Origin: a virus
Virus record (IMG/VR): IMGVR_UViG_3300036861_000387
Coordinates: 1-60,242 of that record
DNA: 60,242 nucleotides
Strand: one strand, 5' to 3'
In this document: piece after piece, positions 1 to 60,242 of the stretch
Layout: every line of letters starts with the position of its first letter
How positions within the stretch are numbered: position 1 is the first letter of the stretch
The notes under the pieces: model-generated
Databases searched by the model: none
What the model saw: only the letters and a program-made list of their open reading frames with translations
What the model was told of the DNA's origin: nothing
Translations under genes and position numbers: made by a program

Positions 1-65
1 GGCGAGTGGCCGACGGCCTCGACTCGTCACCGGCCCTCCCCCCTATCCTTCCGCGTCATCGCAAG
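1..65. other. left terminal segment, no gene recognised
   Basis: Only a 10-codon minus-strand frame is present. The segment and the last 70 bases share a 6-base end (GGCGAG). Because terS starts just inside the other end, this is a reasonable place for a packaging-site junction, but no cos or pac signal can be identified by eye. Confidence 0.3.
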
Positions 66-215
66 TCAGACCGTGCGCCTCGGCCAGGGAACGGCGATGG
101 CGAACGCGAAGTGCGCGAAGAAGAACGCGAGGGCGAGATACAATTCATTGACGCGGCCAAGGTCAACGCCGAAGGCAGCAAGCAAGACGATGGCTGCGGC
201 GATGAGGGCGAGCAT
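66..215 (-). CDS. small two-helix membrane protein (49 aa)
   Basis: The frame starts three bases after the stop of the upstream gene (TAA TCG ATG). Residues 3-16 and 26-43 are hydrophobic, joined by a short polar turn with an Asn-Glu pair, and the protein ends in a basic Pro/Arg tail. This gives two membrane segments. Micro membrane proteins of this layout are common in actinobacterial phages, with no known function. It is the last gene of the leftward early arm. Confidence 0.55.
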   Translation of the reverse strand: MLALIAAAIVLLAAFGVDLGRVNELYLALAFFFAHFAFAIAVPWPRRTV

Positions 216-218
216 CGA

Positions 219-392
219 TTACGGGCCGCAGCTCGCAGGCCGGCTGTCCGGATTGCCGGTGCACTGGCCGCTCTGCCCCGCTCCGTTCCCGCCGTTGGTT
301 GGCGGAGGGGCGTCGGCGAGGGCGGCGGACAGGCCGATGGCGGACAGGGCGAACAGGGCGACGCCGATGACGGCGATGCGTGCCTTTGCCAT
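219..392 (-). CDS. small secreted peptide with signal sequence (57 aa)
   Basis: A consensus AAGGAG lies 7 bases before the ATG, two bases after the stop of the preceding gene. Residues 2-5 are basic (AKAR), residues 7-25 are hydrophobic, and an Ala-Leu-Ala-Asp site near residues 24-27 fits signal peptidase cleavage. The remainder is Gly/Pro/Asn-rich with two cysteines, which could form a disulfide outside the cell. Function unknown. Confidence 0.6.
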   Translation of the reverse strand: MAKARIAVIGVALFALSAIGLSAALADAPPPTNGGNGAGQSGQCTGNPDSRPASCGP

Positions 393-394
393 GG

Positions 395-688
395 TCAGTC
401 TCCTTGATGGTCGTGGGCTTCGATGATCGGGATGGTGATGGACAACAGCCAGTCCCCGTCGCGCAGGAAGGTGGCCGGCATGTCCTGCCCTTCGGCCTCC
501 AGTTCGGCGCGCAGGTCGGCGACAGTCTGCCAGCGGGTTACGCCCTCCCCGAACTGCTCGTCTGGTCCGATCAGCCCATCCCGCTTGGCAACGTCCATGA
601 GCCTACGAACCTGGAACTCGCCGAGGTCGATATAGCTGTCCCGCCTAGCCTCAGCGGTTATCCACGTTTTGCCATTGAGGTGCCTCAT
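395..688 (-). CDS. hypothetical protein (97 aa)
   Basis: The ATG at 688 overlaps the stop of the upstream HNH gene (ATGA), so it is preferred over a longer frame starting at 733. The middle has a helical pattern (around YIDLGEFQVRRLMDVAKRD) that could be a small winged-helix or HTH-like fold, followed by an acidic helix and a hydrophobic C-terminal strand (LLSITIPII). No family recognised. Confidence 0.6.
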   Translation of the reverse strand: MRHLNGKTWITAEARRDSYIDLGEFQVRRLMDVAKRDGLIGPDEQFGEGVTRWQTVADLRAELEAEGQDMPATFLRDGDWLLSITIPIIEAHDHQGD

Positions 689-1023
689 GGTCGCCGCACA
701 GTGGCACCACTGCTTGAATTGTGATGGCGACATAACGTCACCAACGGTCCCGCCTCGGCCTCAGCGATGGGGATGCCAGCCGCCTCCGCTGCCGCCACGT
801 CCACCAGGTGCCCGGCGGTCAGGTCCTCGGTGGCACCGCACCCCGGCCACTGGCACCAGGGCACGGCTTGGACCTGCTGGCGGCGGCGCTGCTGCTCGGC
901 GTGAGAGCGCCGGGTTGGACGCTTGGCGTCCTTGGCCTGCTGCTTGGCGCGCTCATGGTCGGCACAGCGGGACTTGCCGGGGAGCGCCCAGCGGAAGCAA
1001 TCCATGCAGCGCCTCAACGCCAT
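685..1023 (-). CDS. HNH endonuclease (112 aa)
   Basis: A small zinc-binding HNH nuclease of the kind scattered through phage genomes. The N-terminus has C-x2-C and C-x2-H pairs (CMDC, CADH), then a basic linker, then C-x4-C, a TAGH core (the first His of HNH) and a closing LCRHHN. The ATG follows a GGGGGAG ribosome site. It could act in packaging, repair or as a selfish nuclease; which one cannot be told. Confidence 0.75.
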   Translation of the reverse strand: MALRRCMDCFRWALPGKSRCADHERAKQQAKDAKRPTRRSHAEQQRRRQQVQAVPWCQWPGCGATEDLTAGHLVDVAAAEAAGIPIAEAEAGPLVTLCRHHNSSSGATVRRP

Positions 1024-1067
1024 CTAGCGCGCACTCCCCCGACTACCAGGGATTTTGCCACGACGTG

Positions 1068-1529
1068 TCAACCTTCGCCCACGGCGTGCAACCTTGCACC
1101 GAACCGGCCGTCCTCATGCACCCCGGCGAGCACCCCCAGCCGCTTCCACTCTGGCTCGGGCCAGCGCCTCGTCCCATCGTGATCGACTGACGGGTTGGTA
1201 CAGACGATCTCGGACTTGGCGGGGTCCTCGGGGCGGACCCAGGCGATCAGGTCGGCACCGCAGTGGGGGCAGCGCACGCCGGTGCGGGCGGTGAGCTCGA
1301 TCTTGGTGACGGGGTACAGCAGGTAGCGCGCCTGGCTGCACCACCAGGCGAGATACTGCTCCAGGTCGGCCATGGCCGACACCATCGCCATGTCCAGTGG
1401 GGGTCGGGAACCTGGCGGGATGCGGCGGCCGGCCTGGCCCTTGCCGGGGGCGACCCGGGCGGCGAGCTGGACGTACAGCGAGTGCGCCTGCTCAAGGTCA
1501 GTACGCAGCGGGTCGGGAGGCTGGGTCAA
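1068..1529 (-). CDS. zinc-ribbon protein, possible DUF7341-type (153 aa)
   Basis: A TTG start is chosen because it overlaps the upstream stop (TTGA) and has GGAGG six bases ahead. The N-terminal two thirds is helical (LEQAHSLYVQLA, AMADLEQYLAWW). The C-terminus has CPHC, a later C and the sequence RRWPEPEWKRLGVLAG, an arrangement known from small actinophage zinc-ribbon/helix proteins. The family name is from memory and tentative. Function unknown; nucleic-acid binding is plausible. Confidence 0.6.
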   Translation of the reverse strand: MTQPPDPLRTDLEQAHSLYVQLAARVAPGKGQAGRRIPPGSRPPLDMAMVSAMADLEQYLAWWCSQARYLLYPVTKIELTARTGVRCPHCGADLIAWVRPEDPAKSEIVCTNPSVDHDGTRRWPEPEWKRLGVLAGVHEDGRFGARLHAVGEG

Positions 1530-1861
1530 TGGCGCCTCCGGTAACGCAGCCGCTGCCAGAGGGTCGCGGGCCGCCACACAAGGCCGAGGGTGCACATGCC
1601 GGGATGAGGGCTGTCGCCGTACCAGTCGCAGGCGTCACAGGCGTCCCCGACCCGCCAGAGCCGCTCGCACTGGTCGCAGCGCCACAGGTCGCCCTGCTTG
1701 CCGTCGACTTCGTTACGGGTGTGCATCAGCGGCGGCTCTGACTGCATCGGCGCCTGTGGATCGAGCAGCGGCACAAGGGTGACAGGCAGCGCATAGGTGA
1801 CCTGCCGCATCGGCGGGGTGCAGGTGTGGGCCGGAATGGTGGCGTGTTGCACCCAGGTCAT
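1526..1861 (-). CDS. cysteine-rich small protein (111 aa)
   Basis: ATGA-coupled to the gene upstream. The second half holds CDQC and CDAC pairs about 12 residues apart (LWRCDQCERLWRVGDACDACDW), a typical four-cysteine zinc knuckle, followed by Trp/Arg-rich sequence. No enzyme motif seen. Probably a zinc-binding accessory protein. Confidence 0.55.
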   Translation of the reverse strand: MTWVQHATIPAHTCTPPMRQVTYALPVTLVPLLDPQAPMQSEPPLMHTRNEVDGKQGDLWRCDQCERLWRVGDACDACDWYGDSPHPGMCTLGLVWRPATLWQRLRYRRRH

Positions 1862-2118
1862 GCCCGCCACCTGATGGCGTCGCGGTAAGCCTGCTCTTCT
1901 CGGCGGAGCTGCCGTGCGGTCCGGGTGGCTCGTCGTTTGGCGCCCCGCAGCGTCCAGGTGTGGAAGCCGCCGCCCTCGCCGACCCGCGTGACGCCTTGGG
2001 TGATAGTCGTCCACCAGGAGAACGGACCCCAGCGCATGTGGCGGCTGTGGGAGACCTCGATGTGGTCGCGCATGGCGTCGACGCCATCGCGCCAGGTCGG
2101 GCGCCGCTGTTCGCTCAC
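1858..2118 (-). CDS. hypothetical basic protein (86 aa)
   Basis: A GTG start overlaps the upstream stop (GTGA). Aromatic-rich middle (MRWGPFSWWTTITQG) followed by a strongly basic helix (GAKRRATRTARQLRREEQ). No recognised family; nucleic-acid binding is an inference from charge only. Confidence 0.5.
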   Translation of the reverse strand: MSEQRRPTWRDGVDAMRDHIEVSHSRHMRWGPFSWWTTITQGVTRVGEGGGFHTWTLRGAKRRATRTARQLRREEQAYRDAIRWRA

Positions 2119-2357
2119 TGGGCCTCCTCCTCGCGCTCGATCTGGTCGGCGGCGCACTGGAGCGCCCTGGCGAACTGCCGTGCCAGCGCCGGCGGCAGGT
2201 AGCCGCAGTTCGTGCCGTGGCGCCACCCGACGGCGGGGGGCTTGGGGCCACCGGCCCAGGTCGGCATGCCGGGCCAACGGGCCACGAACACGGCCAGATG
2301 CCCCTGGGCGGGGCCGAGGATGGTGGCGACCTCGGTGTCGCGCTGCCAGCCGCTCAC
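2115..2357 (-). CDS. hypothetical protein (80 aa)
   Basis: GTG start overlapping the previous stop, preceded by the G-rich junction cassette (GGTGGTGGGTC). A compact globular pattern of strands (TEVATILG, HLAVFVA) is followed by an amphipathic C-terminal helix ending in acidic residues. No family recognised. Confidence 0.5.
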   Translation of the reverse strand: MSGWQRDTEVATILGPAQGHLAVFVARWPGMPTWAGGPKPPAVGWRHGTNCGYLPPALARQFARALQCAADQIEREEEAQ

Positions 2358-2572
2358 GACCCACCACCGTCCTCGGCCAGATGCGCCGACCGCAGCTCCA
2401 GCACCAGGCACGGCGACACCATCGTCCGGTCGCCGGCGAGGGTGAGGCGCGCACGCTCCAGGGTCCACTCCCAGGTGCTGATGCGGTAGCCGGTCAAGAT
2501 CCGCACGGGCAGGTCGCCGGGCAGGTCGGGGTCGTTCAGGATCTCCCGCAGGTCGGCGACGGTTATGGTCAT
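2354..2572 (-). CDS. hypothetical protein (72 aa)
   Basis: ATGA-coupled. Starts with a TVADLREILND helix, then a PVRILTGYR strand and a second beta region, and ends in GGGS encoded by the junction cassette that carries the next ribosome site. No recognised function. Confidence 0.5.
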   Translation of the reverse strand: MTITVADLREILNDPDLPGDLPVRILTGYRISTWEWTLERARLTLAGDRTMVSPCLVLELRSAHLAEDGGGS

Positions 2573-2856
2573 CGGCCCTCGATCAGGTCGCGGAATGCCG
2601 CCTGCCCGTCCGGCGAGGCGGCCCAAGCATCAGCCTCGGCCTTGGTGGCATCGAAGTCGCCGCGCTTGGCCCGCTCGGCGATCTCGGTCAGGCCGTAGCG
2701 GGTGGCATCGGCGACGAGCTGGGAGATGGGGAGAGCAAGCGGACTCAGATAGTCGTGGTAGTAGCCCTGCTGAGCCTGGGTGATCATGTCCGGCGGCGCG
2801 CCGGCGGCGCGCAGGGCGATGGCGAGGTAGGCGGCGGTATCGCGGTCACTGGCCAC
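2569..2856 (-). CDS. hypothetical helical protein (95 aa)
   Basis: Best start is a GTG overlapping the upstream gene by 11 bases. The sequence is nearly all helix (RDTAAYLAIALRAAG, ISQLVADATRYGLTEIAERAK) with an acidic/Ala-rich C-terminus. No family recognised. Confidence 0.5.
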   Translation of the reverse strand: MASDRDTAAYLAIALRAAGAPPDMITQAQQGYYHDYLSPLALPISQLVADATRYGLTEIAERAKRGDFDATKAEADAWAASPDGQAAFRDLIEGR

Positions 2857-3607
2857 GGTCGGCCTCCAGCTCCTTGGCGATGTCATGCACGCTGATGGCC
2901 TTGGGCCACCGCCACGGCTGGTGCTCGACGGGCATCCCGGCCAATTCGACAGCGCGGCGGGTGCCGATCCAGGTGGCCTGGTCGTAGTAGGCCTTCCCGC
3001 AGGTCGAGCATGGTCCCCATGCGCCGTTGTGGCCGTGGGGCAGCGGCACCTCGCAGATGCAGCGGCGCAGCACGTTGTCGGCCGAGTCGCAGCCGAAGTG
3101 CCATAGCCCCTGCTCGCCTCGCCACCACGGCTGGCGCTCGCGGTCCCACTGGCGGGAGAGGTTGACGCGATTGCGCTTGGTCGAACGACCACCGCACCAG
3201 GTGCAGCGGGTCAGCAGGGTGCGGCGCAGCTCCTGGAGGGCAGGCAGTTGGACGCGCCAGTGGGCCACATGGAACCGCCACCGGTTGGAGGCGACACGGT
3301 TGCCGCGGCGGTCGGTGCGCCACCAGCGGCAGACCTCGCCGGAGTCGTGCCCACCCGGCTCGCGGTGCCAGACGGTGACCAGTGAGGGGAAGTAGAAGCG
3401 GCGGCCGGCCAGCGTCCAGAACGGCGTCCAGGAACGCGGCCGCCACCACGGGAACGGATCGCGGGTGTACGGCTCGTGCTCGCAGTGAGAGCTGCAGGTG
3501 TGGTGCAGCTTGAACCGCCACCGCGGCTGCCCAGGCTTCGGGTCGGGTGGGGAGCGGCGCGGCCAGGGCCGGCGGATCTCGAACGCGACGACAAGCTCAT
3601 CCCGCAC
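2846..3607 (-). CDS. Cys/Trp-rich hypothetical protein (253 aa)
   Basis: GTG start overlapping the end of the HNH gene by 11 bases. Extremely Trp/Arg/Pro-rich N-terminal half with a C-H-C cluster near residues 37-43. The middle has CTWCGG, and the C-terminal part has CICE and CSTCG, giving probably two zinc sites. A helix (ISVHDIAKELEAD) closes the protein. No catalytic motif recognised. Confidence 0.55.
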   Translation of the reverse strand: MRDELVVAFEIRRPWPRRSPPDPKPGQPRWRFKLHHTCSSHCEHEPYTRDPFPWWRPRSWTPFWTLAGRRFYFPSLVTVWHREPGGHDSGEVCRWWRTDRRGNRVASNRWRFHVAHWRVQLPALQELRRTLLTRCTWCGGRSTKRNRVNLSRQWDRERQPWWRGEQGLWHFGCDSADNVLRRCICEVPLPHGHNGAWGPCSTCGKAYYDQATWIGTRRAVELAGMPVEHQPWRWPKAISVHDIAKELEADRGQ

Positions 3608-4157
3608 GACGGCTCCTCTCCCGGTAACGGCGACCGGCTTCGATGCTCTGCTGGCGGATTCGTTCCGCCTTCACCGGATCGCGCATCCGCCTCGCTCTCG
3701 ACTCGCGGCTGCGGCGGTTCGCGCAATCGCGGCATGAGCGCGCCGGCAACGCTGAGCGGAGAAGGTTGTCTCCTTCTAGCGGGCGACCACAGATGCCGCA
3801 ATGGGTCTTGCGTCTATTCCCATTTACCCAACCGCGCTGCACGTTTTCCCGGTTCGTTTGCTTCTCAAGGTGGGACGGCTCGAAACACGGCCGGTGCCGA
3901 CATTGGGCCCCACCGCTGCACGTCCCGGCGGCTACAGCGCGATCGTGACAGATGTGGCCGACCTGAAACGGCTTCGTCAGCGGCCCGTTCACCAGCTCAT
4001 ATACGACACCATGGACCAAGCGGCCATGGCCCCGACCGAAGGTCGATACGACGCCGTATCCGCGATGGTTCTTGGCCAAGGGCCAGATGCGGCAGCCTTC
4101 CTCATTCGGCTCCGCGAGCGCGAGGTAGTCGGCAAGGGATCTGTCAAGGCGGCGCAT
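3597..4157 (-). CDS. free-standing HNH homing-type endonuclease (186 aa)
   Basis: The HNH core is visible: GHICHD around residues 67-72 supplies the first His, PSHLE (His96) the second, and TNREN (residues 101-105) the Asn region typical of phage-borne HNH nucleases. A zinc ribbon (THCGIC ... SCRDC) and a long basic tail follow. It starts one base after the preceding stop. The gene appears less GC-biased than its neighbours, which suggests recent insertion. Probably a selfish nuclease. Confidence 0.8.
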   Translation of the reverse strand: MRRLDRSLADYLALAEPNEEGCRIWPLAKNHRGYGVVSTFGRGHGRLVHGVVYELVNGPLTKPFQVGHICHDRAVAAGTCSGGAQCRHRPCFEPSHLEKQTNRENVQRGWVNGNRRKTHCGICGRPLEGDNLLRSALPARSCRDCANRRSRESRARRMRDPVKAERIRQQSIEAGRRYRERSRRAG

Positions 4158-4158
4158 C

Positions 4159-4467
4159 TCAGGCTCCTTCCGGTCGGTAGCGGTAGCCCACGACCCGGCC
4201 GTCGCCGTCGGTGACGGCGGTCACATCCTGGGGGTCGAGCAGGACGCCGATGGTGGGTCGGCGCCAGGCGCTGACGGTGGCCTTGAACTCGCCCCAGGCC
4301 GCGTGGATGGCGATGCTGGCGAGCACGGCGGCGAAGCCCTCGGCCCATGCCCGCTGGTCGCCGCCCGGCACCAGGACGTCGGCGGCCAGCAGCCGGTCGC
4401 GCAGCGCCCGGGTCGCCGCGGCGGTGGCTCGGGCCAGGTCGGGGTCGATGTGGGTGCCCGATGTCAT
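4159..4467 (-). CDS. hypothetical helical protein (102 aa)
   Basis: ATGA-coupled to the gene upstream. Three helices (LARATAAATRALRDRLLA, WAEGFAAVLASIAIHAAWGEF) precede a short beta hairpin (VTAVTDGDGRVVGYRYRP). No family recognised. Confidence 0.5.
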   Translation of the reverse strand: MTSGTHIDPDLARATAAATRALRDRLLAADVLVPGGDQRAWAEGFAAVLASIAIHAAWGEFKATVSAWRRPTIGVLLDPQDVTAVTDGDGRVVGYRYRPEGA

Positions 4468-4838
4468 AGGCCATCCTCGGCGTGCTCCTCAGCCCACTTC
4501 CGCAGCGTCTGCTTGGCGCTGGCGACATCGGCGATGCTGACGCCCTTGCGGCTCTCGCCCCGCAGGTAGTTGTCGTACAGCTCGTTGCAGACCTCGGCGA
4601 CCCGCCTGGTAGCCGCCTCGGTCGCGGCTTTGAACTCGCCGTGCATCTGCTCGACCTCACGTTTGACGACGGCGTCGAGGTGGTCGACGACGGCGTCCTG
4701 CATGAGCCGGGCGATGCCTTGCTCGGCGTCCCGCTGGGCTTGCTTCAGGTCCTTGATCGTGGCGCGGAGGTCGCGGGTCGCCTCGCGGGCCTGCTCGATC
4801 AGGGTGAGCAGGTCGGGGCCGGGCGTCGGGCGGCTCAC
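4464..4838 (-). CDS. coiled-coil protein (124 aa)
   Basis: GTG start overlapping the upstream stop (GTGA). Almost entirely charged heptad-like helix (LIEQAREATRDLRATIKDLKQAQRD and on), with a C-terminal segment around SIADVASAKQTLRKWAEEH. Probably oligomeric. Function unknown. Confidence 0.5.
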   Translation of the reverse strand: MSRPTPGPDLLTLIEQAREATRDLRATIKDLKQAQRDAEQGIARLMQDAVVDHLDAVVKREVEQMHGEFKAATEAATRRVAEVCNELYDNYLRGESRKGVSIADVASAKQTLRKWAEEHAEDGL

Positions 4839-5152
4839 CCGCCGCACCTTCCCTGCTCGCTCAGCGTCTGGATGCGCCGCAGGATGACCCGCATGGCCTC
4901 CAGGTTCGGCTCGACCTCGGCGTCGTGGCCGTCGCGAACCCCGCCCTTCCAGACCATGTGATTGGTGACGTACTGCTGACGCAAGTCGCCGCAGCCGGTC
5001 GCTCGAGCTACCGCATCCAGGTCGGCCTGCCGGTCGACGGCGGGGTCGGGCAGCAGCGGGGTGTTGGCGTAGTCGGTGGCCTGGGCGATCCCGAACGCGG
5101 CCAGCAGCAGCACCGCCGACACGGCCAGGACGAGGCGGGTCGGGCGGGTCAC
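4835..5152 (-). CDS. exported or membrane-anchored small protein (105 aa)
   Basis: GTG start overlapping the methylase stop. Residues 5-24 (RLVLAVSAVLLLAAFGIAQA) form a signal peptide or anchor. The rest has three cysteines and helical segments. It could be an envelope-located early protein. Function unknown. Confidence 0.5.
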   Translation of the reverse strand: MTRPTRLVLAVSAVLLLAAFGIAQATDYANTPLLPDPAVDRQADLDAVARATGCGDLRQQYVTNHMVWKGGVRDGHDAEVEPNLEAMRVILRRIQTLSEQGRCGG

Positions 5153-7548
5153 AGCAGCCTCGCCTGGGCCGGGTCGTGCTTGGGCAGGGGCTTGACCTTG
5201 CGGCCGGTGGTGCGCTCGATCACCTGCTGCCAGTCCCCGGACTCGAATACCCGCCATCGCGCAGCCCGAGAATATGAGTGGCTCAAATCGACACCTATTC
5301 CAATTCGGCCAAGCGCTCTAGCGACAAGACAAGTTGTGCCGACCCCGGAAAATGGATCAAGGACGATGGCCGGCCGTGTTGGCGGGGCGCGCCAGCCGTC
5401 CAGGTGGTACTCGCGGACAGGCAGCGGTGGGCGCTTCAAGCTCTCGCGGTATGCCTTGTTGCGCTCGCTGCCGTTAGCGCTAGCCCCGGCGGTCTTATCA
5501 GACGGGTCGGGGATGAATCCACGGCCCTGCGCTCGCTCGGGGAAATCGGTGCAGGGGGTGCAGGAACACGCCCAACCGAGGATCGTGGCCTCCTGCGTCA
5601 TGTGCGTCCCGGCCCGCCGGTCGAAGCCGTGGGCAGCCTCACCATTCAACGACGCCCGGCCTGGCTGGTCCCCGGGCCGCAGCGGGATGTTGCGCCGGTC
5701 GACCACCGGCCGGCGACCCTCCCCGCACTCCAGGCAGATCCCGGGCGGCGACCAGCCGAGGATGAGCCGCCGCGGCAGCTCGGGCGGGAACGAGTTGCCG
5801 GTGATGAACACACTGCCGTTGCGGCGGGCAATGAACGTCCCGGTGCCCGTCATGGGGCACCAGACGACGCCACGGTAGTGCTCACGCAGCATGGGCTCGT
5901 GGGTGCCGTTGGTGCCCCGCAGAGTGATCGGTCGGCCGCCCTTGGTCAGGTACAGCACCCATCGGCCACCGGTGTACCGCAGGGTGGTCTTGTAGCCGAG
6001 GCGGACGGCGATCATCTGGAGCCAGTCGAGGTTGGCGCGGTGCTTCTGGAAGATGGAGATGCGGTCGCCTCGGACGTGGCCGTCGCCAGCGATGAATGCC
6101 TCCAGCAGCGCGCGGGCCTCGTTCTCAACGAGGTTGGCCAGCTCGGCGGTGAGGAGCTTGGCCGGCATCAGCCGCCGGACCTCTTGGGCGAGGCCGAGCG
6201 GCAGGCGCCATTGCACGTCAACCCATGGTCGACCTCGCCAGGTGCATTGCGTCTCCTTCCGGTACACGCCAACGAGCTGCCGCCACCGCTGGGTCGTGGC
6301 GACCGGGGTGTAGTGCAGGCGGCTGATGAGGTCATCGATCCTCTGGACGTGCTCGGGATTGGCGGTCTTGGACTGGCTCAGGTAGACGGTGCTCACGCTG
6401 CTGTACCAGCCCTCGGCCGCGACCCAGCCACACAGGGCCGCGAGGTCGACGCCGATGCTCTTGGCCTGCTGGTCGGGCACCCATTCAGCCGAGCGCGGGA
6501 CGGAGTGCTGCGGGCCGAGCTGGTCAGCGGTCACGACCTCGACCGGGCCGAGTATGTGAGCGCGGCCGTGGTGGCGCCGCACGAGGGTGCGGTGGTTGGT
6601 GGTCAGCCGCATGGACAGGTCGCGCTTCTCCACCGCCATCATCGGGCCGTCGTGCTGGTAGGTGGCCATGCCATGCACGCGGGTCCACTCGGCTAGGCCG
6701 GTGTCGAGGTTGTAGCCGGCGACCTCCTGGCCCGCCCAGCCGACCTCGGTGTGCTCATCCCAGCGCTTCCAGCCCTCGCGGGTCAGGATCTCGGTGTCGG
6801 CATCGACGCAGGCGTAGTGGTCGACGCCGAGCCAGGCGGGCAGCCGCAGCGGGTCGCTGGGGATGCTCCAGACGGAGCCGGGCAGCGACCCGAGCGGGTG
6901 ATTCGGCGAGGTGGCGAGACTCGGCTGGCCGTCATGTTCACGGCCGGGGATCTGCGACCCGTCTCGGTAGGCTTTCGCTGCGACCCGTGGCCCGACCCGC
7001 ACCGCCGGCTCCCGCAGGGTGTCCAGCGCCGAGTAGTACCGCGGCGACTTGGTCAGGTGGAAGATGCGCGAGTGACCCCGGCGGACCCGGTCCCGCACCG
7101 ACTCCGGCAGCCCGTTGACATGCTCCCAGACGATCTCGGCCCGCAGAATCAGGTCGAGCTGGTCGATGCACCCGATGGCGTAGCGCCAGGGCAGGCCGAG
7201 CAGGGACTTCTCCATCGGGCCCCGCGTCTGCGGCGCAGTGCCGGCCTGCTCGCCGCGGCCGACGTAACCGTCGCTGCTGCGGTGCTTGCCGCCGGTCCGT
7301 TCGCTGTACTTGTCGTCCAGCTCGACGAACAGGCTCCCGGACGGCTTGAGCACCCGAACCATCTCGGCGGTCGCCGCCCACAGTGCCGCTAGGTACTCGG
7401 CGGGGGTGGCCTCCAGGCCGATACCTGGCGTTTCGTACTGCCGGAGCTGGAAGAACGGTGGGCTGCTGACGATCAGGTCGACGCACTCATCCGGCAGCGG
7501 CAATGCCAGCGTATCGCCCTGGATGACCAGGGCCCGCCCGGTCACCAT
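5149..7548 (-). CDS. DNA (N4/N6) methyltransferase interrupted by an intein (799 aa)
   Basis: Motif IV SSPPFF at residues 28-33 and the SAM-binding DPFSGVGTT at residues 731-739 give the order of a beta-class amino-methyltransferase. Between them the conserved HYA/SFPPEL segment is split: residues 247-585 are an intein and the flanks rejoin as DHYA-SFPPEL. After the junction a CLEC/CSCTPC zinc-like insertion is present, which is common in phage methylases. Mature enzyme about 460 residues. Likely role is to modify phage DNA against restriction; no cognate nuclease is seen. Confidence 0.92.
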   Translation of the reverse strand: MVTGRALVIQGDTLALPLPDECVDLIVSSPPFFQLRQYETPGIGLEATPAEYLAALWAATAEMVRVLKPSGSLFVELDDKYSERTGGKHRSSDGYVGRGEQAGTAPQTRGPMEKSLLGLPWRYAIGCIDQLDLILRAEIVWEHVNGLPESVRDRVRRGHSRIFHLTKSPRYYSALDTLREPAVRVGPRVAAKAYRDGSQIPGREHDGQPSLATSPNHPLGSLPGSVWSIPSDPLRLPAWLGVDHYACVDADTEILTREGWKRWDEHTEVGWAGQEVAGYNLDTGLAEWTRVHGMATYQHDGPMMAVEKRDLSMRLTTNHRTLVRRHHGRAHILGPVEVVTADQLGPQHSVPRSAEWVPDQQAKSIGVDLAALCGWVAAEGWYSSVSTVYLSQSKTANPEHVQRIDDLISRLHYTPVATTQRWRQLVGVYRKETQCTWRGRPWVDVQWRLPLGLAQEVRRLMPAKLLTAELANLVENEARALLEAFIAGDGHVRGDRISIFQKHRANLDWLQMIAVRLGYKTTLRYTGGRWVLYLTKGGRPITLRGTNGTHEPMLREHYRGVVWCPMTGTGTFIARRNGSVFITGNSFPPELPRRLILGWSPPGICLECGEGRRPVVDRRNIPLRPGDQPGRASLNGEAAHGFDRRAGTHMTQEATILGWACSCTPCTDFPERAQGRGFIPDPSDKTAGASANGSERNKAYRESLKRPPLPVREYHLDGWRAPPTRPAIVLDPFSGVGTTCLVARALGRIGIGVDLSHSYSRAARWRVFESGDWQQVIERTTGRKVKPLPKHDPAQARLL
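5794..6810 (-). mobile_element. intein with LAGLIDADG-type homing endonuclease domain (339 aa)
   Basis: Residue 1 is Cys (CVDADTEILTREGW, block A). Block B is the TTNH region (precursor residues 316-319). Two LAGLIDADG-like helices are visible: LCGWVAAEGW (372-381) and LLEAFIAGDG (481-490). Block F/G is TFIARRNGSVFITGN with terminal Asn585, followed by +1 Ser. The penultimate residue is Gly instead of the usual His, a variant seen in other homing-endonuclease inteins. It lies at a conserved point of the host enzyme. Confidence 0.93.
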
Positions 7549-7754
7549 TCCACCTGCTCGGGGTCGGTTGGGTCAGTGATGTCGCTGTGCTCGCGACAGC
7601 GGTAGATGAAGATCCCCGGGCCAGTGCCGGACCACTGCCGCCGGAGCCGGTAGATGACCTGGTCGTCCTTGCCGCAGGCACCGCGCGGCACGATGCGGGC
7701 ACCGGCAGCGCGCCACTTCGGGTTGCTGGCCTTGGGATTGCGGCGACCGGTCAC
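7542..7754 (-). CDS. hypothetical protein (70 aa)
   Basis: Overlaps the methylase start by 7 bases and is itself ATGA-coupled to the resolvase gene upstream. Basic N-terminus, then a segment with Cys and C-x-x-H (RIVPRGACGKDDQVIYRLRR, YRCREH) that might bind zinc. No family recognised. Confidence 0.5.
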   Translation of the reverse strand: MTGRRNPKASNPKWRAAGARIVPRGACGKDDQVIYRLRRQWSGTGPGIFIYRCREHSDITDPTDPEQVEW

Positions 7755-8161
7755 GAGGGTCCTCCGTCCCGGACCCGCAGCTCCAGCACGACCCGCGGCC
7801 GCCCGCCGTCCAGCGACGCGACCCGCGGCATGTGCACGGTGAGGTGGGCGGGGTCGTCGTCGGGAACCACCTTGGCGTCGACCAGCCCGTCGATCAGGCC
7901 TTTCAGGCTGGGACCGCCGGGCAGGTTGTGCGGGTCGCAGCGGGCGTGGTTGCGCAGGTGGACGGTGATGTGGAGCTCGGCGGCCTGGAGGCGTGGCCAG
8001 CCGTGGGCGAGGGCCTCACCCCAGCCGAGCGCGCGCCACGACCGGCGGCGTTCGGCGGTGCGGGCCCAGTGGGGACGGCCGTCGTTGCTGGTCCAGACCC
8101 GGCCGTCGGGGGCCTCGACGACCATGCGCCAGGTCCGCGGGGTGGCGGCCGGGGCGGTCAT
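7751..8161 (-). CDS. RusA-like Holliday junction resolvase (136 aa)
   Basis: The RusA signature is present: SNDGRPHWARTAERRRSWR near the N-terminus, RCDPHNLPGGPSLKGLIDGL at residues 74-93 and VPDDDPAHL at 99-107. The acidic residues D76, D91 and D101/D102 match the catalytic aspartates of the family. RusA homodimers cut four-way junctions; here the enzyme would resolve replication or recombination intermediates, probably together with the RecT-like protein encoded upstream. ATG is ATGA-coupled. Confidence 0.85.
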   Translation of the reverse strand: MTAPAATPRTWRMVVEAPDGRVWTSNDGRPHWARTAERRRSWRALGWGEALAHGWPRLQAAELHITVHLRNHARCDPHNLPGGPSLKGLIDGLVDAKVVPDDDPAHLTVHMPRVASLDGGRPRVVLELRVRDGGPS

Positions 8162-8397
8162 AGCTGCTGCTCCCAGGCGACCTCGACCCGCTTGCCGCCA
8201 TGCTCCCCGGTCCACAGGTGCTGGACGTGGCCGGGGTAGCGGTCACCCGCCCACTTCTGCTCCCGCTTGCACACCGGACGGGAGAAGTGGCCCCGGTCGT
8301 CCAGGAGCCGCAGGGGGAACTCGGCGGGGCAGGGTTCGCGGTGCCAGCGGACGCTCGAGCCACCCTTGGCGCCGGCCTCAGCGCGGGCCAGGCTCAC
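8158..8397 (-). CDS. hypothetical protein (79 aa)
   Basis: GTG start overlapping the upstream stop, preceded by the G-rich junction cassette. Contains one Cys near residue 23 and one near residue 44, charged throughout, with a beta-like C-terminus (KRVEVAWEQQL). No family recognised. Confidence 0.45.
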   Translation of the reverse strand: MSLARAEAGAKGGSSVRWHREPCPAEFPLRLLDDRGHFSRPVCKREQKWAGDRYPGHVQHLWTGEHGGKRVEVAWEQQL

Positions 8398-8573
8398 GAC
8401 CCACCACCGCCCGCGGGTCGGGTCGCGTCCGGCTCCCATAGCCGCTGTTCCGCTGGATCGTGCGGGCACGGCCCCGACAACTGGTAGAACGCGCAGATCC
8501 AGCGACCGGGCAGCGCGACCGGGTCGTGTCCGAACAGCCGCTCGGCGAGATCGCGGGGGTCGCGGTCAGCCAT
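8394..8573 (-). CDS. hypothetical protein (59 aa)
   Basis: Overlaps the upstream gene by 8 bases. Short, with two cysteines (WICAFY, GPCPHD) and a GGGGS tail created by the junction cassette. No recognised function. Confidence 0.45.
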   Translation of the reverse strand: MADRDPRDLAERLFGHDPVALPGRWICAFYQLSGPCPHDPAEQRLWEPDATRPAGGGGS

Positions 8574-8811
8574 GCCCGCCGCCCGCGGGTCGGGTCGCGG
8601 CGACCCAGTACAGCAGGTCCTGCTCAGCAACCTCCACCCGGCTGGCCTGGCCGAACTCTTCGAGGTCGTGCAGGCGCATCCAGACGACGCCGAGGTGCGC
8701 ATGGAGGCGGTCGGCGACCTGGGTTGCGGTGACGGGGATGCCGTGCTGGTCGCGGAGCAGCGCGTGGATCTGGTCGGCCAGTGCCGTGTTGTAGGCGTTC
8801 AGGCGCCTCAT
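8566..8811 (-). CDS. small helical protein with HTH-like pattern (81 aa)
   Basis: ATGA-coupled. The sequence PVTATQVADRLHAHLGVVWMRLHDLEE reads like a winged-helix/HTH recognition unit, followed by a beta wing (ASRVEVAEQDLLYWVA). Possibly a DNA-binding regulator; unproven. Confidence 0.5.
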   Translation of the reverse strand: MRRLNAYNTALADQIHALLRDQHGIPVTATQVADRLHAHLGVVWMRLHDLEEFGQASRVEVAEQDLLYWVAATRPAGGGHG

Positions 8812-9200
8812 GGCGACCCACCACCTGGGGTCGCGTGGCCGGTCGGGGTGGAGACAATGGCGTTGGCGAGACGACAGCCAGGCTTGTGGCCCTGCTCCCG
8901 CCAACCCCCACACGCGGCGCAGAAGAACCGGACCTCATCGGTGGGCATTCCGTCGGTGCCGATGCGCTCGTGCGGTCGCCACTCCACGTCCTGGAGTAGC
9001 TCACGAAGTTCCGCGACTACGGCTTCGAGCCGGTCGCGTTCCTGGACGAGCTGATAGACGTTCTCCAGGCGCTGGATGCTCCGTTGCTGCCTCTTCTCCA
9101 GGGATTGCGCGCCTGCCAGCAGTGCCGCGCGTTCGTCTTCGCTGATCACGTGGGGCGGCCACTCGGCCATGAACCGCAGCGTGACGTTCGGGCCTTTCAT
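8808..9200 (-). CDS. coiled-coil protein with C-terminal zinc motif (130 aa)
   Basis: ATG overlaps the upstream stop. Residues 25-80 form a charged coiled coil (LEKRQQRSIQRLENVYQLVQ). The C-terminal part carries CAACG...GHKPGC, a Cys-Cys-His-Cys motif that recurs in two other small proteins of this genome (at 30456 and 45283). Function unknown. Confidence 0.55.
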   Translation of the reverse strand: MKGPNVTLRFMAEWPPHVISEDERAALLAGAQSLEKRQQRSIQRLENVYQLVQERDRLEAVVAELRELLQDVEWRPHERIGTDGMPTDEVRFFCAACGGWREQGHKPGCRLANAIVSTPTGHATPGGGSP

Positions 9201-9556
9201 GCCATCGCCTTCCACGTGTTCGCGTCTTGCTCGGTGCGCGCCTTGCGGAACTCGCCGACGATGGTGGCGACGGCGCGGACCTCTGCGTCGGTCAGGTCGC
9301 CGACGAGATGCAGCAGCCGGGCTTGGTTCGGCGTGAGCGGCATCGGCACGGCGTCAAGGTAGCCAGCCCAGCGCAGGAGAACCTCGGGTGGCTCGTCGTA
9401 GGCGACTGCCAGCTTGCGGAGCATACGGGGCGACGGTGCGGCGATCCGGCCGCGTTCGAGCTGGCTGAGGTAGCCGTGGTTGACGCCGGCGCGGGTGGCG
9501 GCCTCGCGCAGACCGAGTCCGCGGGCGCGGCGCAGCTTGCGTAGTTCCAGGGTCAC
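9197..9556 (-). CDS. XRE-family helix-turn-helix protein (119 aa)
   Basis: Residues 1-60 are a canonical Cro/CI-type HTH: LRKLRRARGLGLREAATRAG, then VNHGYLSQLERGR and a fourth helix. The C-terminal half is a helical oligomerisation-like region (LTDAEVRAVATIVGEFRKAR). GTG start overlaps the stop of a 17-codon frame (9553-9606), which is in turn ATGA-coupled to the gene upstream, so the micro-frame may serve only for coupling. Likely an early-arm transcription regulator. Confidence 0.8.
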   Translation of the reverse strand: MTLELRKLRRARGLGLREAATRAGVNHGYLSQLERGRIAAPSPRMLRKLAVAYDEPPEVLLRWAGYLDAVPMPLTPNQARLLHLVGDLTDAEVRAVATIVGEFRKARTEQDANTWKAMA

Positions 9557-9602
9557 GTCGACCTGCCGGTCGGGGCGGCTGGCCGGGCGGGTCGAGAATG
9601 GG

Positions 9603-9800
9603 TCATGGGCGCCTCCAGACCAGCGAGACACAGAGCCGGGGTGGCAGGAGCAGCGCCGCACCGATCTGGATGTCTCGGCCTTGCCGGTCATGGCGGAAGC
9701 GCAGGCTGCGGTTGGCCACAACCCTTAGCTTCTGGCACTCGGCGGTGCGATAGATGAGAACGCCGCGTCTCGCCACCATGATCTGCAGGAGTTCGGTCAT
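9603..9800 (-). CDS. hypothetical basic protein (65 aa)
   Basis: ATGA-coupled. Mostly beta pattern with many Arg and hydrophobic residues (RRGVLIYRTAECQKLRVVA). No family recognised. Confidence 0.45.
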   Translation of the reverse strand: MTELLQIMVARRGVLIYRTAECQKLRVVANRSLRFRHDRQGRDIQIGAALLLPPRLCVSLVWRRP

Positions 9801-10012
9801 GGCCCCAGTCCCCACGCGGCGAGCCCTTCCACGCGGGCCTCATGCAGGTGCGGGAAGCAGGGTCGCGCCTTGGTGTGCCCTTCCTCAGCGTCCACACACA
9901 GTTCGACCGCCCGGCGTTCCAGCCAGGCCTCGAACGCCGGGTTGGGGCGCACGACCGTCGGGTACGGCGGCTTGCCAGCCCGGGACGGTCGCGGGGTCGC
10001 AGGTCGGCTCAC
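9797..10012 (-). CDS. hypothetical protein (71 aa)
   Basis: GTG start after a GGCGGGTGGGTC cassette. Pro/Arg-rich N-terminus, then a helix (AFEAWLERRAVELCVDAEEG) and a histidine-containing C-terminus. No family recognised. Confidence 0.45.
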   Translation of the reverse strand: MSRPATPRPSRAGKPPYPTVVRPNPAFEAWLERRAVELCVDAEEGHTKARPCFPHLHEARVEGLAAWGLGP

Positions 10013-10209
10013 GACCCACCCGCCGCTCGCAGCGCCCGCCGCGCGTCCCGCTGGGCATGCCTGCCGCACTGGCCGGGCCCGGCGGGGTCGCAGCGGCCCT
10101 TGGCGCAGGTGTCGGCCGCCAGGAACGCAAGCGCGCGGTGCAACTGGTCGAGGTCGCCGTCCAGGCGCTGGCCGAGGTAGCGGGGCACCAGGCGGGTCGG
10201 GGGGGTCAT
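10009..10209 (-). CDS. hypothetical protein (66 aa)
   Basis: ATGA-coupled. Helical (DLDQLHRALAFLAADTCAKG) with a C-x5-C-x7-C-x3-H arrangement near the C-terminus that could bind a metal. No family recognised. Confidence 0.45.
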   Translation of the reverse strand: MTPPTRLVPRYLGQRLDGDLDQLHRALAFLAADTCAKGRCDPAGPGQCGRHAQRDARRALRAAGGS

Positions 10210-10448
10210 GGTCGCAACTCCCAGCGGCGACGAAGCAGGCCGAGGTGCTGGTGGCTGATGATGCGGGCGTGGTGGAGGCGCACCAGCGGATCGTGGCCGG
10301 CGTAGCGGGCCAGCAGCCGCGACGGCAGGGCGGTCTCGACTAAGGCCCGGATGTGGCAGCCCTGCTCGTAGGTCGCGTTGATAAGGCGGGCGATGCCCCT
10401 GCGGTGCGCCCATGAGCGTAGCCGGCCGTAGCGGGGCGGGGGGGTCAC
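10206..10448 (-). CDS. hypothetical basic protein (80 aa)
   Basis: GTG start overlapping the upstream stop. Rich in Arg and His (RSWAHRRGIARLINATYEQG, LHHARIISHQHLGLLRRR). No known domain; nucleic-acid binding is possible from charge. Confidence 0.45.
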   Translation of the reverse strand: MTPPPRYGRLRSWAHRRGIARLINATYEQGCHIRALVETALPSRLLARYAGHDPLVRLHHARIISHQHLGLLRRRWELRP

Positions 10449-10873
10449 GGCCCGGCCGCCTTGTCGCGCTCGGCGATGGCCTCCAGCTCGGCCAGTTGCT
10501 CCTCCCGCGATCTGCCCGCTGGCGGCTCGCTGGCATCCGGTGGCAGGCGGCGCAGCAGGTTGCGCATGGCCAGCCGGAACGACGCCGGTGGCGGTCCACC
10601 ACCGGAGTTCGGGTCGCGGGCCTCGATGGCGGGACGGTCGGACGGCTCGGCGGCCTGGTCGCGGGCGTTCAGCACCATGGCATCCAGCAGCTCGGCCAGG
10701 GTCGGGCGGAACCGCTGCTCGCGGCGGCAGCGGCGAACCGCCCGCCACACACGCTCGGCCGGGTACTCGGCCAGTTCGGTGAACCACTCGGCGGCCGTAG
10801 GGGGCTCAACCTGCTGGCCCGGGAAGCTCGCGTTGAGCTTGTCCACGATCCCGGTCCACTCCGTGCGGGTCAT
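10445..10873 (-). CDS. helicase-loader-like protein (142 aa)
   Basis: GGAGG lies 8 bases before the ATG, and the gene begins inside the end of the initiator gene (68-base overlap). Residues 1-70 show the pattern of G39P-type loaders: a helix, EWFTELAEYPAERVWRAVRR, then RFRPTLAELLDAM. Those proteins deliver the replicative helicase to an initiator. Its place directly after a DnaD-like gene fits that role. Family assignment is by pattern only. Confidence 0.6.
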   Translation of the reverse strand: MTRTEWTGIVDKLNASFPGQQVEPPTAAEWFTELAEYPAERVWRAVRRCRREQRFRPTLAELLDAMVLNARDQAAEPSDRPAIEARDPNSGGGPPPASFRLAMRNLLRRLPPDASEPPAGRSREEQLAELEAIAERDKAAGP

Positions 10874-11786
10874 CGCTGTCGCCTCCTTCCTGCTGCTCAG
10901 CCCAGTTGCGTAGCGCCTGGTGGGTGCTGAGCATCTGGGTGGTGTGCTTGCCGAGCACCACCGGTCGGCCGTTGCGGGCGTAGTCGCGCATCCGCTCCAG
11001 GATGTTGACGGGCTTGCGCTTTGAGCCCATGTGCAGCAGCTGCGCGAGGTCGTTCTGCTGGGCGCGTTCCGGCCAGGGGTCGTTGACCCAGCCTCGAGCG
11101 GCGTCCTCCACGTCCTCGCGGTCGTAGCGCGTAAGGGCGGCCTTGACCGCGTCGCGTCTTGCCTCGGTGAGCCTTGGTCGGCTCCCGGATGGCAGCGTTG
11201 CTTTCCAGGCGTCGAAGACGGCGCGGATGTCTTCGCTGTCTGGTCGGGCTGGCGCTGCCAGCGCGACGACGGTGTTGACCTTCCCTCTGCTATCGCTCTG
11301 TTCTGTTACTTCTACTTCTATGGGGCCGGACGGGACATTGGGTCCCTCCGGACGCCCGCTAGTGTCCGGTCGGACGTTGCCGGACGGGGGGTTGGACGGC
11401 GGTTCGGGTCCATCTGGACGCTCCTTCGCCTTGTCTCGTTCCCTCCGTTTCCGCGCGGCCTCATCCGCACGCCGGCTATCGCGTTCCTGGCTGGACTCGT
11501 TGTGCTCGAGGAAGTCGTGGATCTCCCAGCCACCCTCGACCGGCTCCCATAGGCCAGCCTTGACCAGCTCCTCCGCGAGCATGTGGTGGCTCGGCCCGTC
11601 GCCGTAGTCGTCGAGCTCGACCAGGCGCCGCAGCATGGGCTGTGCGACGTACCCGTCCGTCTCGCGCCGGTTGGCGTAGGCGATCGAGGCGATGTAGAGC
11701 ACGGTCGCAGCGTGGGAGAGGTCGACCACCTTCGGATTCTCGAAGAAGTACAGGTCGAGCCGGAAGTACGCCTTGATACGCGCCAT
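10806..11786 (-). CDS. DnaD-like replication initiator (326 aa)
   Basis: Residues 1-95 form a winged-helix domain of the phage replisome-organiser type (ENPKVVDLSHAATVLYIASI, MLAEELVKAGLWEPVEGGW). A basic/Pro-rich linker (95-180) follows, and the C-terminal half includes AVFDAWKATLPSGSRPRLTEA, typical of replication proteins. The ATG at 11786 is preferred over 11867 because AGGTGG sits just ahead. Probably binds the phage origin; the origin itself was not found. Confidence 0.7.
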   Translation of the reverse strand: MARIKAYFRLDLYFFENPKVVDLSHAATVLYIASIAYANRRETDGYVAQPMLRRLVELDDYGDGPSHHMLAEELVKAGLWEPVEGGWEIHDFLEHNESSQERDSRRADEAARKRRERDKAKERPDGPEPPSNPPSGNVRPDTSGRPEGPNVPSGPIEVEVTEQSDSRGKVNTVVALAAPARPDSEDIRAVFDAWKATLPSGSRPRLTEARRDAVKAALTRYDREDVEDAARGWVNDPWPERAQQNDLAQLLHMGSKRKPVNILERMRDYARNGRPVVLGKHTTQMLSTHQALRNWAEQQEGGDSDDPHGVDRDRGQAQRELPGPAG

Positions 11787-11838
11787 CAACCACCTGCCTT
11801 GGACCGGCCGGCGGGCGCAATCCGAGTCGGGAATTGGG

Positions 11839-12033
11839 TCATGGGGCGACCGCTTCCGACTCATCAATTGGCTGGCTGACTGGGATCAGCGCCACCTCGC
11901 CGCCGCAGTCGGGGCAGGGATCGTAGAGATAGCCGCGGCGTTCGCCTTCCCACTCGCACGCCTCGCGGATGATCTGAACGCCTGGCACCCAGACGTAGTC
12001 GACCGGTTCGATGCAACGCACGTTGGCGCTCAC
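11839..12033 (-). CDS. small zinc-ribbon protein (64 aa)
   Basis: GTG start directly after the junction cassette. A CPDCGG pair near residue 40 and an earlier lone Cys suggest half of a zinc site. The rest is acidic. Function unknown. Confidence 0.5.
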   Translation of the reverse strand: MSANVRCIEPVDYVWVPGVQIIREACEWEGERRGYLYDPCPDCGGEVALIPVSQPIDESEAVAP

Positions 12034-12266
12034 GGCGACCCGCCTCCGTCCCCCCGCGGCGACCCGCCGCCCGCGTTCCCACCCGTCTCGGGTGCCAGCC
12101 GGATGATGTCTGGGCGGCAGGATTCGCAGCGGCAGTCCGGCGCATGCGGCGTGTCATCGGTCAGGTCCAGCAGGGTTGGGTCGGCTGGCCAGCAGTGTTC
12201 GCAGATCGTGTGGGTGCCGATGCCGATGTGGCAGCAGCAGGTGCACGGGCCGAGAGTGGCCGTCAT
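12030..12266 (-). CDS. cysteine-rich small protein (78 aa)
   Basis: ATGA-coupled. Cys pattern CTCCCH, CEHC, then CRCESC gives two probable zinc sites. The tail reads GGGSPRGDGGGSP because two copies of the junction cassette are translated. Function unknown. Confidence 0.5.
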   Translation of the reverse strand: MTATLGPCTCCCHIGIGTHTICEHCWPADPTLLDLTDDTPHAPDCRCESCRPDIIRLAPETGGNAGGGSPRGDGGGSP

Positions 12267-12484
12267 GGCGACCCGCCGCCCGCGTTCCCGACCCGGGCGC
12301 GCGTCCCGGTATGGAATGGCGGGCGAATCACCTCGCGTGCGTGCAGCGCGAACTGCCTGCCGTCCGTGGTGTCGATGTAGAGGTCATCTGGGCCCACGAA
12401 TGCCTGCTCGAACTCGGGTGGCAGGCCTTCCTCTTCGCCGAGAAGGGCCGAGAGCACGATCCGCAACACATCCTTTGGATTCAC
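12263..12484 (-). CDS. hypothetical protein (73 aa)
   Basis: GTG start (GTGAAT) in a stop overlap. Helix (KDVLRIVLSALLGEEEG), acidic middle, beta segment (DDLYIDTTDGRQFALHA) and a GGGSP tail from the cassette. No family recognised. Confidence 0.45.
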   Translation of the reverse strand: MNPKDVLRIVLSALLGEEEGLPPEFEQAFVGPDDLYIDTTDGRQFALHAREVIRPPFHTGTRARVGNAGGGSP

Positions 12485-12651
12485 GACCTACCTCCGTCCC
12501 CGACCCACAGGTCGACCAGCAGCCCGGCCAGCAGCCCCAGGTCGGCGAGGGCCGCAGACACCAGCGGGTCGCCCCAGGTGTGGGGGAACAGTCGCCAGCA
12601 CAGCAGCGGCGCGCCCATGCCGACGGCGACGGTGGCCAGGCCGGCGATCAC
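12481..12651 (-). CDS. small membrane protein (56 aa)
   Basis: GTG start overlapping the upstream stop. Two hydrophobic segments (VIAGLATVAVGMGAPLLCW and SAALADLGLLAGLLVDLWV) joined by a Pro-His-Thr-Trp turn: a two-pass hairpin. Holin-like in shape, but it lies in the early arm far from the endolysin. Confidence 0.5.
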   Translation of the reverse strand: MIAGLATVAVGMGAPLLCWRLFPHTWGDPLVSAALADLGLLAGLLVDLWVGDGGRS

Positions 12652-12926
12652 AGGGCCGCCTTCCCGGGCTGGTCGAACTGGTTGGTGGCGACCAGCCGGA
12701 TCTCGAACAGCATGGCGACGGCCTGTGCCCGGGTGGGGCCGATTGGCGAGGCTTCGAGCAGCCGCCCGATGGCGGCCAGCTTCTCCCGTTCCGCCCGCAG
12801 CTCGGCGACCACAGCCAGCGCCTTTACCGCGATCTCGCCGATGACCGACCCGTCGAGCGACAGGTTCTGCCACTGCTCGAAGTACGCCTGCATAGCGTCC
12901 AGGTCGACCCGCTCGGCGCCCATCAC
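12648..12926 (-). CDS. helical protein, paralogue of the gene upstream (92 aa)
   Basis: Begins GTG ATG with the same MGAER-(V/I)-DLDA N-terminus as the gene at 12923-13210, and shares a VAELR helix in the middle. The two look like a diverged tandem duplication. Charged coiled-coil composition; function unknown. Confidence 0.5.
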   Translation of the reverse strand: MMGAERVDLDAMQAYFEQWQNLSLDGSVIGEIAVKALAVVAELRAEREKLAAIGRLLEASPIGPTRAQAVAMLFEIRLVATNQFDQPGKAAL

Positions 12927-13210
12927 GCCACCCCCTCGGCCTGCTGGTCGTAGGTGAGGGCGGCGTCTACCTCAGCCAGCGTTTCCGCCATGTCTCGGAC
13001 TGGTACGCCGCGCACTGCGGCAACGAAGTTGTCCCGGGTGCGCTCCAGCGCCAGCCGTAACGCCTCTCGCTGCTTGCGGGCCTCGCGCAGCTCGGCGACC
13101 AGGGCCGGCACATCGGCTGCTGACTCCTCAATGGCAACCCACGGATCGACCTTGGCCGCGTCCACCCGGGCCTGTACAGCGTCTAGGTCGATACGTTCGG
13201 CGCCCATCAC
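12923..13210 (-). CDS. helical protein, paralogue of the gene downstream (95 aa)
   Basis: Starts GTG ATG with MGAERIDLDAVQ, matching the next gene's start. The middle (VPALVAELREARKQREALRL) is a long charged helix, and the C-terminus has another (VRDMAETLAEVDAALTYDQQ). Function unknown. Confidence 0.5.
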   Translation of the reverse strand: MMGAERIDLDAVQARVDAAKVDPWVAIEESAADVPALVAELREARKQREALRLALERTRDNFVAAVRGVPVRDMAETLAEVDAALTYDQQAEGVA

Positions 13211-13560
13211 GCCACCTTCCTGACCCGCTCGGCGACCGCGGCGGCCTTGCGGTACTGGTAGGTGCGCCATGACGCCCGCCGGCAGGTCCAGCAGCGCCGC
13301 CGGCCGCTGCCGTTCTCCAGGTAGACATTGGCGCCGCTGAGCTTGTGGCCGCGCTGACAGTGGCTGCGCTGCTTGCGCTGCGGCGGGACCGGGACGTACC
13401 GCATGTAGACGAGGGTGGGCTTGTTGGTGAACGGCGCCCGGATGGTCGGGTCGCGGAAGCAGCCGCAGTCGCAGGGGCCGCCCCAGACGAGCAGGTCGCA
13501 GCATTCGCAGTCGGCTTCCCGGCAGGCACCGCACATGAGAAACGGCGGGGCGGCGGTCAT
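13207..13560 (-). CDS. cysteine-rich zinc protein with HNH-type C-terminal ribbon (117 aa)
   Basis: The N-terminus is packed with Cys (CGAC, CECC, CDCGC). The C-terminal part, HCQRGHKL...N...GRRRCWTCRR, has the spacing of the zinc ribbon that ends the HNH nucleases at 23593 and 30886, but the His-Asn-His core is absent. It may be a domesticated DNA-binding remnant. Confidence 0.55.
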   Translation of the reverse strand: MTAAPPFLMCGACREADCECCDLLVWGGPCDCGCFRDPTIRAPFTNKPTLVYMRYVPVPPQRKQRSHCQRGHKLSGANVYLENGSGRRRCWTCRRASWRTYQYRKAAAVAERVRKVA

Positions 13561-13742
13561 GGTTCCCGCCCCTGGCCGTGCAGCATGACCAGCGTGGCTG
13601 CCTCGTCGGCCTGCTCGTCACGGAGCTCGGCCGCCCACTGCGCCCAGGTGGGCATGCCCTTGGTGGCGAACTTCGCTCGCCAACGCTCGTATCGCTGAGC
13701 CCAACGGTTGGCGTCGACGATGCGGGTCTCCTCGGGGGTCAT
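13557..13742 (-). CDS. hypothetical helical protein (61 aa)
   Basis: ATGA-coupled between RecT and the Cys-rich gene. Almost all helix with many Trp/Arg/Glu (ANRWAQRYERWRAKFA, WAQWAAELRDEQADEAA). No family recognised. Confidence 0.45.
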   Translation of the reverse strand: MTPEETRIVDANRWAQRYERWRAKFATKGMPTWAQWAAELRDEQADEAATLVMLHGQGREP

Positions 13743-14800
13743 GGCTGCCCACCGCCCAGCGATCCCTGCTCGGGCTCGGCAGAAGCGGCGGGGGGTCCGC
13801 CTCTGCCGGCCCGGCGCCCCCGGTTCACCAGGGAAGCGGGCTCCGGGGACGTTGGCGCCTCAGCGGTGGGCGGTTCGCGACCGGCCTGGGTGGCGTCGTT
13901 GCCCCTTGGACCCGCCTCTGAGGCGTTGGTGCCCGGGGAGGGGTCGTCGCGGCGCTCACCAGCGGTGGCGCGCTCGCCCTCCCCGGGCTCCGACCCGGGT
14001 GCCGCCGGGGGGGCCAGGCGGGCCGGGTCGGACGTCTGATGACGAGATGATTGGTTCATCTGTTCACGGGCGGCCAGCAGGACCTCGCGCCAGCTCTTGA
14101 GGTCGGCAAGGCGCCAGAAGTCCTCCCACGGCTCGCCGAAGGTGGCGAGCTGGGCGGCCTTCACGGCCTCGCGGTAGCGGTCGCTGACGATGGGCCGGCT
14201 CACCAGCTCCTTGGCGGCCTCGCTGGAGGCAAGCCGACTGATCGCCTCGGAGGTCGGGACGCCACCGTCGACCTCGGTCATGCGGGCGACCTCGACCACC
14301 GGCGGCGGTGCCGGGGTCGGGTCGGCTTCCTCCTCGCCGGGGTCGGGATGGGCGACGTTGAAGGCCATGCGGAGCGCGCGGCGGCACGCCTGGGCGAACG
14401 CCTTAGCGTCGGCGTCCTCGTCGGTGTAGGTCGTGCCGTCCTTCTTGCGCTTGACCTTGCGGCTCTTGCCGGTCCGCTCGGACGGGAAGTTGCGGTCGGA
14501 GCGGTGCACCCGCACGGTCGCGTGGTAGTAGACCTCGTCCTCCCACTCGCGGACCGTCTCAGGGCCGAGGTAGGCGGGGTGCTCGTTGGCGATATGCAGG
14601 TAGCCGGCGAAGTGGACGTAGGGCTTGCCGTCGTACAGCGAGACGTGCCCGAGCATCGGGTCCAGGTCATAGCGGTTGCAGACCATCACCAGCGCCTGGG
14701 CGCGGGGGTCCTTGGGGCTCAGGTTGAGGTAGCGCAGCGCCGCATCCCAGTCGACCTGGTGTGCGATGGTTTGCGGACGCCGGTGGGCAAGCTCGGTCAT
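13739..14800 (-). CDS. recT: RecT-like single-strand annealing protein (353 aa)
   Basis: Residues 1-190 follow the RecT fold: an N-terminal helix, LVMVCNRYDLDPMLGHVSLY, PYVHFAGYLHIAN, a strand with YHATVRVHR, then the basic KSRKVKRKK and AFAQACRRALRMAFN. RecT-type proteins anneal single strands during phage recombination. The C-terminal 90 residues are Pro/Ala/Glu-rich and probably disordered. No matching exonuclease was recognised nearby, so the partner may be host-encoded or one of the unknown genes. Confidence 0.8.
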   Translation of the reverse strand: MTELAHRRPQTIAHQVDWDAALRYLNLSPKDPRAQALVMVCNRYDLDPMLGHVSLYDGKPYVHFAGYLHIANEHPAYLGPETVREWEDEVYYHATVRVHRSDRNFPSERTGKSRKVKRKKDGTTYTDEDADAKAFAQACRRALRMAFNVAHPDPGEEEADPTPAPPPVVEVARMTEVDGGVPTSEAISRLASSEAAKELVSRPIVSDRYREAVKAAQLATFGEPWEDFWRLADLKSWREVLLAAREQMNQSSRHQTSDPARLAPPAAPGSEPGEGERATAGERRDDPSPGTNASEAGPRGNDATQAGREPPTAEAPTSPEPASLVNRGRRAGRGGPPAASAEPEQGSLGGGQP

Positions 14801-15015
14801 GCGGATGCCTCCTCATGCATGCAGATCGGGCATGGTTCGTTGCCGCGCAGGCCGGAGAGGTAGGCGTGATGGCTGTCCATCCTGCTCCGCAGCTCACGTA
14901 GCTCTGTGGTGACTTCAAGGGTGAGTCGGGCAAGCTCGGAAGACTGGGAGCCGGACAGTGACCGGCTGCTGGTCTCGCGAGCCACGGCCTCGATGTACCC
15001 GAGCGAAGCGGTCAT
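14797..15015 (-). CDS. hypothetical protein with Cys pair (72 aa)
   Basis: ATGA-coupled to RecT. Long amphipathic helix (SELARLTLEVTTELRELRSR) followed by H, C-x2-C (NEPCPICMHEE), suggesting a small zinc-bound helix hairpin. Function unknown. Confidence 0.5.
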   Translation of the reverse strand: MTASLGYIEAVARETSSRSLSGSQSSELARLTLEVTTELRELRSRMDSHHAYLSGLRGNEPCPICMHEEASA

Positions 15016-15425
15016 GCCGATGCTCCTTCCATGGCCATGCGGCGAGCCTCTATCAGCGCTGCGGCGACCTCCTCGGGTGTCGCGGACAGCCGCCACCATT
15101 TCGTCGCCGCAGCCAGCCCGTGCGCGCATGCCTCCCCTTCCCGCTGGAGGTCGTGGACGCCGCCTCGCGAGCACGCGGCCATCCAGGGCATGCAGAACGG
15201 GCGGACGTGGCAGGTGTAGGGGTGGCGCGGGTCGGTGTCGCCGCGGACCGTGAAGACCTTGGTGGTGGCGGTTGTCAGCGGGTGCAGGTCGCGGAAGATG
15301 ACCCGCTCGATTCCATCCAGCTTTTGCCCGAGCAGGCGCGCGGACTTGGCCTTGATATAGCGGGTCCGGCAGGTCTCCGGGGTGACCTCGAACCAGTCGC
15401 CATAATGGGGTCGCCAGGAGCGCAT
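15012..15425 (-). CDS. SWIM-like zinc finger protein (137 aa)
   Basis: The segment MAACSRGGVHDLQREGEACA followed by HGLAAATKW resembles the SWIM finger (C-x-C ... C-x-H followed by an Ala-rich helix), though the first C-x-C is incomplete. An upstream beta domain (KVFTVRGDTDPRHPYTCHV) also fits. SWIM proteins bind DNA or protein partners. The position next to RecT suggests a recombination accessory role, which is inference. Confidence 0.5.
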   Translation of the reverse strand: MRSWRPHYGDWFEVTPETCRTRYIKAKSARLLGQKLDGIERVIFRDLHPLTTATTKVFTVRGDTDPRHPYTCHVRPFCMPWMAACSRGGVHDLQREGEACAHGLAAATKWWRLSATPEEVAAALIEARRMAMEGASA

Positions 15426-15772
15426 TAATTCGCCTCCCCGTTCTCTTGCGCCTCACGCAGCGTCCGCCACTTCTCAGGCGGCAGCAGCACCGAGGCCGGC
15501 AGCGGCCACTCGTACACAGCCCCGGTCTGCCGGGCGGCGGCCTGGCCGGCGTCGTAGGCCGCCTGGAGGCGATGGGGGAAGGTGGCGGCCTCGGCGGCGA
15601 GGTGGTCGAGGTCGCGTTCGACCCGGTGAAGGTCGGCCTCCAGCGCGGCGCAGTAGTCGCGGTGGGCGGCGAAGGAGCGGCGTGCCTGCCGGCGGCCGGC
15701 GGCGACCCCGACCAGCACGCCGAGCGCCACCAGAGCACCGACCACCAGGAACGCGGGCAGGGTCGGGATCAT
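15425..15772 (-). CDS. membrane-anchored coiled-coil protein (115 aa)
   Basis: Coupled by TAATG to the next gene. Residues 5-25 (LPAFLVVGALVALGVLVGVAA) are a membrane anchor. Residues 27-75 form a charged coiled coil (ALEADLHRVERDLDHLAAEA), with a short Pro-containing tail. Type of small envelope protein; function unknown. Confidence 0.55.
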   Translation of the reverse strand: MIPTLPAFLVVGALVALGVLVGVAAGRRQARRSFAAHRDYCAALEADLHRVERDLDHLAAEAATFPHRLQAAYDAGQAAARQTGAVYEWPLPASVLLPPEKWRTLREAQENGEAN

Positions 15773-15996
15773 GGCGCAGCCTCTTGGATCGGCTTATAGA
15801 TGGCGACCCGGAGGAAGCCGGCACCCTCGTTGAACACGGGAGAACCGTCATCCCGAATCCCGATCAGCGAGTGGTAGGCACCCTCTCGCCGGATGCCAGT
15901 GACGACCCATGGCTCCTTGTCGAAGGAGACGAGGCGGATGCGCTGGCCGACCTGCACTTGGTCGAGGAAGGCGGCCCGCTCCACGTACTCAGTCAC
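15769..15996 (-). CDS. small beta-rich protein (75 aa)
   Basis: GTG start after the cassette GGAGGTGGGTC. The pattern VQVGQRIRLVSFDKEPWVVTG followed by further strands suggests a small beta-barrel of SH3/PH-like size. No family recognised. Confidence 0.5.
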   Translation of the reverse strand: MTEYVERAAFLDQVQVGQRIRLVSFDKEPWVVTGIRREGAYHSLIGIRDDGSPVFNEGAGFLRVAIYKPIQEAAP

Positions 15997-16160
15997 GACC
16001 CACCTCCCGCGCCGGCCATGGCGGTCGGCGGTGCCTGGGCGGTGACCTGCCGGCACCACCAGCAGCGGGGGTCGTAGACGAGCGCGCCGTCAGGGTCGTG
16101 GGCGTGGTCGGGGTCGGCCGCCGCGGTGGCGTGCGGGTCGATGGCGGCGAGGGCGCTCAT
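15993..16160 (-). CDS. hypothetical protein (55 aa)
   Basis: ATGA-coupled. Asp/His/Ala-rich with a CWWC pair near the C-terminus and an AGGGS tail from the cassette. No function recognised. Confidence 0.4.
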   Translation of the reverse strand: MSALAAIDPHATAAADPDHAHDPDGALVYDPRCWWCRQVTAQAPPTAMAGAGGGS

Positions 16161-16399
16161 GATGCTGGCCTCATCTGCACGCGGCTGAACCACGCGGCGC
16201 GCTCATTGCGACCGAAGCAGTGGCCGCACAGCCGGATGGCTGGGTCGCGGCCGACAGTGGCGGTGAACGTGGCGATCAGCGTTTCCAGGTTCATGTCGTC
16301 GGCCCAGTTCCACGGTGCGGCATGCAGAGGGTTGGCGGAGGGGCAGCCGTAGCGGCGGTGAACCATGCGGCCGTCGCGGGTGCGGACGTAGCGGTTCAT
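16157..16399 (-). CDS. small zinc-binding protein (80 aa)
   Basis: ATGA-coupled. Basic His-rich N-terminus with a Cys (MVHRRYGCPSAN), then TVGRDPAIRLCGHCFGRNERA, giving a C-x2-C pair. Probably one zinc site formed by the two halves. Function unknown. Confidence 0.5.
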   Translation of the reverse strand: MNRYVRTRDGRMVHRRYGCPSANPLHAAPWNWADDMNLETLIATFTATVGRDPAIRLCGHCFGRNERAAWFSRVQMRPAS

Positions 16400-16608
16400 G
16401 GCCGCCTCCCCGTCGTCGTCGTGTTGGTGACCGGGAGCGCCCGCAGGACCTCGTAGACGCCGGCCAGCGCCCGGGCGCTGCCATCGAGGAGTTCGGGCAT
16501 GCCGGCCTGCCGCAGCTCGTTGACGGCGCCCTCGAGGTGGCCGGCGGCCAGGTTCAGGCGGGTGCGGGCCTTGCGCGTGTGGTAGGTGCGGGCGGCGCTG
16601 AGGATCAT
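16396..16608 (-). CDS. hypothetical helical protein (70 aa)
   Basis: ATGA-coupled. Helices (RTYHTRKARTRLNLAAGHLE, ALAGVYEVLRALPVT). No family recognised. Confidence 0.4.
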   Translation of the reverse strand: MILSAARTYHTRKARTRLNLAAGHLEGAVNELRQAGMPELLDGSARALAGVYEVLRALPVTNTTTTGRRP

Positions 16609-16787
16609 GGCGCACCCCGCCGCTGCTCAACGATCTTGAGCACGTCGACGACGTTGACGCCGTACAGGTCAGCGACCTGCTGGGCGACCTCGCCGACCGA
16701 GGCGTCGGCGTCGCCGCCGAGCTCGTGGATGCGGTCCAGGCCGACCTGCACCTGCTCATAGATGCGTAGGTCGCGGTCGGCGCTCAT
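16605..16787 (-). CDS. hypothetical helical protein (60 aa)
   Basis: ATGA-coupled. Acidic, with a VGEVAQQVADLYGVNVVDVL segment reminiscent of a small HTH but without a clear recognition helix. Function unknown. Confidence 0.4.
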   Translation of the reverse strand: MSADRDLRIYEQVQVGLDRIHELGGDADASVGEVAQQVADLYGVNVVDVLKIVEQRRGAP

Positions 16788-16924
16788 GGCTGCTCCTTGG
16801 CGGTCAGCCAGAACTCGGTGCCGTCGTGGTCGACCACGAGGATGCCGTCGACGTTGGCCTCGGCGACCTCGAACTCGGTGGCGAGCCCGTCGGCGATGCG
16901 GCGGTAGAGGTTCCAGAGGCTCAT
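16784..16924 (-). CDS. hypothetical protein (46 aa)
   Basis: ATGA-coupled micro-protein. One helix then beta strands (VDGILVVDHDGTEFWLTAK). Function unknown. Confidence 0.4.
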   Translation of the reverse strand: MSLWNLYRRIADGLATEFEVAEANVDGILVVDHDGTEFWLTAKEQP

Positions 16925-17550
16925 GCCGCACCGTCCCGCTGGATGCCCCACGCGGCCAGATGCGCCTGGTCGGCGCGGACGGTGAGCTGGTCGCGGATCA
17001 GCAGCAGCGTCTCCGCGCACGCCTGCTTGTCGGCGGCGTGCACGACCGGCCGCTGCAGCCGCAGGACGACCTCCGACAGCGCGGTGCAGACCCGCAGCGC
17101 CTCGAACTGGCTGAGGTGGACGTGGTCGTCGGGCCCGGCAATCTCGGCCTCGGCGGCCCGCTGGTAAGCGTCCTCGGCGTCCACTGCGGCCAGGGGCGCG
17201 CCGTGGAGGTCGGTCCGCTGGCGGGTCGGGTCGAACGGCACGTCGACGACCATCGCCGGGGCCTCCTGGACCTGGAGTGGCCGACCCGACCCGGCGGCGT
17301 CGCTGCCAGCGTCCGCCCGGGATGCGACTCCCGGGGCCGGAGCGGCGGGCGCCATCCCCATGGCTTCGCCCAGGACGCTTGCCGGGGCCGGGTCGGCCAT
17401 GGTGGCCGCGCCAGTGGGGGCTGGGGCGGCGAGGTCCTCAAGGAAGCCTTCGGGGTCGGGATGGCCGAGGTTCGGCCGCATATGGACGATCATCGGCCCA
17501 GGCTTCGGGGCCACCTGGTCGGGCTTGTGGCGCGGTAGCTGGTCGGTCAT
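16921..17550 (-). CDS. hypothetical protein with disordered N-terminus (209 aa)
   Basis: First gene after a 67-base gap. Residues 1-95 are Pro/Ala/Gly-rich. The C-terminal 110 residues are helical (LSQFEALRVCTALSEVVLRL, KQACAETLLLIRDQLTVRAD) and probably folded. No family recognised. Confidence 0.5.
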   Translation of the reverse strand: MTDQLPRHKPDQVAPKPGPMIVHMRPNLGHPDPEGFLEDLAAPAPTGAATMADPAPASVLGEAMGMAPAAPAPGVASRADAGSDAAGSGRPLQVQEAPAMVVDVPFDPTRQRTDLHGAPLAAVDAEDAYQRAAEAEIAGPDDHVHLSQFEALRVCTALSEVVLRLQRPVVHAADKQACAETLLLIRDQLTVRADQAHLAAWGIQRDGAA

Positions 17551-17617
17551 GAGTACAATGCCCCCATCTGTCGGTGGCCTCCGCGCTTCGTGTCCTCGGG
17601 GTCGGAGGCCGCTGGCG
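17551..17617. other. short intergenic gap with inverted repeat
   Basis: One of very few breaks in the early arm. The gap contains perfect 7-base arms GGCCTCC (17576-17582) and GGAGGCC (17604-17610) around a 21-base loop. No T-tract follows, so an RNA processing or translational role is as likely as termination. Confidence 0.4.
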
Positions 17618-17821
17618 TTATGGACCGGTTGCCTGCTCCGCCTCCTTCCTGCTGCTCCGCACGCTCCGGGCGATCTTGTGGAGCAGCGCGGTCGGCACCA
17701 CCCACAGCTCCAGGTCGTCGCCGGGGTCGAAGGCGCGCCGCAGCGCGGCCTCCACCTCGGCATCGGACAGCCGGGCCGGCGGGGTCCGCGGCGGGCGGGT
17801 CGGGGTCGGGCGGCGGGTCAT
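17618..17821 (-). CDS. hypothetical protein (67 aa)
   Basis: ATGA-coupled. Pro/Arg/Thr-rich start, then LSDAEVEAALRRAFDPGDDL and a beta/helix C-terminus. No family recognised. Confidence 0.45.
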   Translation of the reverse strand: MTRRPTPTRPPRTPPARLSDAEVEAALRRAFDPGDDLELWVVPTALLHKIARSVRSSRKEAEQATGP

Positions 17822-18102
17822 GGGCGCACGTACTCCGTGTCTGGCTCACCATTGGGTCGGCGGCGGCCGCTGGCGGGATGACGGATCCATCCCTCGGGCT
17901 CGCCCTGGCCGTCCCAGCACTCCATCGCCTCGATGGCGGCATCCGGATAGGGGTAGTCCCAGCAGTCGTCGTAACCGCCGCACTCGGGGTCGCGGCCGAA
18001 GGTGAGCCGGGCCGCACCGAACAGCAGCGGGTACACGCACACCTCGCCACGCCCCTCCGGCAGCAGCCGCTGGGCCAGAGCGCCTTCGTCCAGGCGGCTC
18101 AT
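17818..18102 (-). CDS. hypothetical acidic protein (94 aa)
   Basis: ATGA-coupled. Contains three cysteines and a Tyr/Asp-rich stretch (ECGGYDDCWDYPYPDAAIEA). Not recognised. Confidence 0.45.
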   Translation of the reverse strand: MSRLDEGALAQRLLPEGRGEVCVYPLLFGAARLTFGRDPECGGYDDCWDYPYPDAAIEAMECWDGQGEPEGWIRHPASGRRRPNGEPDTEYVRP

Positions 18103-18236
18103 GTCACCACCGCCACCACGGCGATGAGCAGCCCCACGAACATGGCCGCCAGCCCGAGCGCCGTGTCCCACTGGACGTAGTCGAGGCGGGCGCGGGTCGC
18201 CCTGGCGTCGCGCAGCGGGTCGGGGGTCGAGGTCAT
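18099..18236 (-). CDS. single-pass micro membrane protein (45 aa)
   Basis: ATGA overlaps on both sides. Charged N-terminus (residues 1-24) then one hydrophobic helix (ALGLAAMFVGLLIAVVAVV) to the C-terminus: a tail-anchored topology. Function unknown. Confidence 0.5.
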   Translation of the reverse strand: MTSTPDPLRDARATRARLDYVQWDTALGLAAMFVGLLIAVVAVVT

Positions 18237-18385
18237 GGCGCGATCCCCGGCTCATGGTCGCCGCTGATCGGCAGCTCGAACTGCAGGGCGATCTGCTCCA
18301 GGTACCACTGCTTGTGGTGGCCGCCGTCGATCCAGAGGCCGCTCTCGACGAGCTCGAAAAGGATGGCGCGTTCCTCGTCGCTCAC
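18233..18385 (-). CDS. hypothetical micro-protein (50 aa)
   Basis: GTG start in the G-rich cassette (GGAGGTGGGTCGGTGA). Acidic helix then a Trp/His-rich centre (GLWIDGGHHKQWYLEQIALQ), a pattern common in small phage proteins. Not recognised. Confidence 0.45.
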   Translation of the reverse strand: MSDEERAILFELVESGLWIDGGHHKQWYLEQIALQFELPISGDHEPGIAP

Positions 18386-18450
18386 CGACCCACCTCCCGC
18401 GACCCGCAGCGGGCGCCGAGGTGGCAGGTGACCACGACCATCCCGGTCAT
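18382..18450 (-). CDS. possible 22-aa micro-protein
   Basis: Kept only because it fills the space exactly: ATG overlaps the stop of the membrane gene upstream and TGA overlaps the GTG of the gene downstream. It may exist to carry ribosomes between its neighbours and not for its product. Confidence 0.25.
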   Translation of the reverse strand: MTGMVVVTCHLGARCGSREVGR

Positions 18451-18599
18451 CGGACCCGCCTCCCGCTGTAGGCGCGCCAGGCCAGGACGCAGGCGGCCTC
18501 CACCCCGACGACCACCCAGCCGAACAGCAGCGCCGTCGCCGTCATCGACACCAGCAGCACGATTGAGACGGCGAGGTTGTGCAGGGTCGCGGGATCCAT
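18447..18599 (-). CDS. single-pass small membrane protein (50 aa)
   Basis: TGATG-coupled to the gene upstream. A long hydrophobic span (residues 9-42) with a basic C-terminus (RAYSGRRVR), likely one or two passes with the C-terminus inside. Function unknown. Confidence 0.5.
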   Translation of the reverse strand: MDPATLHNLAVSIVLLVSMTATALLFGWVVVGVEAACVLAWRAYSGRRVR

Positions 18600-19114
18600 C
18601 AGGCAATCTCCTGCTGCCGGGTGCGGTCGGTGGCGATGACGAACTCGGCCGGGAAGTCGGACCAGCGGAAGGCCAGGAACGCGCTCGACCCGTCGCGGTT
18701 GTCGCGGCGCCGGCCCATGCCGGACCGGTAGCAGCCGCGGAATACGTCCAGGCGCGCCAGCGTCCAGGGGGCGAACCGGGCCGGGGTCGCGAAGGGATTG
18801 CGCTGCCGGGCGAAGCCGTACAGCAGGTAGTCACCCCAGCCGCGCAGCAGCTTGTCGAGCTCGGTCGGGGCGCCGCTGGGCCGGTCGCAGCGGATGGTGA
18901 ACTCGTCGCCGTAGCGTTTGTGGTACCGCTCGTAGCCGCGGACCCGGCAGGCCACGCGGATCTCGCCGTCCAGGCGAAGGATGATGAGGTCGGTGTTCTG
19001 CTGGCCGTCCTGCTCGGGTGTGCCCTCGGCCACGAGGTGGCGGCCGACGATGCCTTTCATCTGTGGGATGAGCTTGGCCTGCCAGCCGAAGGACGCAGCC
19101 ACGTCAGGACGCAT
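18599..19114 (-). CDS. hypothetical globular protein (171 aa)
   Basis: Overlaps the methyltransferase end by 11 bases. The order DLIILRLDGEIRVACRVRGY, EFTIRCDRPSGAPTELDKLL and a helix resembles a restriction-endonuclease-like core, but no complete D-(D/E)-x-K set can be assigned. Possibly a nuclease or a fold relative. Next to an MT-A70 methylase this deserves a structure prediction. Confidence 0.5.
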   Translation of the reverse strand: MRPDVAASFGWQAKLIPQMKGIVGRHLVAEGTPEQDGQQNTDLIILRLDGEIRVACRVRGYERYHKRYGDEFTIRCDRPSGAPTELDKLLRGWGDYLLYGFARQRNPFATPARFAPWTLARLDVFRGCYRSGMGRRRDNRDGSSAFLAFRWSDFPAEFVIATDRTRQQEIA

Positions 19115-20087
19115 CGGCCGCCACCTCGTCGCCCCAGACCTCGAACCCGTCGCGCTGGCCCCGCTCGAACATCGCCAGCCGCGGACCCGGGCTTGCCTGG
19201 CAAACCCGCTCGTAGAAGACGTCCGGCTTGCGGCTATGGCCCTGCACGGGCGCGGCGAAGTCCAGCCGCAGGCCGAGCTGGTCCAGCGGCAGCGATCCGA
19301 TGCGGCCGAAGAGCACGTGCTCGGTCGAGTACATCCACGAGAACGGGGTGATGCCGACGTTCTTGACCCAGGTCATCACGCACTGGTAGCGGGCGCCCCA
19401 GCGGTCCAGCAGGTCCAGACCATCGGGCAGGAACCGATGGGTAACCCAGAGGTAGACGTGGCAGCCGGCTTCGTCGGCGAGGTCGGGCACGGGAAGCGCG
19501 CCGATCTCGGCCAGGCTCATCGTCTGGTAGTCGAGGTCCTCCTGGTTGGTGCGTTCCAGCCGCTCGATCTTCTCGATGGGCCACGGCGGGTCGATGGTGA
19601 TGGCCCGGTAGGTCCCGGGCGGCAGCGGCACCTCCGGCTCCGGCTCATCGAAGAACCGGCGGGCGAACTCGACCGCGCCGCGCTCGGTGACAGGCCGCTC
19701 CTGGTCGTGGAGCTGGTCCTTCCACGCCTGGTACTCGTCGTCGGGGATGCGGCCGATGAGCTGCCACCGCTGCCCCACCCGCTCATTGATGGCGGCCTGC
19801 TCGAGCGCCTGGCGGTACTCGGACCCGCCCGACTCGTGGTCGGCTGGGTCGTGGTAGCCCGCGCCGCCCTTGTCCTTCTCGAGCACGGCGAGCATCTGGC
19901 CGGCCCGGCGGGCGGCGTCCACCTTGAACTCGGCCCACGCTAGCCAGTCGGGACGTTGCAGCTTGCGGGCGTAGGCGCGGACGATCTCGGCGCGGTCGAT
20001 GACCGACTTCACCCGGGCCACGTTGTCGGCCTGGGCGAGCGCCCGGCGTGCGGCGTCGACGCTCTCGACCTGGGCCAGCTCGCTCAT
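19104..20087 (-). CDS. MT-A70-family adenine methyltransferase (327 aa)
   Basis: The N-terminal 145 residues are helical, like ParB-linked or DNA-recognition extensions. The catalytic domain starts with YRAITIDPPWP (DPPW at residues 166-169), followed by YLWVTHRFLPDGLDLLDRWG and a conserved WVKNVGITPF block. The family methylates N6 of adenine, using SAM. It is the second gene of the early arm, directly behind the XRE regulator, so phage DNA could be modified early after infection. No partner nuclease recognised. Confidence 0.88.
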   Translation of the reverse strand: MSELAQVESVDAARRALAQADNVARVKSVIDRAEIVRAYARKLQRPDWLAWAEFKVDAARRAGQMLAVLEKDKGGAGYHDPADHESGGSEYRQALEQAAINERVGQRWQLIGRIPDDEYQAWKDQLHDQERPVTERGAVEFARRFFDEPEPEVPLPPGTYRAITIDPPWPIEKIERLERTNQEDLDYQTMSLAEIGALPVPDLADEAGCHVYLWVTHRFLPDGLDLLDRWGARYQCVMTWVKNVGITPFSWMYSTEHVLFGRIGSLPLDQLGLRLDFAAPVQGHSRKPDVFYERVCQASPGPRLAMFERGQRDGFEVWGDEVAADAS

Positions 20088-20344
20088 CCGGCCGCCTTCC
20101 CGGGGTCGACGGAGTTGAGAGCGTCGGCAAGTAGTTCGTTCGCCGGCTCAGTCAGCAGCTCATCGAGCGGCACGCCGAGGGCGTCGGCGAGGGCGCGCAC
20201 AGTGGACAGCGGCGGCTCCTTCACGCCGCGGGTGCCGGTCTCGTAGTTCGAGATGGTCTTGCTGGTGAGACCGACGCGCCGTGCCAGCTCGTCCTGGCTC
20301 CAGCCCTTCGCCTCGCGAAGCTGCTTGACGCGCTGTCCGATCAA
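20084..20344 (-). CDS. XRE-family regulator, first gene of the early arm (86 aa)
   Basis: Begins TTG with AAGGAG five bases ahead. Residues 1-66 form a classic HTH (WSQDELARRVGLTSKTISNY, then LADALGVPLDELL). By position it is the Cro-like partner in the divergent switch, though it could equally be the immunity repressor. Its promoter overlaps two inverted repeats, implying autoregulation. Confidence 0.85.
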   Translation of the reverse strand: MIGQRVKQLREAKGWSQDELARRVGLTSKTISNYETGTRGVKEPPLSTVRALADALGVPLDELLTEPANELLADALNSVDPGKAAG

Positions 20345-20377
20345 GAGGACTCCTTCGGGCTGCCGCTTGGTGCGGGC

Positions 20378-20406
20378 ACACTAGAACAGCCGTGCTAGGC
20401 TGTCAA
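20378..20406 (-). promoter_or_regulatory. leftward early promoter
   Basis: On the minus strand, TTGACA (20406-20401), a 17-base spacer and TAGTGT (20383-20378). This would start RNA about 25 bases before the TTG of the XRE gene. The -35 box lies inside the inverted repeat at 20398-20417. Confidence 0.7.
20381..20398. promoter_or_regulatory. operator candidate O1 (inverted repeat)
   Basis: CTAGAAC-AGCC-GTGCTAG: 7-base arms with one mismatch and a 4-base centre. It covers the spacer and -10 of the leftward promoter, where a bound dimer would block transcription. Confidence 0.55.
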
Positions 20407-20417
20407 GGGCGACAGCC
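20398..20417. promoter_or_regulatory. operator candidate O2 (inverted repeat)
   Basis: Perfect 7-base arms GGCTGTC and GACAGCC around AAGGGC, covering the -35 of the leftward promoter. A further GACAGCC half-site lies at 20478-20484 in front of the rightward gene, so one regulator may bind both sides of the switch. Confidence 0.6.
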
Positions 20418-20431
20418 GAAGATGGTTGGCC

Positions 20432-20459
20432 TTGACGGACAGTCCCACACCTGTATCAT
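20432..20459 (+). promoter_or_regulatory. rightward promoter of the lysogeny arm
   Basis: TTGACG, a 16-base spacer and TATCAT (five of six consensus bases). It faces the gene at 20508. An 8-base palindrome ACACGTGT (20464-20471) lies near the expected start point and could be another regulator site. Confidence 0.7.
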
Positions 20460-20507
20460 CAGCACACGTGTTCCACTGACAGCCGGTCCAGCAAGGAGGA
20501 CGACGCG

Positions 20508-20933
20508 ATGGGAGCGCGAGAGTTCGGCCACTTGGTCGAGCAAGCCATGGCCAAGAAGGAGATGTCTCAGGCCAGACTCGCCGTGCTGGTGGGTATCTTG
20601 CCGGAGGGCAGGGTGCTCAATGAGACCCAGATCCGCCGCATCCGTGAGGGCAGTCGTCGGCTTGACGAGGTGCTCGTCAGTCGGCTGATCGGTCTGCTCG
20701 ACCTCGACCCGGCCGAAGCCTGGCACGCGGCCGGGCTCTGGCCGCAAGGGCTCGACCCCGAGGATCTGCGAGACATCTCGGAACTACGGGCGGCCCGCCT
20801 GACGGCGGCGAGTCGGGCCGCGTCGCCTGAGGGGGCTTCGCTCGCCGCCCCTGTCTCTTCTTCGTCGAATCCTGAGGACCTTATGCGCGCTTGTGCGCCA
20901 TCCGCAGGTCAAGAGCTACGTAAGGCGGCCTGA
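20508..20933 (+). CDS. helix-turn-helix repressor candidate (141 aa)
   Basis: Strong site AAGGAGG eight bases ahead of ATG. Residues 10-60 form an HTH (EMSQARLAVLVGIL, ETQIRRIREGSRRL) of the XRE type, with WHAAGLWP after it, a signature common in actinobacterial regulators. The tail is Ser/Ala-rich. It heads the operon that contains integrase, so by lambda-like logic it is the best candidate for the immunity repressor. TGATG links it to int. Confidence 0.7.
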   Translation: MGAREFGHLVEQAMAKKEMSQARLAVLVGILPEGRVLNETQIRRIREGSRRLDEVLVSRLIGLLDLDPAEAWHAAGLWPQGLDPEDLRDISELRAARLTAASRAASPEGASLAAPVSSSSNPEDLMRACAPSAGQELRKAA

Positions 20934-21997
20934 TGCCGGTCGCGGTTGTCCCCCTTGTGGCCGACACGCAATCGGCAGAACTAGAGAGCCTCGTGACGTT
21001 TCGGCCGCCTGGGGCGTATACCACGTTGCGCGCAGCCGCATGGGGGGGGATGCGGATGACGGTCCCATCCGCACGGACAGCCTGGAAGCTCTACGAGGAG
21101 GATCTGGCGCTTGGCCGCCTCGGCAAGCGCCGCCGGCCCAAGACCATCAAGGGCTACCAGTTCGTCGTGCTGGATTTCTGGGCGTTCATCCACCCGATCC
21201 CCTGGACCCACATCACCCCGGGGGACCTGGACCGCTACCTGTCGCGTCCCGCCCGGCAGGGCGGCCGCCGCCCCGGCGCCCCGCTGGCCCCCAACTCCCG
21301 GTCGCTGTACTCCGGCGTGATCTGCGCGTTCTACGACTGGTCGGTGCAGCGCAAGCTCCTGAAGCGTAACCCCCTGGAAGGGGTGCGGCCGGAGCCGAAG
21401 GTGGAGCCGCCCGCCCGCGGGCTGGAGCTGGAGCAGGTCGGGGTACTGCTGGCCGCAACGGCCCACCGGCCCCGCACCCACCTCGCGGTCGCGTTGGCGT
21501 TCTTCGCGCTGCTACGAAGTGGGGAGATCGCCCGGTTGCGGGTCGAGGACATCGACCTCAGGGCCGGGGTGCTGGTGGTGCATGGCAAGGGTGGCTATGT
21601 CGACGCCGTCCCGGTCCACTTCCGGCTGCGGCCGCTGCTGACCAGGTTCCTGGACGGCCGGCCCCCCACTGGACCGGTGGTCGAGTCGCTGACCCAGCCG
21701 GGCCGCCACGTCAGCTCAAGGACGGTGTCGCGGCTGATCGGGCAGGCGATGGCCGAGCTCGGCTGGTCCGAGAGCGCGCATGTACTCCGGCACTCGGCTG
21801 CCTACCTGATCCTGGAGGCGACCGGGAACGTCTACGCGGTGTCGCGGTTGCTGCGCCACCGGCGGCTGTCCTCGACCGAGCGGTACGTACGCAGAGCAGA
21901 CCGGCGGCTGGCAGCGGACCTCGCCAGCCTGCCCGACCCGCGCCAGCCCACCAGCCGACCAGCTACCAGTTCGTCCCAGCCTAGGAGTTCGTCATGA
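20933..21997 (+). CDS. int: tyrosine-family site-specific integrase (354 aa)
   Basis: The N-terminal core-binding region is around residues 45-145. The catalytic domain has LLRSGEIARLRVEDIDL (Arg195), a KGG turn (Lys219), HVLRHS (His283, Arg286), LLRHRRLSSTERY (His309, Tyr318): the complete R-K-H-R-H-Y set. It would recombine attP with a host attB. The gene abuts its neighbours on both sides, so attP is not directly next to it as is usual. A second start at Met42 is possible. Confidence 0.93.
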   Translation: MPVAVVPLVADTQSAELESLVTFRPPGAYTTLRAAAWGGMRMTVPSARTAWKLYEEDLALGRLGKRRRPKTIKGYQFVVLDFWAFIHPIPWTHITPGDLDRYLSRPARQGGRRPGAPLAPNSRSLYSGVICAFYDWSVQRKLLKRNPLEGVRPEPKVEPPARGLELEQVGVLLAATAHRPRTHLAVALAFFALLRSGEIARLRVEDIDLRAGVLVVHGKGGYVDAVPVHFRLRPLLTRFLDGRPPTGPVVESLTQPGRHVSSRTVSRLIGQAMAELGWSESAHVLRHSAAYLILEATGNVYAVSRLLRHRRLSSTERYVRRADRRLAADLASLPDPRQPTSRPATSSSQPRSSS

Positions 21998-22227
21998 CCG
22001 GACCTGGCCGCTCCCGCGGCTCCCGCAACCAGCCGCTTCCCGGCCGGTGGCTGCGTGCCGCCGAGGCCGCCGAGATCTTGCACGTGTCCAGCAAGACGGT
22101 GCAGCGGTGGGCCAAGGAGGGCAAGCTGCCCTACCAGGCCACCCTCGGCGGCCACCGCAGATACAACGAGGCCGAGATCCGGGCGCTGGTGCACACCGTG
22201 CGGGTCGGCGAGGAGGTGGCCCGATGA
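21994..22227 (+). CDS. BldC/MerR-like HTH, excisionase candidate (77 aa)
   Basis: ATGA-coupled to int. Residues 18-70 contain LRAAEAAEILHVSSKTVQRW and KLPYQATLGGHRRYNEAEIRA, the exact pattern of BldC-type winged-helix proteins. Such proteins serve as recombination directionality factors in actinobacterial phages and integrative elements. Co-translation with int supports that role. Confidence 0.8.
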   Translation: MTGPGRSRGSRNQPLPGRWLRAAEAAEILHVSSKTVQRWAKEGKLPYQATLGGHRRYNEAEIRALVHTVRVGEEVAR

Positions 22228-22565
22228 CCCTCGGACCCGACTGGCGGAAGGGCAGCTTCAGCCACACCAACGGTTGCGTCGAGCCCCGCTGGGTCAAGGC
22301 CACCGCCAGCGGCACCAGCAACTGCGTCGAGGTCACCCACAACACCGACGAGGGCGTCGTCCTCGTCCGCGACACGGAGCACCCGGGCGGTGGCGTGGTC
22401 GCCTTCACCCCGGCGCAGTGGGCGCTGCTGTTGGACGATGTCGCCGCCGGGCACTTCCACTGGTCGCGGTTCGCCCCGTTGCGGTTCGACGCGGCCGAGC
22501 GAACGGCCTTTGAGCAGGGTGTCGCCGCTGGCGAGTTCGAGCTATCCGAGGGGATGCCGGCATGA
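22224..22565 (+). CDS. DUF397-domain protein (113 aa)
   Basis: Residues 5-75 carry the DUF397 pattern: DWRKGSFS near the start, NCVEV, VLVRDTEHPGGGVVAFTPAQ and W. In actinobacteria this domain usually sits beside an XRE-DUF5753 regulator; here that regulator is 2 kb downstream on the opposite strand. A 36-residue C-terminal extension is unusual for the family. Confidence 0.85.
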   Translation: MTLGPDWRKGSFSHTNGCVEPRWVKATASGTSNCVEVTHNTDEGVVLVRDTEHPGGGVVAFTPAQWALLLDDVAAGHFHWSRFAPLRFDAAERTAFEQGVAAGEFELSEGMPA

Positions 22566-22825
22566 CCGGCCCGGAGCTGGACCTGCTGGAGGGTGGCGTC
22601 GGCAACGCCGACCTGTACGCCGGGCTGCTGCGCGGCGGCGGCCGGGCCGTGCATGCCAGCCGCTGCGAGAACCCCTACGGGCAATTCGGCCGCGCCCCGT
22701 TCATGGTGACCGCGGCCGCCGACTACGTGAGCCGCCTAGCCGTCCAGGCCAGGACCAAGGCCCGCGGCCAGTTGATCGGCAAGGTCGACTATCAACGCTA
22801 CTACATCCTGCAGGTATCCCGGTGA
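22562..22825 (+). CDS. hypothetical protein (87 aa)
   Basis: ATGA-coupled. N-terminal Leu/Gly-rich region, then a helix (AADYVSRLAVQARTKARGQL) and beta C-terminus (DYQRYYILQVSR). No family recognised. Confidence 0.5.
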   Translation: MTGPELDLLEGGVGNADLYAGLLRGGGRAVHASRCENPYGQFGRAPFMVTAAADYVSRLAVQARTKARGQLIGKVDYQRYYILQVSR

Positions 22826-23058
22826 CCGCGACCCGCCGCGTCAAGGTCCGCTGCGCCGGGCGGCCCGTCGTGACCCGCAGCCGGGAGGACCCGACCGACT
22901 ACGACGAGCTGCCGTCGTGCGGCTGGTCGGGGGAGCGCGCCGCCGGCCCGAACACCACCCGCCGCCCCTGCCCGGACTGCGGCGGGCGGGTGGAGCTGGT
23001 GGGTCGCACACCAGACCCGACCCTGGCCATGGTCGCCCGAAGGAGGCTGCACGGATGA
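22822..23058 (+). CDS. small zinc-ribbon protein (78 aa)
   Basis: GTG start in a stop overlap. Cysteines at VRCAGR, PSCGW and CPDCGG suggest one four-ligand zinc ribbon. Short basic C-terminus. Possibly nucleic-acid binding. Confidence 0.5.
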   Translation: MTATRRVKVRCAGRPVVTRSREDPTDYDELPSCGWSGERAAGPNTTRRPCPDCGGRVELVGRTPDPTLAMVARRRLHG

Positions 23059-23315
23059 GCGAGCTCGACGAGGTTGCCTTGACGGCGGCGCACCTGGCCG
23101 TTGAGGACGCGCTGGTCGACTTCCGCGACAACCGCATCAGCACGCTGGGGCCACGCAACGGCTTCGTGATCTACGAGCGCGACGGCCAGCTGTCCGGCGT
23201 CATGCGGCTCGGCACCCGCGACGGCCTCCGCATCGCTATCACGGCGTACCTGGCGGCCCTGGCCGGCGACATCGACCCGCGCGTCCCGCGCCCCGATCCG
23301 ACCAGGAGCACGTGA
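23055..23315 (+). CDS. hypothetical protein (86 aa)
   Basis: ATGA-coupled. Helix (TAAHLAVEDALVDFRDNRIS), beta hairpin (GFVIYERDGQLSGVMRLG), helix: a small alpha/beta fold. No family recognised. Confidence 0.5.
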   Translation: MSELDEVALTAAHLAVEDALVDFRDNRISTLGPRNGFVIYERDGQLSGVMRLGTRDGLRIAITAYLAALAGDIDPRVPRPDPTRST

Positions 23316-23596
23316 CCATGACCCCGCGACCCTGCACCAGGCCCGACGGCGGCTGCGGCGAGCCGATCATCGAGGTCACCACCATCGCTGGCCGCAAGCA
23401 GGTGCTCAACCCCAAGCCGGTCAACGGCGTGGTGATGGTCAACGCCGAGGACACACTGGTGCTCAGCGGTCGCGGCGATAGCTGGCCCGACGTCCGCTCC
23501 CGGGTCGTGCCGGTCTACGTCGACCACCATGCGACCTGCGCGACCTGGCTGACCCGGATCAAACGGGAACGGGCCGCCGAGGCGGGTGGCCGATGA
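23312..23596 (+). CDS. hypothetical protein with zinc-type residues (94 aa)
   Basis: Starts GTG-ACC-ATG, so either codon could initiate. Cys pair early (PCTRPDGGCGEPI), then PKPVNGVVMVNAEDTLVLSG and HHATCATW near the C-terminus: the four ligands could form one metal site. The pattern is common in small actinophage proteins. Confidence 0.5.
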   Translation: MTMTPRPCTRPDGGCGEPIIEVTTIAGRKQVLNPKPVNGVVMVNAEDTLVLSGRGDSWPDVRSRVVPVYVDHHATCATWLTRIKRERAAEAGGR

Positions 23597-24060
23597 CTCA
23601 ACTGCGACTGAGTGACCAAGAGCGCCAGTTCTGGGATCTAGTGGAGCTGACAGAGGGATGCTGGATCTGGCACGGACTCGTCAACCGCTATGGCTATGGC
23701 ACGCAGTGGTGGAACGGGCGTCGGTTGAGTGCGCATCGCCTCGCCTACACCTTGGCGGTCGGCCCAATCCCCGAGGGCCTGACGCTCGACCATGTGAAGG
23801 CGCGCGGCTGCACCTCTCTCCTCTGCGTCAAGGCGATCCCTGATTGGTTCGGGCCAGCGCATCTTGAGCCGGTGACCATGCGCGAGAACGTGCTGCGTGG
23901 CGAGAGTCCAGCCGCCATCGGTGCCCGCAAGACCCACTGCCCAAAGGGCCACCCCTATGACGAGGCCAACACCTATCGGTACCGCGGCAAGAGGAGCTGT
24001 CGAGCATGCAATCGGGCGGCTGTTGCCGCACTGAGGGTCAGGAAGTTGGCTCGGCCATGA
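23593..24060 (+). CDS. free-standing HNH homing-type endonuclease (155 aa)
   Basis: The usual N-terminus (EGCWIWHG..NRYGYG), the HNH core TLDHVKARGC (Asp66-His67), PAHLEPVTMRENVLRG (His90, Asn99), then a KTHCPKGHPYDEANT ribbon closing with CRAC. Overlaps are ATGA on both sides, so the insertion caused no loss of coupling. Closely related in layout to the gene at 30886. Confidence 0.88.
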   Translation: MTQLRLSDQERQFWDLVELTEGCWIWHGLVNRYGYGTQWWNGRRLSAHRLAYTLAVGPIPEGLTLDHVKARGCTSLLCVKAIPDWFGPAHLEPVTMRENVLRGESPAAIGARKTHCPKGHPYDEANTYRYRGKRSCRACNRAAVAALRVRKLARP

Positions 24061-24365
24061 CCGAGATGCGGGGCAATTGGGAGCCGGACAACCACGGCTG
24101 GACACACCAGCCGGCCGAGCGGACCTGCCGCTACTGCCGCCGCGGTGTCATGCACACCAAGGCCGAGCACGACCTCATCTATTCGGTCGACCGGCAGGCC
24201 CTGCTCGACTGGGAACGCGAGGAGTCCGAGCGGCAGGTCAAGGCGGACAACGAGCTGCTGGAGCAGTTCGTCCGCGACGGCATGACCGAGGACGAGGCCG
24301 CCGACGAGCTGTGGCGGTGGATGGCGCAGGGCAGGGGCCTGGTCGAATCGAGGCCGCGACCATGA
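24057..24365 (+). CDS. hypothetical protein with N-terminal zinc motif (102 aa)
   Basis: Residues 15-45 hold HQPAERTCRYCRRGVMHTKAEH, giving C-x2-C and two His ligands, followed by an acidic helical region (REESERQVKADNELLEQFVR). No family recognised. Confidence 0.5.
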   Translation: MTEMRGNWEPDNHGWTHQPAERTCRYCRRGVMHTKAEHDLIYSVDRQALLDWEREESERQVKADNELLEQFVRDGMTEDEAADELWRWMAQGRGLVESRPRP

Positions 24366-24601
24366 GGCGCGCCCTGGTCGTCCTGCTCGCCACCGGCATG
24401 GCCGGCCCAAGCGGTGCCGCCGACCCACCTCGGCCCCCCGGGCGGGCGGCGGCGCCTTCCCTGATCGAGCACGAGTTCGAGCCGTGGGAGTACAGCAACG
24501 GCCAAGTGATCTGCATCCACTGGGATCCGCTGCGGCTGCGGCTGTGCGAACGCCCCGAGGTCGAGCACGCCTCAGCGCAGGTCGATGAGGAACACTCATG
24601 A
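24362..24601 (+). CDS. possible exported small protein (79 aa)
   Basis: ATGA-coupled. Residues 1-20 (MRRALVVLLATGMAGPSGAA) look like a signal peptide with an AxA-type end. The mature part has two Cys and three Trp. Envelope location is inference. Confidence 0.5.
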   Translation: MRRALVVLLATGMAGPSGAADPPRPPGRAAAPSLIEHEFEPWEYSNGQVICIHWDPLRLRLCERPEVEHASAQVDEEHS

Positions 24602-24801
24602 AGCGAGCGGGCATGCGGGAGTGCCCGGCATGCGGCACGCCGGACCCCGAGGCCGCCTGGACAGATGACGGACTCACCTGCCTGGAATGCGGACACATTG
24701 TCACCGCGGCTGAGCAGGAGGCGGGACTAGCCTCGCAGGTCGGCGGCGAGCCGGTCGAGGATGGCGAGGGCGTCGGGGCCGACGGCGGCCAGGTCGAGTA
24801 G
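24598..24801 (+). CDS. small zinc-ribbon protein (67 aa)
   Basis: ATGA-coupled. CPACG and CLECGH form a rubredoxin-like knuckle pair (residues 9-12 and 30-34). The last 25 codons run antisense into the XRE-DUF5753 gene, ending 75 bases inside it, so the C-terminus may be a by-product of the opposing gene. Confidence 0.5.
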   Translation: MKRAGMRECPACGTPDPEAAWTDDGLTCLECGHIVTAAEQEAGLASQVGGEPVEDGEGVGADGGQVE

Positions 24802-25593
24802 CGCCTTGAACGCCTGCCCGTAGCGGGCGACGTCAGCGAGGTTGCGGACAGTGAGTCCGGCCGTCAGCGTCTCGACCAGCACGAGGTCATCGGCGTCATC
24901 GGCGCGCTCCAGGAACGCCGAGAAGCCCTGCCACGCCCACACCGGCTCCTCGATCTCCAAGGGGAGGATGCCGAGCAGCACGTTGGGCATCCTGGCGGCC
25001 TGGGCGAGCCGGTCGAGCTGGGCGGCCATGACCTCGCGGGGCACGAACCGCCAGCGCAGCCCTGCCTCAGTCATCAGAAACTCGAACCGACGGCCAGGCC
25101 GGTACAGCAGCGTCTGCCTGGCGACCCGGGCCGCCACCGCCTCGGCGACCTCGGCATCGCTCTGCCCGTCCAGCTTGGCGCGGGCCCGGTAGACCGCGCG
25201 GGCATAGTCGGGGACCTGGAGCAGCCCGTGAACCAGCACCGGGTAGTAGCTGCGGTTCAAGGCGGCTGACTCCTCCAGGCCGGCGACCTCCTGCTGCAGC
25301 GCCGCCAGCCGCTCGGGCCGGCCCCTCCAGGACACCGCCTCGGTCGCGGCCACCTCGGCCAGCGCGTCGAGCCCGACGCGCTGCTGGGTGGTGGCGCCGG
25401 TGGCGGCCGCCCAGCGGTCGATCTGTTCCGGCGACGGGAGCTGCCGGCCGTTTTCCCAGCGGCTGACGGTGGACTGCGCGACCCCGACCCGCTCGGCAAG
25501 CTGGATGCTGGTGAGGCCGGCGGCGTCGCGGAGGTCCCGGAGCGCCCGCCCGAGTTGGCGGCGGCGCTCCGAGGCCTCGGCGAAGGGGCTCAT
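24727..25593 (-). CDS. XRE-DUF5753 regulator (288 aa)
   Basis: Residues 12-70 are a standard HTH (LTSIQLAERVGVAQSTVSRW). The rest is the DUF5753 ligand/partner domain: EESAALNRSYYPVLVHGLLQ, ARVARQTLL, FLMTEAGLRW and SAFLERADDADDLVLVETL. This family is a hallmark of actinobacteria, normally paired with a DUF397 or DUF6879 protein. ATGA-coupled to the DUF6879 gene, forming a two- or three-gene regulator cassette. Confidence 0.9.
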   Translation of the reverse strand: MSPFAEASERRRQLGRALRDLRDAAGLTSIQLAERVGVAQSTVSRWENGRQLPSPEQIDRWAAATGATTQQRVGLDALAEVAATEAVSWRGRPERLAALQQEVAGLEESAALNRSYYPVLVHGLLQVPDYARAVYRARAKLDGQSDAEVAEAVAARVARQTLLYRPGRRFEFLMTEAGLRWRFVPREVMAAQLDRLAQAARMPNVLLGILPLEIEEPVWAWQGFSAFLERADDADDLVLVETLTAGLTVRNLADVARYGQAFKALLDLAAVGPDALAILDRLAADLRG

Positions 25594-26087
25594 GCCGGCA
25601 GCAGGAACTCCTGGAGCGGCACTGAGCACGCCATGGCTAGATCGCGCTGCCAGCGGTACTGCTGGACTGCGGCGGGATCGATCACGTCGCGGCCACCGAG
25701 GAACTCCCCGTCTGGGCTGTAGTCCAGCGCCCACACACGCGCATGGTCGAACAGCCAGAAATCGGTCGCGAGGTGGGCTAACGCCGGGTGCTGGGTGCGG
25801 TCGGCGATGCGGATGTCCTCGCCGGCCGCCAGGTGGGCAGGGCCAATTTCGACCCGCCAGCGCAGGTAGGGCACGAGTGGCGGCGTGACGACCAGGACGC
25901 GGCCGATGCTGCGGCCCGCCTGGGTCGCGGCGGCGACCTGCTCGAGCCACTGCTGGCGCTGCTCGCCTTGGCGCGCGGTCGGCGGGTGGCCCTGCTGGAA
26001 CCGCTGGAATTCCAGCCGGTCAGGCCCGTAGAAGGCGCGCGTCTCCAGCCGCCACGCCGACCGCTCGAACCGATCGAAGAAGCTCAC
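25590..26087 (-). CDS. DUF6879 family protein (165 aa)
   Basis: A GTG at 26087 overlaps the stop of the 60-aa gene. Family landmarks: SFFDRFERSAWRLETRAFYG at the N-terminus and FWLFDHARVWALDY in the C-terminal half, followed by Y-R-W-Q-R. DUF6879 proteins commonly sit beside XRE-DUF5753 regulators in actinobacteria. Biochemistry is unknown. Confidence 0.85.
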   Translation of the reverse strand: MSFFDRFERSAWRLETRAFYGPDRLEFQRFQQGHPPTARQGEQRQQWLEQVAAATQAGRSIGRVLVVTPPLVPYLRWRVEIGPAHLAAGEDIRIADRTQHPALAHLATDFWLFDHARVWALDYSPDGEFLGGRDVIDPAAVQQYRWQRDLAMACSVPLQEFLLPA

Positions 26088-26266
26088 CCCTGGCGCAGCC
26101 TCTCGGCGGCCTCGGCCAGCATCCCGGCCGGGATCTTGACGGTCTGCTCGCCGTCGCTCAGCGGTAGCCCCGCCACGACCTGGCCGCGTACCACGATTTC
26201 GTCGGTCTCGTCCTTGACCCAGATCCCCGGGCAGTTGTCGGCACTGCACCCGCTGAGTTCTCGCAT
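26084..26266 (-). CDS. small partner of the DUF6879 cassette (60 aa)
   Basis: AGGGAGG ribosome site eight bases ahead. Contains CSADNCPGIWVKDETDEIVV and ends with a helix (AGMLAEAAERLRQG). Proteins of this size with a C-x5-CP motif often precede DUF6879 genes; a name is not claimed. It is first in the leftward cassette. Confidence 0.7.
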   Translation of the reverse strand: MRELSGCSADNCPGIWVKDETDEIVVRGQVVAGLPLSDGEQTVKIPAGMLAEAAERLRQG

Positions 26267-26427
26267 GGCCCGCCTCCCTGGCGACGCTTGGATATCCCTT
26301 ATCAGGGATAGTCGGCGTCGCCAGGGGACTGGTCAAGGGTGGAATCCCTCTTTCGGTCTATGATGCTTGACGGATACTTCCTAGTCTGTGCATAGTAACA
26401 GCTCAGTCAAGGAGAGGGGAGGGTATC
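26267..26427. promoter_or_regulatory. divergent intergenic region with inverted repeat and rightward promoter
   Basis: Between the regulator cassette and the accessory island. A perfect repeat TATCCCT-TATC-AGGGATA (26293-26310) is a good operator candidate for the XRE-DUF5753 protein. Toward the island, TTGACG (26367-26372), an 18-base spacer and CATAGT (26391-26396) form a plausible promoter. A purine-rich ribosome site precedes the GTG at 26428. Confidence 0.6.
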
Positions 26428-27057
26428 GTGCGGCGCTGGCTGGTCGTGTTCCTCGCCGCCGCGGCGGCGGTGCTGAGCTTCGACGCACTCCGCGCGCATG
26501 CGCTGGAGTCCGGCGTCATCCCGACCCAGGCGATCATGCCCCGCACCTGGCTGGCCGCACTCTGGGCGCTGGTGATCGACGCAGCCGCTGCCGCCGGCAT
26601 CCTCGGTGTCCGCGCCGACCGCCGCGACCCGCGCGCCTGGACGATGCTGATACTGGCGTTCGCGGGATCGGTCGGGTTCCAGGTCTGGACGCCGCCGACC
26701 GAGCTGGCCCGCGCGGTCCCGCCGGTCGTGCTGGCCCTGGCCATCATCGTCCTTGAACTGCCGAGGCGTACGGCCGGGGCTTTCCGGGAGGCAGCCCCGG
26801 CCGCCACCGTGCCCGCGCCGGAGGTGCGCCCTCCCTCGCCTCCGGCGCGGGCCGTCAAGCCTGCGCCGCCGGGCGGCGCGCTGGAGCCGGCGCACCGCGC
26901 CGCCATCGCCGAGCTCGCCGCCGGTGGGGGAGAGCGCAAGGTGATGGCGGGCCTCGGCGCACGCGGCATCGATCTGCCTCGCGCAATGGTGCGTCGTGAG
27001 TTGCAGCGCATCCGCGACAACGGCACCGCGCCGCATGAGGAGATCCCGGCGCAGTGA
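26428..27057 (+). CDS. DUF2637 membrane protein (209 aa)
   Basis: GTG start after AAGGAGAGGGGAGGG. Residues 3-115 carry hydrophobic helices with the DUF2637 order (FDALRAHALESGV, LAALWALVIDAAAAAGIL, MLILAFAGSVGFQVW, PPVVLALAIIVLEL). A Pro-rich linker leads to a C-terminal helical domain (HRAAIAELAAGGGERKVMAG) that looks DNA-binding. The family is typical of actinobacterial plasmids and integrative elements. Confidence 0.75.
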   Translation: MRRWLVVFLAAAAAVLSFDALRAHALESGVIPTQAIMPRTWLAALWALVIDAAAAAGILGVRADRRDPRAWTMLILAFAGSVGFQVWTPPTELARAVPPVVLALAIIVLELPRRTAGAFREAAPAATVPAPEVRPPSPPARAVKPAPPGGALEPAHRAAIAELAAGGGERKVMAGLGARGIDLPRAMVRRELQRIRDNGTAPHEEIPAQ

Positions 27058-27536
27058 CTCGGCGCGAGCGTCCCGACCCGGGCTGGCACGCTGCCGGCTG
27101 GGGTCGGCTGCGCCGCTGGTGGGGGAGCCGGCGCACCGTCGACCCGGAGCCCGAGCCGACACTGATCGAGCATGACGAGGAGGAGCTGGAGGCTGAGCCG
27201 CCGGCGCGCTGGTGGAGCGCGGCGCTGTGGTGCGCCGCCATCCTCGGCGCACTCGGCGCACTCGACCCGCGCCTGGCTGGCGGCGCACTCGTCGGCGCAG
27301 TGATGGGGGGGTGGGTGGCGCGGCGTGCGGCGCAGCGGCGCATTGACCAGGCGGCGCACCTGTTGAACCGGGAGCGCGCCACAGTGACGGCGCGCGCCAT
27401 GCGCCGAGCGCGCCGGCGCGCCAACAAGGCGGCGAATGCCGAGGATCGGGAGCGGCGCACTGAGGCGGCACGCGCCGCCAAGGAGGCCCGCCGAGCAGCT
27501 AACCGGGCGTCGCACCGGCAGGGGAGTGGATCATGA
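27054..27536 (+). CDS. membrane protein with long basic helix (160 aa)
   Basis: GTG start overlapping the DUF2637 stop. Acidic patch (IEHDEEELEAE), two short membrane spans (residues 54-88), then about 70 residues of Arg/Ala-rich helix (residues 91-157). The basic helix could bind nucleic acid or membrane. No family recognised. Confidence 0.55.
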   Translation: MTRRERPDPGWHAAGWGRLRRWWGSRRTVDPEPEPTLIEHDEEELEAEPPARWWSAALWCAAILGALGALDPRLAGGALVGAVMGGWVARRAAQRRIDQAAHLLNRERATVTARAMRRARRRANKAANAEDRERRTEAARAAKEARRAANRASHRQGSGS

Positions 27537-27661
27537 GGCGCTCCCCCGGCGAGAGAGGATGCCGCTTGCGGCCCGGCTATGCGGGCGGGGGCGGGCGGGT
27601 GCTCGGGGACGGGCGCGCGCGCGCGTTCTTTATACGCGGCGGGGGTGGTCGGATGACCTGA
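27533..27661 (+). CDS. possible small Gly/Arg-rich protein (42 aa)
   Basis: ATGA-coupled, but composed almost only of Arg and Gly and spanning a GC-alternating run (GCGCGCGCGCGCG at about 27612). Could be a real micro-protein or just open frame in biased DNA. Confidence 0.3.
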   Translation: MRRSPGERGCRLRPGYAGGGGRVLGDGRARAFFIRGGGGRMT

Positions 27662-27703
27662 CCCTCACCGCGCAGCGCGCGAGGAACATGACTCCACAGT
27701 GAC

Positions 27704-27734
27704 GGCGGGCCAGGGATCGTGGCCCCGGCCCGCC
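27704..27734 (+). terminator. strong hairpin, possible attenuator or terminator
   Basis: Perfect 8-base arms GGCGGGCC and GGCCCGCC with a 15-base loop, in the gap before the gene at 27760. No T-run follows, so classical termination is doubtful. Transcript processing or partial termination fits equally. Confidence 0.4.
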
Positions 27735-27759
27735 AGCATCGAAAGTTGAGGCACCAACG

Positions 27760-28203
27760 ATGCGGACTCAGCATCGCCCCGGCCGGCACGGGCCGGCAAT
27801 AGGGCTGCCCATGCTGGACGGCTCCAGCCGCACCAGGCATAAGCGGTCCGGCAAGGACTACCGCACCACCGCACTCATCGTCGCCGGCGGCATGATGGCG
27901 GCCTATCTCGCCCGCGACCAGCGCGGCCCGGTATCGCTGATGCTCGGCTGCCTGTCGGTCCTGGTAGCGACCTGCTACTGGCACCGCACCAACCAAGCCG
28001 CAGTGCGGCTGCTGGTCGGTGTGGTCCCGGTGGTGCTGATGCTGGGCATGGCGCTGGCGCAGTATCGGGGGACCAAGGCGATGGCCGCCGACGTGACCGC
28101 GGGCGCGTCGACCTCGACCGAGACGATGACCGCCGGCGCGGTCACCACCGTCGGCGACGTCGGCAAGTGGCTGTTGACGCTGTTCTTCGGGAACGGCAGT
28201 TAG
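27760..28203 (+). CDS. membrane protein (147 aa)
   Basis: Hydrophilic N-terminus (residues 1-33), then three hydrophobic spans (TTALIVAGGMMAAYLA, VSLMLGCLSVLVATCYW, AVRLLVGVVPVVLMLGMAL). Ser/Thr-rich linker and a hydrophobic tail (WLLTLFF). Ends TAG two bases before the GTG of the transglycosylase. Function unknown; perhaps part of an envelope complex. Confidence 0.6.
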   Translation: MRTQHRPGRHGPAIGLPMLDGSSRTRHKRSGKDYRTTALIVAGGMMAAYLARDQRGPVSLMLGCLSVLVATCYWHRTNQAAVRLLVGVVPVVLMLGMALAQYRGTKAMAADVTAGASTSTETMTAGAVTTVGDVGKWLLTLFFGNGS

Positions 28204-28205
28204 CG

Positions 28206-28796
28206 GTGTGCCAGCCCAGCCAGCAACGACCGCCGAGCACCCTCGGCGTCATGGTCGTCATCGCCGCCGTCGCGGCCCTGCTCGCCAAGGGCGGCGGCGC
28301 AGAGCTCCCCAAGGTCCAGGCCGGCACCGCCCTGGCTGGCATGCTCGGTAGCCTGCAGCTTCCTGGCCTGCCGCAGCTCGGCACGCCGCCTGGTGGTGGG
28401 CTCGGGCACGCGGACATCCCGGCGAGCTACGGGCGGCTGTACGCCAGCGCCGGCCGCCGGTATGGGGTGCCCCCTACGGTGCTGGCCGGCATCGGCAAGA
28501 TTGAGTCCAACCACGGCCGCTCCCGGCTGCCCGGGGTGCGGTCGGGCTCGAACTCCGCCGGGGCGTGCGGGCCCATGCAGATCGGCTGCATCCCTGGCAG
28601 CAAGGCGGGGAACTCCTGGGCGCGGTACGGCCGCGGCAGCCCCTACCGGCCAGAGGATGCCATCCCCGCAGCGGCGCGCTACCTCGTCGGCCACGGCGCC
28701 CACCGCAACCTCGACCGCGCCATCTACGGCTACAACCACGACTGGGGCTATGTCACCACGGTGAAGGCATGGGCCCGCCGCTACGGAGGTTCCTGA
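28206..28796 (+). CDS. SLT-type lytic transglycosylase (196 aa)
   Basis: One N-terminal membrane span (residues 13-27). The catalytic domain starts at ASYGRLYASAGRRYGVPPTV; GIGKIESNHGRS holds the catalytic Glu100, followed by ACGPMQIGC, AARYL and YGYNHDWGYV: the full SLT motif order. The enzyme cuts glycan strands of peptidoglycan. Far from the endolysin and beside plasmid-like membrane genes, it resembles VirB1-type wall-opening enzymes more than a lysis protein. Confidence 0.88.
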   Translation: MCQPSQQRPPSTLGVMVVIAAVAALLAKGGGAELPKVQAGTALAGMLGSLQLPGLPQLGTPPGGGLGHADIPASYGRLYASAGRRYGVPPTVLAGIGKIESNHGRSRLPGVRSGSNSAGACGPMQIGCIPGSKAGNSWARYGRGSPYRPEDAIPAAARYLVGHGAHRNLDRAIYGYNHDWGYVTTVKAWARRYGGS

Positions 28797-28921
28797 TGGA
28801 CTACATGAGCGAAGGCGAGCTGCTCTGGGCCGCCTACGCCACCGATGGCAAGTCCCGGCACGGGAAGCTGATCCGTCCACCGGTCGCGCCGCCGAGACGA
28901 TCAGGCAGGGACCGGTCCTGA
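28796..28921 (+). CDS. hypothetical micro-protein (41 aa)
   Basis: TGATG-coupled to the transglycosylase. Acidic N-terminal helix (EGELLWAAYATDG) and basic Arg/Pro-rich tail. Not recognised. Confidence 0.4.
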   Translation: MDYMSEGELLWAAYATDGKSRHGKLIRPPVAPPRRSGRDRS

Positions 28922-29064
28922 TGCTGGCCTCCAATGTCGTCCTCGCTGAGTCCAGCTACTACGTCAGTCTGGCCGTCGCGTTCGTGCTCGGCATGGCCAT
29001 CGCCCGATCGTTTGTGCGCCCAGAGCGCGGCGGGGGAACCCGACGGCGGCGGCGTCGGCGATGA
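28921..29064 (+). CDS. single-pass micro membrane protein (47 aa)
   Basis: TGATG-coupled. Hydrophobic span (YYVSLAVAFVLGMAIA) then RPERGGGTRRRRRRR, a run of seven Arg that would hold the C-terminus inside. Function unknown. Confidence 0.5.
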   Translation: MLASNVVLAESSYYVSLAVAFVLGMAIARSFVRPERGGGTRRRRRRR

Positions 29065-29186
29065 CCGCCGCGCTGTGTCTGCTGGCCGGGCTGGTCGCCG
29101 TCGTGCTGCCGCTGCTCGGGTGGTGGGACGACCGCCGCCGACGCCGAGCTGCCGTGTCTGGCCAGGACAGCAAGGGGCACCCGTGA
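29061..29186 (+). CDS. single-pass micro membrane protein (41 aa)
   Basis: ATGA-coupled. Hydrophobic N-terminus (ALCLLAGLVAVVLPLLGWW) then basic DDRRRRR. Same topology as the preceding gene; the pair may act together. Confidence 0.5.
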   Translation: MTAALCLLAGLVAVVLPLLGWWDDRRRRRAAVSGQDSKGHP

Positions 29187-29404
29187 CCTGGTGGGAGCGC
29201 GCCGAGTGCCGCGACGCCGACACCAACGCCTTCTACCCGGAGGCCGGCGGGCTGACCGAGATCGCCGAGCGGCTGTGCGAGCGATGCCCGGTGATGACCG
29301 AATGCCTGGACTGGGCGCTCGACCACGGCGAGGTCTGGGGTACTTGGGGAGGCCTGTCCGAACGGGAACGGCGGACGCTTCGGCGTCACCGCAGGGTGGC
29401 GTAA
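29183..29404 (+). CDS. WhiB-family iron-sulfur regulator (73 aa)
   Basis: GTG start overlapping the previous stop. The four cluster ligands are Cys9, Cys32, Cys35 and Cys41 (C-x22-C-x2-C-x5-C), followed by VWGTWGG and a basic C-terminal DNA-binding helix (RERRTLRRHRR). WhiB-like proteins bind a [4Fe-4S] cluster and sigma factor. Phage copies are known to disturb host WhiB control and exclude other phages. Confidence 0.93.
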   Translation: MTWWERAECRDADTNAFYPEAGGLTEIAERLCERCPVMTECLDWALDHGEVWGTWGGLSERERRTLRRHRRVA

Positions 29405-29556
29405 CATGCTACTCCGGCCACTCTCCGCGAATGGTTGATAATCCTCATTACGTTAACCTGTCGCATGTCGGACCCTTCCCCCGCCGAGTAGGATGACGCC
29501 ATGAACGATGCGGGAGCTGGCTGCGACTGGCATGCCCTGGCCGGGTCGTGGCGCTG
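29405..29556 (+). other. AT-richer gap with an 18-codon frame
   Basis: Locally AT-rich stretch (TTGATAATCCTCATTACG near 29431) for this genome, so a promoter is likely here, but no convincing pair of boxes can be fixed. An 18-codon frame at 29501-29557 with AGGA ahead overlaps the next gene by TGATG and may serve as a leader peptide. Confidence 0.35.
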
Positions 29557-29784
29557 ATGGACCTGACTGTCGGGCAGGTCGTCATCCGCACGGCGCTGTT
29601 CTGCGTAGCAGCACTGCTGGTGACTGGGCTGCTATGGCTCGGCACCCAGGTCGCCATCCGACGCGGCTGGATCGTGCGGCGCAGCGAGCCGATCCGGGAA
29701 TGGGTCGAACTCGGCGAGGCGACCCGCGACGTAGGTCGAGCCATCAGGGCATCGCTGCCCTCCCGACTTCGGCGCTGGCTGTGA
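29557..29784 (+). CDS. membrane-anchored protein (75 aa)
   Basis: TGATG-coupled start; an in-frame GTG at 29548 is also possible. Hydrophobic span (VVIRTALFCVAALLVTGLLW) followed by a charged cytoplasmic part (residues 35-75). Function unknown. Confidence 0.5.
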   Translation: MDLTVGQVVIRTALFCVAALLVTGLLWLGTQVAIRRGWIVRRSEPIREWVELGEATRDVGRAIRASLPSRLRRWL

Positions 29785-30086
29785 CCGACCCACCCGCCTC
29801 GCGTCCCGCGCCGGCAGTGGCGATCCGAGCCGCGATTGACTGCCCGCGCGCCAAGACATGGATGACGCCGTGCATCGCCCGGGACGGCGCAACTGCGCTC
29901 GACGACGCCGATGCAGCCGACCCTGAGCAGCGGCGCGAGTGTGTCGGCTGTGGCGCCGATCCTCGGGAGCTACTGCTCGACCTGTCCGAGCGGTATCCAC
30001 CAGCGCGGCGCTACCGGCAGACGCACGATCCGAAGGCCTGCGCTGACACGCTGACCAGGATGGTGGCGGAGTATGTCGAGCGCTGA
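29781..30086 (+). CDS. hypothetical protein with Cys motif (101 aa)
   Basis: GTG start overlapping the previous stop. Pro-rich DPPASRPAPA beginning, then C (IDCPRAK), C (TPCIARD), and CVGCGADP: four Cys of a possible zinc site. C-terminal helices. The first 23 bases of the Pro-rich part recur exactly in the next gene. Confidence 0.5.
   Translation: MTDPPASRPAPAVAIRAAIDCPRAKTWMTPCIARDGATALDDADAADPEQRRECVGCGADPRELLLDLSERYPPARRYRQTHDPKACADTLTRMVAEYVER
29793..29815 (+). repeat. 23-base direct repeat, copy 1
   Basis: CCCGCCTCGCGTCCC + GCGCCGGC, identical to 30091-30113. Encodes the Pro-rich N-terminus of both genes in the same frame. Confidence 0.8.
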
Positions 30087-30459
30087 CCCGCCCGCCTCGC
30101 GTCCCGCGCCGGCCCCCGACCCGCCCCCCGATCCCGCGGACGGCTGGGAGGCGCGGATGGCCGAACGTGCCGCCGCCCGACGCGCTGAGCAGGAAGAAGC
30201 TGAGCAGCAGCACGCAGGCCATCAGCGACCACCCGACCGGTCGACGTGGCCCGTTCCTGAGCACTTGAAGGGCTATAGCGCCCGAGACGTGTTCCTGTGG
30301 TACATGATGGATGGCTGGCGCCGCATCCTCGGTGGCGAACCGAAGGTGCTGTTCGACCACGACTTCGGCTTCCATGTCATCAGCGATGGCATCTGGCAAC
30401 TGAAGCTTGCGAATCTCGATGAGTTCCCTGACGAGCGATTCCCGGAGCTGGGGCCATGA
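30073..30459 (+). CDS. hypothetical protein (128 aa)
   Basis: Overlaps the previous gene by 14 bases. N-terminal 50 residues Pro/Glu/Arg-rich. The second half is a compact domain (YSARDVFLWYMMDGWRRILG, FHVISDGIWQLKLANLDEFP). Not recognised. Confidence 0.5.
   Translation: MSSADPPASRPAPAPDPPPDPADGWEARMAERAAARRAEQEEAEQQHAGHQRPPDRSTWPVPEHLKGYSARDVFLWYMMDGWRRILGGEPKVLFDHDFGFHVISDGIWQLKLANLDEFPDERFPELGP
30091..30113 (+). repeat. 23-base direct repeat, copy 2
   Basis: Same bases as 29793-29815, 298 bases apart. Suggests the start of one gene was copied to the other. Confidence 0.8.
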
Positions 30460-30764
30460 CCGACCCGCCCCGCGACCCCGACCTGCTGGCCGCGATCAGG
30501 GCGCGGTGGTTCACCGATGGCCTGCACCGCGCGGAATACTGGGCCGACCTTGCCAGCCGAGACGTGCCGCTGCTGGTGGACCTAGCCGACAAGCGGGGCC
30601 GCGAGGTCGGCCGGCTGCGCGACCTGCTCGCCCGCCTGGAATGGGGCGATGGCCGCAACCGGTGTTCTGCATGCGGCGAGCATAAGGCCCGGGGCCACGA
30701 ACCCGGCTGCTGGCTGGCCGAAGCCTTGACCAGCAACGAAGAAGCACCCCCCAGCCGAAGCTGA
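30456..30764 (+). CDS. hypothetical protein with Cys-His-Cys motif (102 aa)
   Basis: ATGA-coupled, last gene of the island. Helical first half (LAAIRARWFTDGLHRAEYWA), then CSACGEHKARGHEPGCWLAE, the same zinc-like motif as in the genes at 8808 and 45283. Function unknown. Confidence 0.55.
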   Translation: MTDPPRDPDLLAAIRARWFTDGLHRAEYWADLASRDVPLLVDLADKRGREVGRLRDLLARLEWGDGRNRCSACGEHKARGHEPGCWLAEALTSNEEAPPSRS

Positions 30765-30767
30765 GGG
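30747..30767. terminator. hairpin at the end of the rightward island
   Basis: CCCC-C-CAGC-CGAA-GCTG-A-GGGG: two 4-base stems with one mismatch and a CGAA tetraloop, covering the stop codon of the last plus-strand gene. The 120 bases after it separate two convergent genes and hold more GC-rich palindromic sequence, so termination here is likely. Confidence 0.45.
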
Positions 30768-30885
30768 GCGCGGTGGCCTTGCCGAAGGGCCTCCGGTCCC
30801 CTGCTGAGGGGGCCGAGTTCGGGCCTGGGGCCGCTGGCATCGATCCTGGGTCCGCGACTCGCTGGTCGGAGCCTATAGCAAGGCG

Positions 30886-31335
30886 CTACCTCGGAGGCGC
30901 TTGCTTGTGCCGATCCTTCCCGCATTGACGGCATTCGCGTCCCTTGCCATCGGGGCGCCATCGCGTATTGAGAAGGTCGTAGGGATGCCCGTTCGGGCAG
31001 TGCGTCTTGCGCGCGTTGCGAGCTTGGAATGTATTGCCACGGAGCAGGTTCTCGCGGCATGTCACTGGTTCAAGGTGGGATGGCCGGACGCAGGATGTCA
31101 CGCGGCACAGATGGTCAAGTTGCAGTCCATCCGGGACGGCTCCGAGTGTCTGCTCATAGCACCAGCGGTGTGCAACCTGCTGCTTCCCGCGTGAAACGTG
31201 GAACCTGCCGTAGCTTTGCCGCGTCTTGTTGCCGGTCCAAAGCCAGCATGGCCCCAGCTCCGGGCGATGATTGGGGATCGGCCCGTCCTGATTGACCTTC
31301 TCCCAGAACCGTTCCTCGGCGGTACGCTTCGCCAT
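30886..31335 (-). CDS. free-standing HNH homing-type endonuclease (149 aa)
   Basis: PCWLWTGNKTRQSYGRFHV at the start, LQLDHLCRV (Asp74-His75), PSHLEPVTCRENLLRG (His87, Asn96) and the KTHCPNGHPYDLLNT ribbon with CRQCG. Start at 31335 (MAKRTAEERF) is chosen for its AAGGTG ribosome site. A less biased base composition than its neighbours is apparent. Probably a selfish element at the end of the lysis unit. Confidence 0.88.
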   Translation of the reverse strand: MAKRTAEERFWEKVNQDGPIPNHRPELGPCWLWTGNKTRQSYGRFHVSRGKQQVAHRWCYEQTLGAVPDGLQLDHLCRVTSCVRPSHLEPVTCRENLLRGNTFQARNARKTHCPNGHPYDLLNTRWRPDGKGRECRQCGKDRHKQAPPR

Positions 31336-31432
31336 GGTGGCACCTTGCCTCCCGAGTTGAGGTGTCATCCTGGCCCCGGGTGCTCACAACACGCCGGGGC
31401 CGCTACTTACCTATTTTAGCAGGTCAGAGGGA

Positions 31433-31678
31433 CTACTCCCGCGGTCGTGGTGGCGGCTCGGCATCCTTGAGTGGCCGGCGGGCGAACAGCGTCGGCGCCA
31501 CCGTCTTGGGCGGCTGGTTCCGGACGCCCCAGACTCCGAACACGGTCCCGAGCGCCAGGACCAAGCCGGCGTAGGGTCGCCACCGTTCCGGGATGCTCTC
31601 CTGCGGCACGAGCAGGACCAGGGTCACGGCCATGCCGAGGGCAGCCGCGACGGCCTTGCGGGCTCGGGCGATCCTCAT
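31433..31678 (-). CDS. two-span membrane protein, holin candidate (81 aa)
   Basis: ATGA-coupled. Basic N-terminus (MRIARARK), spans AVAAALGMAVTLVLLVP and WRPYAGLVLALGTVFGVWGV, then a basic Pro-rich tail. Size, topology and position about 640 bases after the endolysin fit a class II holin. Competing candidates lie at 35097 and 35440. Confidence 0.5.
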   Translation of the reverse strand: MRIARARKAVAAALGMAVTLVLLVPQESIPERWRPYAGLVLALGTVFGVWGVRNQPPKTVAPTLFARRPLKDAEPPPRPRE

Positions 31679-31767
31679 GGCGCACCCCAGCGGATTCTGC
31701 CGTTCGCATTGGAGGGGCCGGTGCACTCCACGCCTTCGTGCCAACGCTGCCAGCGGATTCGGATCAC
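31675..31767 (-). CDS. possible micro-protein (30 aa)
   Basis: GTG overlaps the HNH stop (GTGA) and the stop overlaps the next ATG (ATGA), so the frame is fully coupled. Trp/Arg/His-rich. Product function unknown. Confidence 0.35.
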   Translation of the reverse strand: MIRIRWQRWHEGVECTGPSNANGRIRWGAP

Positions 31768-32123
31768 GGGATCGTGCCTCCTGTTGAGGGTTCCCCAAAC
31801 GTCATCTGCTTCCAGGCGTTCCAGCCGCGCAGCGCGGCCATGACGACCAGGTGCGGGATCTCGCTCTGGGCCAGCCACTGCACCGGCCAGCCGCCGGCGG
31901 CCTTGGCCTTGTCGAGAATCATGTGGATGACCGCGTGGCAGTCTCCATCGGCGCGGACCCAGATGACCTGATGGTCGGTGTCCTTGCGGGAGTCGTCCCC
32001 GCCCCACGCGACCGGGACGAGATGGTGAAGCTCCCAACACCACACACGGCGGCCGCAGATGTCGCAGTGGACGACCTCGCCGGCTTGGACCCAGCCGGCT
32101 TCGACCTGGACGCGGGTGGCCAT
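31764..32123 (-). CDS. HNH-family nuclease (119 aa)
   Basis: TGATG-coupled. CDICGR opens the zinc site, ELHHLVPVAWGGDD supplies the conserved His pair of the HNH core, and DCHAVIHMIL gives the closing C-x-A-x2-H. This compact form differs from the homing type at 30886 and resembles HNH proteins found near phage packaging genes. Confidence 0.75.
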   Translation of the reverse strand: MATRVQVEAGWVQAGEVVHCDICGRRVWCWELHHLVPVAWGGDDSRKDTDHQVIWVRADGDCHAVIHMILDKAKAAGGWPVQWLAQSEIPHLVVMAALRGWNAWKQMTFGEPSTGGTIP

Positions 32124-32320
32124 CAGCCCGCCTTCAGGTACTTGTCGCACCAAGCACCATTGTGGTCGGTGTGGGCTTTGCAGCGGGCACACCAAGTCGT
32201 CGCGCCGGTGAGGTTGCCGAGCAGCAGGCGGGTCCAGCCTTCCGGCCCGGCGAGCCGCACCGGGTCGCCTTGGTTCCACATGCGGCGGACCTCCTCGTCG
32301 GGCAGGTCGTTCTCGTCCAT
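32123..32320 (-). CDS. small zinc-binding protein (65 aa)
   Basis: TAATG-coupled to the endolysin. Acidic start, middle helix, then CARCKAHTDHNGAWCDKYL with C-x2-C and C/H ligands. Function unknown. Confidence 0.5.
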   Translation of the reverse strand: MDENDLPDEEVRRMWNQGDPVRLAGPEGWTRLLLGNLTGATTWCARCKAHTDHNGAWCDKYLKAG

Positions 32321-33156
32321 TAGGGGAGTTCCACGTCGGCGACCGGCGGCGGCGGGGCCGCCTCGAAGTGCAGCAGGCCGGTCACGTCCAGGTCGCCCTC
32401 GAGCCGGCCGAGCGCCAACCCGTCGACGGCCGCCTTGAGCGCGTCGACCTTGGCCCGGAGCTGCACGAGTTCGTCGGCGGTGGGTTGGACGGCCGCCTCG
32501 ATGGTCCGCACGCGGGCGAACAGCAGGTCGACGGTCTGGTCGGGTGTGGTGGTGCCGGGCACGATGAGGCCCTTGTAGATGGCCTCGAGCTGCCGGGCCT
32601 GCTCGTCGGATAGGGCCATGTCAGCCTCCTCGCCTGCCACGATCCGGGGCAGCAGGACCTCGTCGAACTGGCGGATGCGGACCCGGCCCGGGCATGATTT
32701 GGCGACCGGGGTCCAGTGGCTGGGGCTGCCGAACAGGGTGTGGTAGCCGATCCCGGCCGAGTCCCAGGCGGGGCAGCGCCGCAGCGGGACGGCGTGCAGC
32801 CGGTTGATCCGCCAGGCGATCCACGCCAGCGAGTCCAGTTGCGCGTCGGTCCATGGCTGGCTGTCGGGGTCGCCGCGGTCTTCGGTCTCCACCGAGATCG
32901 CGAAGGCGTTGGCGTCGAGGTTGGCGTCGGCCTGCCGGGTGGTGTCGACGAGCTGCCAGATCTCGCCGTCCTGGGCGACGATGAAGTGGGACTCCAGGTT
33001 GGACCGGTCGCGGAACATGAGGTAGGCACCCTCGGCCGACCCGACGATCGAGTGGTAGATCAGCACCCGCGGGACGATGGCTGGCTCGGTCTGGTTCTCG
33101 GGCAGCAGGCGCAGCCGGCCACCGTGGGGCGAGCTGGTGAAGTCGAGCAGGGCCAT
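32320..33156 (-). CDS. endolysin, N-acetylmuramoyl-L-alanine amidase (278 aa)
   Basis: Amidase_2 fold over residues 1-165. VLIYHSIVG gives His35; HWTPVAKSCPG gives His147 and Cys155, eight residues apart as in T7 lysozyme, completing the zinc site. HFIVAQDGEIWQLVDTTRQA and FAISVETED are typical substrate-groove blocks. The C-terminal 110 residues are a coiled coil plus tail rather than a known wall-binding domain. Cleaves the amide between MurNAc and L-Ala to free progeny. Confidence 0.9.
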   Translation of the reverse strand: MALLDFTSSPHGGRLRLLPENQTEPAIVPRVLIYHSIVGSAEGAYLMFRDRSNLESHFIVAQDGEIWQLVDTTRQADANLDANAFAISVETEDRGDPDSQPWTDAQLDSLAWIAWRINRLHAVPLRRCPAWDSAGIGYHTLFGSPSHWTPVAKSCPGRVRIRQFDEVLLPRIVAGEEADMALSDEQARQLEAIYKGLIVPGTTTPDQTVDLLFARVRTIEAAVQPTADELVQLRAKVDALKAAVDGLALGRLEGDLDVTGLLHFEAAPPPPVADVELP

Positions 33157-33485
33157 TAGGCGTGCACCGCGACCAGCTCGGCCGGGGCCTCGGCGGGGTC
33201 GGTCGGGAACACGCAGCGGCGCTCCTCGGGCACCCATTCTGACCCGGGCATGGTGCAGTCGGGCCGCAGCGGATGCACCTGGAGCGCGTGCCAAGGTTCC
33301 AGCGCCTCGGTGGCGTGGCGGTCGCAGGCGACGGCGTTCTCGCAGGTGGCGTCCCAGATGATGTGCCAGGCGCCGGGCTTGCCGCAGAGCTGTGACCACT
33401 CGCCGATGGCACGCTGGCAGGTCCGGGCGTCCCAGCCCTGCTGTGGGCCGAGGGGTGGCCGGTCGGTCGGGGTGTAGTCGCTCAT
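33156..33485 (-). CDS. hypothetical Cys-rich protein, first gene of the lysis unit (109 aa)
   Basis: TAATG-coupled to the endolysin. Five Cys and three His spread through the middle (CGKPGAWHIIWDATCENAVACDRH), a zinc-binding layout. No family recognised. Confidence 0.5.
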   Translation of the reverse strand: MSDYTPTDRPPLGPQQGWDARTCQRAIGEWSQLCGKPGAWHIIWDATCENAVACDRHATEALEPWHALQVHPLRPDCTMPGSEWVPEERRCVFPTDPAEAPAELVAVHA

Positions 33486-33500
33486 CTTGTCACCAGAGTG

Positions 33501-33529
33501 TTGACAGATGTAACCGGGTGGGTTACAGT
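33501..33529 (+). promoter_or_regulatory. promoter with overlapping operator
   Basis: TTGACA, 17 bases, TACAGT: near consensus. A perfect repeat TGTAACC-GGGTG-GGTTACA (33509-33527) covers the spacer and -10, so a dimeric repressor bound there would silence the three plus-strand genes that follow. Confidence 0.8.
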
Positions 33530-33565
33530 GGGGTTGTCAGCAGGAACCGAGCAGGAAGGCAACAG

Positions 33566-33826
33566 ATGAGCAAGCAGACCCTCGGGCCAACGTGTCTCCC
33601 CACCGTGACCCGCAACGCCGATGGATTCCTCGCCCGCTGCGAGCGCCACGACTGGCGCAGCAGCCACCACCCAACGATGCAGGATGCACGCCGCAGCGCC
33701 GCCGCTCATAAGCGGGCCAAGCGTCGCCGCCTTCAGCGAATCTCCAGCGAGTCTTCAGCGAAGACTCAGCCGACCCCCACCTACCACTCCGACCGGCTCG
33801 GCACCGTCACCATCCCGGAGGACTGA
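33566..33826 (+). CDS. small Cys/His protein (86 aa)
   Basis: AGGAAGG ribosome site. N-terminal half has FLARCERHDWRSSHHPTMQD, a pattern repeated in many small actinophage proteins. A strongly basic helix (AAAHKRAKRRRLQR) and Ser/Thr-rich tail follow. Probably made in the lysogen if the operator is controlled by a lytic regulator. Function unknown. Confidence 0.55.
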   Translation: MSKQTLGPTCLPTVTRNADGFLARCERHDWRSSHHPTMQDARRSAAAHKRAKRRRLQRISSESSAKTQPTPTYHSDRLGTVTIPED

Positions 33827-33828
33827 CC

Positions 33829-34071
33829 ATGGCCGCCGACGAGTTCAGGTTCCACTCTCCCGACGCCAAGGCCGGCATCCTGTTCATCCGCGCCCTAGAG
33901 GATAGCGACGTGCTCGCCGCCGCCCGCGACCGAGACAGCCTCGGGTATCAGGTCATCGCCGACCGCATGGGGCCGGACACTAACCCGTTCTGGATCACGG
34001 CCCAGGCCGCCGAGGAGGCATACATGCGTGGCCTGATGGACGAGATCGAGTTCGACTACCTCACGCGATGA
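33829..34071 (+). CDS. hypothetical acidic protein (80 aa)
   Basis: GGAGGA precedes the ATG. Alpha/beta pattern (AGILFIRALEDSDVLAAARD, SLGYQVIADRMG), acidic C-terminus. Co-transcribed with the gene before it. Confidence 0.5.
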   Translation: MAADEFRFHSPDAKAGILFIRALEDSDVLAAARDRDSLGYQVIADRMGPDTNPFWITAQAAEEAYMRGLMDEIEFDYLTR

Positions 34072-34277
34072 CCCCCGACCGGCGCATCCTCGCTGAGCGG
34101 CTGTTCGACCCCGACCCCCTGATCAGGGAGGCAGCCGCCCGGCAGGGCATCCTCATCTGCCGCGACATCCGCGCCGAGGCCCTCCGCCAGCTCCACACCA
34201 AGCTCGGCTCGTGGGAGAAGGTCGGCGAGGCAATCGGCATCCCCCGCCAAGACGCCTGGCGGATGGCCAAGGGCTAA
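34068..34277 (+). CDS. HTH-like small protein (69 aa)
   Basis: ATGA-coupled. The C-terminal part (LHTKLGSWEKVGEAIGIPRQ then DAWRMAKG) is a helix-turn-helix with a clear recognition helix. Could be the regulator of its own promoter at 33501. Its stop is interlocked with the opposing gene. Confidence 0.55.
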   Translation: MTPDRRILAERLFDPDPLIREAAARQGILICRDIRAEALRQLHTKLGSWEKVGEAIGIPRQDAWRMAKG

Positions 34278-34711
34278 CGCGGCAGGCAGGGCCGCTGGGT
34301 GCTCGACGGGTGTGGCACCGACGGCGGCGTGATGCAGGGCCGGCTGGTCGGCGCCAGCGTGACCGTCGTGGTCAGCTCGACCGTGGTCGGCGGCGCCGTC
34401 GGCCCCGGCAGCGGCACCGTGACGGTCGGCCCGGGCGGGCCCGGCGGCCCCGGTGCCCCAGGCTCCCCCGCCGGCCCGGGCGGCCCGGGAACGCCCCCCG
34501 CCGTCGTCGTCGGGCCACCCGCCCCGGTCGTGCCGGTGGTGGCGCCGGTGGTGGCCGCCGAGCTCGGAACCATCGTGGGAGCCGTCAACGTGGTCGGGAT
34601 CCACCCGTCGGTGCTCGGCCCCTGCGAGGCGACTACCGCCGACACCCCCACCAGCAGCAGCGCCGCCGGGATCCATAGGTAGGCGGGCGGGTCGCGGGGT
34701 CGGGCGCTCAT
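34274..34711 (-). CDS. membrane-anchored collagen-like protein (145 aa)
   Basis: One N-terminal span (LWIPAALLLVGVSAVVAS), a Thr/Ala/Gly-rich stalk, then eight Gly-X-Y triplets rich in Pro (PGPPGPAGEPGAPGPPGPPG), a Thr/Pro stalk and a C-terminus with two Cys. Collagen-like repeats give trimeric rods. In phages they are usual in tail fibres, so a membrane-anchored copy beside the lysis genes is odd. Last gene of the late operon. Confidence 0.65.
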   Translation of the reverse strand: MSARPRDPPAYLWIPAALLLVGVSAVVASQGPSTDGWIPTTLTAPTMVPSSAATTGATTGTTGAGGPTTTAGGVPGPPGPAGEPGAPGPPGPPGPTVTVPLPGPTAPPTTVELTTTVTLAPTSRPCITPPSVPHPSSTQRPCLPR

Positions 34712-35100
34712 GGCTCTGCCTTGGCATCCGGGTATTCGATGAACGTCACGTCCCCGCTGGCACCGACCCGGACGATGAGCGCCCAGCAGTTGCGCTTGTC
34801 CTTGTGGAACAGGTAGTGCGGCTCGACCTGCTCGCAGGTGGCCTCATGCCAGGCGCGCCAGCCGTCATTGCCCTCGCCGGAGGTCCGCAGGGCCTCCAGC
34901 AGGAACAGGTTGTTGAGGCCGAGGACGCGGACGCCGTCCGGGCCGTGCAGCGACGTGACCTCCAATAGCCCGCGGTCGCCATCGCGCCAGCGGACGCCGG
35001 TGTGGTCGCATTCGCACCAGCGCCAAGATCGGTCAGTCCGCCAGGCGCGGCGCGGCGAGACGATATCCATGCAGGCGATGCAGACGGCCGCTTTCGTCAC
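34708..35100 (-). CDS. hypothetical protein with zinc residues (130 aa)
   Basis: ATGA-coupled. N-terminal C-x2-C (CIACMD) and C-x-C (WWCECDH-like) ligands, then a beta-rich domain (LLEVTSLHGPDGVRVLGLNN, CWALIVRVGASGDVTFIEYP). Not recognised. Confidence 0.5.
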   Translation of the reverse strand: MTKAAVCIACMDIVSPRRAWRTDRSWRWCECDHTGVRWRDGDRGLLEVTSLHGPDGVRVLGLNNLFLLEALRTSGEGNDGWRAWHEATCEQVEPHYLFHKDKRNCWALIVRVGASGDVTFIEYPDAKAEP

Positions 35101-35447
35101 GGCGCCTCCGCCTCCTCAGGCGGCACCGGCACCCCGGCGGCCCGCATCGCCCGCTCCAGTGCGTCGACGCGGCGGCGTAGGCGCGCCAGGTCGCGCTCGA
35201 GCAGCAGGATCTGCTCCAGCCGCTGCGCGAGCTGCCGACGCGATTCAGCCAGGGCGGCCTCGTAGATCGATCTGGCCGAGTCGAAGGCGAGCTGGTCGGC
35301 CTTGCGGGCGTCCAGGCCCTGCGCGTACCGCGCGGTTCTGGCGCTCTCCTCGCGGGCCTGGGAGGCCTGCCGCCAGACAAGCATGCCCGGGAGAATGCCG
35401 ATCAGCGCGACCAGGACCCCAGGCATCCAAGATGCCACATCATCCAT
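35097..35447 (-). CDS. membrane-anchored coiled coil, lysis accessory candidate (116 aa)
   Basis: Span near the N-terminus (PGVLVALIGILPGMLVW), then a 70-residue coiled coil (RSIYEAALAESRRQLAQRLE, LERDLARLRRRVDALERAMR). The topology resembles spanin-like or holin-regulator proteins. It lies next to a multi-span membrane protein. Confidence 0.5.
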   Translation of the reverse strand: MDDVASWMPGVLVALIGILPGMLVWRQASQAREESARTARYAQGLDARKADQLAFDSARSIYEAALAESRRQLAQRLEQILLLERDLARLRRRVDALERAMRAAGVPVPPEEAEAP

Positions 35448-35901
35448 CTCCCGATCTCGGCGCTTCCGGCTGCGGTGCCTCCGGCCATCCTGCGATCACG
35501 AGGACGAACCCGCCGAAGGTCGCCCAGATGAGGCCGCCGATGATCGCCCGGGGCGCCTGCGGCCCGATCGCCAGGATCGTGAGTGTCGCCCACACCCACA
35601 GTAGGCTGATCTGGGCCGCGAACGCCCAGCGGTCGTCCCGCATCCACGCCTGCACCAGACACAGCAGGCCGACCGCCAGCCACGCCGCCGCCCAGACCAT
35701 CGGGTCGACGTACAGGATGACCCGGTAGGACGGCGCGGCGCGGAGCTGGGCCTGCTGGACCGGGTCGGCGAGGCTCTGCGCGAACGCCAGGTCGAGAGTT
35801 GCGAACCAGCCGAGGGCGGCGCCGCGGCGGCCCAGGCGGCGGGCCGCCCGGCCGGCTAGGCGGCGGGCCGCGCGGGCAGCGCGCAAGAGGTTCAGTCCCA
35901 T
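35440..35901 (-). CDS. multi-span membrane protein, holin candidate (153 aa)
   Basis: Basic amphipathic N-terminus (AARAARRLAGRAARRLGRRG), then about three spans (VDPMVWAAAWLAVGLLCLVQ, FAAQISLLWVWATLTILAI, RAIIGGLIWATFGGFVLVIA). Position after the tail genes is where actinophages usually keep a holin. Alternative: a tail-linked membrane protein. Confidence 0.5.
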   Translation of the reverse strand: MGLNLLRAARAARRLAGRAARRLGRRGAALGWFATLDLAFAQSLADPVQQAQLRAAPSYRVILYVDPMVWAAAWLAVGLLCLVQAWMRDDRWAFAAQISLLWVWATLTILAIGPQAPRAIIGGLIWATFGGFVLVIAGWPEAPQPEAPRSGDG

Positions 35902-35908
35902 CTCGGCC

Positions 35909-36358
35909 TCAAAACGGCTTAATGACTATCCTTCTGTCCGTAAAGGTCGACGTTCCCGAAGAGACCGAACGGTACTTTGCTGTAAACGTATGCGATCCGG
36001 TCGCGGTGGCGGTGAACACCGTGGAGCGGCTGGTGGTGATCTCGCTGGTCGACGACGACGTGCACCGGTTGGTGTCGGCCGCCGCCAGCGTCGAGGCCCC
36101 CGACACCGCGAAGCTCATCGCCGCCGCCGCGCCGCCGCCGGCCGAGTGCGACATCTGCGCGGAGTGCAGCACCACCACCTTCTGACCCGCCACCAGCGAC
36201 TTGGTCACCGACGGACCCGACGTGGTCAGATCGGTGTAGGTGGTGGAGGTAGTGGATTGCGCGGTGGCGACGTCGCCTTGCAGCGGGTCGCTGTGCAATT
36301 CATTCCAATCGGACGCACTGGGCACATCCCCCGTTGCCCACGTTCTGTACCCAGGCAC
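35909..36358 (-). CDS. tail/virion beta protein (149 aa)
   Basis: GTG start after GGGGG. N-terminal PGYRTWATGDVPSASDWNEL is typical of phage minor tail proteins. The rest is a Ser/Thr-rich beta sandwich. Probably a tail tip or fibre component. Confidence 0.65.
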   Translation of the reverse strand: MPGYRTWATGDVPSASDWNELHSDPLQGDVATAQSTTSTTYTDLTTSGPSVTKSLVAGQKVVVLHSAQMSHSAGGGAAAAMSFAVSGASTLAAADTNRCTSSSTSEITTSRSTVFTATATGSHTFTAKYRSVSSGTSTFTDRRIVIKPF

Positions 36359-36420
36359 TCAGAACCCCCAATTGGGATAGTCGCAAGTGAGGTAATAAGG
36401 CGCAACGCCGCGTCAGGCAG

Positions 36421-37782
36421 TCACCAGCCGATTGAGCCGGTGCCAAGACCGGGTCCGAGCCCGACCTTATAGACGCTGGCCGGCTCCGCCGCCTGCGGGG
36501 CCTCGGTCGCCAGCGTGAAGTCCCACGACCGCTGGATGCGGCTGATCTCCTCGCTGATCTGCTGAACGATGAGCTGGCGGTCCAGGGGGACGGCGACAGC
36601 GGTGCGCTGCACCCGGATGCGGTCCAGCAGCCGCAGGCCCAGCAGCTCAGTCCACTGATTGTGCCCGACGCCCTGCACGCCGACGGTGGTGATGCGGGTC
36701 TGCGGGACGGCGTAACGGGGGGCGAGCCACTGCGCCGCCGCCAGCGCCTCGCTGTCTGATCTGGCCAGCGGGAACGCCTCGCCCGGGAAGGACAGCAACC
36801 CGTAGGTGTTGACGCTGGTCTGGTCGAAGGCGACCTGCTCGACCGGTTCGTCGTCGGGTCCCGCGAGACTCTCGGAGGTGACCGGCTCCGACGGGTTGGG
36901 GTCGCGGGTGACGTGGATGTCGTTGAACAGCCGCTCCCGGTCCTTGGAGCGCTCCAGGGCGTTCATGCCGCCGGCGTCGGTGATGGTGGCCTGCACCGTG
37001 GTCGAGCGGGTCGCGGTGGTGGTCTTGTAGCGCGCGGCGAAGGTCAGGATGCCGCCGGTGTGGTGGTCGAGATACAAGTAGCCGAACTCGGTGGCCGCGA
37101 CCTTGGCGAGCAGTTGCAGCGCCGAGGCGCCCAGGGTGGTGCGGCCAAGCCGCGACCGGCCAAGGTCGACGGCGCGTTTGCTGGAGGGCCACAGCGCCGC
37201 GTCACAGATGCGGTTGACGCGCCCGCCGGTGGTGTCGGCATCGAAGTCCGGGACGCTGAGGGCGGCGAGTTGAGTGCGGCCGAGCTGCGCCAACCCGTCG
37301 ACGCAGCGGAAGGTGACCGACGGGCGCGGCGGGGCGTCGTCGGGGACGATCGCGTCCAGGACCCCGAGGAAGCGGGTGGTGTAGACGCCCTGCCATTCGG
37401 CGCGGACCCAGATCGCCACGTCCAGGTCGGGCAGGGTGGGGCTGGCGAGGTTCTCCGGGTCGTAGTCGCCGGTTTCGTTGCTCACCAGCAGCGTGCAGGT
37501 ACCGGAGGAGGTCGATTCGATCTCGTCCAGCTCCGGCCCGGTGATGGAGATGGCATCGACGTCGTGGGTGATGTCCAGCCAGGTCGTGCCGCCGATGGAG
37601 CCGGTGCCGATCCCCGGGCCGACGCCGATCTGGTAAGTGGTCGGGGTGAGCTCGGTCTCACCGCCGACGGCCATCAGCACGATCGGGCGGGGCTGGTGGA
37701 CGCCGTCGAAGACAGCCAGGGTGGAGACGTCCTCGCCGCCGGCAGCAGCGGCCTCGCCACCGAACAGCAGCAGCAGGCCCAT
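36421..37782 (-). CDS. minor tail protein, baseplate/hub-like (453 aa)
   Basis: Residues 60-160 (WLDITHDVDAISITGPELDE, CTLLVSNETGDYDPENLASP, FRCVDGLAQLGRTQLAALSV) match the layout of actinophage minor tail proteins related to tail hub domains. A motif GPGIGTGSIGG at residues 55-65 recurs as GPGLGTGSIGW at the very end, suggesting internal duplication or a circularised beta element. Confidence 0.7.
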   Translation of the reverse strand: MGLLLLFGGEAAAAGGEDVSTLAVFDGVHQPRPIVLMAVGGETELTPTTYQIGVGPGIGTGSIGGTTWLDITHDVDAISITGPELDEIESTSSGTCTLLVSNETGDYDPENLASPTLPDLDVAIWVRAEWQGVYTTRFLGVLDAIVPDDAPPRPSVTFRCVDGLAQLGRTQLAALSVPDFDADTTGGRVNRICDAALWPSSKRAVDLGRSRLGRTTLGASALQLLAKVAATEFGYLYLDHHTGGILTFAARYKTTTATRSTTVQATITDAGGMNALERSKDRERLFNDIHVTRDPNPSEPVTSESLAGPDDEPVEQVAFDQTSVNTYGLLSFPGEAFPLARSDSEALAAAQWLAPRYAVPQTRITTVGVQGVGHNQWTELLGLRLLDRIRVQRTAVAVPLDRQLIVQQISEEISRIQRSWDFTLATEAPQAAEPASVYKVGLGPGLGTGSIGW

Positions 37783-37785
37783 CGG

Positions 37786-38265
37786 TCAGACCACCCGCTG
37801 CAACCGCATCCAGCTACTGGCCAGGACGGTGGTGGCGGTCGCGTCCGACGCCAACTGGGCCCACTGGAGCTGCAAGGTCCCGGCGGTGGAACCGACCTGG
37901 AGGATGCCGGTGGCGTGGGCCACGACCCGGTTGCCGGCCCCGGTCCCGATCGCGCCGACGCCCTCCCCGGCGCCGGTGGCCACATGGGCCATCTTGATCG
38001 ATGCCGACTGCGCCGCCGCGCTGGTGGTGATGCCGCCGGGGGTCCAGTCGATGGTCGCGCCGGCGGGGAACGTGAAGCCGATCTGGATGTCGCCGGTGGT
38101 GGCACCGTCGTAGATCAGCCAGAGTTCCAGCAGGTAGGTCGCGTTGGCGGCGACCTGGAGCAGCAGGTGGTCGTCGTTCTGCAGGACCGCCGAGCTTGTC
38201 ACCGACTCGTTGGCGGTCTTGCGGACGTACAGGGCCGGGTGATCGACGGGCCGGGCGAGCGGCAT
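37786..38265 (-). CDS. virion beta protein (159 aa)
   Basis: Nearly all beta strands with Gly/Ala/Thr loops (YLLELWLIYDGATTGDIQIG and FTFPAGATIDW), a pattern of small phage tail-decoration proteins. Next to the hub-like gene and the hydrolase. Confidence 0.6.
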   Translation of the reverse strand: MPLARPVDHPALYVRKTANESVTSSAVLQNDDHLLLQVAANATYLLELWLIYDGATTGDIQIGFTFPAGATIDWTPGGITTSAAAQSASIKMAHVATGAGEGVGAIGTGAGNRVVAHATGILQVGSTAGTLQLQWAQLASDATATTVLASSWMRLQRVV

Positions 38266-38266
38266 G

Positions 38267-38683
38267 CTAGGTCAGCTCCGTAATCCGGCACGCCCCGGCG
38301 GCGGCTGACCAGATCCCGGTGATGATCCCCGTGTAGACGACATCGGTCGGGGTCTCGAAGTAGGCGCCGGGACCGAGCTGCACCGTGTAGACGGTCGTGG
38401 AGGCCCCCGATGCCAGGGCCAGGTACAGCGTCGCGGTCGAGTCGTTGTAGAAGGTCGCCTTCACGCGGCTGGTGTTGGCCGATAGCAGCGTCGTCGTTGA
38501 GACGGCCCCGTTGACCGAGGTGATCGTGCCGGTCGCTGAGCGGACGGGGCGGACCGCCAGCGCCTGGCCGACGACCTCGGCGATGGTGGCGGCGCTCTCG
38601 TCCCCCAGCACCATGACTTGGCGGTGTTCGCTGCCGATGGTGCGGGTGTCGATGCTGGTCCCTGAGCCGGATGTGATTGCCAC
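38267..38683 (-). CDS. virion beta protein (138 aa)
   Basis: GTG start with no clear ribosome site. C-terminal half (VKATFYNDSTATLYLALASG, VQLGPGAYFETPTDVVYTGI) is the fold used by small head or tail decorating proteins. Confidence 0.6.
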   Translation of the reverse strand: MAITSGSGTSIDTRTIGSEHRQVMVLGDESAATIAEVVGQALAVRPVRSATGTITSVNGAVSTTTLLSANTSRVKATFYNDSTATLYLALASGASTTVYTVQLGPGAYFETPTDVVYTGIITGIWSAAAGACRITELT

Positions 38684-38713
38684 ACTAGAATCTGCGATGG
38701 TGATCCCCGTCCC

Positions 38714-39784
38714 TCAGTAGGGCCGTGGCCGGTTGAGCTGGGACAGGCTGGTGACCGCCACGTACGCCGACAGGTTGCTCGCGCTCGAGTTGATCCGGTG
38801 GGTGCAGCACGCGGACTCGCCCGATTCCCAGTACACCCATGCCTTGATGTTCGGGTAGCGGTTCTCGGTGACCGCAAGGCCCCAGTCGTCGAAGATCGGG
38901 TCCATCGCGTTGGTCGGCGAGGTCGGATGGTCGCTTGGAGACCACTCCCCGATCATGATCGGCTTGTCGGTCGCGCCCGACTTGGTGTAGGTCTGGGAGT
39001 CGTCGATGTCGACGGCACCGACGCCGGTGGCCCACTTGTAGAAGCGGTACTTGCCGGTGTCGTCCACGCCGGCCTGCGCCGGGTACTCCCCGAAGGCCTC
39101 GAAGAACGGGTCGTTGGTGCCGCCGGCGCAGAACGCGGGGCAGGTGATCGGGTAGGGCTCGTAGCCGAGCCAGTCGACGTAGTCATCACCCGGGTACAGG
39201 GTGCCCCAGAGGTTGGGGCGGGTCTTGTAGCCGGTCATGATCCACATGTAGATCACGCTGGTCACCCCGCGGGCGACGAAACGGTCGCGGACCCGCTGGA
39301 ACGCCGAGGCGTAGGCGGCGGCGGTGCCGAAGCTGCCGCCGCCTTCGGTGCAGTCGTCCTCCGGCTCGTGGTGGAAGGCCATGAACGTCTTGACGCCGGG
39401 GTGGGAGGCCTCCCACTCGACGATGTTGTCGGCGATGGCGTTGATGCGGGTGTCTTGGGAGCCGGTGTTGATCGCCGTCCAGGTCGTGTCGGCGGGCTTC
39501 AGGTTCCACAGCAGCATCCGGCCGCCGTCGATGTAGCCCTGCTGGGTGGTGCCGGGGAAGTTCTCCGCTGAGGTGTCGTAGTGGGCGAAGTTGCGGTAGA
39601 CGTGGGCGATGTCGACGGTGCGGCCGAGGTCGGCCTCGTGCTCGCTGAGCGGGCGGGCGCCGGGGGAGTTGCCCAGCCACGCCCCCGAGCTCGGAACGTA
39701 GATGTCGTTGACATCCGGTGGGGTCACCGGGTTGATCAGGGTCGGGGTCAGCGCCGCGGTCTGCGGGGAGGTGAGGATCGCCAT
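38714..39784 (-). CDS. GH26-like glycoside hydrolase, tail-associated (356 aa)
   Basis: TGATG-coupled to the tape measure. The barrel strands VKTFMAFHHEPEDD (acid/base Glu140 in HHEP) and KPIMIGEWSP (nucleophile Glu280) are the two catalytic positions of clan GH-A family 26 (mannanase/xylanase type). VDWLGYEPYPI and NIKAWVYWE lie in between and after as expected. Probably degrades a host surface polysaccharide at the tail tip during adsorption. Confidence 0.75.
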   Translation of the reverse strand: MAILTSPQTAALTPTLINPVTPPDVNDIYVPSSGAWLGNSPGARPLSEHEADLGRTVDIAHVYRNFAHYDTSAENFPGTTQQGYIDGGRMLLWNLKPADTTWTAINTGSQDTRINAIADNIVEWEASHPGVKTFMAFHHEPEDDCTEGGGSFGTAAAYASAFQRVRDRFVARGVTSVIYMWIMTGYKTRPNLWGTLYPGDDYVDWLGYEPYPITCPAFCAGGTNDPFFEAFGEYPAQAGVDDTGKYRFYKWATGVGAVDIDDSQTYTKSGATDKPIMIGEWSPSDHPTSPTNAMDPIFDDWGLAVTENRYPNIKAWVYWESGESACCTHRINSSASNLSAYVAVTSLSQLNRPRPY

Positions 39785-42501
39785 CAGCGGCCGTCGCGGT
39801 AGACCAGGGACCGCTGGCCCTTGCGGATCAGCGGCGACAGGCGGTGGCCGTCCAGCTCCACCACCGGCGGGTTGGCGCGCAGTACCGCAGCGAGCTTGTC
39901 GTAGTCGAAGCCGACCGGCTCGGGCCGGCCGGTGCCGTTGTAGGCCAGCGACAGGCCCAGCGGCAGCAGCCCGCCCTGGTCGTAGCCGCGGGGTCGTACC
40001 CGCGGGTCGACTGCCTGCAGCGATCCGTACCGGTGGACGGCGTAATTGGCGCCGGCGTAACTGTTGGCCAGCGGATTGATCGACACGCCGTACAGGAACG
40101 GGCCGACGCCCCGGAACCGGCCAGCGTAGGCCGCGAACGTGCCGCGGATCACCTGGGCACCACCGACACTTGGGTGGCCAGCGGCCCAGTTGGAGTCCCA
40201 GCGGTTGACCGCCGACCAGTTCCCGCCCGACTCCCACATGATGCGCCGCGCCCACGCCATCCATTCGGCGGCGCGACCGACCAACCGCGCAGTGAGCTGC
40301 GCGATCTGGTTGACGCTGCCACTGACGCCGCCGGGGATGAGTAGCTTGAAGCGGCGTTCGATGGCGTGGCCGGTCGCATCGGCGACACGGAAGATGCTCT
40401 GTTGGACCGCGTTCATGTACCCGGCCGGGAAGCCGCCAGCGATGCCGCCGCGCTGGAACCCAGGGATGCCCATCTCGCGCGCCCAGGCGACGAACTCGGG
40501 CCGTCGTGCCTTCTCCTTGGGGACGACCGCTTCGCCGCCCTCCAGCAGCGCCGGGAACCGGTCGCCGCCGCCATAGCCCGGCACCCGCCAGCCGTGCTGG
40601 GCGCCGACGATGTCGTGCATCGAGAAGCCCGCCGGTGGCGTGAACGTGGACTTCAGCTTGATCGGGATGTCCTTGCCGCGCAGCTTGTTCACGCGGTCCT
40701 GGATCTTGTCGAGCTGGGTGTTGACCGTCTCCTTGGCCTTCTTGACCGCCTCTTCCGCCTTACGGAACGGCGCGCCCATGGGGCCGGGGAGCTTGCCCAT
40801 CACCCGCAAGATGCCCGCGACCATCGCGAACTGGAAGTTCAGCCAGCCGCGTAGCAGCCCGATGATGAAGTTGACGGCGGTGGCGACCTTGCCTTTCACC
40901 GCGTCCCACACCGCATGGACGATCCGGCGGAAGGTCTCGCTCTTCTTGTAGGCCAGCACGATCCCGGCGACCAGCAGCGCGATGGCGGCGATCACCAGGC
41001 CGATCGGGTTGGCGGTCAACGCGGCGTTCAGCAGCCACTGCACGCCCGCCCACACCTTGGTCGCTGCCGCGGCGACCTTGCTCGCGACTGCGGTGGCGAT
41101 GGTGGCAGCACGTTGCCGCAGCAGGGCCAGCGTCCCGACCTGGGTCGCCCCGGTGGCGCCCTTCTGGATCGCGGTGCCCACCAGCGTGGCACCGGTCGCC
41201 TCCTTGGTCGCCACCGCGTGCGCCTTGACCGCCCGGGCGAGCAGGAAGTTCGACACGACCTGCGCCGCCTGGATCGGCAGCGACGCCACCGCCGCGACGT
41301 TGCCGGCCGCCTGGGCGACCTTGTAGGCAAGGAACCCGGCGACCAGCACCGGCAGGGCCTTGACGACCAGATCCATGTGGCCGCCGATGAAGTCCAATGC
41401 CGCCCCGCCGAGGTTCAGCGCCGACGCCAGCCGCGAGACCTCCGGGGCGGCAGGGCGGACCTGGCTGCGCGCCTCCCCCAGACGCTTGCCGATCCGGTCG
41501 ATGACCTCGGCAACCTTCGGGCCGACCTGCTCCAGCTTGGCGACGCCCTGGCCGATGAACCGCTCGAAGTCGATCCCCTGGATCGAGCGGGACACCACCC
41601 GCGCCAGGCTGCTGAAGACCTTCTCGACCCGCGGCCCATGCTTCTCAGCCAGCGCCTGCAGTTGCGGCAGCAGGAACGAGTTGATCGCCCGGGTGACCCG
41701 TAGCACCCCGGGCAGGAAGAACTGCCCGATGGTGGTGGAGATCTCCACCAGCCTGGCCTTGGCGATCCGCTGCTGGTTGGCCTGCGCTCCCGCGGTCCGA
41801 GCGAAGTCACCCTGCGCCCGCGAGGAGTCCCGCAGCATGATCGAGTAGATCGCCTGGGCCTTCTCGGCGGCGGTCAGGTCCTTGGCGCTCTTCTTGTGGG
41901 TAAGCCGCAGCGCCTCCTGCTCGACACGGGCGGCGTTGATGTTGGGGATGAACCGCTGCAGCGCGTCGTACTCGCCGCGGAACGCCGACTGCTGGGCATT
42001 CAGTACATCGGAGATGTCGGCGTTGTTGAAGGACGCGAGGTCGGCAGACAGCTCCACCATCCGCTTGCTCATCTTGGTCGCCGGGTTCAGCCCGAGGCCG
42101 AGCTGGCGGAACATGTCGCCGAACGCCGCGGCGTTGCCGATCGCCTCGTTGCGGGTCAGCCCCATGGCCGACACCGACCCGCGCGACCACTGCTGGATCG
42201 CCTTGGCGTTGCGGCCGAAGATGTGCTCGCTCTTGGAGAGGGTCTCGTTGAGGTCCGAGGCGCGGCCAACCGCCTTGCCGATCTCCCGGGTCGCTAGCAC
42301 CGTCGCGCCAGCCAGCCCCACGCCGATGGCGACCGAGGCGGTCTTCAGCCCGTGCGCGAACCGGCGGCCGAAGTGGCGGGAAGCCTCCTGGCCGGCACGG
42401 CCCGCTGGGGTCTGGACCTGCGAGGACAGGCGACGCCCGAAGTCGGCGGCGAGTTGGGAGTGGATCGAGAGATAGGCGTCACCGGCGGAGACCCCAGGCA
42501 C
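39784..42501 (-). CDS. tape measure protein with SLT domain (905 aa)
   Basis: GTG start. N-terminal half is long helix ([20 protein letters not shown] and on), the middle has hydrophobic membrane-type segments ([16 protein letters not shown]), and residues 735-830 form an SLT transglycosylase domain (MWESGGN with Glu757, [26 protein letters not shown]). It sets tail length and locally opens the wall for DNA entry. Confidence 0.9.
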
Positions 42502-42522
42502 ACCTCACCCCTCATTGTCGTT

Positions 42523-42528
42523 CATACT
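42523..42528 (+). promoter_or_regulatory. -10 element of a leaderless transcript
   Basis: CATACT, 7 bases before the ATG at 42536, with no ribosome site. Equivalent hexamers precede the ATG at 45283 and 47978. No -35 box is evident. Confidence 0.4.
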
Positions 42529-42535
42529 TGCGGAC

Positions 42536-42703
42536 ATGGACGATCAGCAGGACCACCGCGCCGAGATCGGGCGGCAGGCTCGCAGCGCAGAGCGGTGGGC
42601 GAACCTCTCCATGGGGCTGTCCAGCTGCGCGCTGGTGCTGCTGGTGCTCCCGCTGCTGCTCGGCATCGCCGTGTTCATCTGGGTCTACCTGGCGCTGCGC
42701 TAG
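42536..42703 (+). CDS. plus-strand small membrane protein inside the tail operon (55 aa)
   Basis: Runs against the surrounding genes. N-terminal charged part (MDDQQDHRAEIGRQARSAER), then a long hydrophobic span (ALVLLVLPLLLGIAVFIWVY). No ribosome site; likely a leaderless message. Sits exactly between tape measure and tail chaperone genes, and its TAG shares CTA with the opposing stop. A cargo (moron) gene; a membrane location fits exclusion or lysogen functions. Confidence 0.65.
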   Translation: MDDQQDHRAEIGRQARSAERWANLSMGLSSCALVLLVLPLLLGIAVFIWVYLALR

Positions 42704-43134
42704 CTCTCGCTGTAGACCACCCGAGTGCCGTCGCCGGTGAAGAACGCGCGGATCTCGGCGGCGGTGCTCATGCGCGGCACCTCCGTCGTCTCCACCTGCC
42801 CGCCACCGCCCGGCCGCGGCACTGGGACGACCTCCGGGTGGGGCGGCTTGAACCAGGCGGCGTGCAGCAGCGCCACGACCTCGCCGAGCCGGTCGACGGT
42901 GCGGGCCAGCAGCTCCTCGGTGTCGCCCCAGGTGGCACGGTCGCCTAGGTCTGCGCGGACCGTCAACGAGGCACGCGGCAGCCCCTGGATCAGGGTGTGG
43001 AGCCGGCGGACCCCGACCGCTTGCGGCCCGTAGCAGGCTTGGCCGAGATCGAGGGAGTAGAAGCGCTGGAAGTCGGCCTCGAGCTCGGCCCACCGTTGGT
43101 CGATGAACGAGCCGAGGCCGGCGATTCCGGGAGG
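42700..43134 (-). CDS. tail assembly chaperone, -1 frame extension (T part)
   Basis: This frame has no start codon of its own before a conserved block (FQRFYSLDLGQACYGPQAVG, RRLHTLIQGLP) typical of actinophage tail assembly proteins, so it must be reached by frameshifting from the gene at 42990-43391. It continues through WGDTEELLARTVDRLGEVVA to 42700. A TTG at 42966 would miss the conserved block. Confidence 0.8.
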   Translation of the reverse strand, partial: PPGIAGLGSFIDQRWAELEADFQRFYSLDLGQACYGPQAVGVRRLHTLIQGLPRASLTVRADLGDRATWGDTEELLARTVDRLGEVVALLHAAWFKPPHPEVVPVPRPGGGGQVETTEVPRMSTAAEIRAFFTGDGTRVVYSES

Positions 43135-43391
43135 TCGACCGCGTACAGCTCGGCGATCGCCAGCAGGTCGTCATCGTCGGGGAACGTGAGCCGCATCTCG
43201 GCCCAGTCGAGGGGGTCGATCAGCAGCAGTTGGACGGCCTCCACCAGCTTGCCTTCGTTGAGGAGCTGCGTGAATTCCAGCGGCATCCGTGGACGCAGCC
43301 GGTAGGTCTTGCTGCCCAGCGTCACCTCATGCGGGGCGAGGTCCGCCTCCGCGCGGGCGGCCCGCCGGGCGTCCAGGTCCAGTGTGGCCAT
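42990..43391 (-). CDS. tail assembly chaperone, zero-frame product (G part, 133 aa)
   Basis: Residues 20-86 (LGSKTYRLRPRMPLEFTQLL, PDDDDLLAIAELYAVDL) are the conserved chaperone part. After residue 86 the zero frame becomes low-complexity Ser/Pro, while the -1 frame stays conserved. The short and fused forms together chaperone the tape measure in siphophages. Confidence 0.85.
   Translation of the reverse strand: MATLDLDARRAARAEADLAPHEVTLGSKTYRLRPRMPLEFTQLLNEGKLVEAVQLLLIDPLDWAEMRLTFPDDDDLLAIAELYAVDLPESPASARSSTNGGPSSRPTSSASTPSISAKPATGRKRSGSAGSTP
43128..43134 (-). other. probable -1 ribosomal frameshift site
   Basis: The minus strand reads GAC-CTC-CCG in the zero frame and CCT-CCC in the -1 frame. 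A TGA in the -1 frame at 43171-43173 and the conserved block right after 43128 confine the slip to about 40 bases. No canonical X-XXY-YYZ heptamer is present. Confidence 0.6.
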
Positions 43392-43394
43392 GTA

Positions 43395-43817
43395 CTACCT
43401 CCCGGTGATCGCAGCCATCCGCCGCGGCGATGGCAGCCCACGTCGGCCACCGCCGGTAGCGGGGCCTGCCAGGGCAGCGGTGAGCACGGCGAACCCAGCC
43501 CGCTCGGCGGCGCGGGTGAGAACGTGGCGGGCGCGCTGTCCGCCGGTGCGGGACCGCCAGCCGTACTCAGCCCAGTGCGATTTCCAGTCCGTCGCATTGA
43601 CGCGGCCGACCAGCTCACCCCGCTCGTCCAGGCCATGCTCAGCGACGATGCCGCGGACGTAGCCGCCGCGCTGGTAGAACTCGGCCCGGCCGATCGCCTG
43701 CGCCTCGGCGACGATCCGGTCGGCGATCTCCCCCAGGGCACGCTCCAGCGGGCCGCGGGTGAAGATCGACCCGGTGAGCTCGGCCTCCAGGTTGGGATTG
43801 ACGCGGAGGATCGCCAC
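43395..43817 (-). CDS. head-tail joining or tail completion protein (140 aa)
   Basis: Helical N-terminus (GPLERALGEIADRIVAEAQA), central NATDWKSHWAEYGWR and a basic C-terminus, like HK97 gp10-type proteins. Position just before the chaperone and after the tail tube fits. Confidence 0.6.
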   Translation of the reverse strand: MAILRVNPNLEAELTGSIFTRGPLERALGEIADRIVAEAQAIGRAEFYQRGGYVRGIVAEHGLDERGELVGRVNATDWKSHWAEYGWRSRTGGQRARHVLTRAAERAGFAVLTAALAGPATGGGRRGLPSPRRMAAITGR

Positions 43818-43820
43818 CGC

Positions 43821-44375
43821 TCAGGCCATGGCGGGGTCGTCGGTGAGGATGTAGGCGAGCTCGGTGCCGGAGGACGGCGCCATGGCCCCAAACGTCAAAG
43901 GCAATGCGACAGCGCCGCCACGAGTGACATTGCTCTCTCCGCTTTCGGTTACCATGCACCTCCCGATCACGGCGCGGTAGTTGATGGTCCCGTCGATCCA
44001 CTGGACGCCCAGGACCCGCTCGTCGATGGTCGGCGCGGAGGAGACCGAGAACTTGTAGCTGCCACTGCCCTGGTTGACGACCGTGCCGCCGCCGAGCCAC
44101 AGCGGCAGCGAGGTCTCGTTCCACTGGAGCAGGGAGAAGTTGATGGTGAACTGGACCTCTGTGACCAGGTAGCGGATAGCGCTGATCGACTGCCAGGCGC
44201 GGACCTGCTCGGTGGTGAGCGCCCGCCCGATCGTCACGCCGTCCTCGGTCGCGTAGCCCAGGTCGGTGAAGCCGGTCCACGCGGCGGCCATGTTGACCGG
44301 GCCGGCTGTGCCCGACGGGGCGATGTAGATGTTGCCGTTGGCTCCGACGCGAACCTCGCTGCCAGCGATTGGCAT
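43821..44375 (-). CDS. major tail (tube) protein (184 aa)
   Basis: AAGGAGG ribosome site. SEVRVGANGNIYIAPSGTAG and FTDLGYATEDGVTI are typical openings of actinophage tail tube proteins; the remainder is beta-barrel with a hairpin, and AVALPLTFGA near the end. Should polymerise as hexamer rings. Confidence 0.8.
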   Translation of the reverse strand: MPIAGSEVRVGANGNIYIAPSGTAGPVNMAAAWTGFTDLGYATEDGVTIGRALTTEQVRAWQSISAIRYLVTEVQFTINFSLLQWNETSLPLWLGGGTVVNQGSGSYKFSVSSAPTIDERVLGVQWIDGTINYRAVIGRCMVTESGESNVTRGGAVALPLTFGAMAPSSGTELAYILTDDPAMA

Positions 44376-44438
44376 GGATGCCCTCCTTCAGGCATGGGAG
44401 CAGGCGGGCTCGCGCCCGTAGTTCGGGTGGTGAGGGGG

Positions 44439-44945
44439 CTAGGCGCTGGCGCCGATCAGCACGATCGAGTAGGTCACGCTCGTACCGGCGCCGGAGTTGG
44501 CGATCCGCAGCAGGTCGCCGGTGCCGGCGGTGACGGCGTAGGCGGTAGCGTCGGAGGCGGCCACCAGCAGCAGCCCACCGGGGCGGACCGTGACGGTGTG
44601 GGTGGCGGCGCCGACCCAGTTGACGAAGGCGTTGGTGGCGGCGGCGCCGACGATCACGTTGTTGGTGTTGCCGGCGTCGGCGGCCACGACCAGCGTCTTG
44701 ATCCGCGCGAAGGTGAGGGTGGCGCCGAAGGCATCGGTGAGCACCCCGGCGAGGTCGAGGTCCTCGTTGGCGGAGGCGGTCAGGGTGCGGGTGTCGTGGA
44801 AGATCCGGTCGGCCTGGTTGGCGCCGGTCCCCGACGCCAGCGCGACCGCGCGGGAGAACCCCAGCGGCGCGGTCGCGGTGGCCAAGTCCAGGAGGCTGGT
44901 GTGGATGGCGTCGACCGACACCTTGACCGTGGTGTCCAGCGGCAT
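44439..44945 (-). CDS. virion beta protein (168 aa)
   Basis: AAGGAG ahead of ATG. The segment LTFARIKTLVVAADAGNTNN with VTVRPGGLLLVAASD recurs in small phage head or tail decoration proteins. Probably a tail-surface component. Confidence 0.6.
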   Translation of the reverse strand: MPLDTTVKVSVDAIHTSLLDLATATAPLGFSRAVALASGTGANQADRIFHDTRTLTASANEDLDLAGVLTDAFGATLTFARIKTLVVAADAGNTNNVIVGAAATNAFVNWVGAATHTVTVRPGGLLLVAASDATAYAVTAGTGDLLRIANSGAGTSVTYSIVLIGASA

Positions 44946-44963
44946 GCGGGGCTCCTTGTCTGG

Positions 44964-45251
44964 CTACTCGGCGGCCGCGGCCACGGCGGCGTCGATGATC
45001 TGGGTGCGGGTGACGGAGCGGGTGAAGGTGACGCCGCGGCGGCGGGCCTCCTCCAGCAGCTCCAGATCGGGCAGGTCGGCGAGTTCCTCGTCGGGCACGC
45101 GGGCCGCGATGCGGGCGGCAGCCCGGCGGATCGTCGCCGTCTGCTCCTCCAGCTCGGTCTCGATCTGCTGCTCGGACTGCTCGGCGCTGGCGGCCTCCTC
45201 GGCCTCAGCCGCCTCCGCCTTGGCGCCCTGATTGCGCGACCTGCTGGGCAT
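44964..45251 (-). CDS. acidic coiled-coil protein (95 aa)
   Basis: AAGGAGGAACCAA before ATG at 45251. Glu/Ala-rich N-terminal coil, then a small helical domain (VPDEELADLPDLELLEEARR, RTQIIDAAVAA) of the SAP/HeH kind common among actinophage structural clusters. Confidence 0.55.
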   Translation of the reverse strand: MPSRSRNQGAKAEAAEAEEAASAEQSEQQIETELEEQTATIRRAAARIAARVPDEELADLPDLELLEEARRRGVTFTRSVTRTQIIDAAVAAAAE

Positions 45252-45270
45252 TTGGTTCCTCCTTGCGTGC

Positions 45271-45276
45271 GACAAT
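45271..45276 (+). promoter_or_regulatory. -10 element of a leaderless transcript
   Basis: GACAAT, 6 bases before the ATG at 45283, with no ribosome site. Same arrangement as at 42523 and 47966. Confidence 0.4.
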
Positions 45277-45282
45277 CAGCAG

Positions 45283-45480
45283 ATGGACGCTGAGCAGATC
45301 GTTCGGGCGCTGGCCGCGCATCACGCGCCAGAGGATGAGGCCGGCAGCTACGATGGCTCTGGAGTCAGCACTTGCGCCCTCTGCGAGGCCCCTTGGCAGC
45401 AGGGCGACGAACTGGCATGGCACGACCCCGGCTGCCCGTGGCGGCTGGCACGGGAGTGGATCACGGCCAATCCCGGCTAA
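45283..45480 (+). CDS. plus-strand zinc-motif protein inside the tail operon (65 aa)
   Basis: MDAEQIVRALAAHHAPEDEA, then CALCEAPWQQGDELAWHDPG followed by Cys: the same Cys-Cys-His-Cys module as at 8808 and 30456. Oriented against its neighbours, divergent from 45251 and convergent with 45477, stops interlocked at CTAA. Likely independently expressed cargo. Confidence 0.65.
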   Translation: MDAEQIVRALAAHHAPEDEAGSYDGSGVSTCALCEAPWQQGDELAWHDPGCPWRLAREWITANPG

Positions 45481-45956
45481 CTGATCGCCTGCCATGCAAT
45501 ACGGAAGTCGACCCGGACGCGGATGATCGCGACCTCGTTGTCGGTGCCCGGCCAGGCGCCCCACACCGCCTGATCCATGATCGGTGGCCGGTAACGGGTG
45601 GTCGGCGACAGATCGCCGCCAACGGTGGGGTCGTCGCGGAGCTGCTGAGCGATCTCGCCGAGGAACAGCCCGACCCGTTCCAGCGCCGCCCGGTCGTTCT
45701 CGGGAGTGCTGCCGGGCACCCGCGCGAACCCGTAGCCGGCCAGGGTGAGCGGCTCGACGGTGGCGTGGCTGGCCAGCCCGGCGCCCCACCCGAGCCAGGT
45801 CGCCCCGGTCATCGTGACCCGCGACAGCACGATAGCCTCGCTGTCGCGCCATGAGCCCCGGTCGATGAGGTAGATCGGGACGCCAGCCAGGGCGGTGCGG
45901 GTGAGCAGTTGGGTGCGGAAGTTGACCAGGAACCCGGGAACGGTGACCTCGGCCAT
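45477..45956 (-). CDS. tail terminator-like protein (159 aa)
   Basis: Alpha/beta pattern of tail completion proteins: FLVNFRTQLLTRTALAGVPI, a central AGYGFARVPG, then TDNEVAIIRVRVDFRIAW. Order connector - this gene - tail tube is as in other siphophages. Confidence 0.6.
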   Translation of the reverse strand: MAEVTVPGFLVNFRTQLLTRTALAGVPIYLIDRGSWRDSEAIVLSRVTMTGATWLGWGAGLASHATVEPLTLAGYGFARVPGSTPENDRAALERVGLFLGEIAQQLRDDPTVGGDLSPTTRYRPPIMDQAVWGAWPGTDNEVAIIRVRVDFRIAWQAIS

Positions 45957-46883
45957 CTACGCGACCGCCACCCCGCCACCCGCAGTACGGTTGAGCCACC
46001 TATCCAAGTCCCGAATCCCGGTCCAGCGCATGAACCCGCCACGGCCCGTCTCCGACGGCTCGTAGGTGTAGGACATGCCGTCGGGGGTAGTGACGGTCTG
46101 GGCGCTTGAGAACCCGCTGGGGTCCAGGAACTTCGCGGCCCACGCCATCGCGGCGTGGCGACCCTCCCGATCTTCGATCCGCTCTAGGCCGGAGACGTAC
46201 TCGACGGTGACGTTGGCAACGCCGTCCGGGAAGTACCCGCTGTAGCGGTAGTTACTGGTGGCCAGCAGGATGCCGGACGGCTTCAGCGTGTAGTCGGCCA
46301 CCGTCTTTGTGGCCCCGTCGACGGTGACCGAGAGCAGCTTGGTGGCCTTCAGGCCCGGGTCGGTGAGGACCACGCTGGCGCGGCCGTCACCATCGCGGGT
46401 CTCCCGGCAGAACCTCGGCACCGGATGGAACCCCAGGATCGTGCGGAACTCCTCGGTGACGACGACGCGGGCGTCCATGAGCCGCTGGGTGGAGAACGGC
46501 GGCACCGCGCCCTCGGCGAACGGATAGCCGTTGCCGACCTTCAGGCCGCGCAGCTCCGACAGGGTGAACAGCAGCCCACCGACCCACTCGACCCGCGAGT
46601 ACAGCACCTGGGTCTTGCCGCCGATGGTGCCGGTCCAGGTGACCGGGTCCAGGTAGGTGACCTCGGCCTGGCCGTCCAGCACGATGCGGTACTGCCCGGT
46701 GGTGCGGGGCGTGGGGGTCGACCAGGACCCGCTGGCGACCGGGGCCGGGGTGAGCGCGCTGCCGTCGGGGTACTTGGCCACGACCGTGGGGACGCCCGAG
46801 TCAAGGTCGGTGGGGACGCCGTCGACGCTGAACGTCTCGGTGACCGTGACGCTGGTGCCCTTCAGGGCCTGCTGGCCGGCCAC
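45957..46883 (-). CDS. head-tail connector-like protein (308 aa)
   Basis: N-terminal 90 residues form a beta domain (VTVTETFSVDGVPTDLDSGV). The second part (LDARVVVTEEFRTILG-like helix, CRETRDGDGRASVVLTDPGL and AAKFLDPSGFSSAQ) resembles gp6-type connectors fused to a beta domain. Confidence 0.6.
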   Translation of the reverse strand: MAGQQALKGTSVTVTETFSVDGVPTDLDSGVPTVVAKYPDGSALTPAPVASGSWSTPTPRTTGQYRIVLDGQAEVTYLDPVTWTGTIGGKTQVLYSRVEWVGGLLFTLSELRGLKVGNGYPFAEGAVPPFSTQRLMDARVVVTEEFRTILGFHPVPRFCRETRDGDGRASVVLTDPGLKATKLLSVTVDGATKTVADYTLKPSGILLATSNYRYSGYFPDGVANVTVEYVSGLERIEDREGRHAAMAWAAKFLDPSGFSSAQTVTTPDGMSYTYEPSETGRGGFMRWTGIRDLDRWLNRTAGGGVAVA

Positions 46884-46886
46884 GGG

Positions 46887-47378
46887 TCAGAGGGTGTAGC
46901 GGTTGAGGCCGTTGGCGTGCCAGAGCACCGAGAACAGTCCTGCGGTCACGCTCTGAGCCCCACCGAAGAAGTGGTAGGAGACACCCTGGTCGGCGACGGT
47001 GCCGCCGGTGATGGTGTCGTCGTAGACTAGGCAGCCGTAGACGTTGGCCAGGGTCACGTTGACGGTGCCGGTGAGGTCAGCGGCATCGAACATGACGGTG
47101 TCGGCCGCCGGGGCGGTGAACGTCTTGGACGCCAGCGCCCGGCCGGCGGCGACCCACTCCGACCCGGTGGAGACCTCGTTGCCGACGACCCACTGGCCAA
47201 CACCATAGGCGCTGTTGGCCAGGGTCGCGTCGTTGTCGGGGGTGCCGGTGTTGTTGAACAGGGCGGCCTTGACGGTGTCGGAGTCAAGGCCCGTGAAGCC
47301 GGTGCCCGACCCCTGCCACATCGGCCCGATCATCCACTCGCGGAAGATGTGGCTGCCCTCGGTGGCGGTCCAGGCCAT
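46887..47378 (-). CDS. virion beta protein (163 aa)
   Basis: Pattern MAWTATEGSHIFREWMIGPM, VKAALFNNTGTPDNDATLAN and a beta C-terminus is frequent in actinophage structural clusters. TGATG-coupled to the coiled-coil gene. Confidence 0.6.
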   Translation of the reverse strand: MAWTATEGSHIFREWMIGPMWQGSGTGFTGLDSDTVKAALFNNTGTPDNDATLANSAYGVGQWVVGNEVSTGSEWVAAGRALASKTFTAPAADTVMFDAADLTGTVNVTLANVYGCLVYDDTITGGTVADQGVSYHFFGGAQSVTAGLFSVLWHANGLNRYTL

Positions 47379-47644
47379 CAGCCATCAGCCCCCTCATCGG
47401 CCTCGGCGCGCAGGCGCTTGGCCTCGGCCTTGGCGGTCTTGAGGGACTCCTTGATGCCCTCCAGCTTCGCCTCGATGACCTTGACGGCGGCCTCGGCCTC
47501 ATCGGCGTACCGCTCGCGCTGCTGCTGCACGGTCAGCGGGAATTCGCCGCGGCGGGCGAGCTCCGCCTTCAGCTCCTCGACCGACGCCGAGGTGAGGACG
47601 GTGGCGTCGTAGGCCGCCCCGTTACCCTCCGCGACTTCCGTCAC
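47378..47644 (-). CDS. coiled-coil virion protein (88 aa)
   Basis: N-terminal SAP-like helix pair (ASVEELKAELARRGEFPLT) and a charged coil (AAVKVIEAKLEGIKESLKTA). Short acidic end. Confidence 0.5.
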   Translation of the reverse strand: MTEVAEGNGAAYDATVLTSASVEELKAELARRGEFPLTVQQQRERYADEAEAAVKVIEAKLEGIKESLKTAKAEAKRLRAEADEGADG

Positions 47645-47964
47645 GTCAGCACTCCTTTCGCGCTGCCACCCGCGGTCGCGCAGGGCGCGAACACGGCCAC
47701 GTCGTTGCCATCATTCCTGGTTGTCTCTACCCGCATGATCGGCCGGCCCTCGCCGTCGGTGGTGACCAACTCCCGGCCGATGTAGTCCTCGCGCTCGACC
47801 GCCTCGACCTTGCAGCGCGTGCCCGCCGGCACCAGTGGGGCGTTCAGCCCTTTGAGGCCCCGGCAGGCGTGGAACGGCATCGGCGCGTCCGGGCGGGTGG
47901 TCCTGGCCCGTAGTGTGCAGTTGGGGCAGTTCCACAACCGCTCGGCGATCAGCACGGCTGGCAT
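47641..47964 (-). CDS. zinc-motif protein in the structural operon (107 aa)
   Basis: CPNC early, then FHACRGLKGLNAPLVPAGTR with Cys, and a beta segment. This pattern of C-x2-C ... H-x-C-x-G is common to small proteins near actinophage connectors. ATG 13 bases from the divergent plus-strand gene. Confidence 0.55.
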   Translation of the reverse strand: MPAVLIAERLWNCPNCTLRARTTRPDAPMPFHACRGLKGLNAPLVPAGTRCKVEAVEREDYIGRELVTTDGEGRPIMRVETTRNDGNDVAVFAPCATAGGSAKGVLT

Positions 47965-47965
47965 C

Positions 47966-47971
47966 TACACT
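47966..47971 (+). promoter_or_regulatory. -10 element of a leaderless transcript
   Basis: TACACT ends 6 bases before the ATG at 47978, where transcription would begin at the start codon. No ribosome site and no clear -35. Confidence 0.45.
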
Positions 47972-47977
47972 CCCGGC

Positions 47978-48265
47978 ATGGATGAGCCGTTCGGATTTGC
48001 CGTCCAACGGATTGATGCCGAGTTCGGTCCAGAGCAGGAGCCGACCGAGTACGGCACGATGCGCTACGTCAAGCACCCGCTTGACCCGCCGCACTGGGCC
48101 ATCTCGCTGCCGCACCAGTGCGAACGCTGGGACATCGCTGGCGGCTACGGCGAAGGGCTCCCGCAGGCTGAGGCCCTCGCCGAGCTGGAGCGGTTCATGG
48201 CTGAGGCGCAGCAGGCGTTGGCAGCCTTGCGGGAAGGCCAGGAGTTCGGCGACCCAGACGCCTAG
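47978..48265 (+). CDS. plus-strand hypothetical protein inside the structural operon (95 aa)
   Basis: Starts MDEPFGFAVQRIDAEFGPEQ; the middle has HPLDPPHWAISLPHQCERWD; ends in a charged helix (AEALAELERFMAEAQQALAA). Third of the wedged genes, divergent from 47964, convergent with 48262, with stops interlocked at CTAG. Function unknown; soluble. Confidence 0.65.
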   Translation: MDEPFGFAVQRIDAEFGPEQEPTEYGTMRYVKHPLDPPHWAISLPHQCERWDIAGGYGEGLPQAEALAELERFMAEAQQALAALREGQEFGDPDA

Positions 48266-49905
48266 AGGCTCGACCCTCCTTCCACGATCCCGGCCCCAGC
48301 CAGTGCCCCCTCGACCAGCCCGGTGGCCTCGCTGGCGCCCTCGACCCACCGTGGCGGCGGCACGGGTGGCGGCACGAAGACGGTGGCGTCCAGCGCCTGG
48401 CCGGTTCCGACCGCGGCCTCGGCGGCGGCCAGCACCGCCGCGGTCGCGTCCAGCGCGGTGCCGCTGCCGGTGGCCACATCGGCCTGGGCCTCGCGGGCGG
48501 CCTGCACGACCGCGTCCAGCGCCTGACCGGTGCCAGTGGCCACGCCAGCGCCGACGGCGACGTGCACGGTGGCGTCCAGCGCGGTGCCGGTCCCGGTGGC
48601 GGCCTCCGCCTGGGCGTCGGTGCGGACCGCAGTGGATACCGTCGCGTCGTAGGCGGTTCCGGTGCCAGCCGCCTGCCCGGCGGTCGCAGAGATGGCCGCC
48701 AGGGCGTCCTGGGCGGCCCCTGCGCCGCTTGCGGCGTCCGCCTGAGCTCCGATACCCCCCTGGGCGTCTGGGGCCGAGCCTGCGCCGCTGGCGGCCTCGG
48801 CAGGGACCCCGAGGCTCGCGGTGGCGTCTGGGGCCGAGCCTGCGCCGCTGGCGGCCTCCGCCTGGGCGTTGGTGCCAGCCGCCGTCGAGACGGTCGCGTC
48901 GTAGGCCGTCCCCGCGCCCGTAGCGACATCGGCGTTGACACCGAGACTGGCGGTGCCGTCCGGGGCGCTGCCTGCCGCTGTGGCCACATCGCCGGTGGCC
49001 GCGAGCGCGACGCCTGCATTAAGCGCCTGGCCGGCTCCCGTCGCCACCTCGGCGGCTGCACCGAGATGGGCGGTCGCGTCGGGCGCGCTACCAGCGGCGG
49101 CCGCCTGGTCGGCGTTGGCGGTGACCGCAGCCTGGGCGTCCAGTGCCGCGCCGGCCCCGGTTGCGACCTCGGCCTGGGCATTGGTGCCCGATGGCGCCCC
49201 TGCGGGTTTCAGCGCGACGATCGCCAGGCCCGCCGCGGTCGACCCGGTCGTGGTCCAGGTGACCGACTCCGACCCGCCGTCCCACACCTGGTAGGCGGCC
49301 CGCCCGGCGCTCGCTGAGGCGCGGTCCCAGTCGGTCAAGTCGGTGTAGCCGGAGGTCTGGGTCGTCGGCGCCGCCGCGATCGGGCACTGCATCGCGGCGA
49401 TGACCAGCCCACCCGCCACCGTCGGCGTGATCGCCGGGGTGGTGTGCGAGGTCGCGGCGGCCTCACCGGAAGGGTCGGGGCTGGCCTGGTCGAGGATGCC
49501 GGTGGTGGCCAGGCCCGACCACTCTGAGACGTGCCAGTTCCAGGAGTTGGTGACGGTGTCGGACCAGGAGATGGTGCCGGGGCTCTGCGCGTTCGGGACG
49601 ACCCAGATCTCGATGTGGGTGTTGCCAGCGCCGGACTGGTAGCCGCGGGCGATCCGCGTCCAGGTGTTGCCGGCCGTGTCGGTCATCGTGGCGATGGACC
49701 CGGTCGACCCGGAGCTGCGACCGACGATGTTGACCAGGCAGTTCCCGTTGGTGGAGGTGAACGCCTGGCTGGTGCCGGTCACGTTGCCGTCGGAGCCCGT
49801 GACCTGCTGGACGAGGGTCGGGCCGGTCGGGGCGGCCTGCCACAGCCGGACCGGCGGCCGCCGCGGCGCCCGCGTGTCCCGCCGGAAGGTGGCCGAGCGG
49901 GCCAT
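48262..49905 (-). CDS. repeat-containing virion appendage protein (547 aa)
   Basis: Residues 25-235 form a beta domain seen in many actinobacterial surface and phage proteins (MTDTAGNTWTRIARGYQSGA, IEIWVVPNAQSPGTISWSDT, VSEWSGL). Residues 243-510 are 13 imperfect repeats of about 20 residues built on ATGAGxALDA. The end (VEGASEATGLVEGALAGAGI) has its own short repeats. Likely an extended fibre or head appendage. Confidence 0.75.
   Translation of the reverse strand: MARSATFRRDTRAPRRPPVRLWQAAPTGPTLVQQVTGSDGNVTGTSQAFTSTNGNCLVNIVGRSSGSTGSIATMTDTAGNTWTRIARGYQSGAGNTHIEIWVVPNAQSPGTISWSDTVTNSWNWHVSEWSGLATTGILDQASPDPSGEAAATSHTTPAITPTVAGGLVIAAMQCPIAAAPTTQTSGYTDLTDWDRASASAGRAAYQVWDGGSESVTWTTTGSTAAGLAIVALKPAGAPSGTNAQAEVATGAGAALDAQAAVTANADQAAAAGSAPDATAHLGAAAEVATGAGQALNAGVALAATGDVATAAGSAPDGTASLGVNADVATGAGTAYDATVSTAAGTNAQAEAASGAGSAPDATASLGVPAEAASGAGSAPDAQGGIGAQADAASGAGAAQDALAAISATAGQAAGTGTAYDATVSTAVRTDAQAEAATGTGTALDATVHVAVGAGVATGTGQALDAVVQAAREAQADVATGSGTALDATAAVLAAAEAAVGTGQALDATVFVPPPVPPPRWVEGASEATGLVEGALAGAGIVEGGSSL
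48376..49179 (-). repeat. 13 tandem ~60-base repeats inside a coding region
   Basis: Each unit encodes (A)-(E/D)-x-A-(T/S)-G-(A/T)-G-x-A-x-D-A followed by 6-9 variable residues. Copies differ by substitution more than by length, so the array is old or under selection. Such arrays can change copy number by slippage. Confidence 0.85.
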
Positions 49906-49908
49906 CGG

Positions 49909-50388
49909 CTACCCCAGCTCGTGGACAGTGAAGCTGAACGCGTAGTTGCCGGCCGGAGGCGCCACGTTGGACTTCATCGCCAGGCCGTTGCCGGTGCCCG
50001 CCTGGACCAGGATGTATTCCTCCGGGGTCGGCGACCAGTCGAACGTCCAGCCCGTCGCCGAGCCCCACCCGTATTCGATGAAGTCGCCGTCGGTGCCCTC
50101 CCCGGAGGCGGTGTGCCCGGCGGTGAAGCTCGCGTCGGCATCGCTCGGGTTGTGCCGCTTGAACGTGGTCGCCGCGACGCTGGTGTAGGTCCCGGCGGCG
50201 GTTTTCTCGATCAGGCGGATGCGGGCGTTGGCCGCCGACGGGATGGTCGCCTGCGCCAGCGAGATCTGCGCACGGACCACCACCAGCGGCTTGGTCGCCG
50301 AGGCATGCACGACCAGGTTGGTGACCGCCCCGGGGTTGGTGATGACGATGGGGACGGTGTAGGCCTGCGAGTGGACCAGCACAGCCAT
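49909..50388 (-). CDS. virion beta protein (159 aa)
   Basis: Beta sandwich pattern (AYTVPIVITNPGAVTNLVVH, VVVRAQISLAQATI, FDWSPTPEEYILVQAGTGNG). Between two appendage genes; probably part of the same structure. Confidence 0.55.
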   Translation of the reverse strand: MAVLVHSQAYTVPIVITNPGAVTNLVVHASATKPLVVVRAQISLAQATIPSAANARIRLIEKTAAGTYTSVAATTFKRHNPSDADASFTAGHTASGEGTDGDFIEYGWGSATGWTFDWSPTPEEYILVQAGTGNGLAMKSNVAPPAGNYAFSFTVHELG

Positions 50389-50400
50389 GCCAGCAGGCTC

Positions 50401-51114
50401 CTATCTGCGGTAGTTGGGGCCGCGGCGGCGGCGGAACCCCTCGGCGGCGGCGGGCGGGTCGACTTCCGCCAGGACCAGCGCGCTGATCAACTGATCATCA
50501 GAGGCCAGCGTGGTATACCCGTAGGTCGAGGAGGCTGCGTCGGCGCCGCCGAAGCGGGTGTAAACCATCCCGACCGCCACGCCCGGGTCGTGGCCGGCTT
50601 GGTAGGTCTCCCCGGTTTGCAGCCCGGTGGTGACCACGCTGGAACCGCCGTAGCAGTGCACCGCCAGCCCCGCCCAGCCCGACAGCGTCCCCGAGTGGGT
50701 GACCGTGATCGATGGGTTGGCGATGATCCCGAGATCCTGGCCGTTGTTGGCGTCGACCACGACGTTCTTCCCGGCCGCCGCCAGGATGGTGAACACGAAG
50801 CCGTGCTTGTTGGTGGCGGCGTTCACGTCCACCGCGACCGTTTGGGTGCCCTGCGGGATGGCCGAGTCGCCGTAGTAGACGTAGGTGCGCATCAGCTCGG
50901 TGACGGTGCGGGCGTCCGACCGCACCCGGGTCAGCGAGATCCCGCCATAGGTGATGCCGACGACCTCGTCGGCCGACCCCTGCGGCTGGGTGATGAGCGC
51001 CACGACGGCCTTGACGCCGGAGGCGGCCCCCGGATGCGACCAGCTCGTGTCGGCGGTGAACGAGACTGTGTCGGTGGCGGAGTTCTCGCTGAGCACGTCC
51101 AGGATGAGCGCCAT
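50401..51114 (-). CDS. virion appendage beta protein (237 aa)
   Basis: The pattern SWSHPGAASGVKAVVALITQ, VVGITYGGISLTRV, YVYYGDSAIPQGTQTVAVDV repeats the domain layout of the first half of the gene at 48262. Basic tail RRRRGPNYRR. Confidence 0.6.
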   Translation of the reverse strand: MALILDVLSENSATDTVSFTADTSWSHPGAASGVKAVVALITQPQGSADEVVGITYGGISLTRVRSDARTVTELMRTYVYYGDSAIPQGTQTVAVDVNAATNKHGFVFTILAAAGKNVVVDANNGQDLGIIANPSITVTHSGTLSGWAGLAVHCYGGSSVVTTGLQTGETYQAGHDPGVAVGMVYTRFGGADAASSTYGYTTLASDDQLISALVLAEVDPPAAAEGFRRRRGPNYRR

Positions 51115-51117
51115 CGG

Positions 51118-51846
51118 TCAGCCCATCACGACCGAGCCGCCGGGGTTCAGCAGCGGCGTGGTGGTCGCCGCGTACACCGCCAGCAGCGCGTAATAGCTGT
51201 CGGCGGCGTCGGCGGCTGAGGTGTTGACGGTGGCGGTGCATTCGTAGGTCGCGCCCGCGCTGGTGCCGAACGCCCATGACCAGGACGCGGCGAGTTCCTG
51301 GTTGGTCAGGCTCAGCCGGGCCTCGTCCCGCTCGGTGAAGCCGTTGGTATGCCCGGAGAAGTTCAGCGTCATCCCCGGCGCGGACGCCTGGTGGGTGGTC
51401 AGGTGGGTCGCCAGCGCCACCACCTCGCCGCGGGTGGTCGCCGGGGTCGTCCCAGTCGATAGCGTTGACACCGACGCGCCGCTGGCCGAGTTCTGGCTGT
51501 AGGTCTCGTAGGGGAACACCGGGTCGAGCACGATGTCCCACTCGGTGACCCGCCACGCCCATACCCGCGCCCCAATCGGGTCGGTCCACTGCCAGGTGGA
51601 CTCGCCGGCCGGGATGCCGGAGCGGCGGAACGTCCACAGGATCGGCGAGGCTGGGATGGCGAAGCAATCAAACTGCCAGTTGTCCGGCATGCCAGGCCAC
51701 ACAATCGGGCCGTACATCTCCACGATCACGCTGTGGTCGCCTGACCCGGAGGTCGGGTTGTCGAGGGTGACGTCGACGGTCTGCTGGCCTGCGCCGCCGA
51801 CGGTGCCGGTCTTGGCCTGGACCGCGTTTGCGGCTGACAGCGCCAT
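51118..51846 (-). CDS. virion appendage beta protein (242 aa)
   Basis: Same domain type: VDVTLDNPTSGSGDHSVIVE, WAWRVTEWDIVLDPVFPYET, then GEVVALATHLTTHQASAPGM and YYALLAVYAAT. Third copy in a row of this jelly-roll-like fold. Confidence 0.6.
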   Translation of the reverse strand: MALSAANAVQAKTGTVGGAGQQTVDVTLDNPTSGSGDHSVIVEMYGPIVWPGMPDNWQFDCFAIPASPILWTFRRSGIPAGESTWQWTDPIGARVWAWRVTEWDIVLDPVFPYETYSQNSASGASVSTLSTGTTPATTRGEVVALATHLTTHQASAPGMTLNFSGHTNGFTERDEARLSLTNQELAASWSWAFGTSAGATYECTATVNTSAADAADSYYALLAVYAATTTPLLNPGGSVVMG

Positions 51847-52365
51847 CTACGGGGCGGTGCCGCACCACGGCGCCACGAACGACCCGGCGAACGACCCACC
51901 CGACGGGAAGCTCAGGCTGGCGCTGCCCTCGTACTGGACGTTGTCCATGCGGGTAAAGCTGACGGTGCCCGAGGTGGCCGCGATGTCGTTGCCGAGCCCG
52001 CCGCCCGCCTTGGCCTTCATGAAGTAGGCGCGGACGGTCCGGGTGACGCCGTCGCTGGTGATGAGCTGCACGTCGGGGACGGTGAAGGTGGCCGGCAGGT
52101 CAGCGGCCGGCGGGTACACGGGGGCGCAGTCCGGCAGCGGAATCCAGCCGAGCAGCGCCAGCCGGATCGTCAGCTCGTTGGCGACATACGGGTTCCCGGT
52201 GGCGCAGGCGCCCGCGCAGTCCGACAGCAGCACGACGTGGTTCCACTGCGCCTGCACCCCACCCGCCGGACACAGCAGCCCACCGAAGTTGCCGGCGTAG
52301 GCATCCTGGAGGCCGGTGAGGCTGTTGCCGCTGACCGTACCAGTCGGGTTGGACACAGAACCCAA
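51847..52365 (-). CDS. virion protein (172 aa)
   Basis: TTG start after AAGGAGGAACCTCACC. Contains five Cys (LLCPAGG, SDCAGACATG, PDCAP) and a beta C-terminus (YEGSASLSFPSGGSFAGSFV). Disulfides would suit an exterior head or tail protein. Confidence 0.55.
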   Translation of the reverse strand: MGSVSNPTGTVSGNSLTGLQDAYAGNFGGLLCPAGGVQAQWNHVVLLSDCAGACATGNPYVANELTIRLALLGWIPLPDCAPVYPPAADLPATFTVPDVQLITSDGVTRTVRAYFMKAKAGGGLGNDIAATSGTVSFTRMDNVQYEGSASLSFPSGGSFAGSFVAPWCGTAP

Positions 52366-52568
52366 GGTGAGGTTCCTCCTTGAGGGATTCGGGGTATGCC
52401 AGCGCCCAGGGCGGGTCCGGGGGTCTCGCCGTCGGACGCTCGTCTCCCGGGCCCCACCCCGAGGTCGGACGCTGCGCCGGGTCCGGCCCTGGCATGGGTG
52501 GGGTCGGCCGGGACGGCAGCCAGGCGGGCTGGCAGCGACCTGACCGCCGCCCCAGGCCGTTCGGGGGG
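52366..52568. other. 203-base GC-rich gap
   Basis: The longest space in the late operon. No gene of the leftward set fits. AGCGTCCGAC occurs twice on the minus strand. Its end carries the AAGGAGG of the next gene. A promoter or processing site may hide here but none is clear. Confidence 0.35.
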
Positions 52569-52781
52569 CTACTTGTCGGCGGGCTTGGGCGCGGCCTTGT
52601 CCGCAGGTTTGGCCTGCGCCTTCGGCGCCGCCTTCCTCTCGACGAGGAGGCCCTCGCGGCGGGCCTCCTCGTCCGACAGCTCCGTTCCCGCCGGGTAGGC
52701 CAGGAACGCCGCCGCCGGGTCGCCCTCCTCCACCAGCTTCCCATCCGTGGTCCGGTAGAGACGCTGGTCGACCTTGAACAT
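52569..52781 (-). CDS. small virion-cluster protein (70 aa)
   Basis: Begins MFKVDQRLYRTTDGKLVEEG, a fold typical of small phage head proteins, then Lys/Ala/Pro-rich tail (APKAQAKPADKAAPKPADK). Not further assignable. Confidence 0.55.
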   Translation of the reverse strand: MFKVDQRLYRTTDGKLVEEGDPAAAFLAYPAGTELSDEEARREGLLVERKAAPKAQAKPADKAAPKPADK

Positions 52782-52791
52782 CGGCGGCCTC

Positions 52792-53190
52792 CTACTTGTA
52801 GAACAGCACGACGCGGAACTTCCCCGCCGTCAGGACCGCAGTCGCGATCGTCATGGTCAGGCTGCGCCGCACGGTCGTCTTGACCGCGGTCGCGCCGCTG
52901 GCGGCCGGGACGATCGACTTGCGGCCGACGGTCAGGCCCGCCTGGCCGGTGGCGGCCAAGATGTCCCCGGCGCTCTCGGCGGTGAGCGCCACAGTGCCGG
53001 TCGCCGACGCCACCGCGGTCTCCACGTCGATGTAGCCGCTGGTGACGACCGCGCCGGCGGGCAGGTCGTTGCCCTGCAGGTCGCCGGGTGCGGCCCGCAG
53101 CGTGATTGTCCCGGCCGCGCCGGCGTCGACCGCGAAGTCGTACTCGGCGCTGGCGGTCTTCAGTCGGGTGGTGCCTTCCATGACTGGCAT
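52792..53190 (-). CDS. capsid decoration-like protein (132 aa)
   Basis: ATG at 53190 with GAGAGAGG ahead. Beta-rich (TITLRAAPGDLQGNDLPAGA, GYIDVETAVASATGTVALTA) and ending in KFRVVLFYK. This is the usual form of a trimeric head decoration protein or a related rim protein near the capsid gene. Confidence 0.6.
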   Translation of the reverse strand: MPVMEGTTRLKTASAEYDFAVDAGAAGTITLRAAPGDLQGNDLPAGAVVTSGYIDVETAVASATGTVALTAESAGDILAATGQAGLTVGRKSIVPAASGATAVKTTVRRSLTMTIATAVLTAGKFRVVLFYK

Positions 53191-53247
53191 CGGCGTCCGT
53201 CCCTCTCTCATCAGCTCTGGTCGCGGCTAGAGCTTGCCTCTTTCACA

Positions 53248-53457
53248 TCAGAGCGTGTCGATCCGGACCCAGACGGCCGCCTGGCGCTCGTACAGGAACC
53301 CGGTCAGCACGTTCTCGGCGAGGGTGCCGTTGGCGGGCGTCCCGTCGTAGCCGATAGTGGTGTCGGTGGGCACGCCTTCGGACTTGTAGATGCGGTTCTT
53401 CAGGCCGGGGTTGGTGGTCTGACCGGCGATCACCCTGCCGCCGAAGATCACGGGCAT
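53248..53457 (-). CDS. small virion protein (69 aa)
   Basis: AAGGAG before ATG. Pattern GGRVIAGQTTNPGLKNRIY and TLAENVLTGFLYERQAAVWV; small beta protein next to the capsid gene, possibly decoration. Confidence 0.55.
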   Translation of the reverse strand: MPVIFGGRVIAGQTTNPGLKNRIYKSEGVPTDTTIGYDGTPANGTLAENVLTGFLYERQAAVWVRIDTL

Positions 53458-53469
53458 GGCTGCTCCTTC

Positions 53470-53745
53470 CTAGACGCCGATGCGCAGCACGGCGAGGTCG
53501 ACATCGGCAGCCGCCGATCGAATGGCGAAGAGTTGCTCACCGGCCGCCAGCGGCACCGTCACGGACTCGCCCGGAGCGAGCCGGAATCCAGCGCCCGCCG
53601 TGACGCCCGACGGGCCGAGGTCGGCGGTATCGGTCGCGTCGATGTTGCGGACGATCAGTGTGGCGCCAGATACCACGTCAGTCTCCGCGACGTTCAGCGC
53701 CACCGCCGTGGTGGACGCAGTGATGCGCGCTGCGGTGATCGCCAT
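53470..53745 (-). CDS. small beta-barrel virion protein (91 aa)
   Basis: GGAGG ribosome site. Clear beta-barrel pattern with FRLAPGESVTVPLAAGEQLF. Similar proteins decorate heads or tails of siphophages. Confidence 0.6.
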   Translation of the reverse strand: MAITAARITASTTAVALNVAETDVVSGATLIVRNIDATDTADLGPSGVTAGAGFRLAPGESVTVPLAAGEQLFAIRSAAADVDLAVLRIGV

Positions 53746-53799
53746 GACAGCCTCCAGCGGGAGGCGGGTGCATCCCGCCTCCCGCGTGTCCGGGCCGGC

Positions 53800-55041
53800 T
53801 CAGATGCCGGTGACGGTCGCGAACGCCGCAGGGCGGTAGATGACCAGCGCCACCCGCATGTCGGCGCGGATCGCCTGCTTGCCGTTGACGAAGAACACGT
53901 CGTGGCTGTTGCTGATCTGCACGTCGACGCCGCGGCGGACGGTCAGCTCGGAGAAGTTGGCGAAGTCGCCGACCAGGCCGGTGTTCTCCGTCAGCGCCTG
54001 GGCGCGGACCACCCGCAGGCCCCAGATCCGCTCGGGGCCGGCATCCGATGGGTTGCCCCAGATGTAGATGCCGTCGGCGGTGCGCAGCAGCCGCACGTCC
54101 TGCCAGTCGTTGGGGTGGAACACCACGGCGTTGGCCATCGCCTGGCCGGTGACTTCCACCTTGACGATCGCCTTGTAGACGGCGTCGGGGGTGGGGTCGG
54201 TGCCCTTGGCCTGGGTCTGGATGCCGACGACGTTGAGGATGCCGCGGAGGTTGGGGGCGGTGCCGTTGCCGACCAGGATCTGCAGGTCCAGCCGCTGGCG
54301 GACCATGAAGCCCAGGCGGTTGTCGATGATCCCGCGGATGCGGGGCTCGTCCTCGAGCTGCTCGTCGGTGACGGGCAGGAACACGGCGATCTTGCGGACC
54401 AGGCTCGACTGCTCGGTGAACGCCAGCGCCGCCTCCTGGTAGGCGCCCGCCTCGGCGGTCTCCGCGGCGGCGTTGGTGAAGGTGGTCTCCTCCATGTACT
54501 GCACGGCCGACTGGGTGGTCTCGGTCTGGGGGATGATGTCGGCGACCTGGATGGGGCGGGTGGCGAACTCGACCACCCGGTCGGTGCGCAGCACCTCGGG
54601 CGCGAAGCCGGCGGTGGTGCTCATCACCGTCTTCAGCTCGACGTCGATGTGTGCGGTCGGCCCGACCGGGCCCTGCTTGCCCTTGTAGGCCTGGGACTCG
54701 ACGAACAGCTGCCCGAACGACTTGGCGGCCGGACGGCTGCCGGCGCTCGGGCCGTGGTCGCTGCCGGCCTCGCCGGCACCGTCGTCGAGGCCGCGCTCGT
54801 TGGCGACGCGGGTCCGCTCGGCGGCCTTCTGCACCGCGCGGAGGTCGTCGACCTCCTTGCCGAGCTCGGTCTGCTCGTCGTTCAGCTTGCGGATGTGGGC
54901 GGCCTTATCGACGGTGGTGCCCTTGATGGACTTGACCTTGGTCAGGTCCATCTCCTGCCCGGCTTCCTTGAAGATGCCGGACAGCTCGGCGCGCTTGGCG
55001 GCAAGCGCGTCCTCCTTCTCCTTCAGCGCGGCGAACGCCAT
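53800..55041 (-). CDS. major capsid protein, HK97 fold (413 aa)
   Basis: ATG at 55041 follows AGGAGAG. Residues 1-105 are a delta/scaffold-like coiled coil (KEKEDALAAKRAELSGIFKE), to be removed by the protease. The body has IIPQTETTQSAVQYMEETTF, VRKIAVFLPVTDEQLEDEPR, LQILVGNGTAPNLRGIL and a closing beta segment, as in HK97-type capsids. Confidence 0.93.
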   Translation of the reverse strand: MAFAALKEKEDALAAKRAELSGIFKEAGQEMDLTKVKSIKGTTVDKAAHIRKLNDEQTELGKEVDDLRAVQKAAERTRVANERGLDDGAGEAGSDHGPSAGSRPAAKSFGQLFVESQAYKGKQGPVGPTAHIDVELKTVMSTTAGFAPEVLRTDRVVEFATRPIQVADIIPQTETTQSAVQYMEETTFTNAAAETAEAGAYQEAALAFTEQSSLVRKIAVFLPVTDEQLEDEPRIRGIIDNRLGFMVRQRLDLQILVGNGTAPNLRGILNVVGIQTQAKGTDPTPDAVYKAIVKVEVTGQAMANAVVFHPNDWQDVRLLRTADGIYIWGNPSDAGPERIWGLRVVRAQALTENTGLVGDFANFSELTVRRGVDVQISNSHDVFFVNGKQAIRADMRVALVIYRPAAFATVTGI

Positions 55042-55042
55042 G

Positions 55043-56344
55043 TCATGCACTCTCCTGATGCTGGAGCGAGTGGACGTACCGCACGTATTCGCGGGCGGCG
55101 TCGTCCTGGGGTGAGTCAAGGACAGTCCGGAGTCGCCGCAGGTCGTCGTACAACCACTCAAGGAGGTCGATGGACGCCGAGGCGAGGGACTTGCCCTTGG
55201 CAGCGCGGAGCGCCATGACGTCCGACGCGCGATCGAGCAGGGCCGACACGCCAGCCATGACGGCGGCGGCCTCGTCGGTGAATTTCATGCTGCTGGTGTC
55301 GCCGCCCGCGCGCAGCTCCGGGGGCTCACGATCCCCATCCTGCAGGTGGCCGGCGAGGTGGTTGTAGACGCCGCGGCGGTCCGATTCCGGGATGCTGGTC
55401 CCGCCGCGGGCGCCGTTGAGGACCGCGATCCCGGTGGTGCAGGCCCGCAGGTTGGCCGCGCCGCCGGGTTCGTGGTGGTGGGGGAACCGGTAGGAGGCCT
55501 TGACCTCCGGGTCGCCGTCGGAGTCCACCCAGGCGTACACCGAGCGCAGCTCGGCGATGGAGGCGTCGTCGCTGATCGCGGCCTCCGCGGCGGCGGCGTC
55601 CCACGCCTTGGCCACGACCGGGGTCTCGTGCGGGCGGATCGCCGCCTTGTACTCCGACACCATCGTCCTTTCGACCAGCCGGGTGGCTTCGTGGGCGTCG
55701 TAGCCGCCCTCCATGAGCGCCTTCACCGCGAGCGTCCGGGTGTTGACGCCGGAGCCGACCAGCACCGGCGAGACCTCGTGGACCTTCAGCCGCTTGAGGA
55801 ACCGGACATCGCGGCCGTCGAAGGTGCCGCGGTCGGAGTCCAGCACGTCGTAGCCGTAGGACCACTGCTGGCGGGCGCCGAGCTGCTTGACGACGGTGAA
55901 GGTGTCCCGGCCGACCTGGGTGTCCATGAAGAACTGGCCGTCCAGGACGGCCTCGGACTTGGTCTCCCGGATGGTGCCCTTGCCGACCGGCAGTGCCCCG
56001 CCCCAGCTGGTGTGCTGGTAGGACGAGATGATGACCTCGGCGCCGTCCTCGAACGCGCCGTTGGGGGTGACGTCGTCGTCGTCGTCGACGACGTTCAGGG
56101 TGGCGAACACCGCCGACACCTCGCCCTTGGCGGCGTTCTTGATCTCGACGCGCTGCAGCGCCTTGCTCTGAACCATGCGGCCGCTCCTGGCAGTGGGTTC
56201 GGCGTTGTAGAGGGCGGCCATCTGCCGCCGTGCTGCTTCCTGGCTGGCGTGGCACCGGTTCTCAGCCCGACCGGTGTCGTTGTTGATGACGCCCCACGGC
56301 TTTGAAGCCGGGCACTGCTGCGTGCGGGCCACATGCCAGGGCAT
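55043..56344 (-). CDS. prohead maturation protease (S78) with extensions (433 aa)
   Basis: Core residues 60-215: AVFATLNVVDDDDDVTPNGA, SSYQHTSWGG (His111) and KVHEVSPVLVGSG (Ser192) match the HK97 protease active site. Residues 1-55 hold a small Cys/Trp domain (QQCPASKPWGVINNDTG) often seen in actinophage proteases. The C-terminus adds a domain with RFPHHHEPGG. Processes the capsid precursor. Confidence 0.88.
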   Translation of the reverse strand: MPWHVARTQQCPASKPWGVINNDTGRAENRCHASQEAARRQMAALYNAEPTARSGRMVQSKALQRVEIKNAAKGEVSAVFATLNVVDDDDDVTPNGAFEDGAEVIISSYQHTSWGGALPVGKGTIRETKSEAVLDGQFFMDTQVGRDTFTVVKQLGARQQWSYGYDVLDSDRGTFDGRDVRFLKRLKVHEVSPVLVGSGVNTRTLAVKALMEGGYDAHEATRLVERTMVSEYKAAIRPHETPVVAKAWDAAAAEAAISDDASIAELRSVYAWVDSDGDPEVKASYRFPHHHEPGGAANLRACTTGIAVLNGARGGTSIPESDRRGVYNHLAGHLQDGDREPPELRAGGDTSSMKFTDEAAAVMAGVSALLDRASDVMALRAAKGKSLASASIDLLEWLYDDLRRLRTVLDSPQDDAAREYVRYVHSLQHQESA

Positions 56345-56359
56345 CCGGCGACCTCCTGG

Positions 56360-57826
56360 CTATCGCGCGGTGATGGCCTCGCGGATCCTGCCGTTCCCGT
56401 TGGCTGAACCCACGCCGTCCTCGCCGGAGCCGGGCGGCCGCTGCTGCACCGGCAGCAGCCCCGAGTGGCGGCCGCGGAGCCGGTTCAGGTCGTTGGTCTG
56501 CACGAACTCGACTGCCGCGTCGGCTTCCCACCCGCCATCGGCCAGCGTTCGGAGCGCCTGGGCGTCCAGGGAGCGGATCTTGGCGAGGTCGGCGGCGTCC
56601 TCGCGCAGGAACGCGATGTCGCGGTCGTCGTACCACAGCGACGCGCTCGGCCTCGGCGGGGTGACGAGGGTCTGCAGCGAGGCGGCGGCGATCCGCCATA
56701 GCGGCTTCATCGTCTTGTTACCGGTCAGCCGCGCTGCGGTGCCGAGATTCCCGGCGTTCAGCGACGATCCTTCCAGCCCGCCGGCAAGGCCGACCATGGC
56801 CGGGTGCAGCCCAGCAGCGGCCATGATGCGTTCCTCGCCGCCGCCCTGGGTGGTCTTGAACTCCAGGTCGCGGAGGTTGACGCTCAGCGGCTTCACATCG
56901 GCGCCGCCCGCCAGAAACAGCGTCTTGTAGGCCTTGTCGGCGCCCTGATGGGCCTGGCGGAACTTGGCGACGAACTGCTCGAAGGCTTCGTCGTCGGTGT
57001 CCTTGTCAAACACGATCGCCAGATTCGGAGTGGCGCCGTTGGTGAAGAACCGGCTCTTGTGGACGGTGGCGGCCTTGTCGGCGCGGATGTCCTCCACCAG
57101 CGGCGTCAGCCACGACATGCCGCGGTAGCGGGCCAGCGGGTCGGGCAGCGGCGAGAAGTGGCAGACCTCTTCCGGCAGCAGCACCTGCGGGTCCGAACGC
57201 CTACGGCCACCACCAATCGGGGGCGGCTCGTAGATGTAGGCCAGGATGCGGGCGTCCAGCGCGTTGGGGTCGCCGTTGTCGGGGTCGCTCGGCTGGCCGA
57301 TGACGATGGTCACCCAGTCCGGGCGCATGACCACGATCCGCCGGGTCGGGCCCCGCGCCGCCCGCCCCAGCCGGCCGCCATCGTCGGCGAGGGTGGCGTA
57401 GAAGTTCCCCGCCAGGCTGGCGTGGAGCTCCATGCGGGCCAGCAGCTCGCCGGTGGTGCCACCGGGCCACGGCTGCTCCAGTAGCGTCAGCTCCTCGGAG
57501 CCGAACAGCTCACCGGGGCGGCCCTGGCGGTACTCCCGCCACTGGAACCGCGCCTCGGAGAAGATGAGCTGGCGGACCAGCAGGCACGCGAACACCACGC
57601 CATTGGCCTTGTAGGCCGAGGTGACGTAGCCCTCGAAGTTGGTGTCGATCTTTTCGAGGTTGCCGTACAGCGGCGTGGTCGCCAGCAGCGGGGCGGTCAG
57701 CGCGTCGTAGGCCCAGAACGGCGATTGGGAGAACCCCTGGCCGCCGCCGAAGGCGAGGTTGTGCTTGCGGCCGTAGCGGGCCAGCGAGGCCCGCCGACGC
57801 TCGGCGACGGCCTCCAGCACCCCCAT
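56360..57826 (-). CDS. portal protein (488 aa)
   Basis: Typical HK97-type order: TNFEGYVTSAYKANGVVFAC, ELLARMELHASLAGNFYATL, VLLPEEVCHFSPLPDPLARY with the SWLTPL block, FFTNGATPNLAIVFDKD and MAAAGLHPAMVGLAGGLEGS. Dodecamer at one capsid vertex, docking terminase. Confidence 0.93.
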   Translation of the reverse strand: MGVLEAVAERRRASLARYGRKHNLAFGGGQGFSQSPFWAYDALTAPLLATTPLYGNLEKIDTNFEGYVTSAYKANGVVFACLLVRQLIFSEARFQWREYRQGRPGELFGSEELTLLEQPWPGGTTGELLARMELHASLAGNFYATLADDGGRLGRAARGPTRRIVVMRPDWVTIVIGQPSDPDNGDPNALDARILAYIYEPPPIGGGRRRSDPQVLLPEEVCHFSPLPDPLARYRGMSWLTPLVEDIRADKAATVHKSRFFTNGATPNLAIVFDKDTDDEAFEQFVAKFRQAHQGADKAYKTLFLAGGADVKPLSVNLRDLEFKTTQGGGEERIMAAAGLHPAMVGLAGGLEGSSLNAGNLGTAARLTGNKTMKPLWRIAAASLQTLVTPPRPSASLWYDDRDIAFLREDAADLAKIRSLDAQALRTLADGGWEADAAVEFVQTNDLNRLRGRHSGLLPVQQRPPGSGEDGVGSANGNGRIREAITAR

Positions 57827-57828
57827 GG

Positions 57829-58071
57829 CTAGCCGGTCCTGCTGCGCGGGATGGCCTCAGCAGGCTGGATCGGCCGGGTCTGGGCACGGGCGGCGTCCCA
57901 GCCGGTCAGCACCGCCGCCCACGCGAACTCCACCGCCGTCCACATCAGTGCTGCGGCGAATCCCAATGCCAGGAACGGCAGCATCAACAGTGACAGCAGC
58001 GCCCGGCCGAGGTCCACGTCGTGGGCGCGCTCGCCGATCCGGTCGGTGGGGACGCGGTCAAGGATCGTCAT
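57829..58071 (-). CDS. small membrane protein between terminase and portal (80 aa)
   Basis: Charged N-terminus, span LLSLLMLPFLALGFAAALMW to about residue 58, Pro/Arg tail. A membrane protein at this location is known from some actinophages; role unclear. Confidence 0.55.
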   Translation of the reverse strand: MTILDRVPTDRIGERAHDVDLGRALLSLLMLPFLALGFAAALMWTAVEFAWAAVLTGWDAARAQTRPIQPAEAIPRSRTG

Positions 58072-58080
58072 GGTGTCCTC

Positions 58081-59718
58081 TCACTCCCAGGCGACCAGCG
58101 GGATGGCGATGGGCGCAGGTTCGGGCGCCTCGTGCAGGATCCAAACGCCCATGCAGAGCGTCACCGCCGCATCAATGTGGCCCTTGGACTTGCCCTTCTT
58201 GAGCGTGAACCCGCCGCGCTCCTGCGGCACCGCGACCGCGCCCTTCACATGCGCGGCGAAGTCGGGGTCATCGTCGTGGACGATGCGCCGCTGCAGGATC
58301 AGGTCATAGGCCAGCCCGCACGCCGGAGCCATCCGCTGCGGCGACTGGTCGAACTCGATGACCTGGATCCCGTCGTCCTCCAGCAGCCGCGCCGGCACCT
58401 CGAAGAACCGCGGGTCGTACACCACGCCGCGGAATCCGAGGCCCCGGGCGTGCTGACGGATATAGACCCAGACGTCGTCGTGGGGGATACGGCCGCCGTG
58501 CTGGTCGGCCCGCCAGATCCGCGTCGTCGCCGCCAGCCGCCCGTCGGGGAGCTGCTCGATCCGGGTGACGGCCACCGAGTCGTGCCGCAGGGCCATGTCG
58601 ACGACCAGCACCCACGGGTTGGCGTCGTCCGGCGTCCAGGTGCCCTTGCAGTCCTCCCAGGCGCCCGGATGGTCCTTTAGCCAGGAATCTTCAACGATGT
58701 CGACCCAGCGGTTGGCGTAGTAGCGGATCCACTCGTGCCGGGGCATGTCGGGCTTGCCCCAGTCCCGCACCCGGCTCTCGACATCCCAGAGCACGTCGGC
58801 CGCCTGCGACGCCGCCCGCACCGCGACCCGGCGATCCTCCGGATCGTCGTAGTCCAGCCCCTCGGGGGCCTCCTGCCAGTCGAACAGCAGCTTCGGCGCA
58901 GTGCTCGGGTCGTGCAGCGCCCGCTGGCCCCGCTGGTACATCGCCCCCAGCAGCGAACGGTCCTTGTCGAACCCGGCCGTGGACAGGTCCAGAATCCGGC
59001 CGGGGCCGCGGGCGGTCATGCGTTTCTTGGTCGACTTGCCAATGACGGTATGCACCCGCGCCTTGCGGCTGCCAACCTCACCCCACTCGTGCAGCTCGTC
59101 GCCGATGAACAGGTGCGGCAGGCCGCCCTCGTTGGTCCCGGCGACCGCCGCGACCCGCTCCAGTACCCCCGGGCGACCATCGCGGAACTGGATCTTGGTG
59201 TCGTAGACCTCGAAGAAGCCGCACAGCGGTGCCTCGGTGATCTCGTCGTCCTGGCCGCCGACCATCTGCCCGGCCTTGCGGAACAGCTCGTCGGCCTGGT
59301 CCCACGCGGCTGCGGCGATCGGCACGATCGGTGAGGTCGGCGCGATCTGCGGTGGCCCGCCGAACTCCAGCAGCCCGATCGCGGCGATGAACGTCGTCTT
59401 GCCGTCCCCGGTCGCAGCGCCGCGGACGCCCTCGTCATAGCGCCACCAGCGGCACCGCCGGCAGTACTCATACCAGCGGTACAGGAACAGCTGCTGGTCT
59501 TCCCGCAGCCGGAACGGCTGCCCGAAGAAATCGCCCTCCGGCTGGATCAGGTTGTCCTGGATCCACGCGACCGCGACCGGGCCCTCGCTCGGCCACAATG
59601 CCCCACGGCGAGGCTTCCAGCCGCAGTTCTGGCAGGGCGGGTCAGCGGGCCGGGCGACTCTTGCCTTGGACGACCTTGAGGCGCGGGTCTTGGGCCTGGG
59701 GGCTGTTGCGGTTGCCAT
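58081..59718 (-). CDS. terL: terminase large subunit (545 aa)
   Basis: N-terminal zinc-type CQNCGW, Walker A GAATGDGKTT (residues 100-109), Walker B LFIGDELHEW (Asp207, Glu208), nuclease acidic residues at LVVDMALRHD (Asp374) and KGHIDAAVTL (Asp516). GGAGG precedes the ATG, which lies inside the end of terS by 77 bases. ATP-driven motor and nuclease that packages DNA. Confidence 0.95.
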   Translation of the reverse strand: MATATAPRPKTRASRSSKARVARPADPPCQNCGWKPRRGALWPSEGPVAVAWIQDNLIQPEGDFFGQPFRLREDQQLFLYRWYEYCRRCRWWRYDEGVRGAATGDGKTTFIAAIGLLEFGGPPQIAPTSPIVPIAAAAWDQADELFRKAGQMVGGQDDEITEAPLCGFFEVYDTKIQFRDGRPGVLERVAAVAGTNEGGLPHLFIGDELHEWGEVGSRKARVHTVIGKSTKKRMTARGPGRILDLSTAGFDKDRSLLGAMYQRGQRALHDPSTAPKLLFDWQEAPEGLDYDDPEDRRVAVRAASQAADVLWDVESRVRDWGKPDMPRHEWIRYYANRWVDIVEDSWLKDHPGAWEDCKGTWTPDDANPWVLVVDMALRHDSVAVTRIEQLPDGRLAATTRIWRADQHGGRIPHDDVWVYIRQHARGLGFRGVVYDPRFFEVPARLLEDDGIQVIEFDQSPQRMAPACGLAYDLILQRRIVHDDDPDFAAHVKGAVAVPQERGGFTLKKGKSKGHIDAAVTLCMGVWILHEAPEPAPIAIPLVAWE

Positions 59719-60172
59719 CAGCGCCTCCGTAGCGGGCGTTCATCTCCCGCAGGGAGCGCGCCTCGGTGATCGCCGCGATCCCCAACGACGCCGCGTTCAG
59801 CCCACCAATGCCGAGCTGCTTCTCGCAGGTCTCCACCGTCGCCCTGGCCTGCTCGGCAAGTTTGTACAGCGGGTTCAGGATCTCTTGCCCCATCGACCCC
59901 GTGGATACCGGGTCAGCGTCGGCCAGCACGAGCGTCCTGAAGTAGCGGTCGAGGGCGTCGACCCACCGCAACAGCACGACCTTCGCCGACGGCGTCAGCA
60001 GCAGGGCCTGCCGGTCCGACCAGAACGCCTCCCACGCGACCCTCGCCTCTGCGCAGAGGTCCGCCGATGGGTCGAACCGGTCGACCCGCAGGCCGGGAAC
60101 GATGCCGAGGTCGGCACGCTGGCCGTTGCGCTTGTCCACCGCCGTCCCGGCGGTCTTCTTGGCTCGGGGCAC
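59642..60172 (-). CDS. terminase small subunit, P27-like (176 aa)
   Basis: GTG start. Basic N-terminus (MPRAKKTAGTAVDKRNGQRA), central helices (SAKVVLLRWVDALDRYFRTL, QEILNPLYKLAEQARATVET) and LGIGGLNAASLGIAAI in the C-terminal half, a pattern known from P27-type small terminases. Recognises the packaging site, which should be close by. Confidence 0.8.
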   Translation of the reverse strand: MPRAKKTAGTAVDKRNGQRADLGIVPGLRVDRFDPSADLCAEARVAWEAFWSDRQALLLTPSAKVVLLRWVDALDRYFRTLVLADADPVSTGSMGQEILNPLYKLAEQARATVETCEKQLGIGGLNAASLGIAAITEARSLREMNARYGGADGNRNSPQAQDPRLKVVQGKSRPAR

Positions 60173-60242
60173 GGAAACTCACCGCCTGGGGAAAACGGGG
60201 GACGTGGTACCAGCGATCGACGCGAGGGGGCGCGGGGGCGAG
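60173..60242. other. right terminal segment
   Basis: Non-coding except for GTG start signals of terS (GGTGAGTTTCC). The segment ends in the 6 bases GGCGAG with which the window begins. Candidate packaging-site neighbourhood. Confidence 0.3.

What the first reader, a model, noticed from the sequence alone, without database searches (positions are those of the whole stretch)
42536..48265. Three leaderless-looking plus-strand genes wedged into the minus-strand tail operon
Genes at 42536, 45283 and 47978 run against about 26 kb of late genes. Each begins within 14-35 bases of a divergent neighbour, starts MD(D/A/E), lacks a ribosome site, and has a -10-like hexamer (CATACT, GACAAT, TACACT) 6-7 bases before ATG, so RNA would start at the codon itself. 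Most genes in this window are either tightly stop-coupled or preceded by a G-rich ribosome site. This looks like one class of independently expressed cargo genes (morons), possibly active in the lysogen.
Basis: partly seen in the sequence, partly recalled or inferred. Interest (0 to 1): 0.85.

Follow-up and report, generated by a model that had tools for sequence, protein, structure and literature searches.

The report
Leaderless add-on genes in phage operon
A temperate virus of high-GC actinobacteria carries three small extra genes squeezed backwards into its virion-building operon, each with a tiny promoter ending right at the start codon and a stop codon shared with its neighbour, which fits 'cargo' genes that could stay on while the virus is dormant.

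Summary
The window is a whole 60,242-bp IMG/VR record of a temperate actinobacterial siphophage. Three plus-strand ORFs (55, 65 and 95 aa; g1-g3) interrupt a 23.8-kb minus-strand head/tail operon. They are the only 3 of 123 called genes with a -10-like hexamer 6-7 nt before the start; only 9 of 1,298 ATGs have one. All three lack a Shine-Dalgarno site and are uncoupled. One feature was not in the finding: each stop overlaps the convergent neighbour's stop by exactly 4 bp.

Related contigs support acquisition. The closest (L153/L253) has an empty site for g2: 13 bp where the window has 225. It also carries an unrelated wedge gene elsewhere with the same anatomy (TACGCT-N6-ATGGAC, CTAG stop overlap). 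Relatives' 4-bp-overlap antisense ORFs show the motif at 6-7 nt six times, against about 0.4 expected.

Best reading: moron-like accessory genes on minimal leaderless host-type promoters, probably active in the lysogen. The moron kind is known, and Cluster O mycobacteriophages have a predicted leaderless example (PMC4351075). The shared wedge geometry and its recurrence with unrelated genes are the new part. No transcription data exist here, no terminators were found, and the proteins are orphans of unknown function.

The parts
42536..42703 (+). g1: 55-aa small membrane protein, hydrophilic N-terminus and one hydrophobic C-terminal span (MDDQQDH...LLGIAVFIWVYLALR)
   Evidence: GC by codon position 0.71/0.41/0.95; peak Kyte-Doolittle 2.9; no Pfam, PHROG, NCBIfam or PADLOC family
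42523..42528 (+). -10-like hexamer CATACT, 7 nt before the g1 ATG
42700..42703 (.). CTAG: shared 4-bp stop overlap of g1 (+) and the minus gene 42700-42966
45283..45480 (+). g2: 65-aa acidic protein with Cys/His motif CALC...HDPGC (zinc-knuckle-like, by eye)
   Evidence: GC by codon position 0.73/0.56/0.77; GC3 in the lowest 4% of genes; empty site in L153
45271..45276 (+). -10-like hexamer GACAAT (preceded by TGC, an extended -10), 6 nt before the g2 ATG
45477..45480 (.). CTAA/TTAG: shared 4-bp stop overlap of g2 and the minus gene 45477-45956
45252..45476 (.). 225-bp interval between the two flanking minus genes; the same interval is 13 bp (CAGGAGGACGACC) in L153
   Evidence: flanking proteins 64% and 73% identical
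47978..48265 (+). g3: 95-aa acidic protein, low-confidence model of five strands plus a C-terminal helix
   Evidence: GC by codon position 0.75/0.44/0.82; model pLDDT 68.8; no significant fold match
47966..47971 (+). -10-like hexamer TACACT (exact TANNNT), 6 nt before the g3 ATG
48262..48265 (.). CTAG: shared 4-bp stop overlap of g3 and the minus gene 48262-49905
36421..60172 (-). late operon into which the three genes are wedged: terminase 58081, portal 56360, protease 55043, major capsid 53800, head-tail adaptor 45957, major tail protein 43821, tape measure 39784
21050..21997 (+). tyrosine integrase, evidence that the phage is temperate
   Evidence: Pfam PF00589, E=3.5e-19

Best explanation
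g1, g2 and g3 are moron-like accessory genes acquired one at a time at gene boundaries of the late operon. SHOWN: each sits on the strand opposite to the late operon; each has a -10-like hexamer 6-7 nt before its ATG, no Shine-Dalgarno site, and no upstream gene on its strand to be coupled to; each ends in a 4-bp stop overlap; g2 is precisely absent from a related phage. INFERRED: host vegetative-sigma RNA polymerase starts at the first base of the ATG, so the mRNA has no leader and is translated as leaderless mRNAs are in actinobacteria. Because the whole promoter fits in the 13-34 bp next to the sense gene's start, the cassette adds a gene without spoiling its neighbours. INFERRED: with the late operon silent in the lysogen these promoters can fire; during lytic growth convergent late transcription would tend to silence them. 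What the proteins do is a guess: g1 as a small membrane protein would suit a superinfection-exclusion role; g2 is zinc-knuckle-like; g3 is unassigned.
For: Motif at exactly 3 of 123 gene starts, the three wedge genes. No SD and no coupling. Empty site for g2: in L153 the homologue of 45477-45956 ends in TAG, then 13 bp containing AGGAGG, then the ATG of the 44964-45251 homologue. Another wedge gene in the same relative, fetched afterwards to test the empty site: TACGCT-N6-ATGGAC, 27-bp divergent gap, CTAG stop overlap, between terminase and the next gene, unrelated sequence. Relatives: antisense ORFs picked by 4-bp stop overlap alone carry the motif at 6-7 nt in 6 non-window cases against 4 hits at 21 other distances (Poisson about 3e-6). 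L245 carries an unrelated antisense gene with TATCGT-N6-ATG 28 bp from the homologue of the gene beside g3. Six relatives have the tape measure gene directly after its chaperone region with no antisense gene. Low GC3 of g2 and g3. Leaderless genes with TANNNT about 12 bp before the start average 19% in Actinobacteria (PMC3160421).
Against: No RNA or protein data. g1 and g2 hexamers deviate from TANNNT at position 1 and no -35 is present. No terminator follows any of the three. GC3 of g1 is ordinary. Coding evidence for g2 is the weakest of the three. A weaker test that used all isolated antisense genes in relatives gave only 7 motif cases against about 2.25 expected (P about 0.008). The empty sites for g1 and g3 are less clean than for g2.
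Confidence: 0.72

Rival explanations
1. The three are lytic-phase genes (for example anti-late regulators or packaging-time modulators) with leaderless promoters, not lysogen-expressed cargo.
For: A predicted leaderless opposite-facing gene in the Cluster O structural operon encodes a DNA-binding protein (PMC4351075). Nothing in the sequence distinguishes phases.
Against: Absent in relatives, so not needed for lytic growth of the group. Late transcription would run head-on through them.
Confidence: 0.15
2. The promoters make antisense RNAs that damp late-gene expression; the ORFs are incidental.
For: Transcripts lacking a terminator would run antisense into tail genes.
Against: ORFs show codon-position GC bias in the right frame, start exactly at the expected distance, and end exactly at the neighbour's stop; the relatives' wedge ORFs encode diverse proteins, including Cys-rich and HNH-like ones, by eye.
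Confidence: 0.06
3. Spurious ORFs or chance hexamers in gaps between real minus-strand genes.
For: Only 4/6 matches to TATAAT; high-GC DNA has many open frames; g2 has weak coding bias.
Against: Motif enrichment, empty site, recurrence in relatives, and no minus gene filling the gaps.
Confidence: 0.05

Closest known systems
Small opposite-strand genes in the virion structural operon of Cluster O mycobacteriophages (Corndog gene 53, promoter PL2; PMC4351075)
   Same: Small genes facing against the structural operon; for Corndog 53 the paper predicts a SigA-like promoter with the start site at the first base of the start codon.
   Different: One predicted leaderless case in phages that lack an integrase and have no reported stable lysogens. 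Here there are three in one temperate genome, with a common wedge geometry and 4-bp stop overlaps. No sequence comparison was possible: the Corndog record was not held.
Morons of lambdoid and Salmonella phages, such as HK97 gp15 and the antisense-encoded ST64B locus STMMW_20121 (PMC7067206)
   Same: Accessory genes, often antisense to lytic genes, independently transcribed, and absent from relatives.
   Different: Classic morons carry a full promoter and a terminator (from my own knowledge of the definition). Here only a -10 at leaderless distance and no terminator.
Leaderless genes of Actinobacteria (PMC3160421, PMC3898074)
   Same: TANNNT-like -10 about 12 bp before the start codon, no SD, no conserved -35.
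   Different: Those surveys cover cellular genomes; two of the three hexamers here deviate at the first T.

Membership tests
Moron (phage accessory gene) | Present in one phage and absent at the same site in a relative | tested here: met
   g2: precise empty site in L153. g1: no antisense gene before the tape measure gene in six relatives. g3: no homologue in any locus, but gene order differs so the site is less clean.
Moron (phage accessory gene) | Own promoter, independent of the surrounding operon | tested here: met
   Predicted -10 at 6-7 nt on the opposite strand; by motif only, no -35, not by RNA.
Moron (phage accessory gene) | Own transcription terminator | tested here: not met
   No terminator-like hairpin with T-run after any of the three; 70-nt folds downstream are no better than shuffles. 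Terminators without U-tracts cannot be excluded.
Moron (phage accessory gene) | Base composition unlike the neighbours | tested here: inconclusive
   GC3 0.77 (g2, 4th percentile), 0.82 (g3, 15th), 0.95 (g1, 93rd).
Moron (phage accessory gene) | Expressed in the lysogen and beneficial to the host | not testable with these tools
   No RNA-seq or host; integrase and repressor-like genes are present.
Leaderless gene | -10 hexamer placed so that transcription starts at the start codon | tested here: met
   Spacers 7, 6, 6; 3 of 123 genes, exactly these. Strict TANNNT only for g3.
Leaderless gene | No Shine-Dalgarno and no translational coupling | tested here: met
   SD energies -1.1, 0.1, -1.5 kcal/mol; no coupled gene.
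Leaderless gene | Mapped 5' end at the start codon | not testable with these tools
   No transcript data.
Cluster O opposite-strand gene (Corndog 53) | Homology to a known opposite-strand structural-operon gene | not tested
   NC_004685 and AY129335 were not in the collections; tblastn of g2 and g3 against 50,697 phage records found nothing.

The most novel reading that the evidence does not exclude
Temperate phages of Actinobacteria share a general cargo format: minimal 'wedge' cassettes of about 0.2-0.4 kb, made of TANNNT-N6/7-ATG plus a small ORF whose stop is merged with the neighbour's stop. These are inserted antisense at late-gene boundaries and exchanged for unrelated genes at the same or other boundaries; leaderless initiation is what lets them be this small.
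Probability: 0.4. Interest if true: 0.65.

Novelty: new variant of a known kind. Interest (0 to 1): 0.5.

Why it matters
Cargo genes in prophages are hard to find from sequence alone. A purely sequence-based signature (opposite strand to the late operon, TANNNT-like hexamer 6-7 nt before ATG, no SD, 4-bp stop overlap) would let lysogen-expressed genes be predicted across actinobacterial phages. It would also show how leaderless initiation, common in these hosts, lets phages add genes at almost no length cost. In the closest relative a gene of this form was found at another gene boundary, which is encouraging.

Tried and rejected
L002, the only viral-contig hit of g3, is an eight-residue chance match in an antisense frame. 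Phylum-wide search of 397 genomes: nothing for g2, and two chance hits for g3 (L103, L104) with stops or unrelated frames. Weak Pfam, PHROG and NCBIfam hits are far below cut-offs; PADLOC empty. The g3 structure model is low confidence with no significant PDB or viral match; the g2 model is poor. Homology of g3 to the L245 wedge gene was considered: 27% over 63 residues, not convincing. The Fisher test of antisense against sense starts was dropped because antisense genes were allowed many candidate starts; the spacing-bin control is used instead. Global DNA alignment of the empty site misplaced the gap, so the empty site is read from the two flanking protein homologies. My gene caller mis-called shadow frames in some high-GC loci (L153, L019), so relative counts are approximate.

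Full report
WHAT THE WINDOW IS. The window is a complete IMG/VR record of 60,242 bp, 70% GC. It encodes a tyrosine integrase (21050-21997), HTH repressor-like proteins including an HTH+DUF5753 protein (24727-25593), and a minus-strand late operon with terminase, portal, protease, major capsid, head-tail adaptor, major tail and tape measure proteins. Capsid relatives at 59-71% identity lie in Saccharopolyspora, Pilimelia, Allokutzneria, Streptomyces and Nocardioides genomes and in actinobacterial MAGs. The host is therefore very probably a high-GC actinobacterium, and the phage is temperate.

OBSERVATION. The three plus-strand ORFs are as described. Divergent gaps are 34, 31 and 13 bp. Hexamers CATACT, GACAAT and TACACT lie 7, 6 and 6 nt before the ATG. 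Among 123 called genes these are the only starts with at least 4/6 TATAAT (A2, T6) at 5-8 nt, and only 9 of 1,298 ATGs on both strands have it at 6-7 nt. They have almost no pairing with the anti-SD and no coupled upstream gene, whereas 107 of 123 genes have one or the other. No sigma70 -35/-10 pair was found in the region. The finding did not mention that each ORF's stop overlaps the convergent minus gene's stop by exactly 4 bp (CTAG, CTAA, CTAG), nor that the second codon is Asp in all three (5 of 120 other genes). The minus block is 23.8 kb, not 26.

ARE THEY GENES. In-frame GC by codon position is 0.71/0.41/0.95 (g1), 0.73/0.56/0.77 (g2) and 0.75/0.44/0.82 (g3), against 0.66/0.52/0.92 for late genes. 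g1 and g3 look like genes; g2 is weaker but is an inserted segment (below). None matches a family in Pfam, PHROGs, NCBIfam or PADLOC. g2 and g3 find no relative in 50,697 phage records, and searches of IMG/VR and 397 actinobacterial genomes gave only chance hits. g1 was not searched against the named phages or the genomes; none of the three has a homologue in the fetched loci.

ABSENCE IN RELATIVES. The best syntenic relative is L153 (15.5-kb contig; flanking proteins 64-74% identical). There the homologue of 45477-45956 ends DFRIAWQAIS-stop exactly as in the window, then 13 bp (CAGGAGGACGACC) lead to the ATG of the 44964-45251 homologue. The window has 225 bp there, holding g2 and its promoter. 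In the same contig a 48262-like protein directly abuts the 45957 homologue, so g3 and the three genes after it are missing as a block. g3 has no homologue beside any of 56 distinct relatives of the gene next to it. In six relatives with a detectable tape measure gene, that gene follows its upstream gene without any antisense gene.

RECURRENCE. The rest of the L153 contig (fetched as L253) contains an antisense gene between the terminase end and the next gene: TACGCT, 6 nt, ATGGAC; 27-bp divergent gap; CTAG stop overlap; 96-aa Cys-containing protein unrelated to g1-g3. I then picked antisense ORFs in all related loci by the 4-bp stop overlap and coding bias alone. In 20 such ORFs the motif occurs at 6-7 nt in six non-window cases (L112, L155, L162, L182, L191, L253) and only four times at 21 other distances (Poisson about 3e-6). 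A looser set (all isolated antisense genes, 19) gives 7 TANNNT cases at 5-8 nt against bins of 4, 0, 3 and 2, which is suggestive only. In L245 the niche beside the 47641 homologue, where g3 sits in the window, holds a different leaderless-looking gene.

HOW IT PROBABLY WORKS. Actinobacteria use leaderless initiation for many genes, with TANNNT about 12 bp before the start (PMC3160421; PMC3898074). A cassette made of such a hexamer and a small ORF needs no leader, no ribosome site and no -35, and so fits between two late genes. In the lysogen, with late genes off, the promoters would be free; in lytic growth convergent transcription would oppose them. These steps are inferred. g1 is a small membrane protein and g2 is zinc-knuckle-like; functions are guesses. 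No terminator was found, so antisense read-through into late genes is possible.

COMPARISON. Morons antisense to lytic genes are known (PMC7067206). For Cluster O mycobacteriophages, small opposite-facing genes in the structural operon are described and one is predicted to be leaderless (Corndog 53). This case differs by three copies in one temperate genome, the merged stops, and recurrence with unrelated genes. The terminator criterion of classic morons was tested and not met, so 'works like a moron' is better supported than 'is a moron in the strict sense'.

VERDICT. Observation confirmed; interpretation largely supported by sequence and comparison but untested at the RNA level. A new variant of a known kind.

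Noticed in passing
window 5149-7548 (-): DNA N6/N4 methylase whose reading frame carries an insert with a LAGLIDADG domain and intein-like ends (CVDADTEILT... to ...VFITGNS), so probably an intein with homing endonuclease.
   Followed up: no
window 42536, 45283, 47978; L253 213-503 of its reverse complement: All four closely comparable wedge genes have Asp (ATGGAC/ATGGAT) as second residue, against 5 of 120 other window genes; may relate to leaderless initiation or be chance.
   Followed up: partly
L162:2733-3056, L182:3474-3632, L245:3162-3377, L253, window 45283-45480: Several unrelated wedge genes encode small Cys-rich, zinc-ribbon-like proteins by eye; two others with -10-like starts (L114, L119) look like HNH endonucleases.
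   Followed up: no
L023:1485-1778 and L223:1137-1430 (antisense): Similar-looking ~97-aa antisense genes in two relatives' late regions, both with a -10-like hexamer 6 nt before the start (TACACT, TATGGT); L023 has a very weak terminase-small-subunit similarity.
   Followed up: no
window 48262-49905 (-): 547-aa late protein with many degenerate repeats (about 78% GC stretch); in relatives its homologue lies on the other side of the 47641-46887 block, so the g3 site coincides with a module junction.
   Followed up: partly
window 42700-43391 (-): Two genes before the tape measure gene sit where siphophage tail-assembly chaperones G and GT usually lie; a frameshift between them was not examined.
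   Followed up: no
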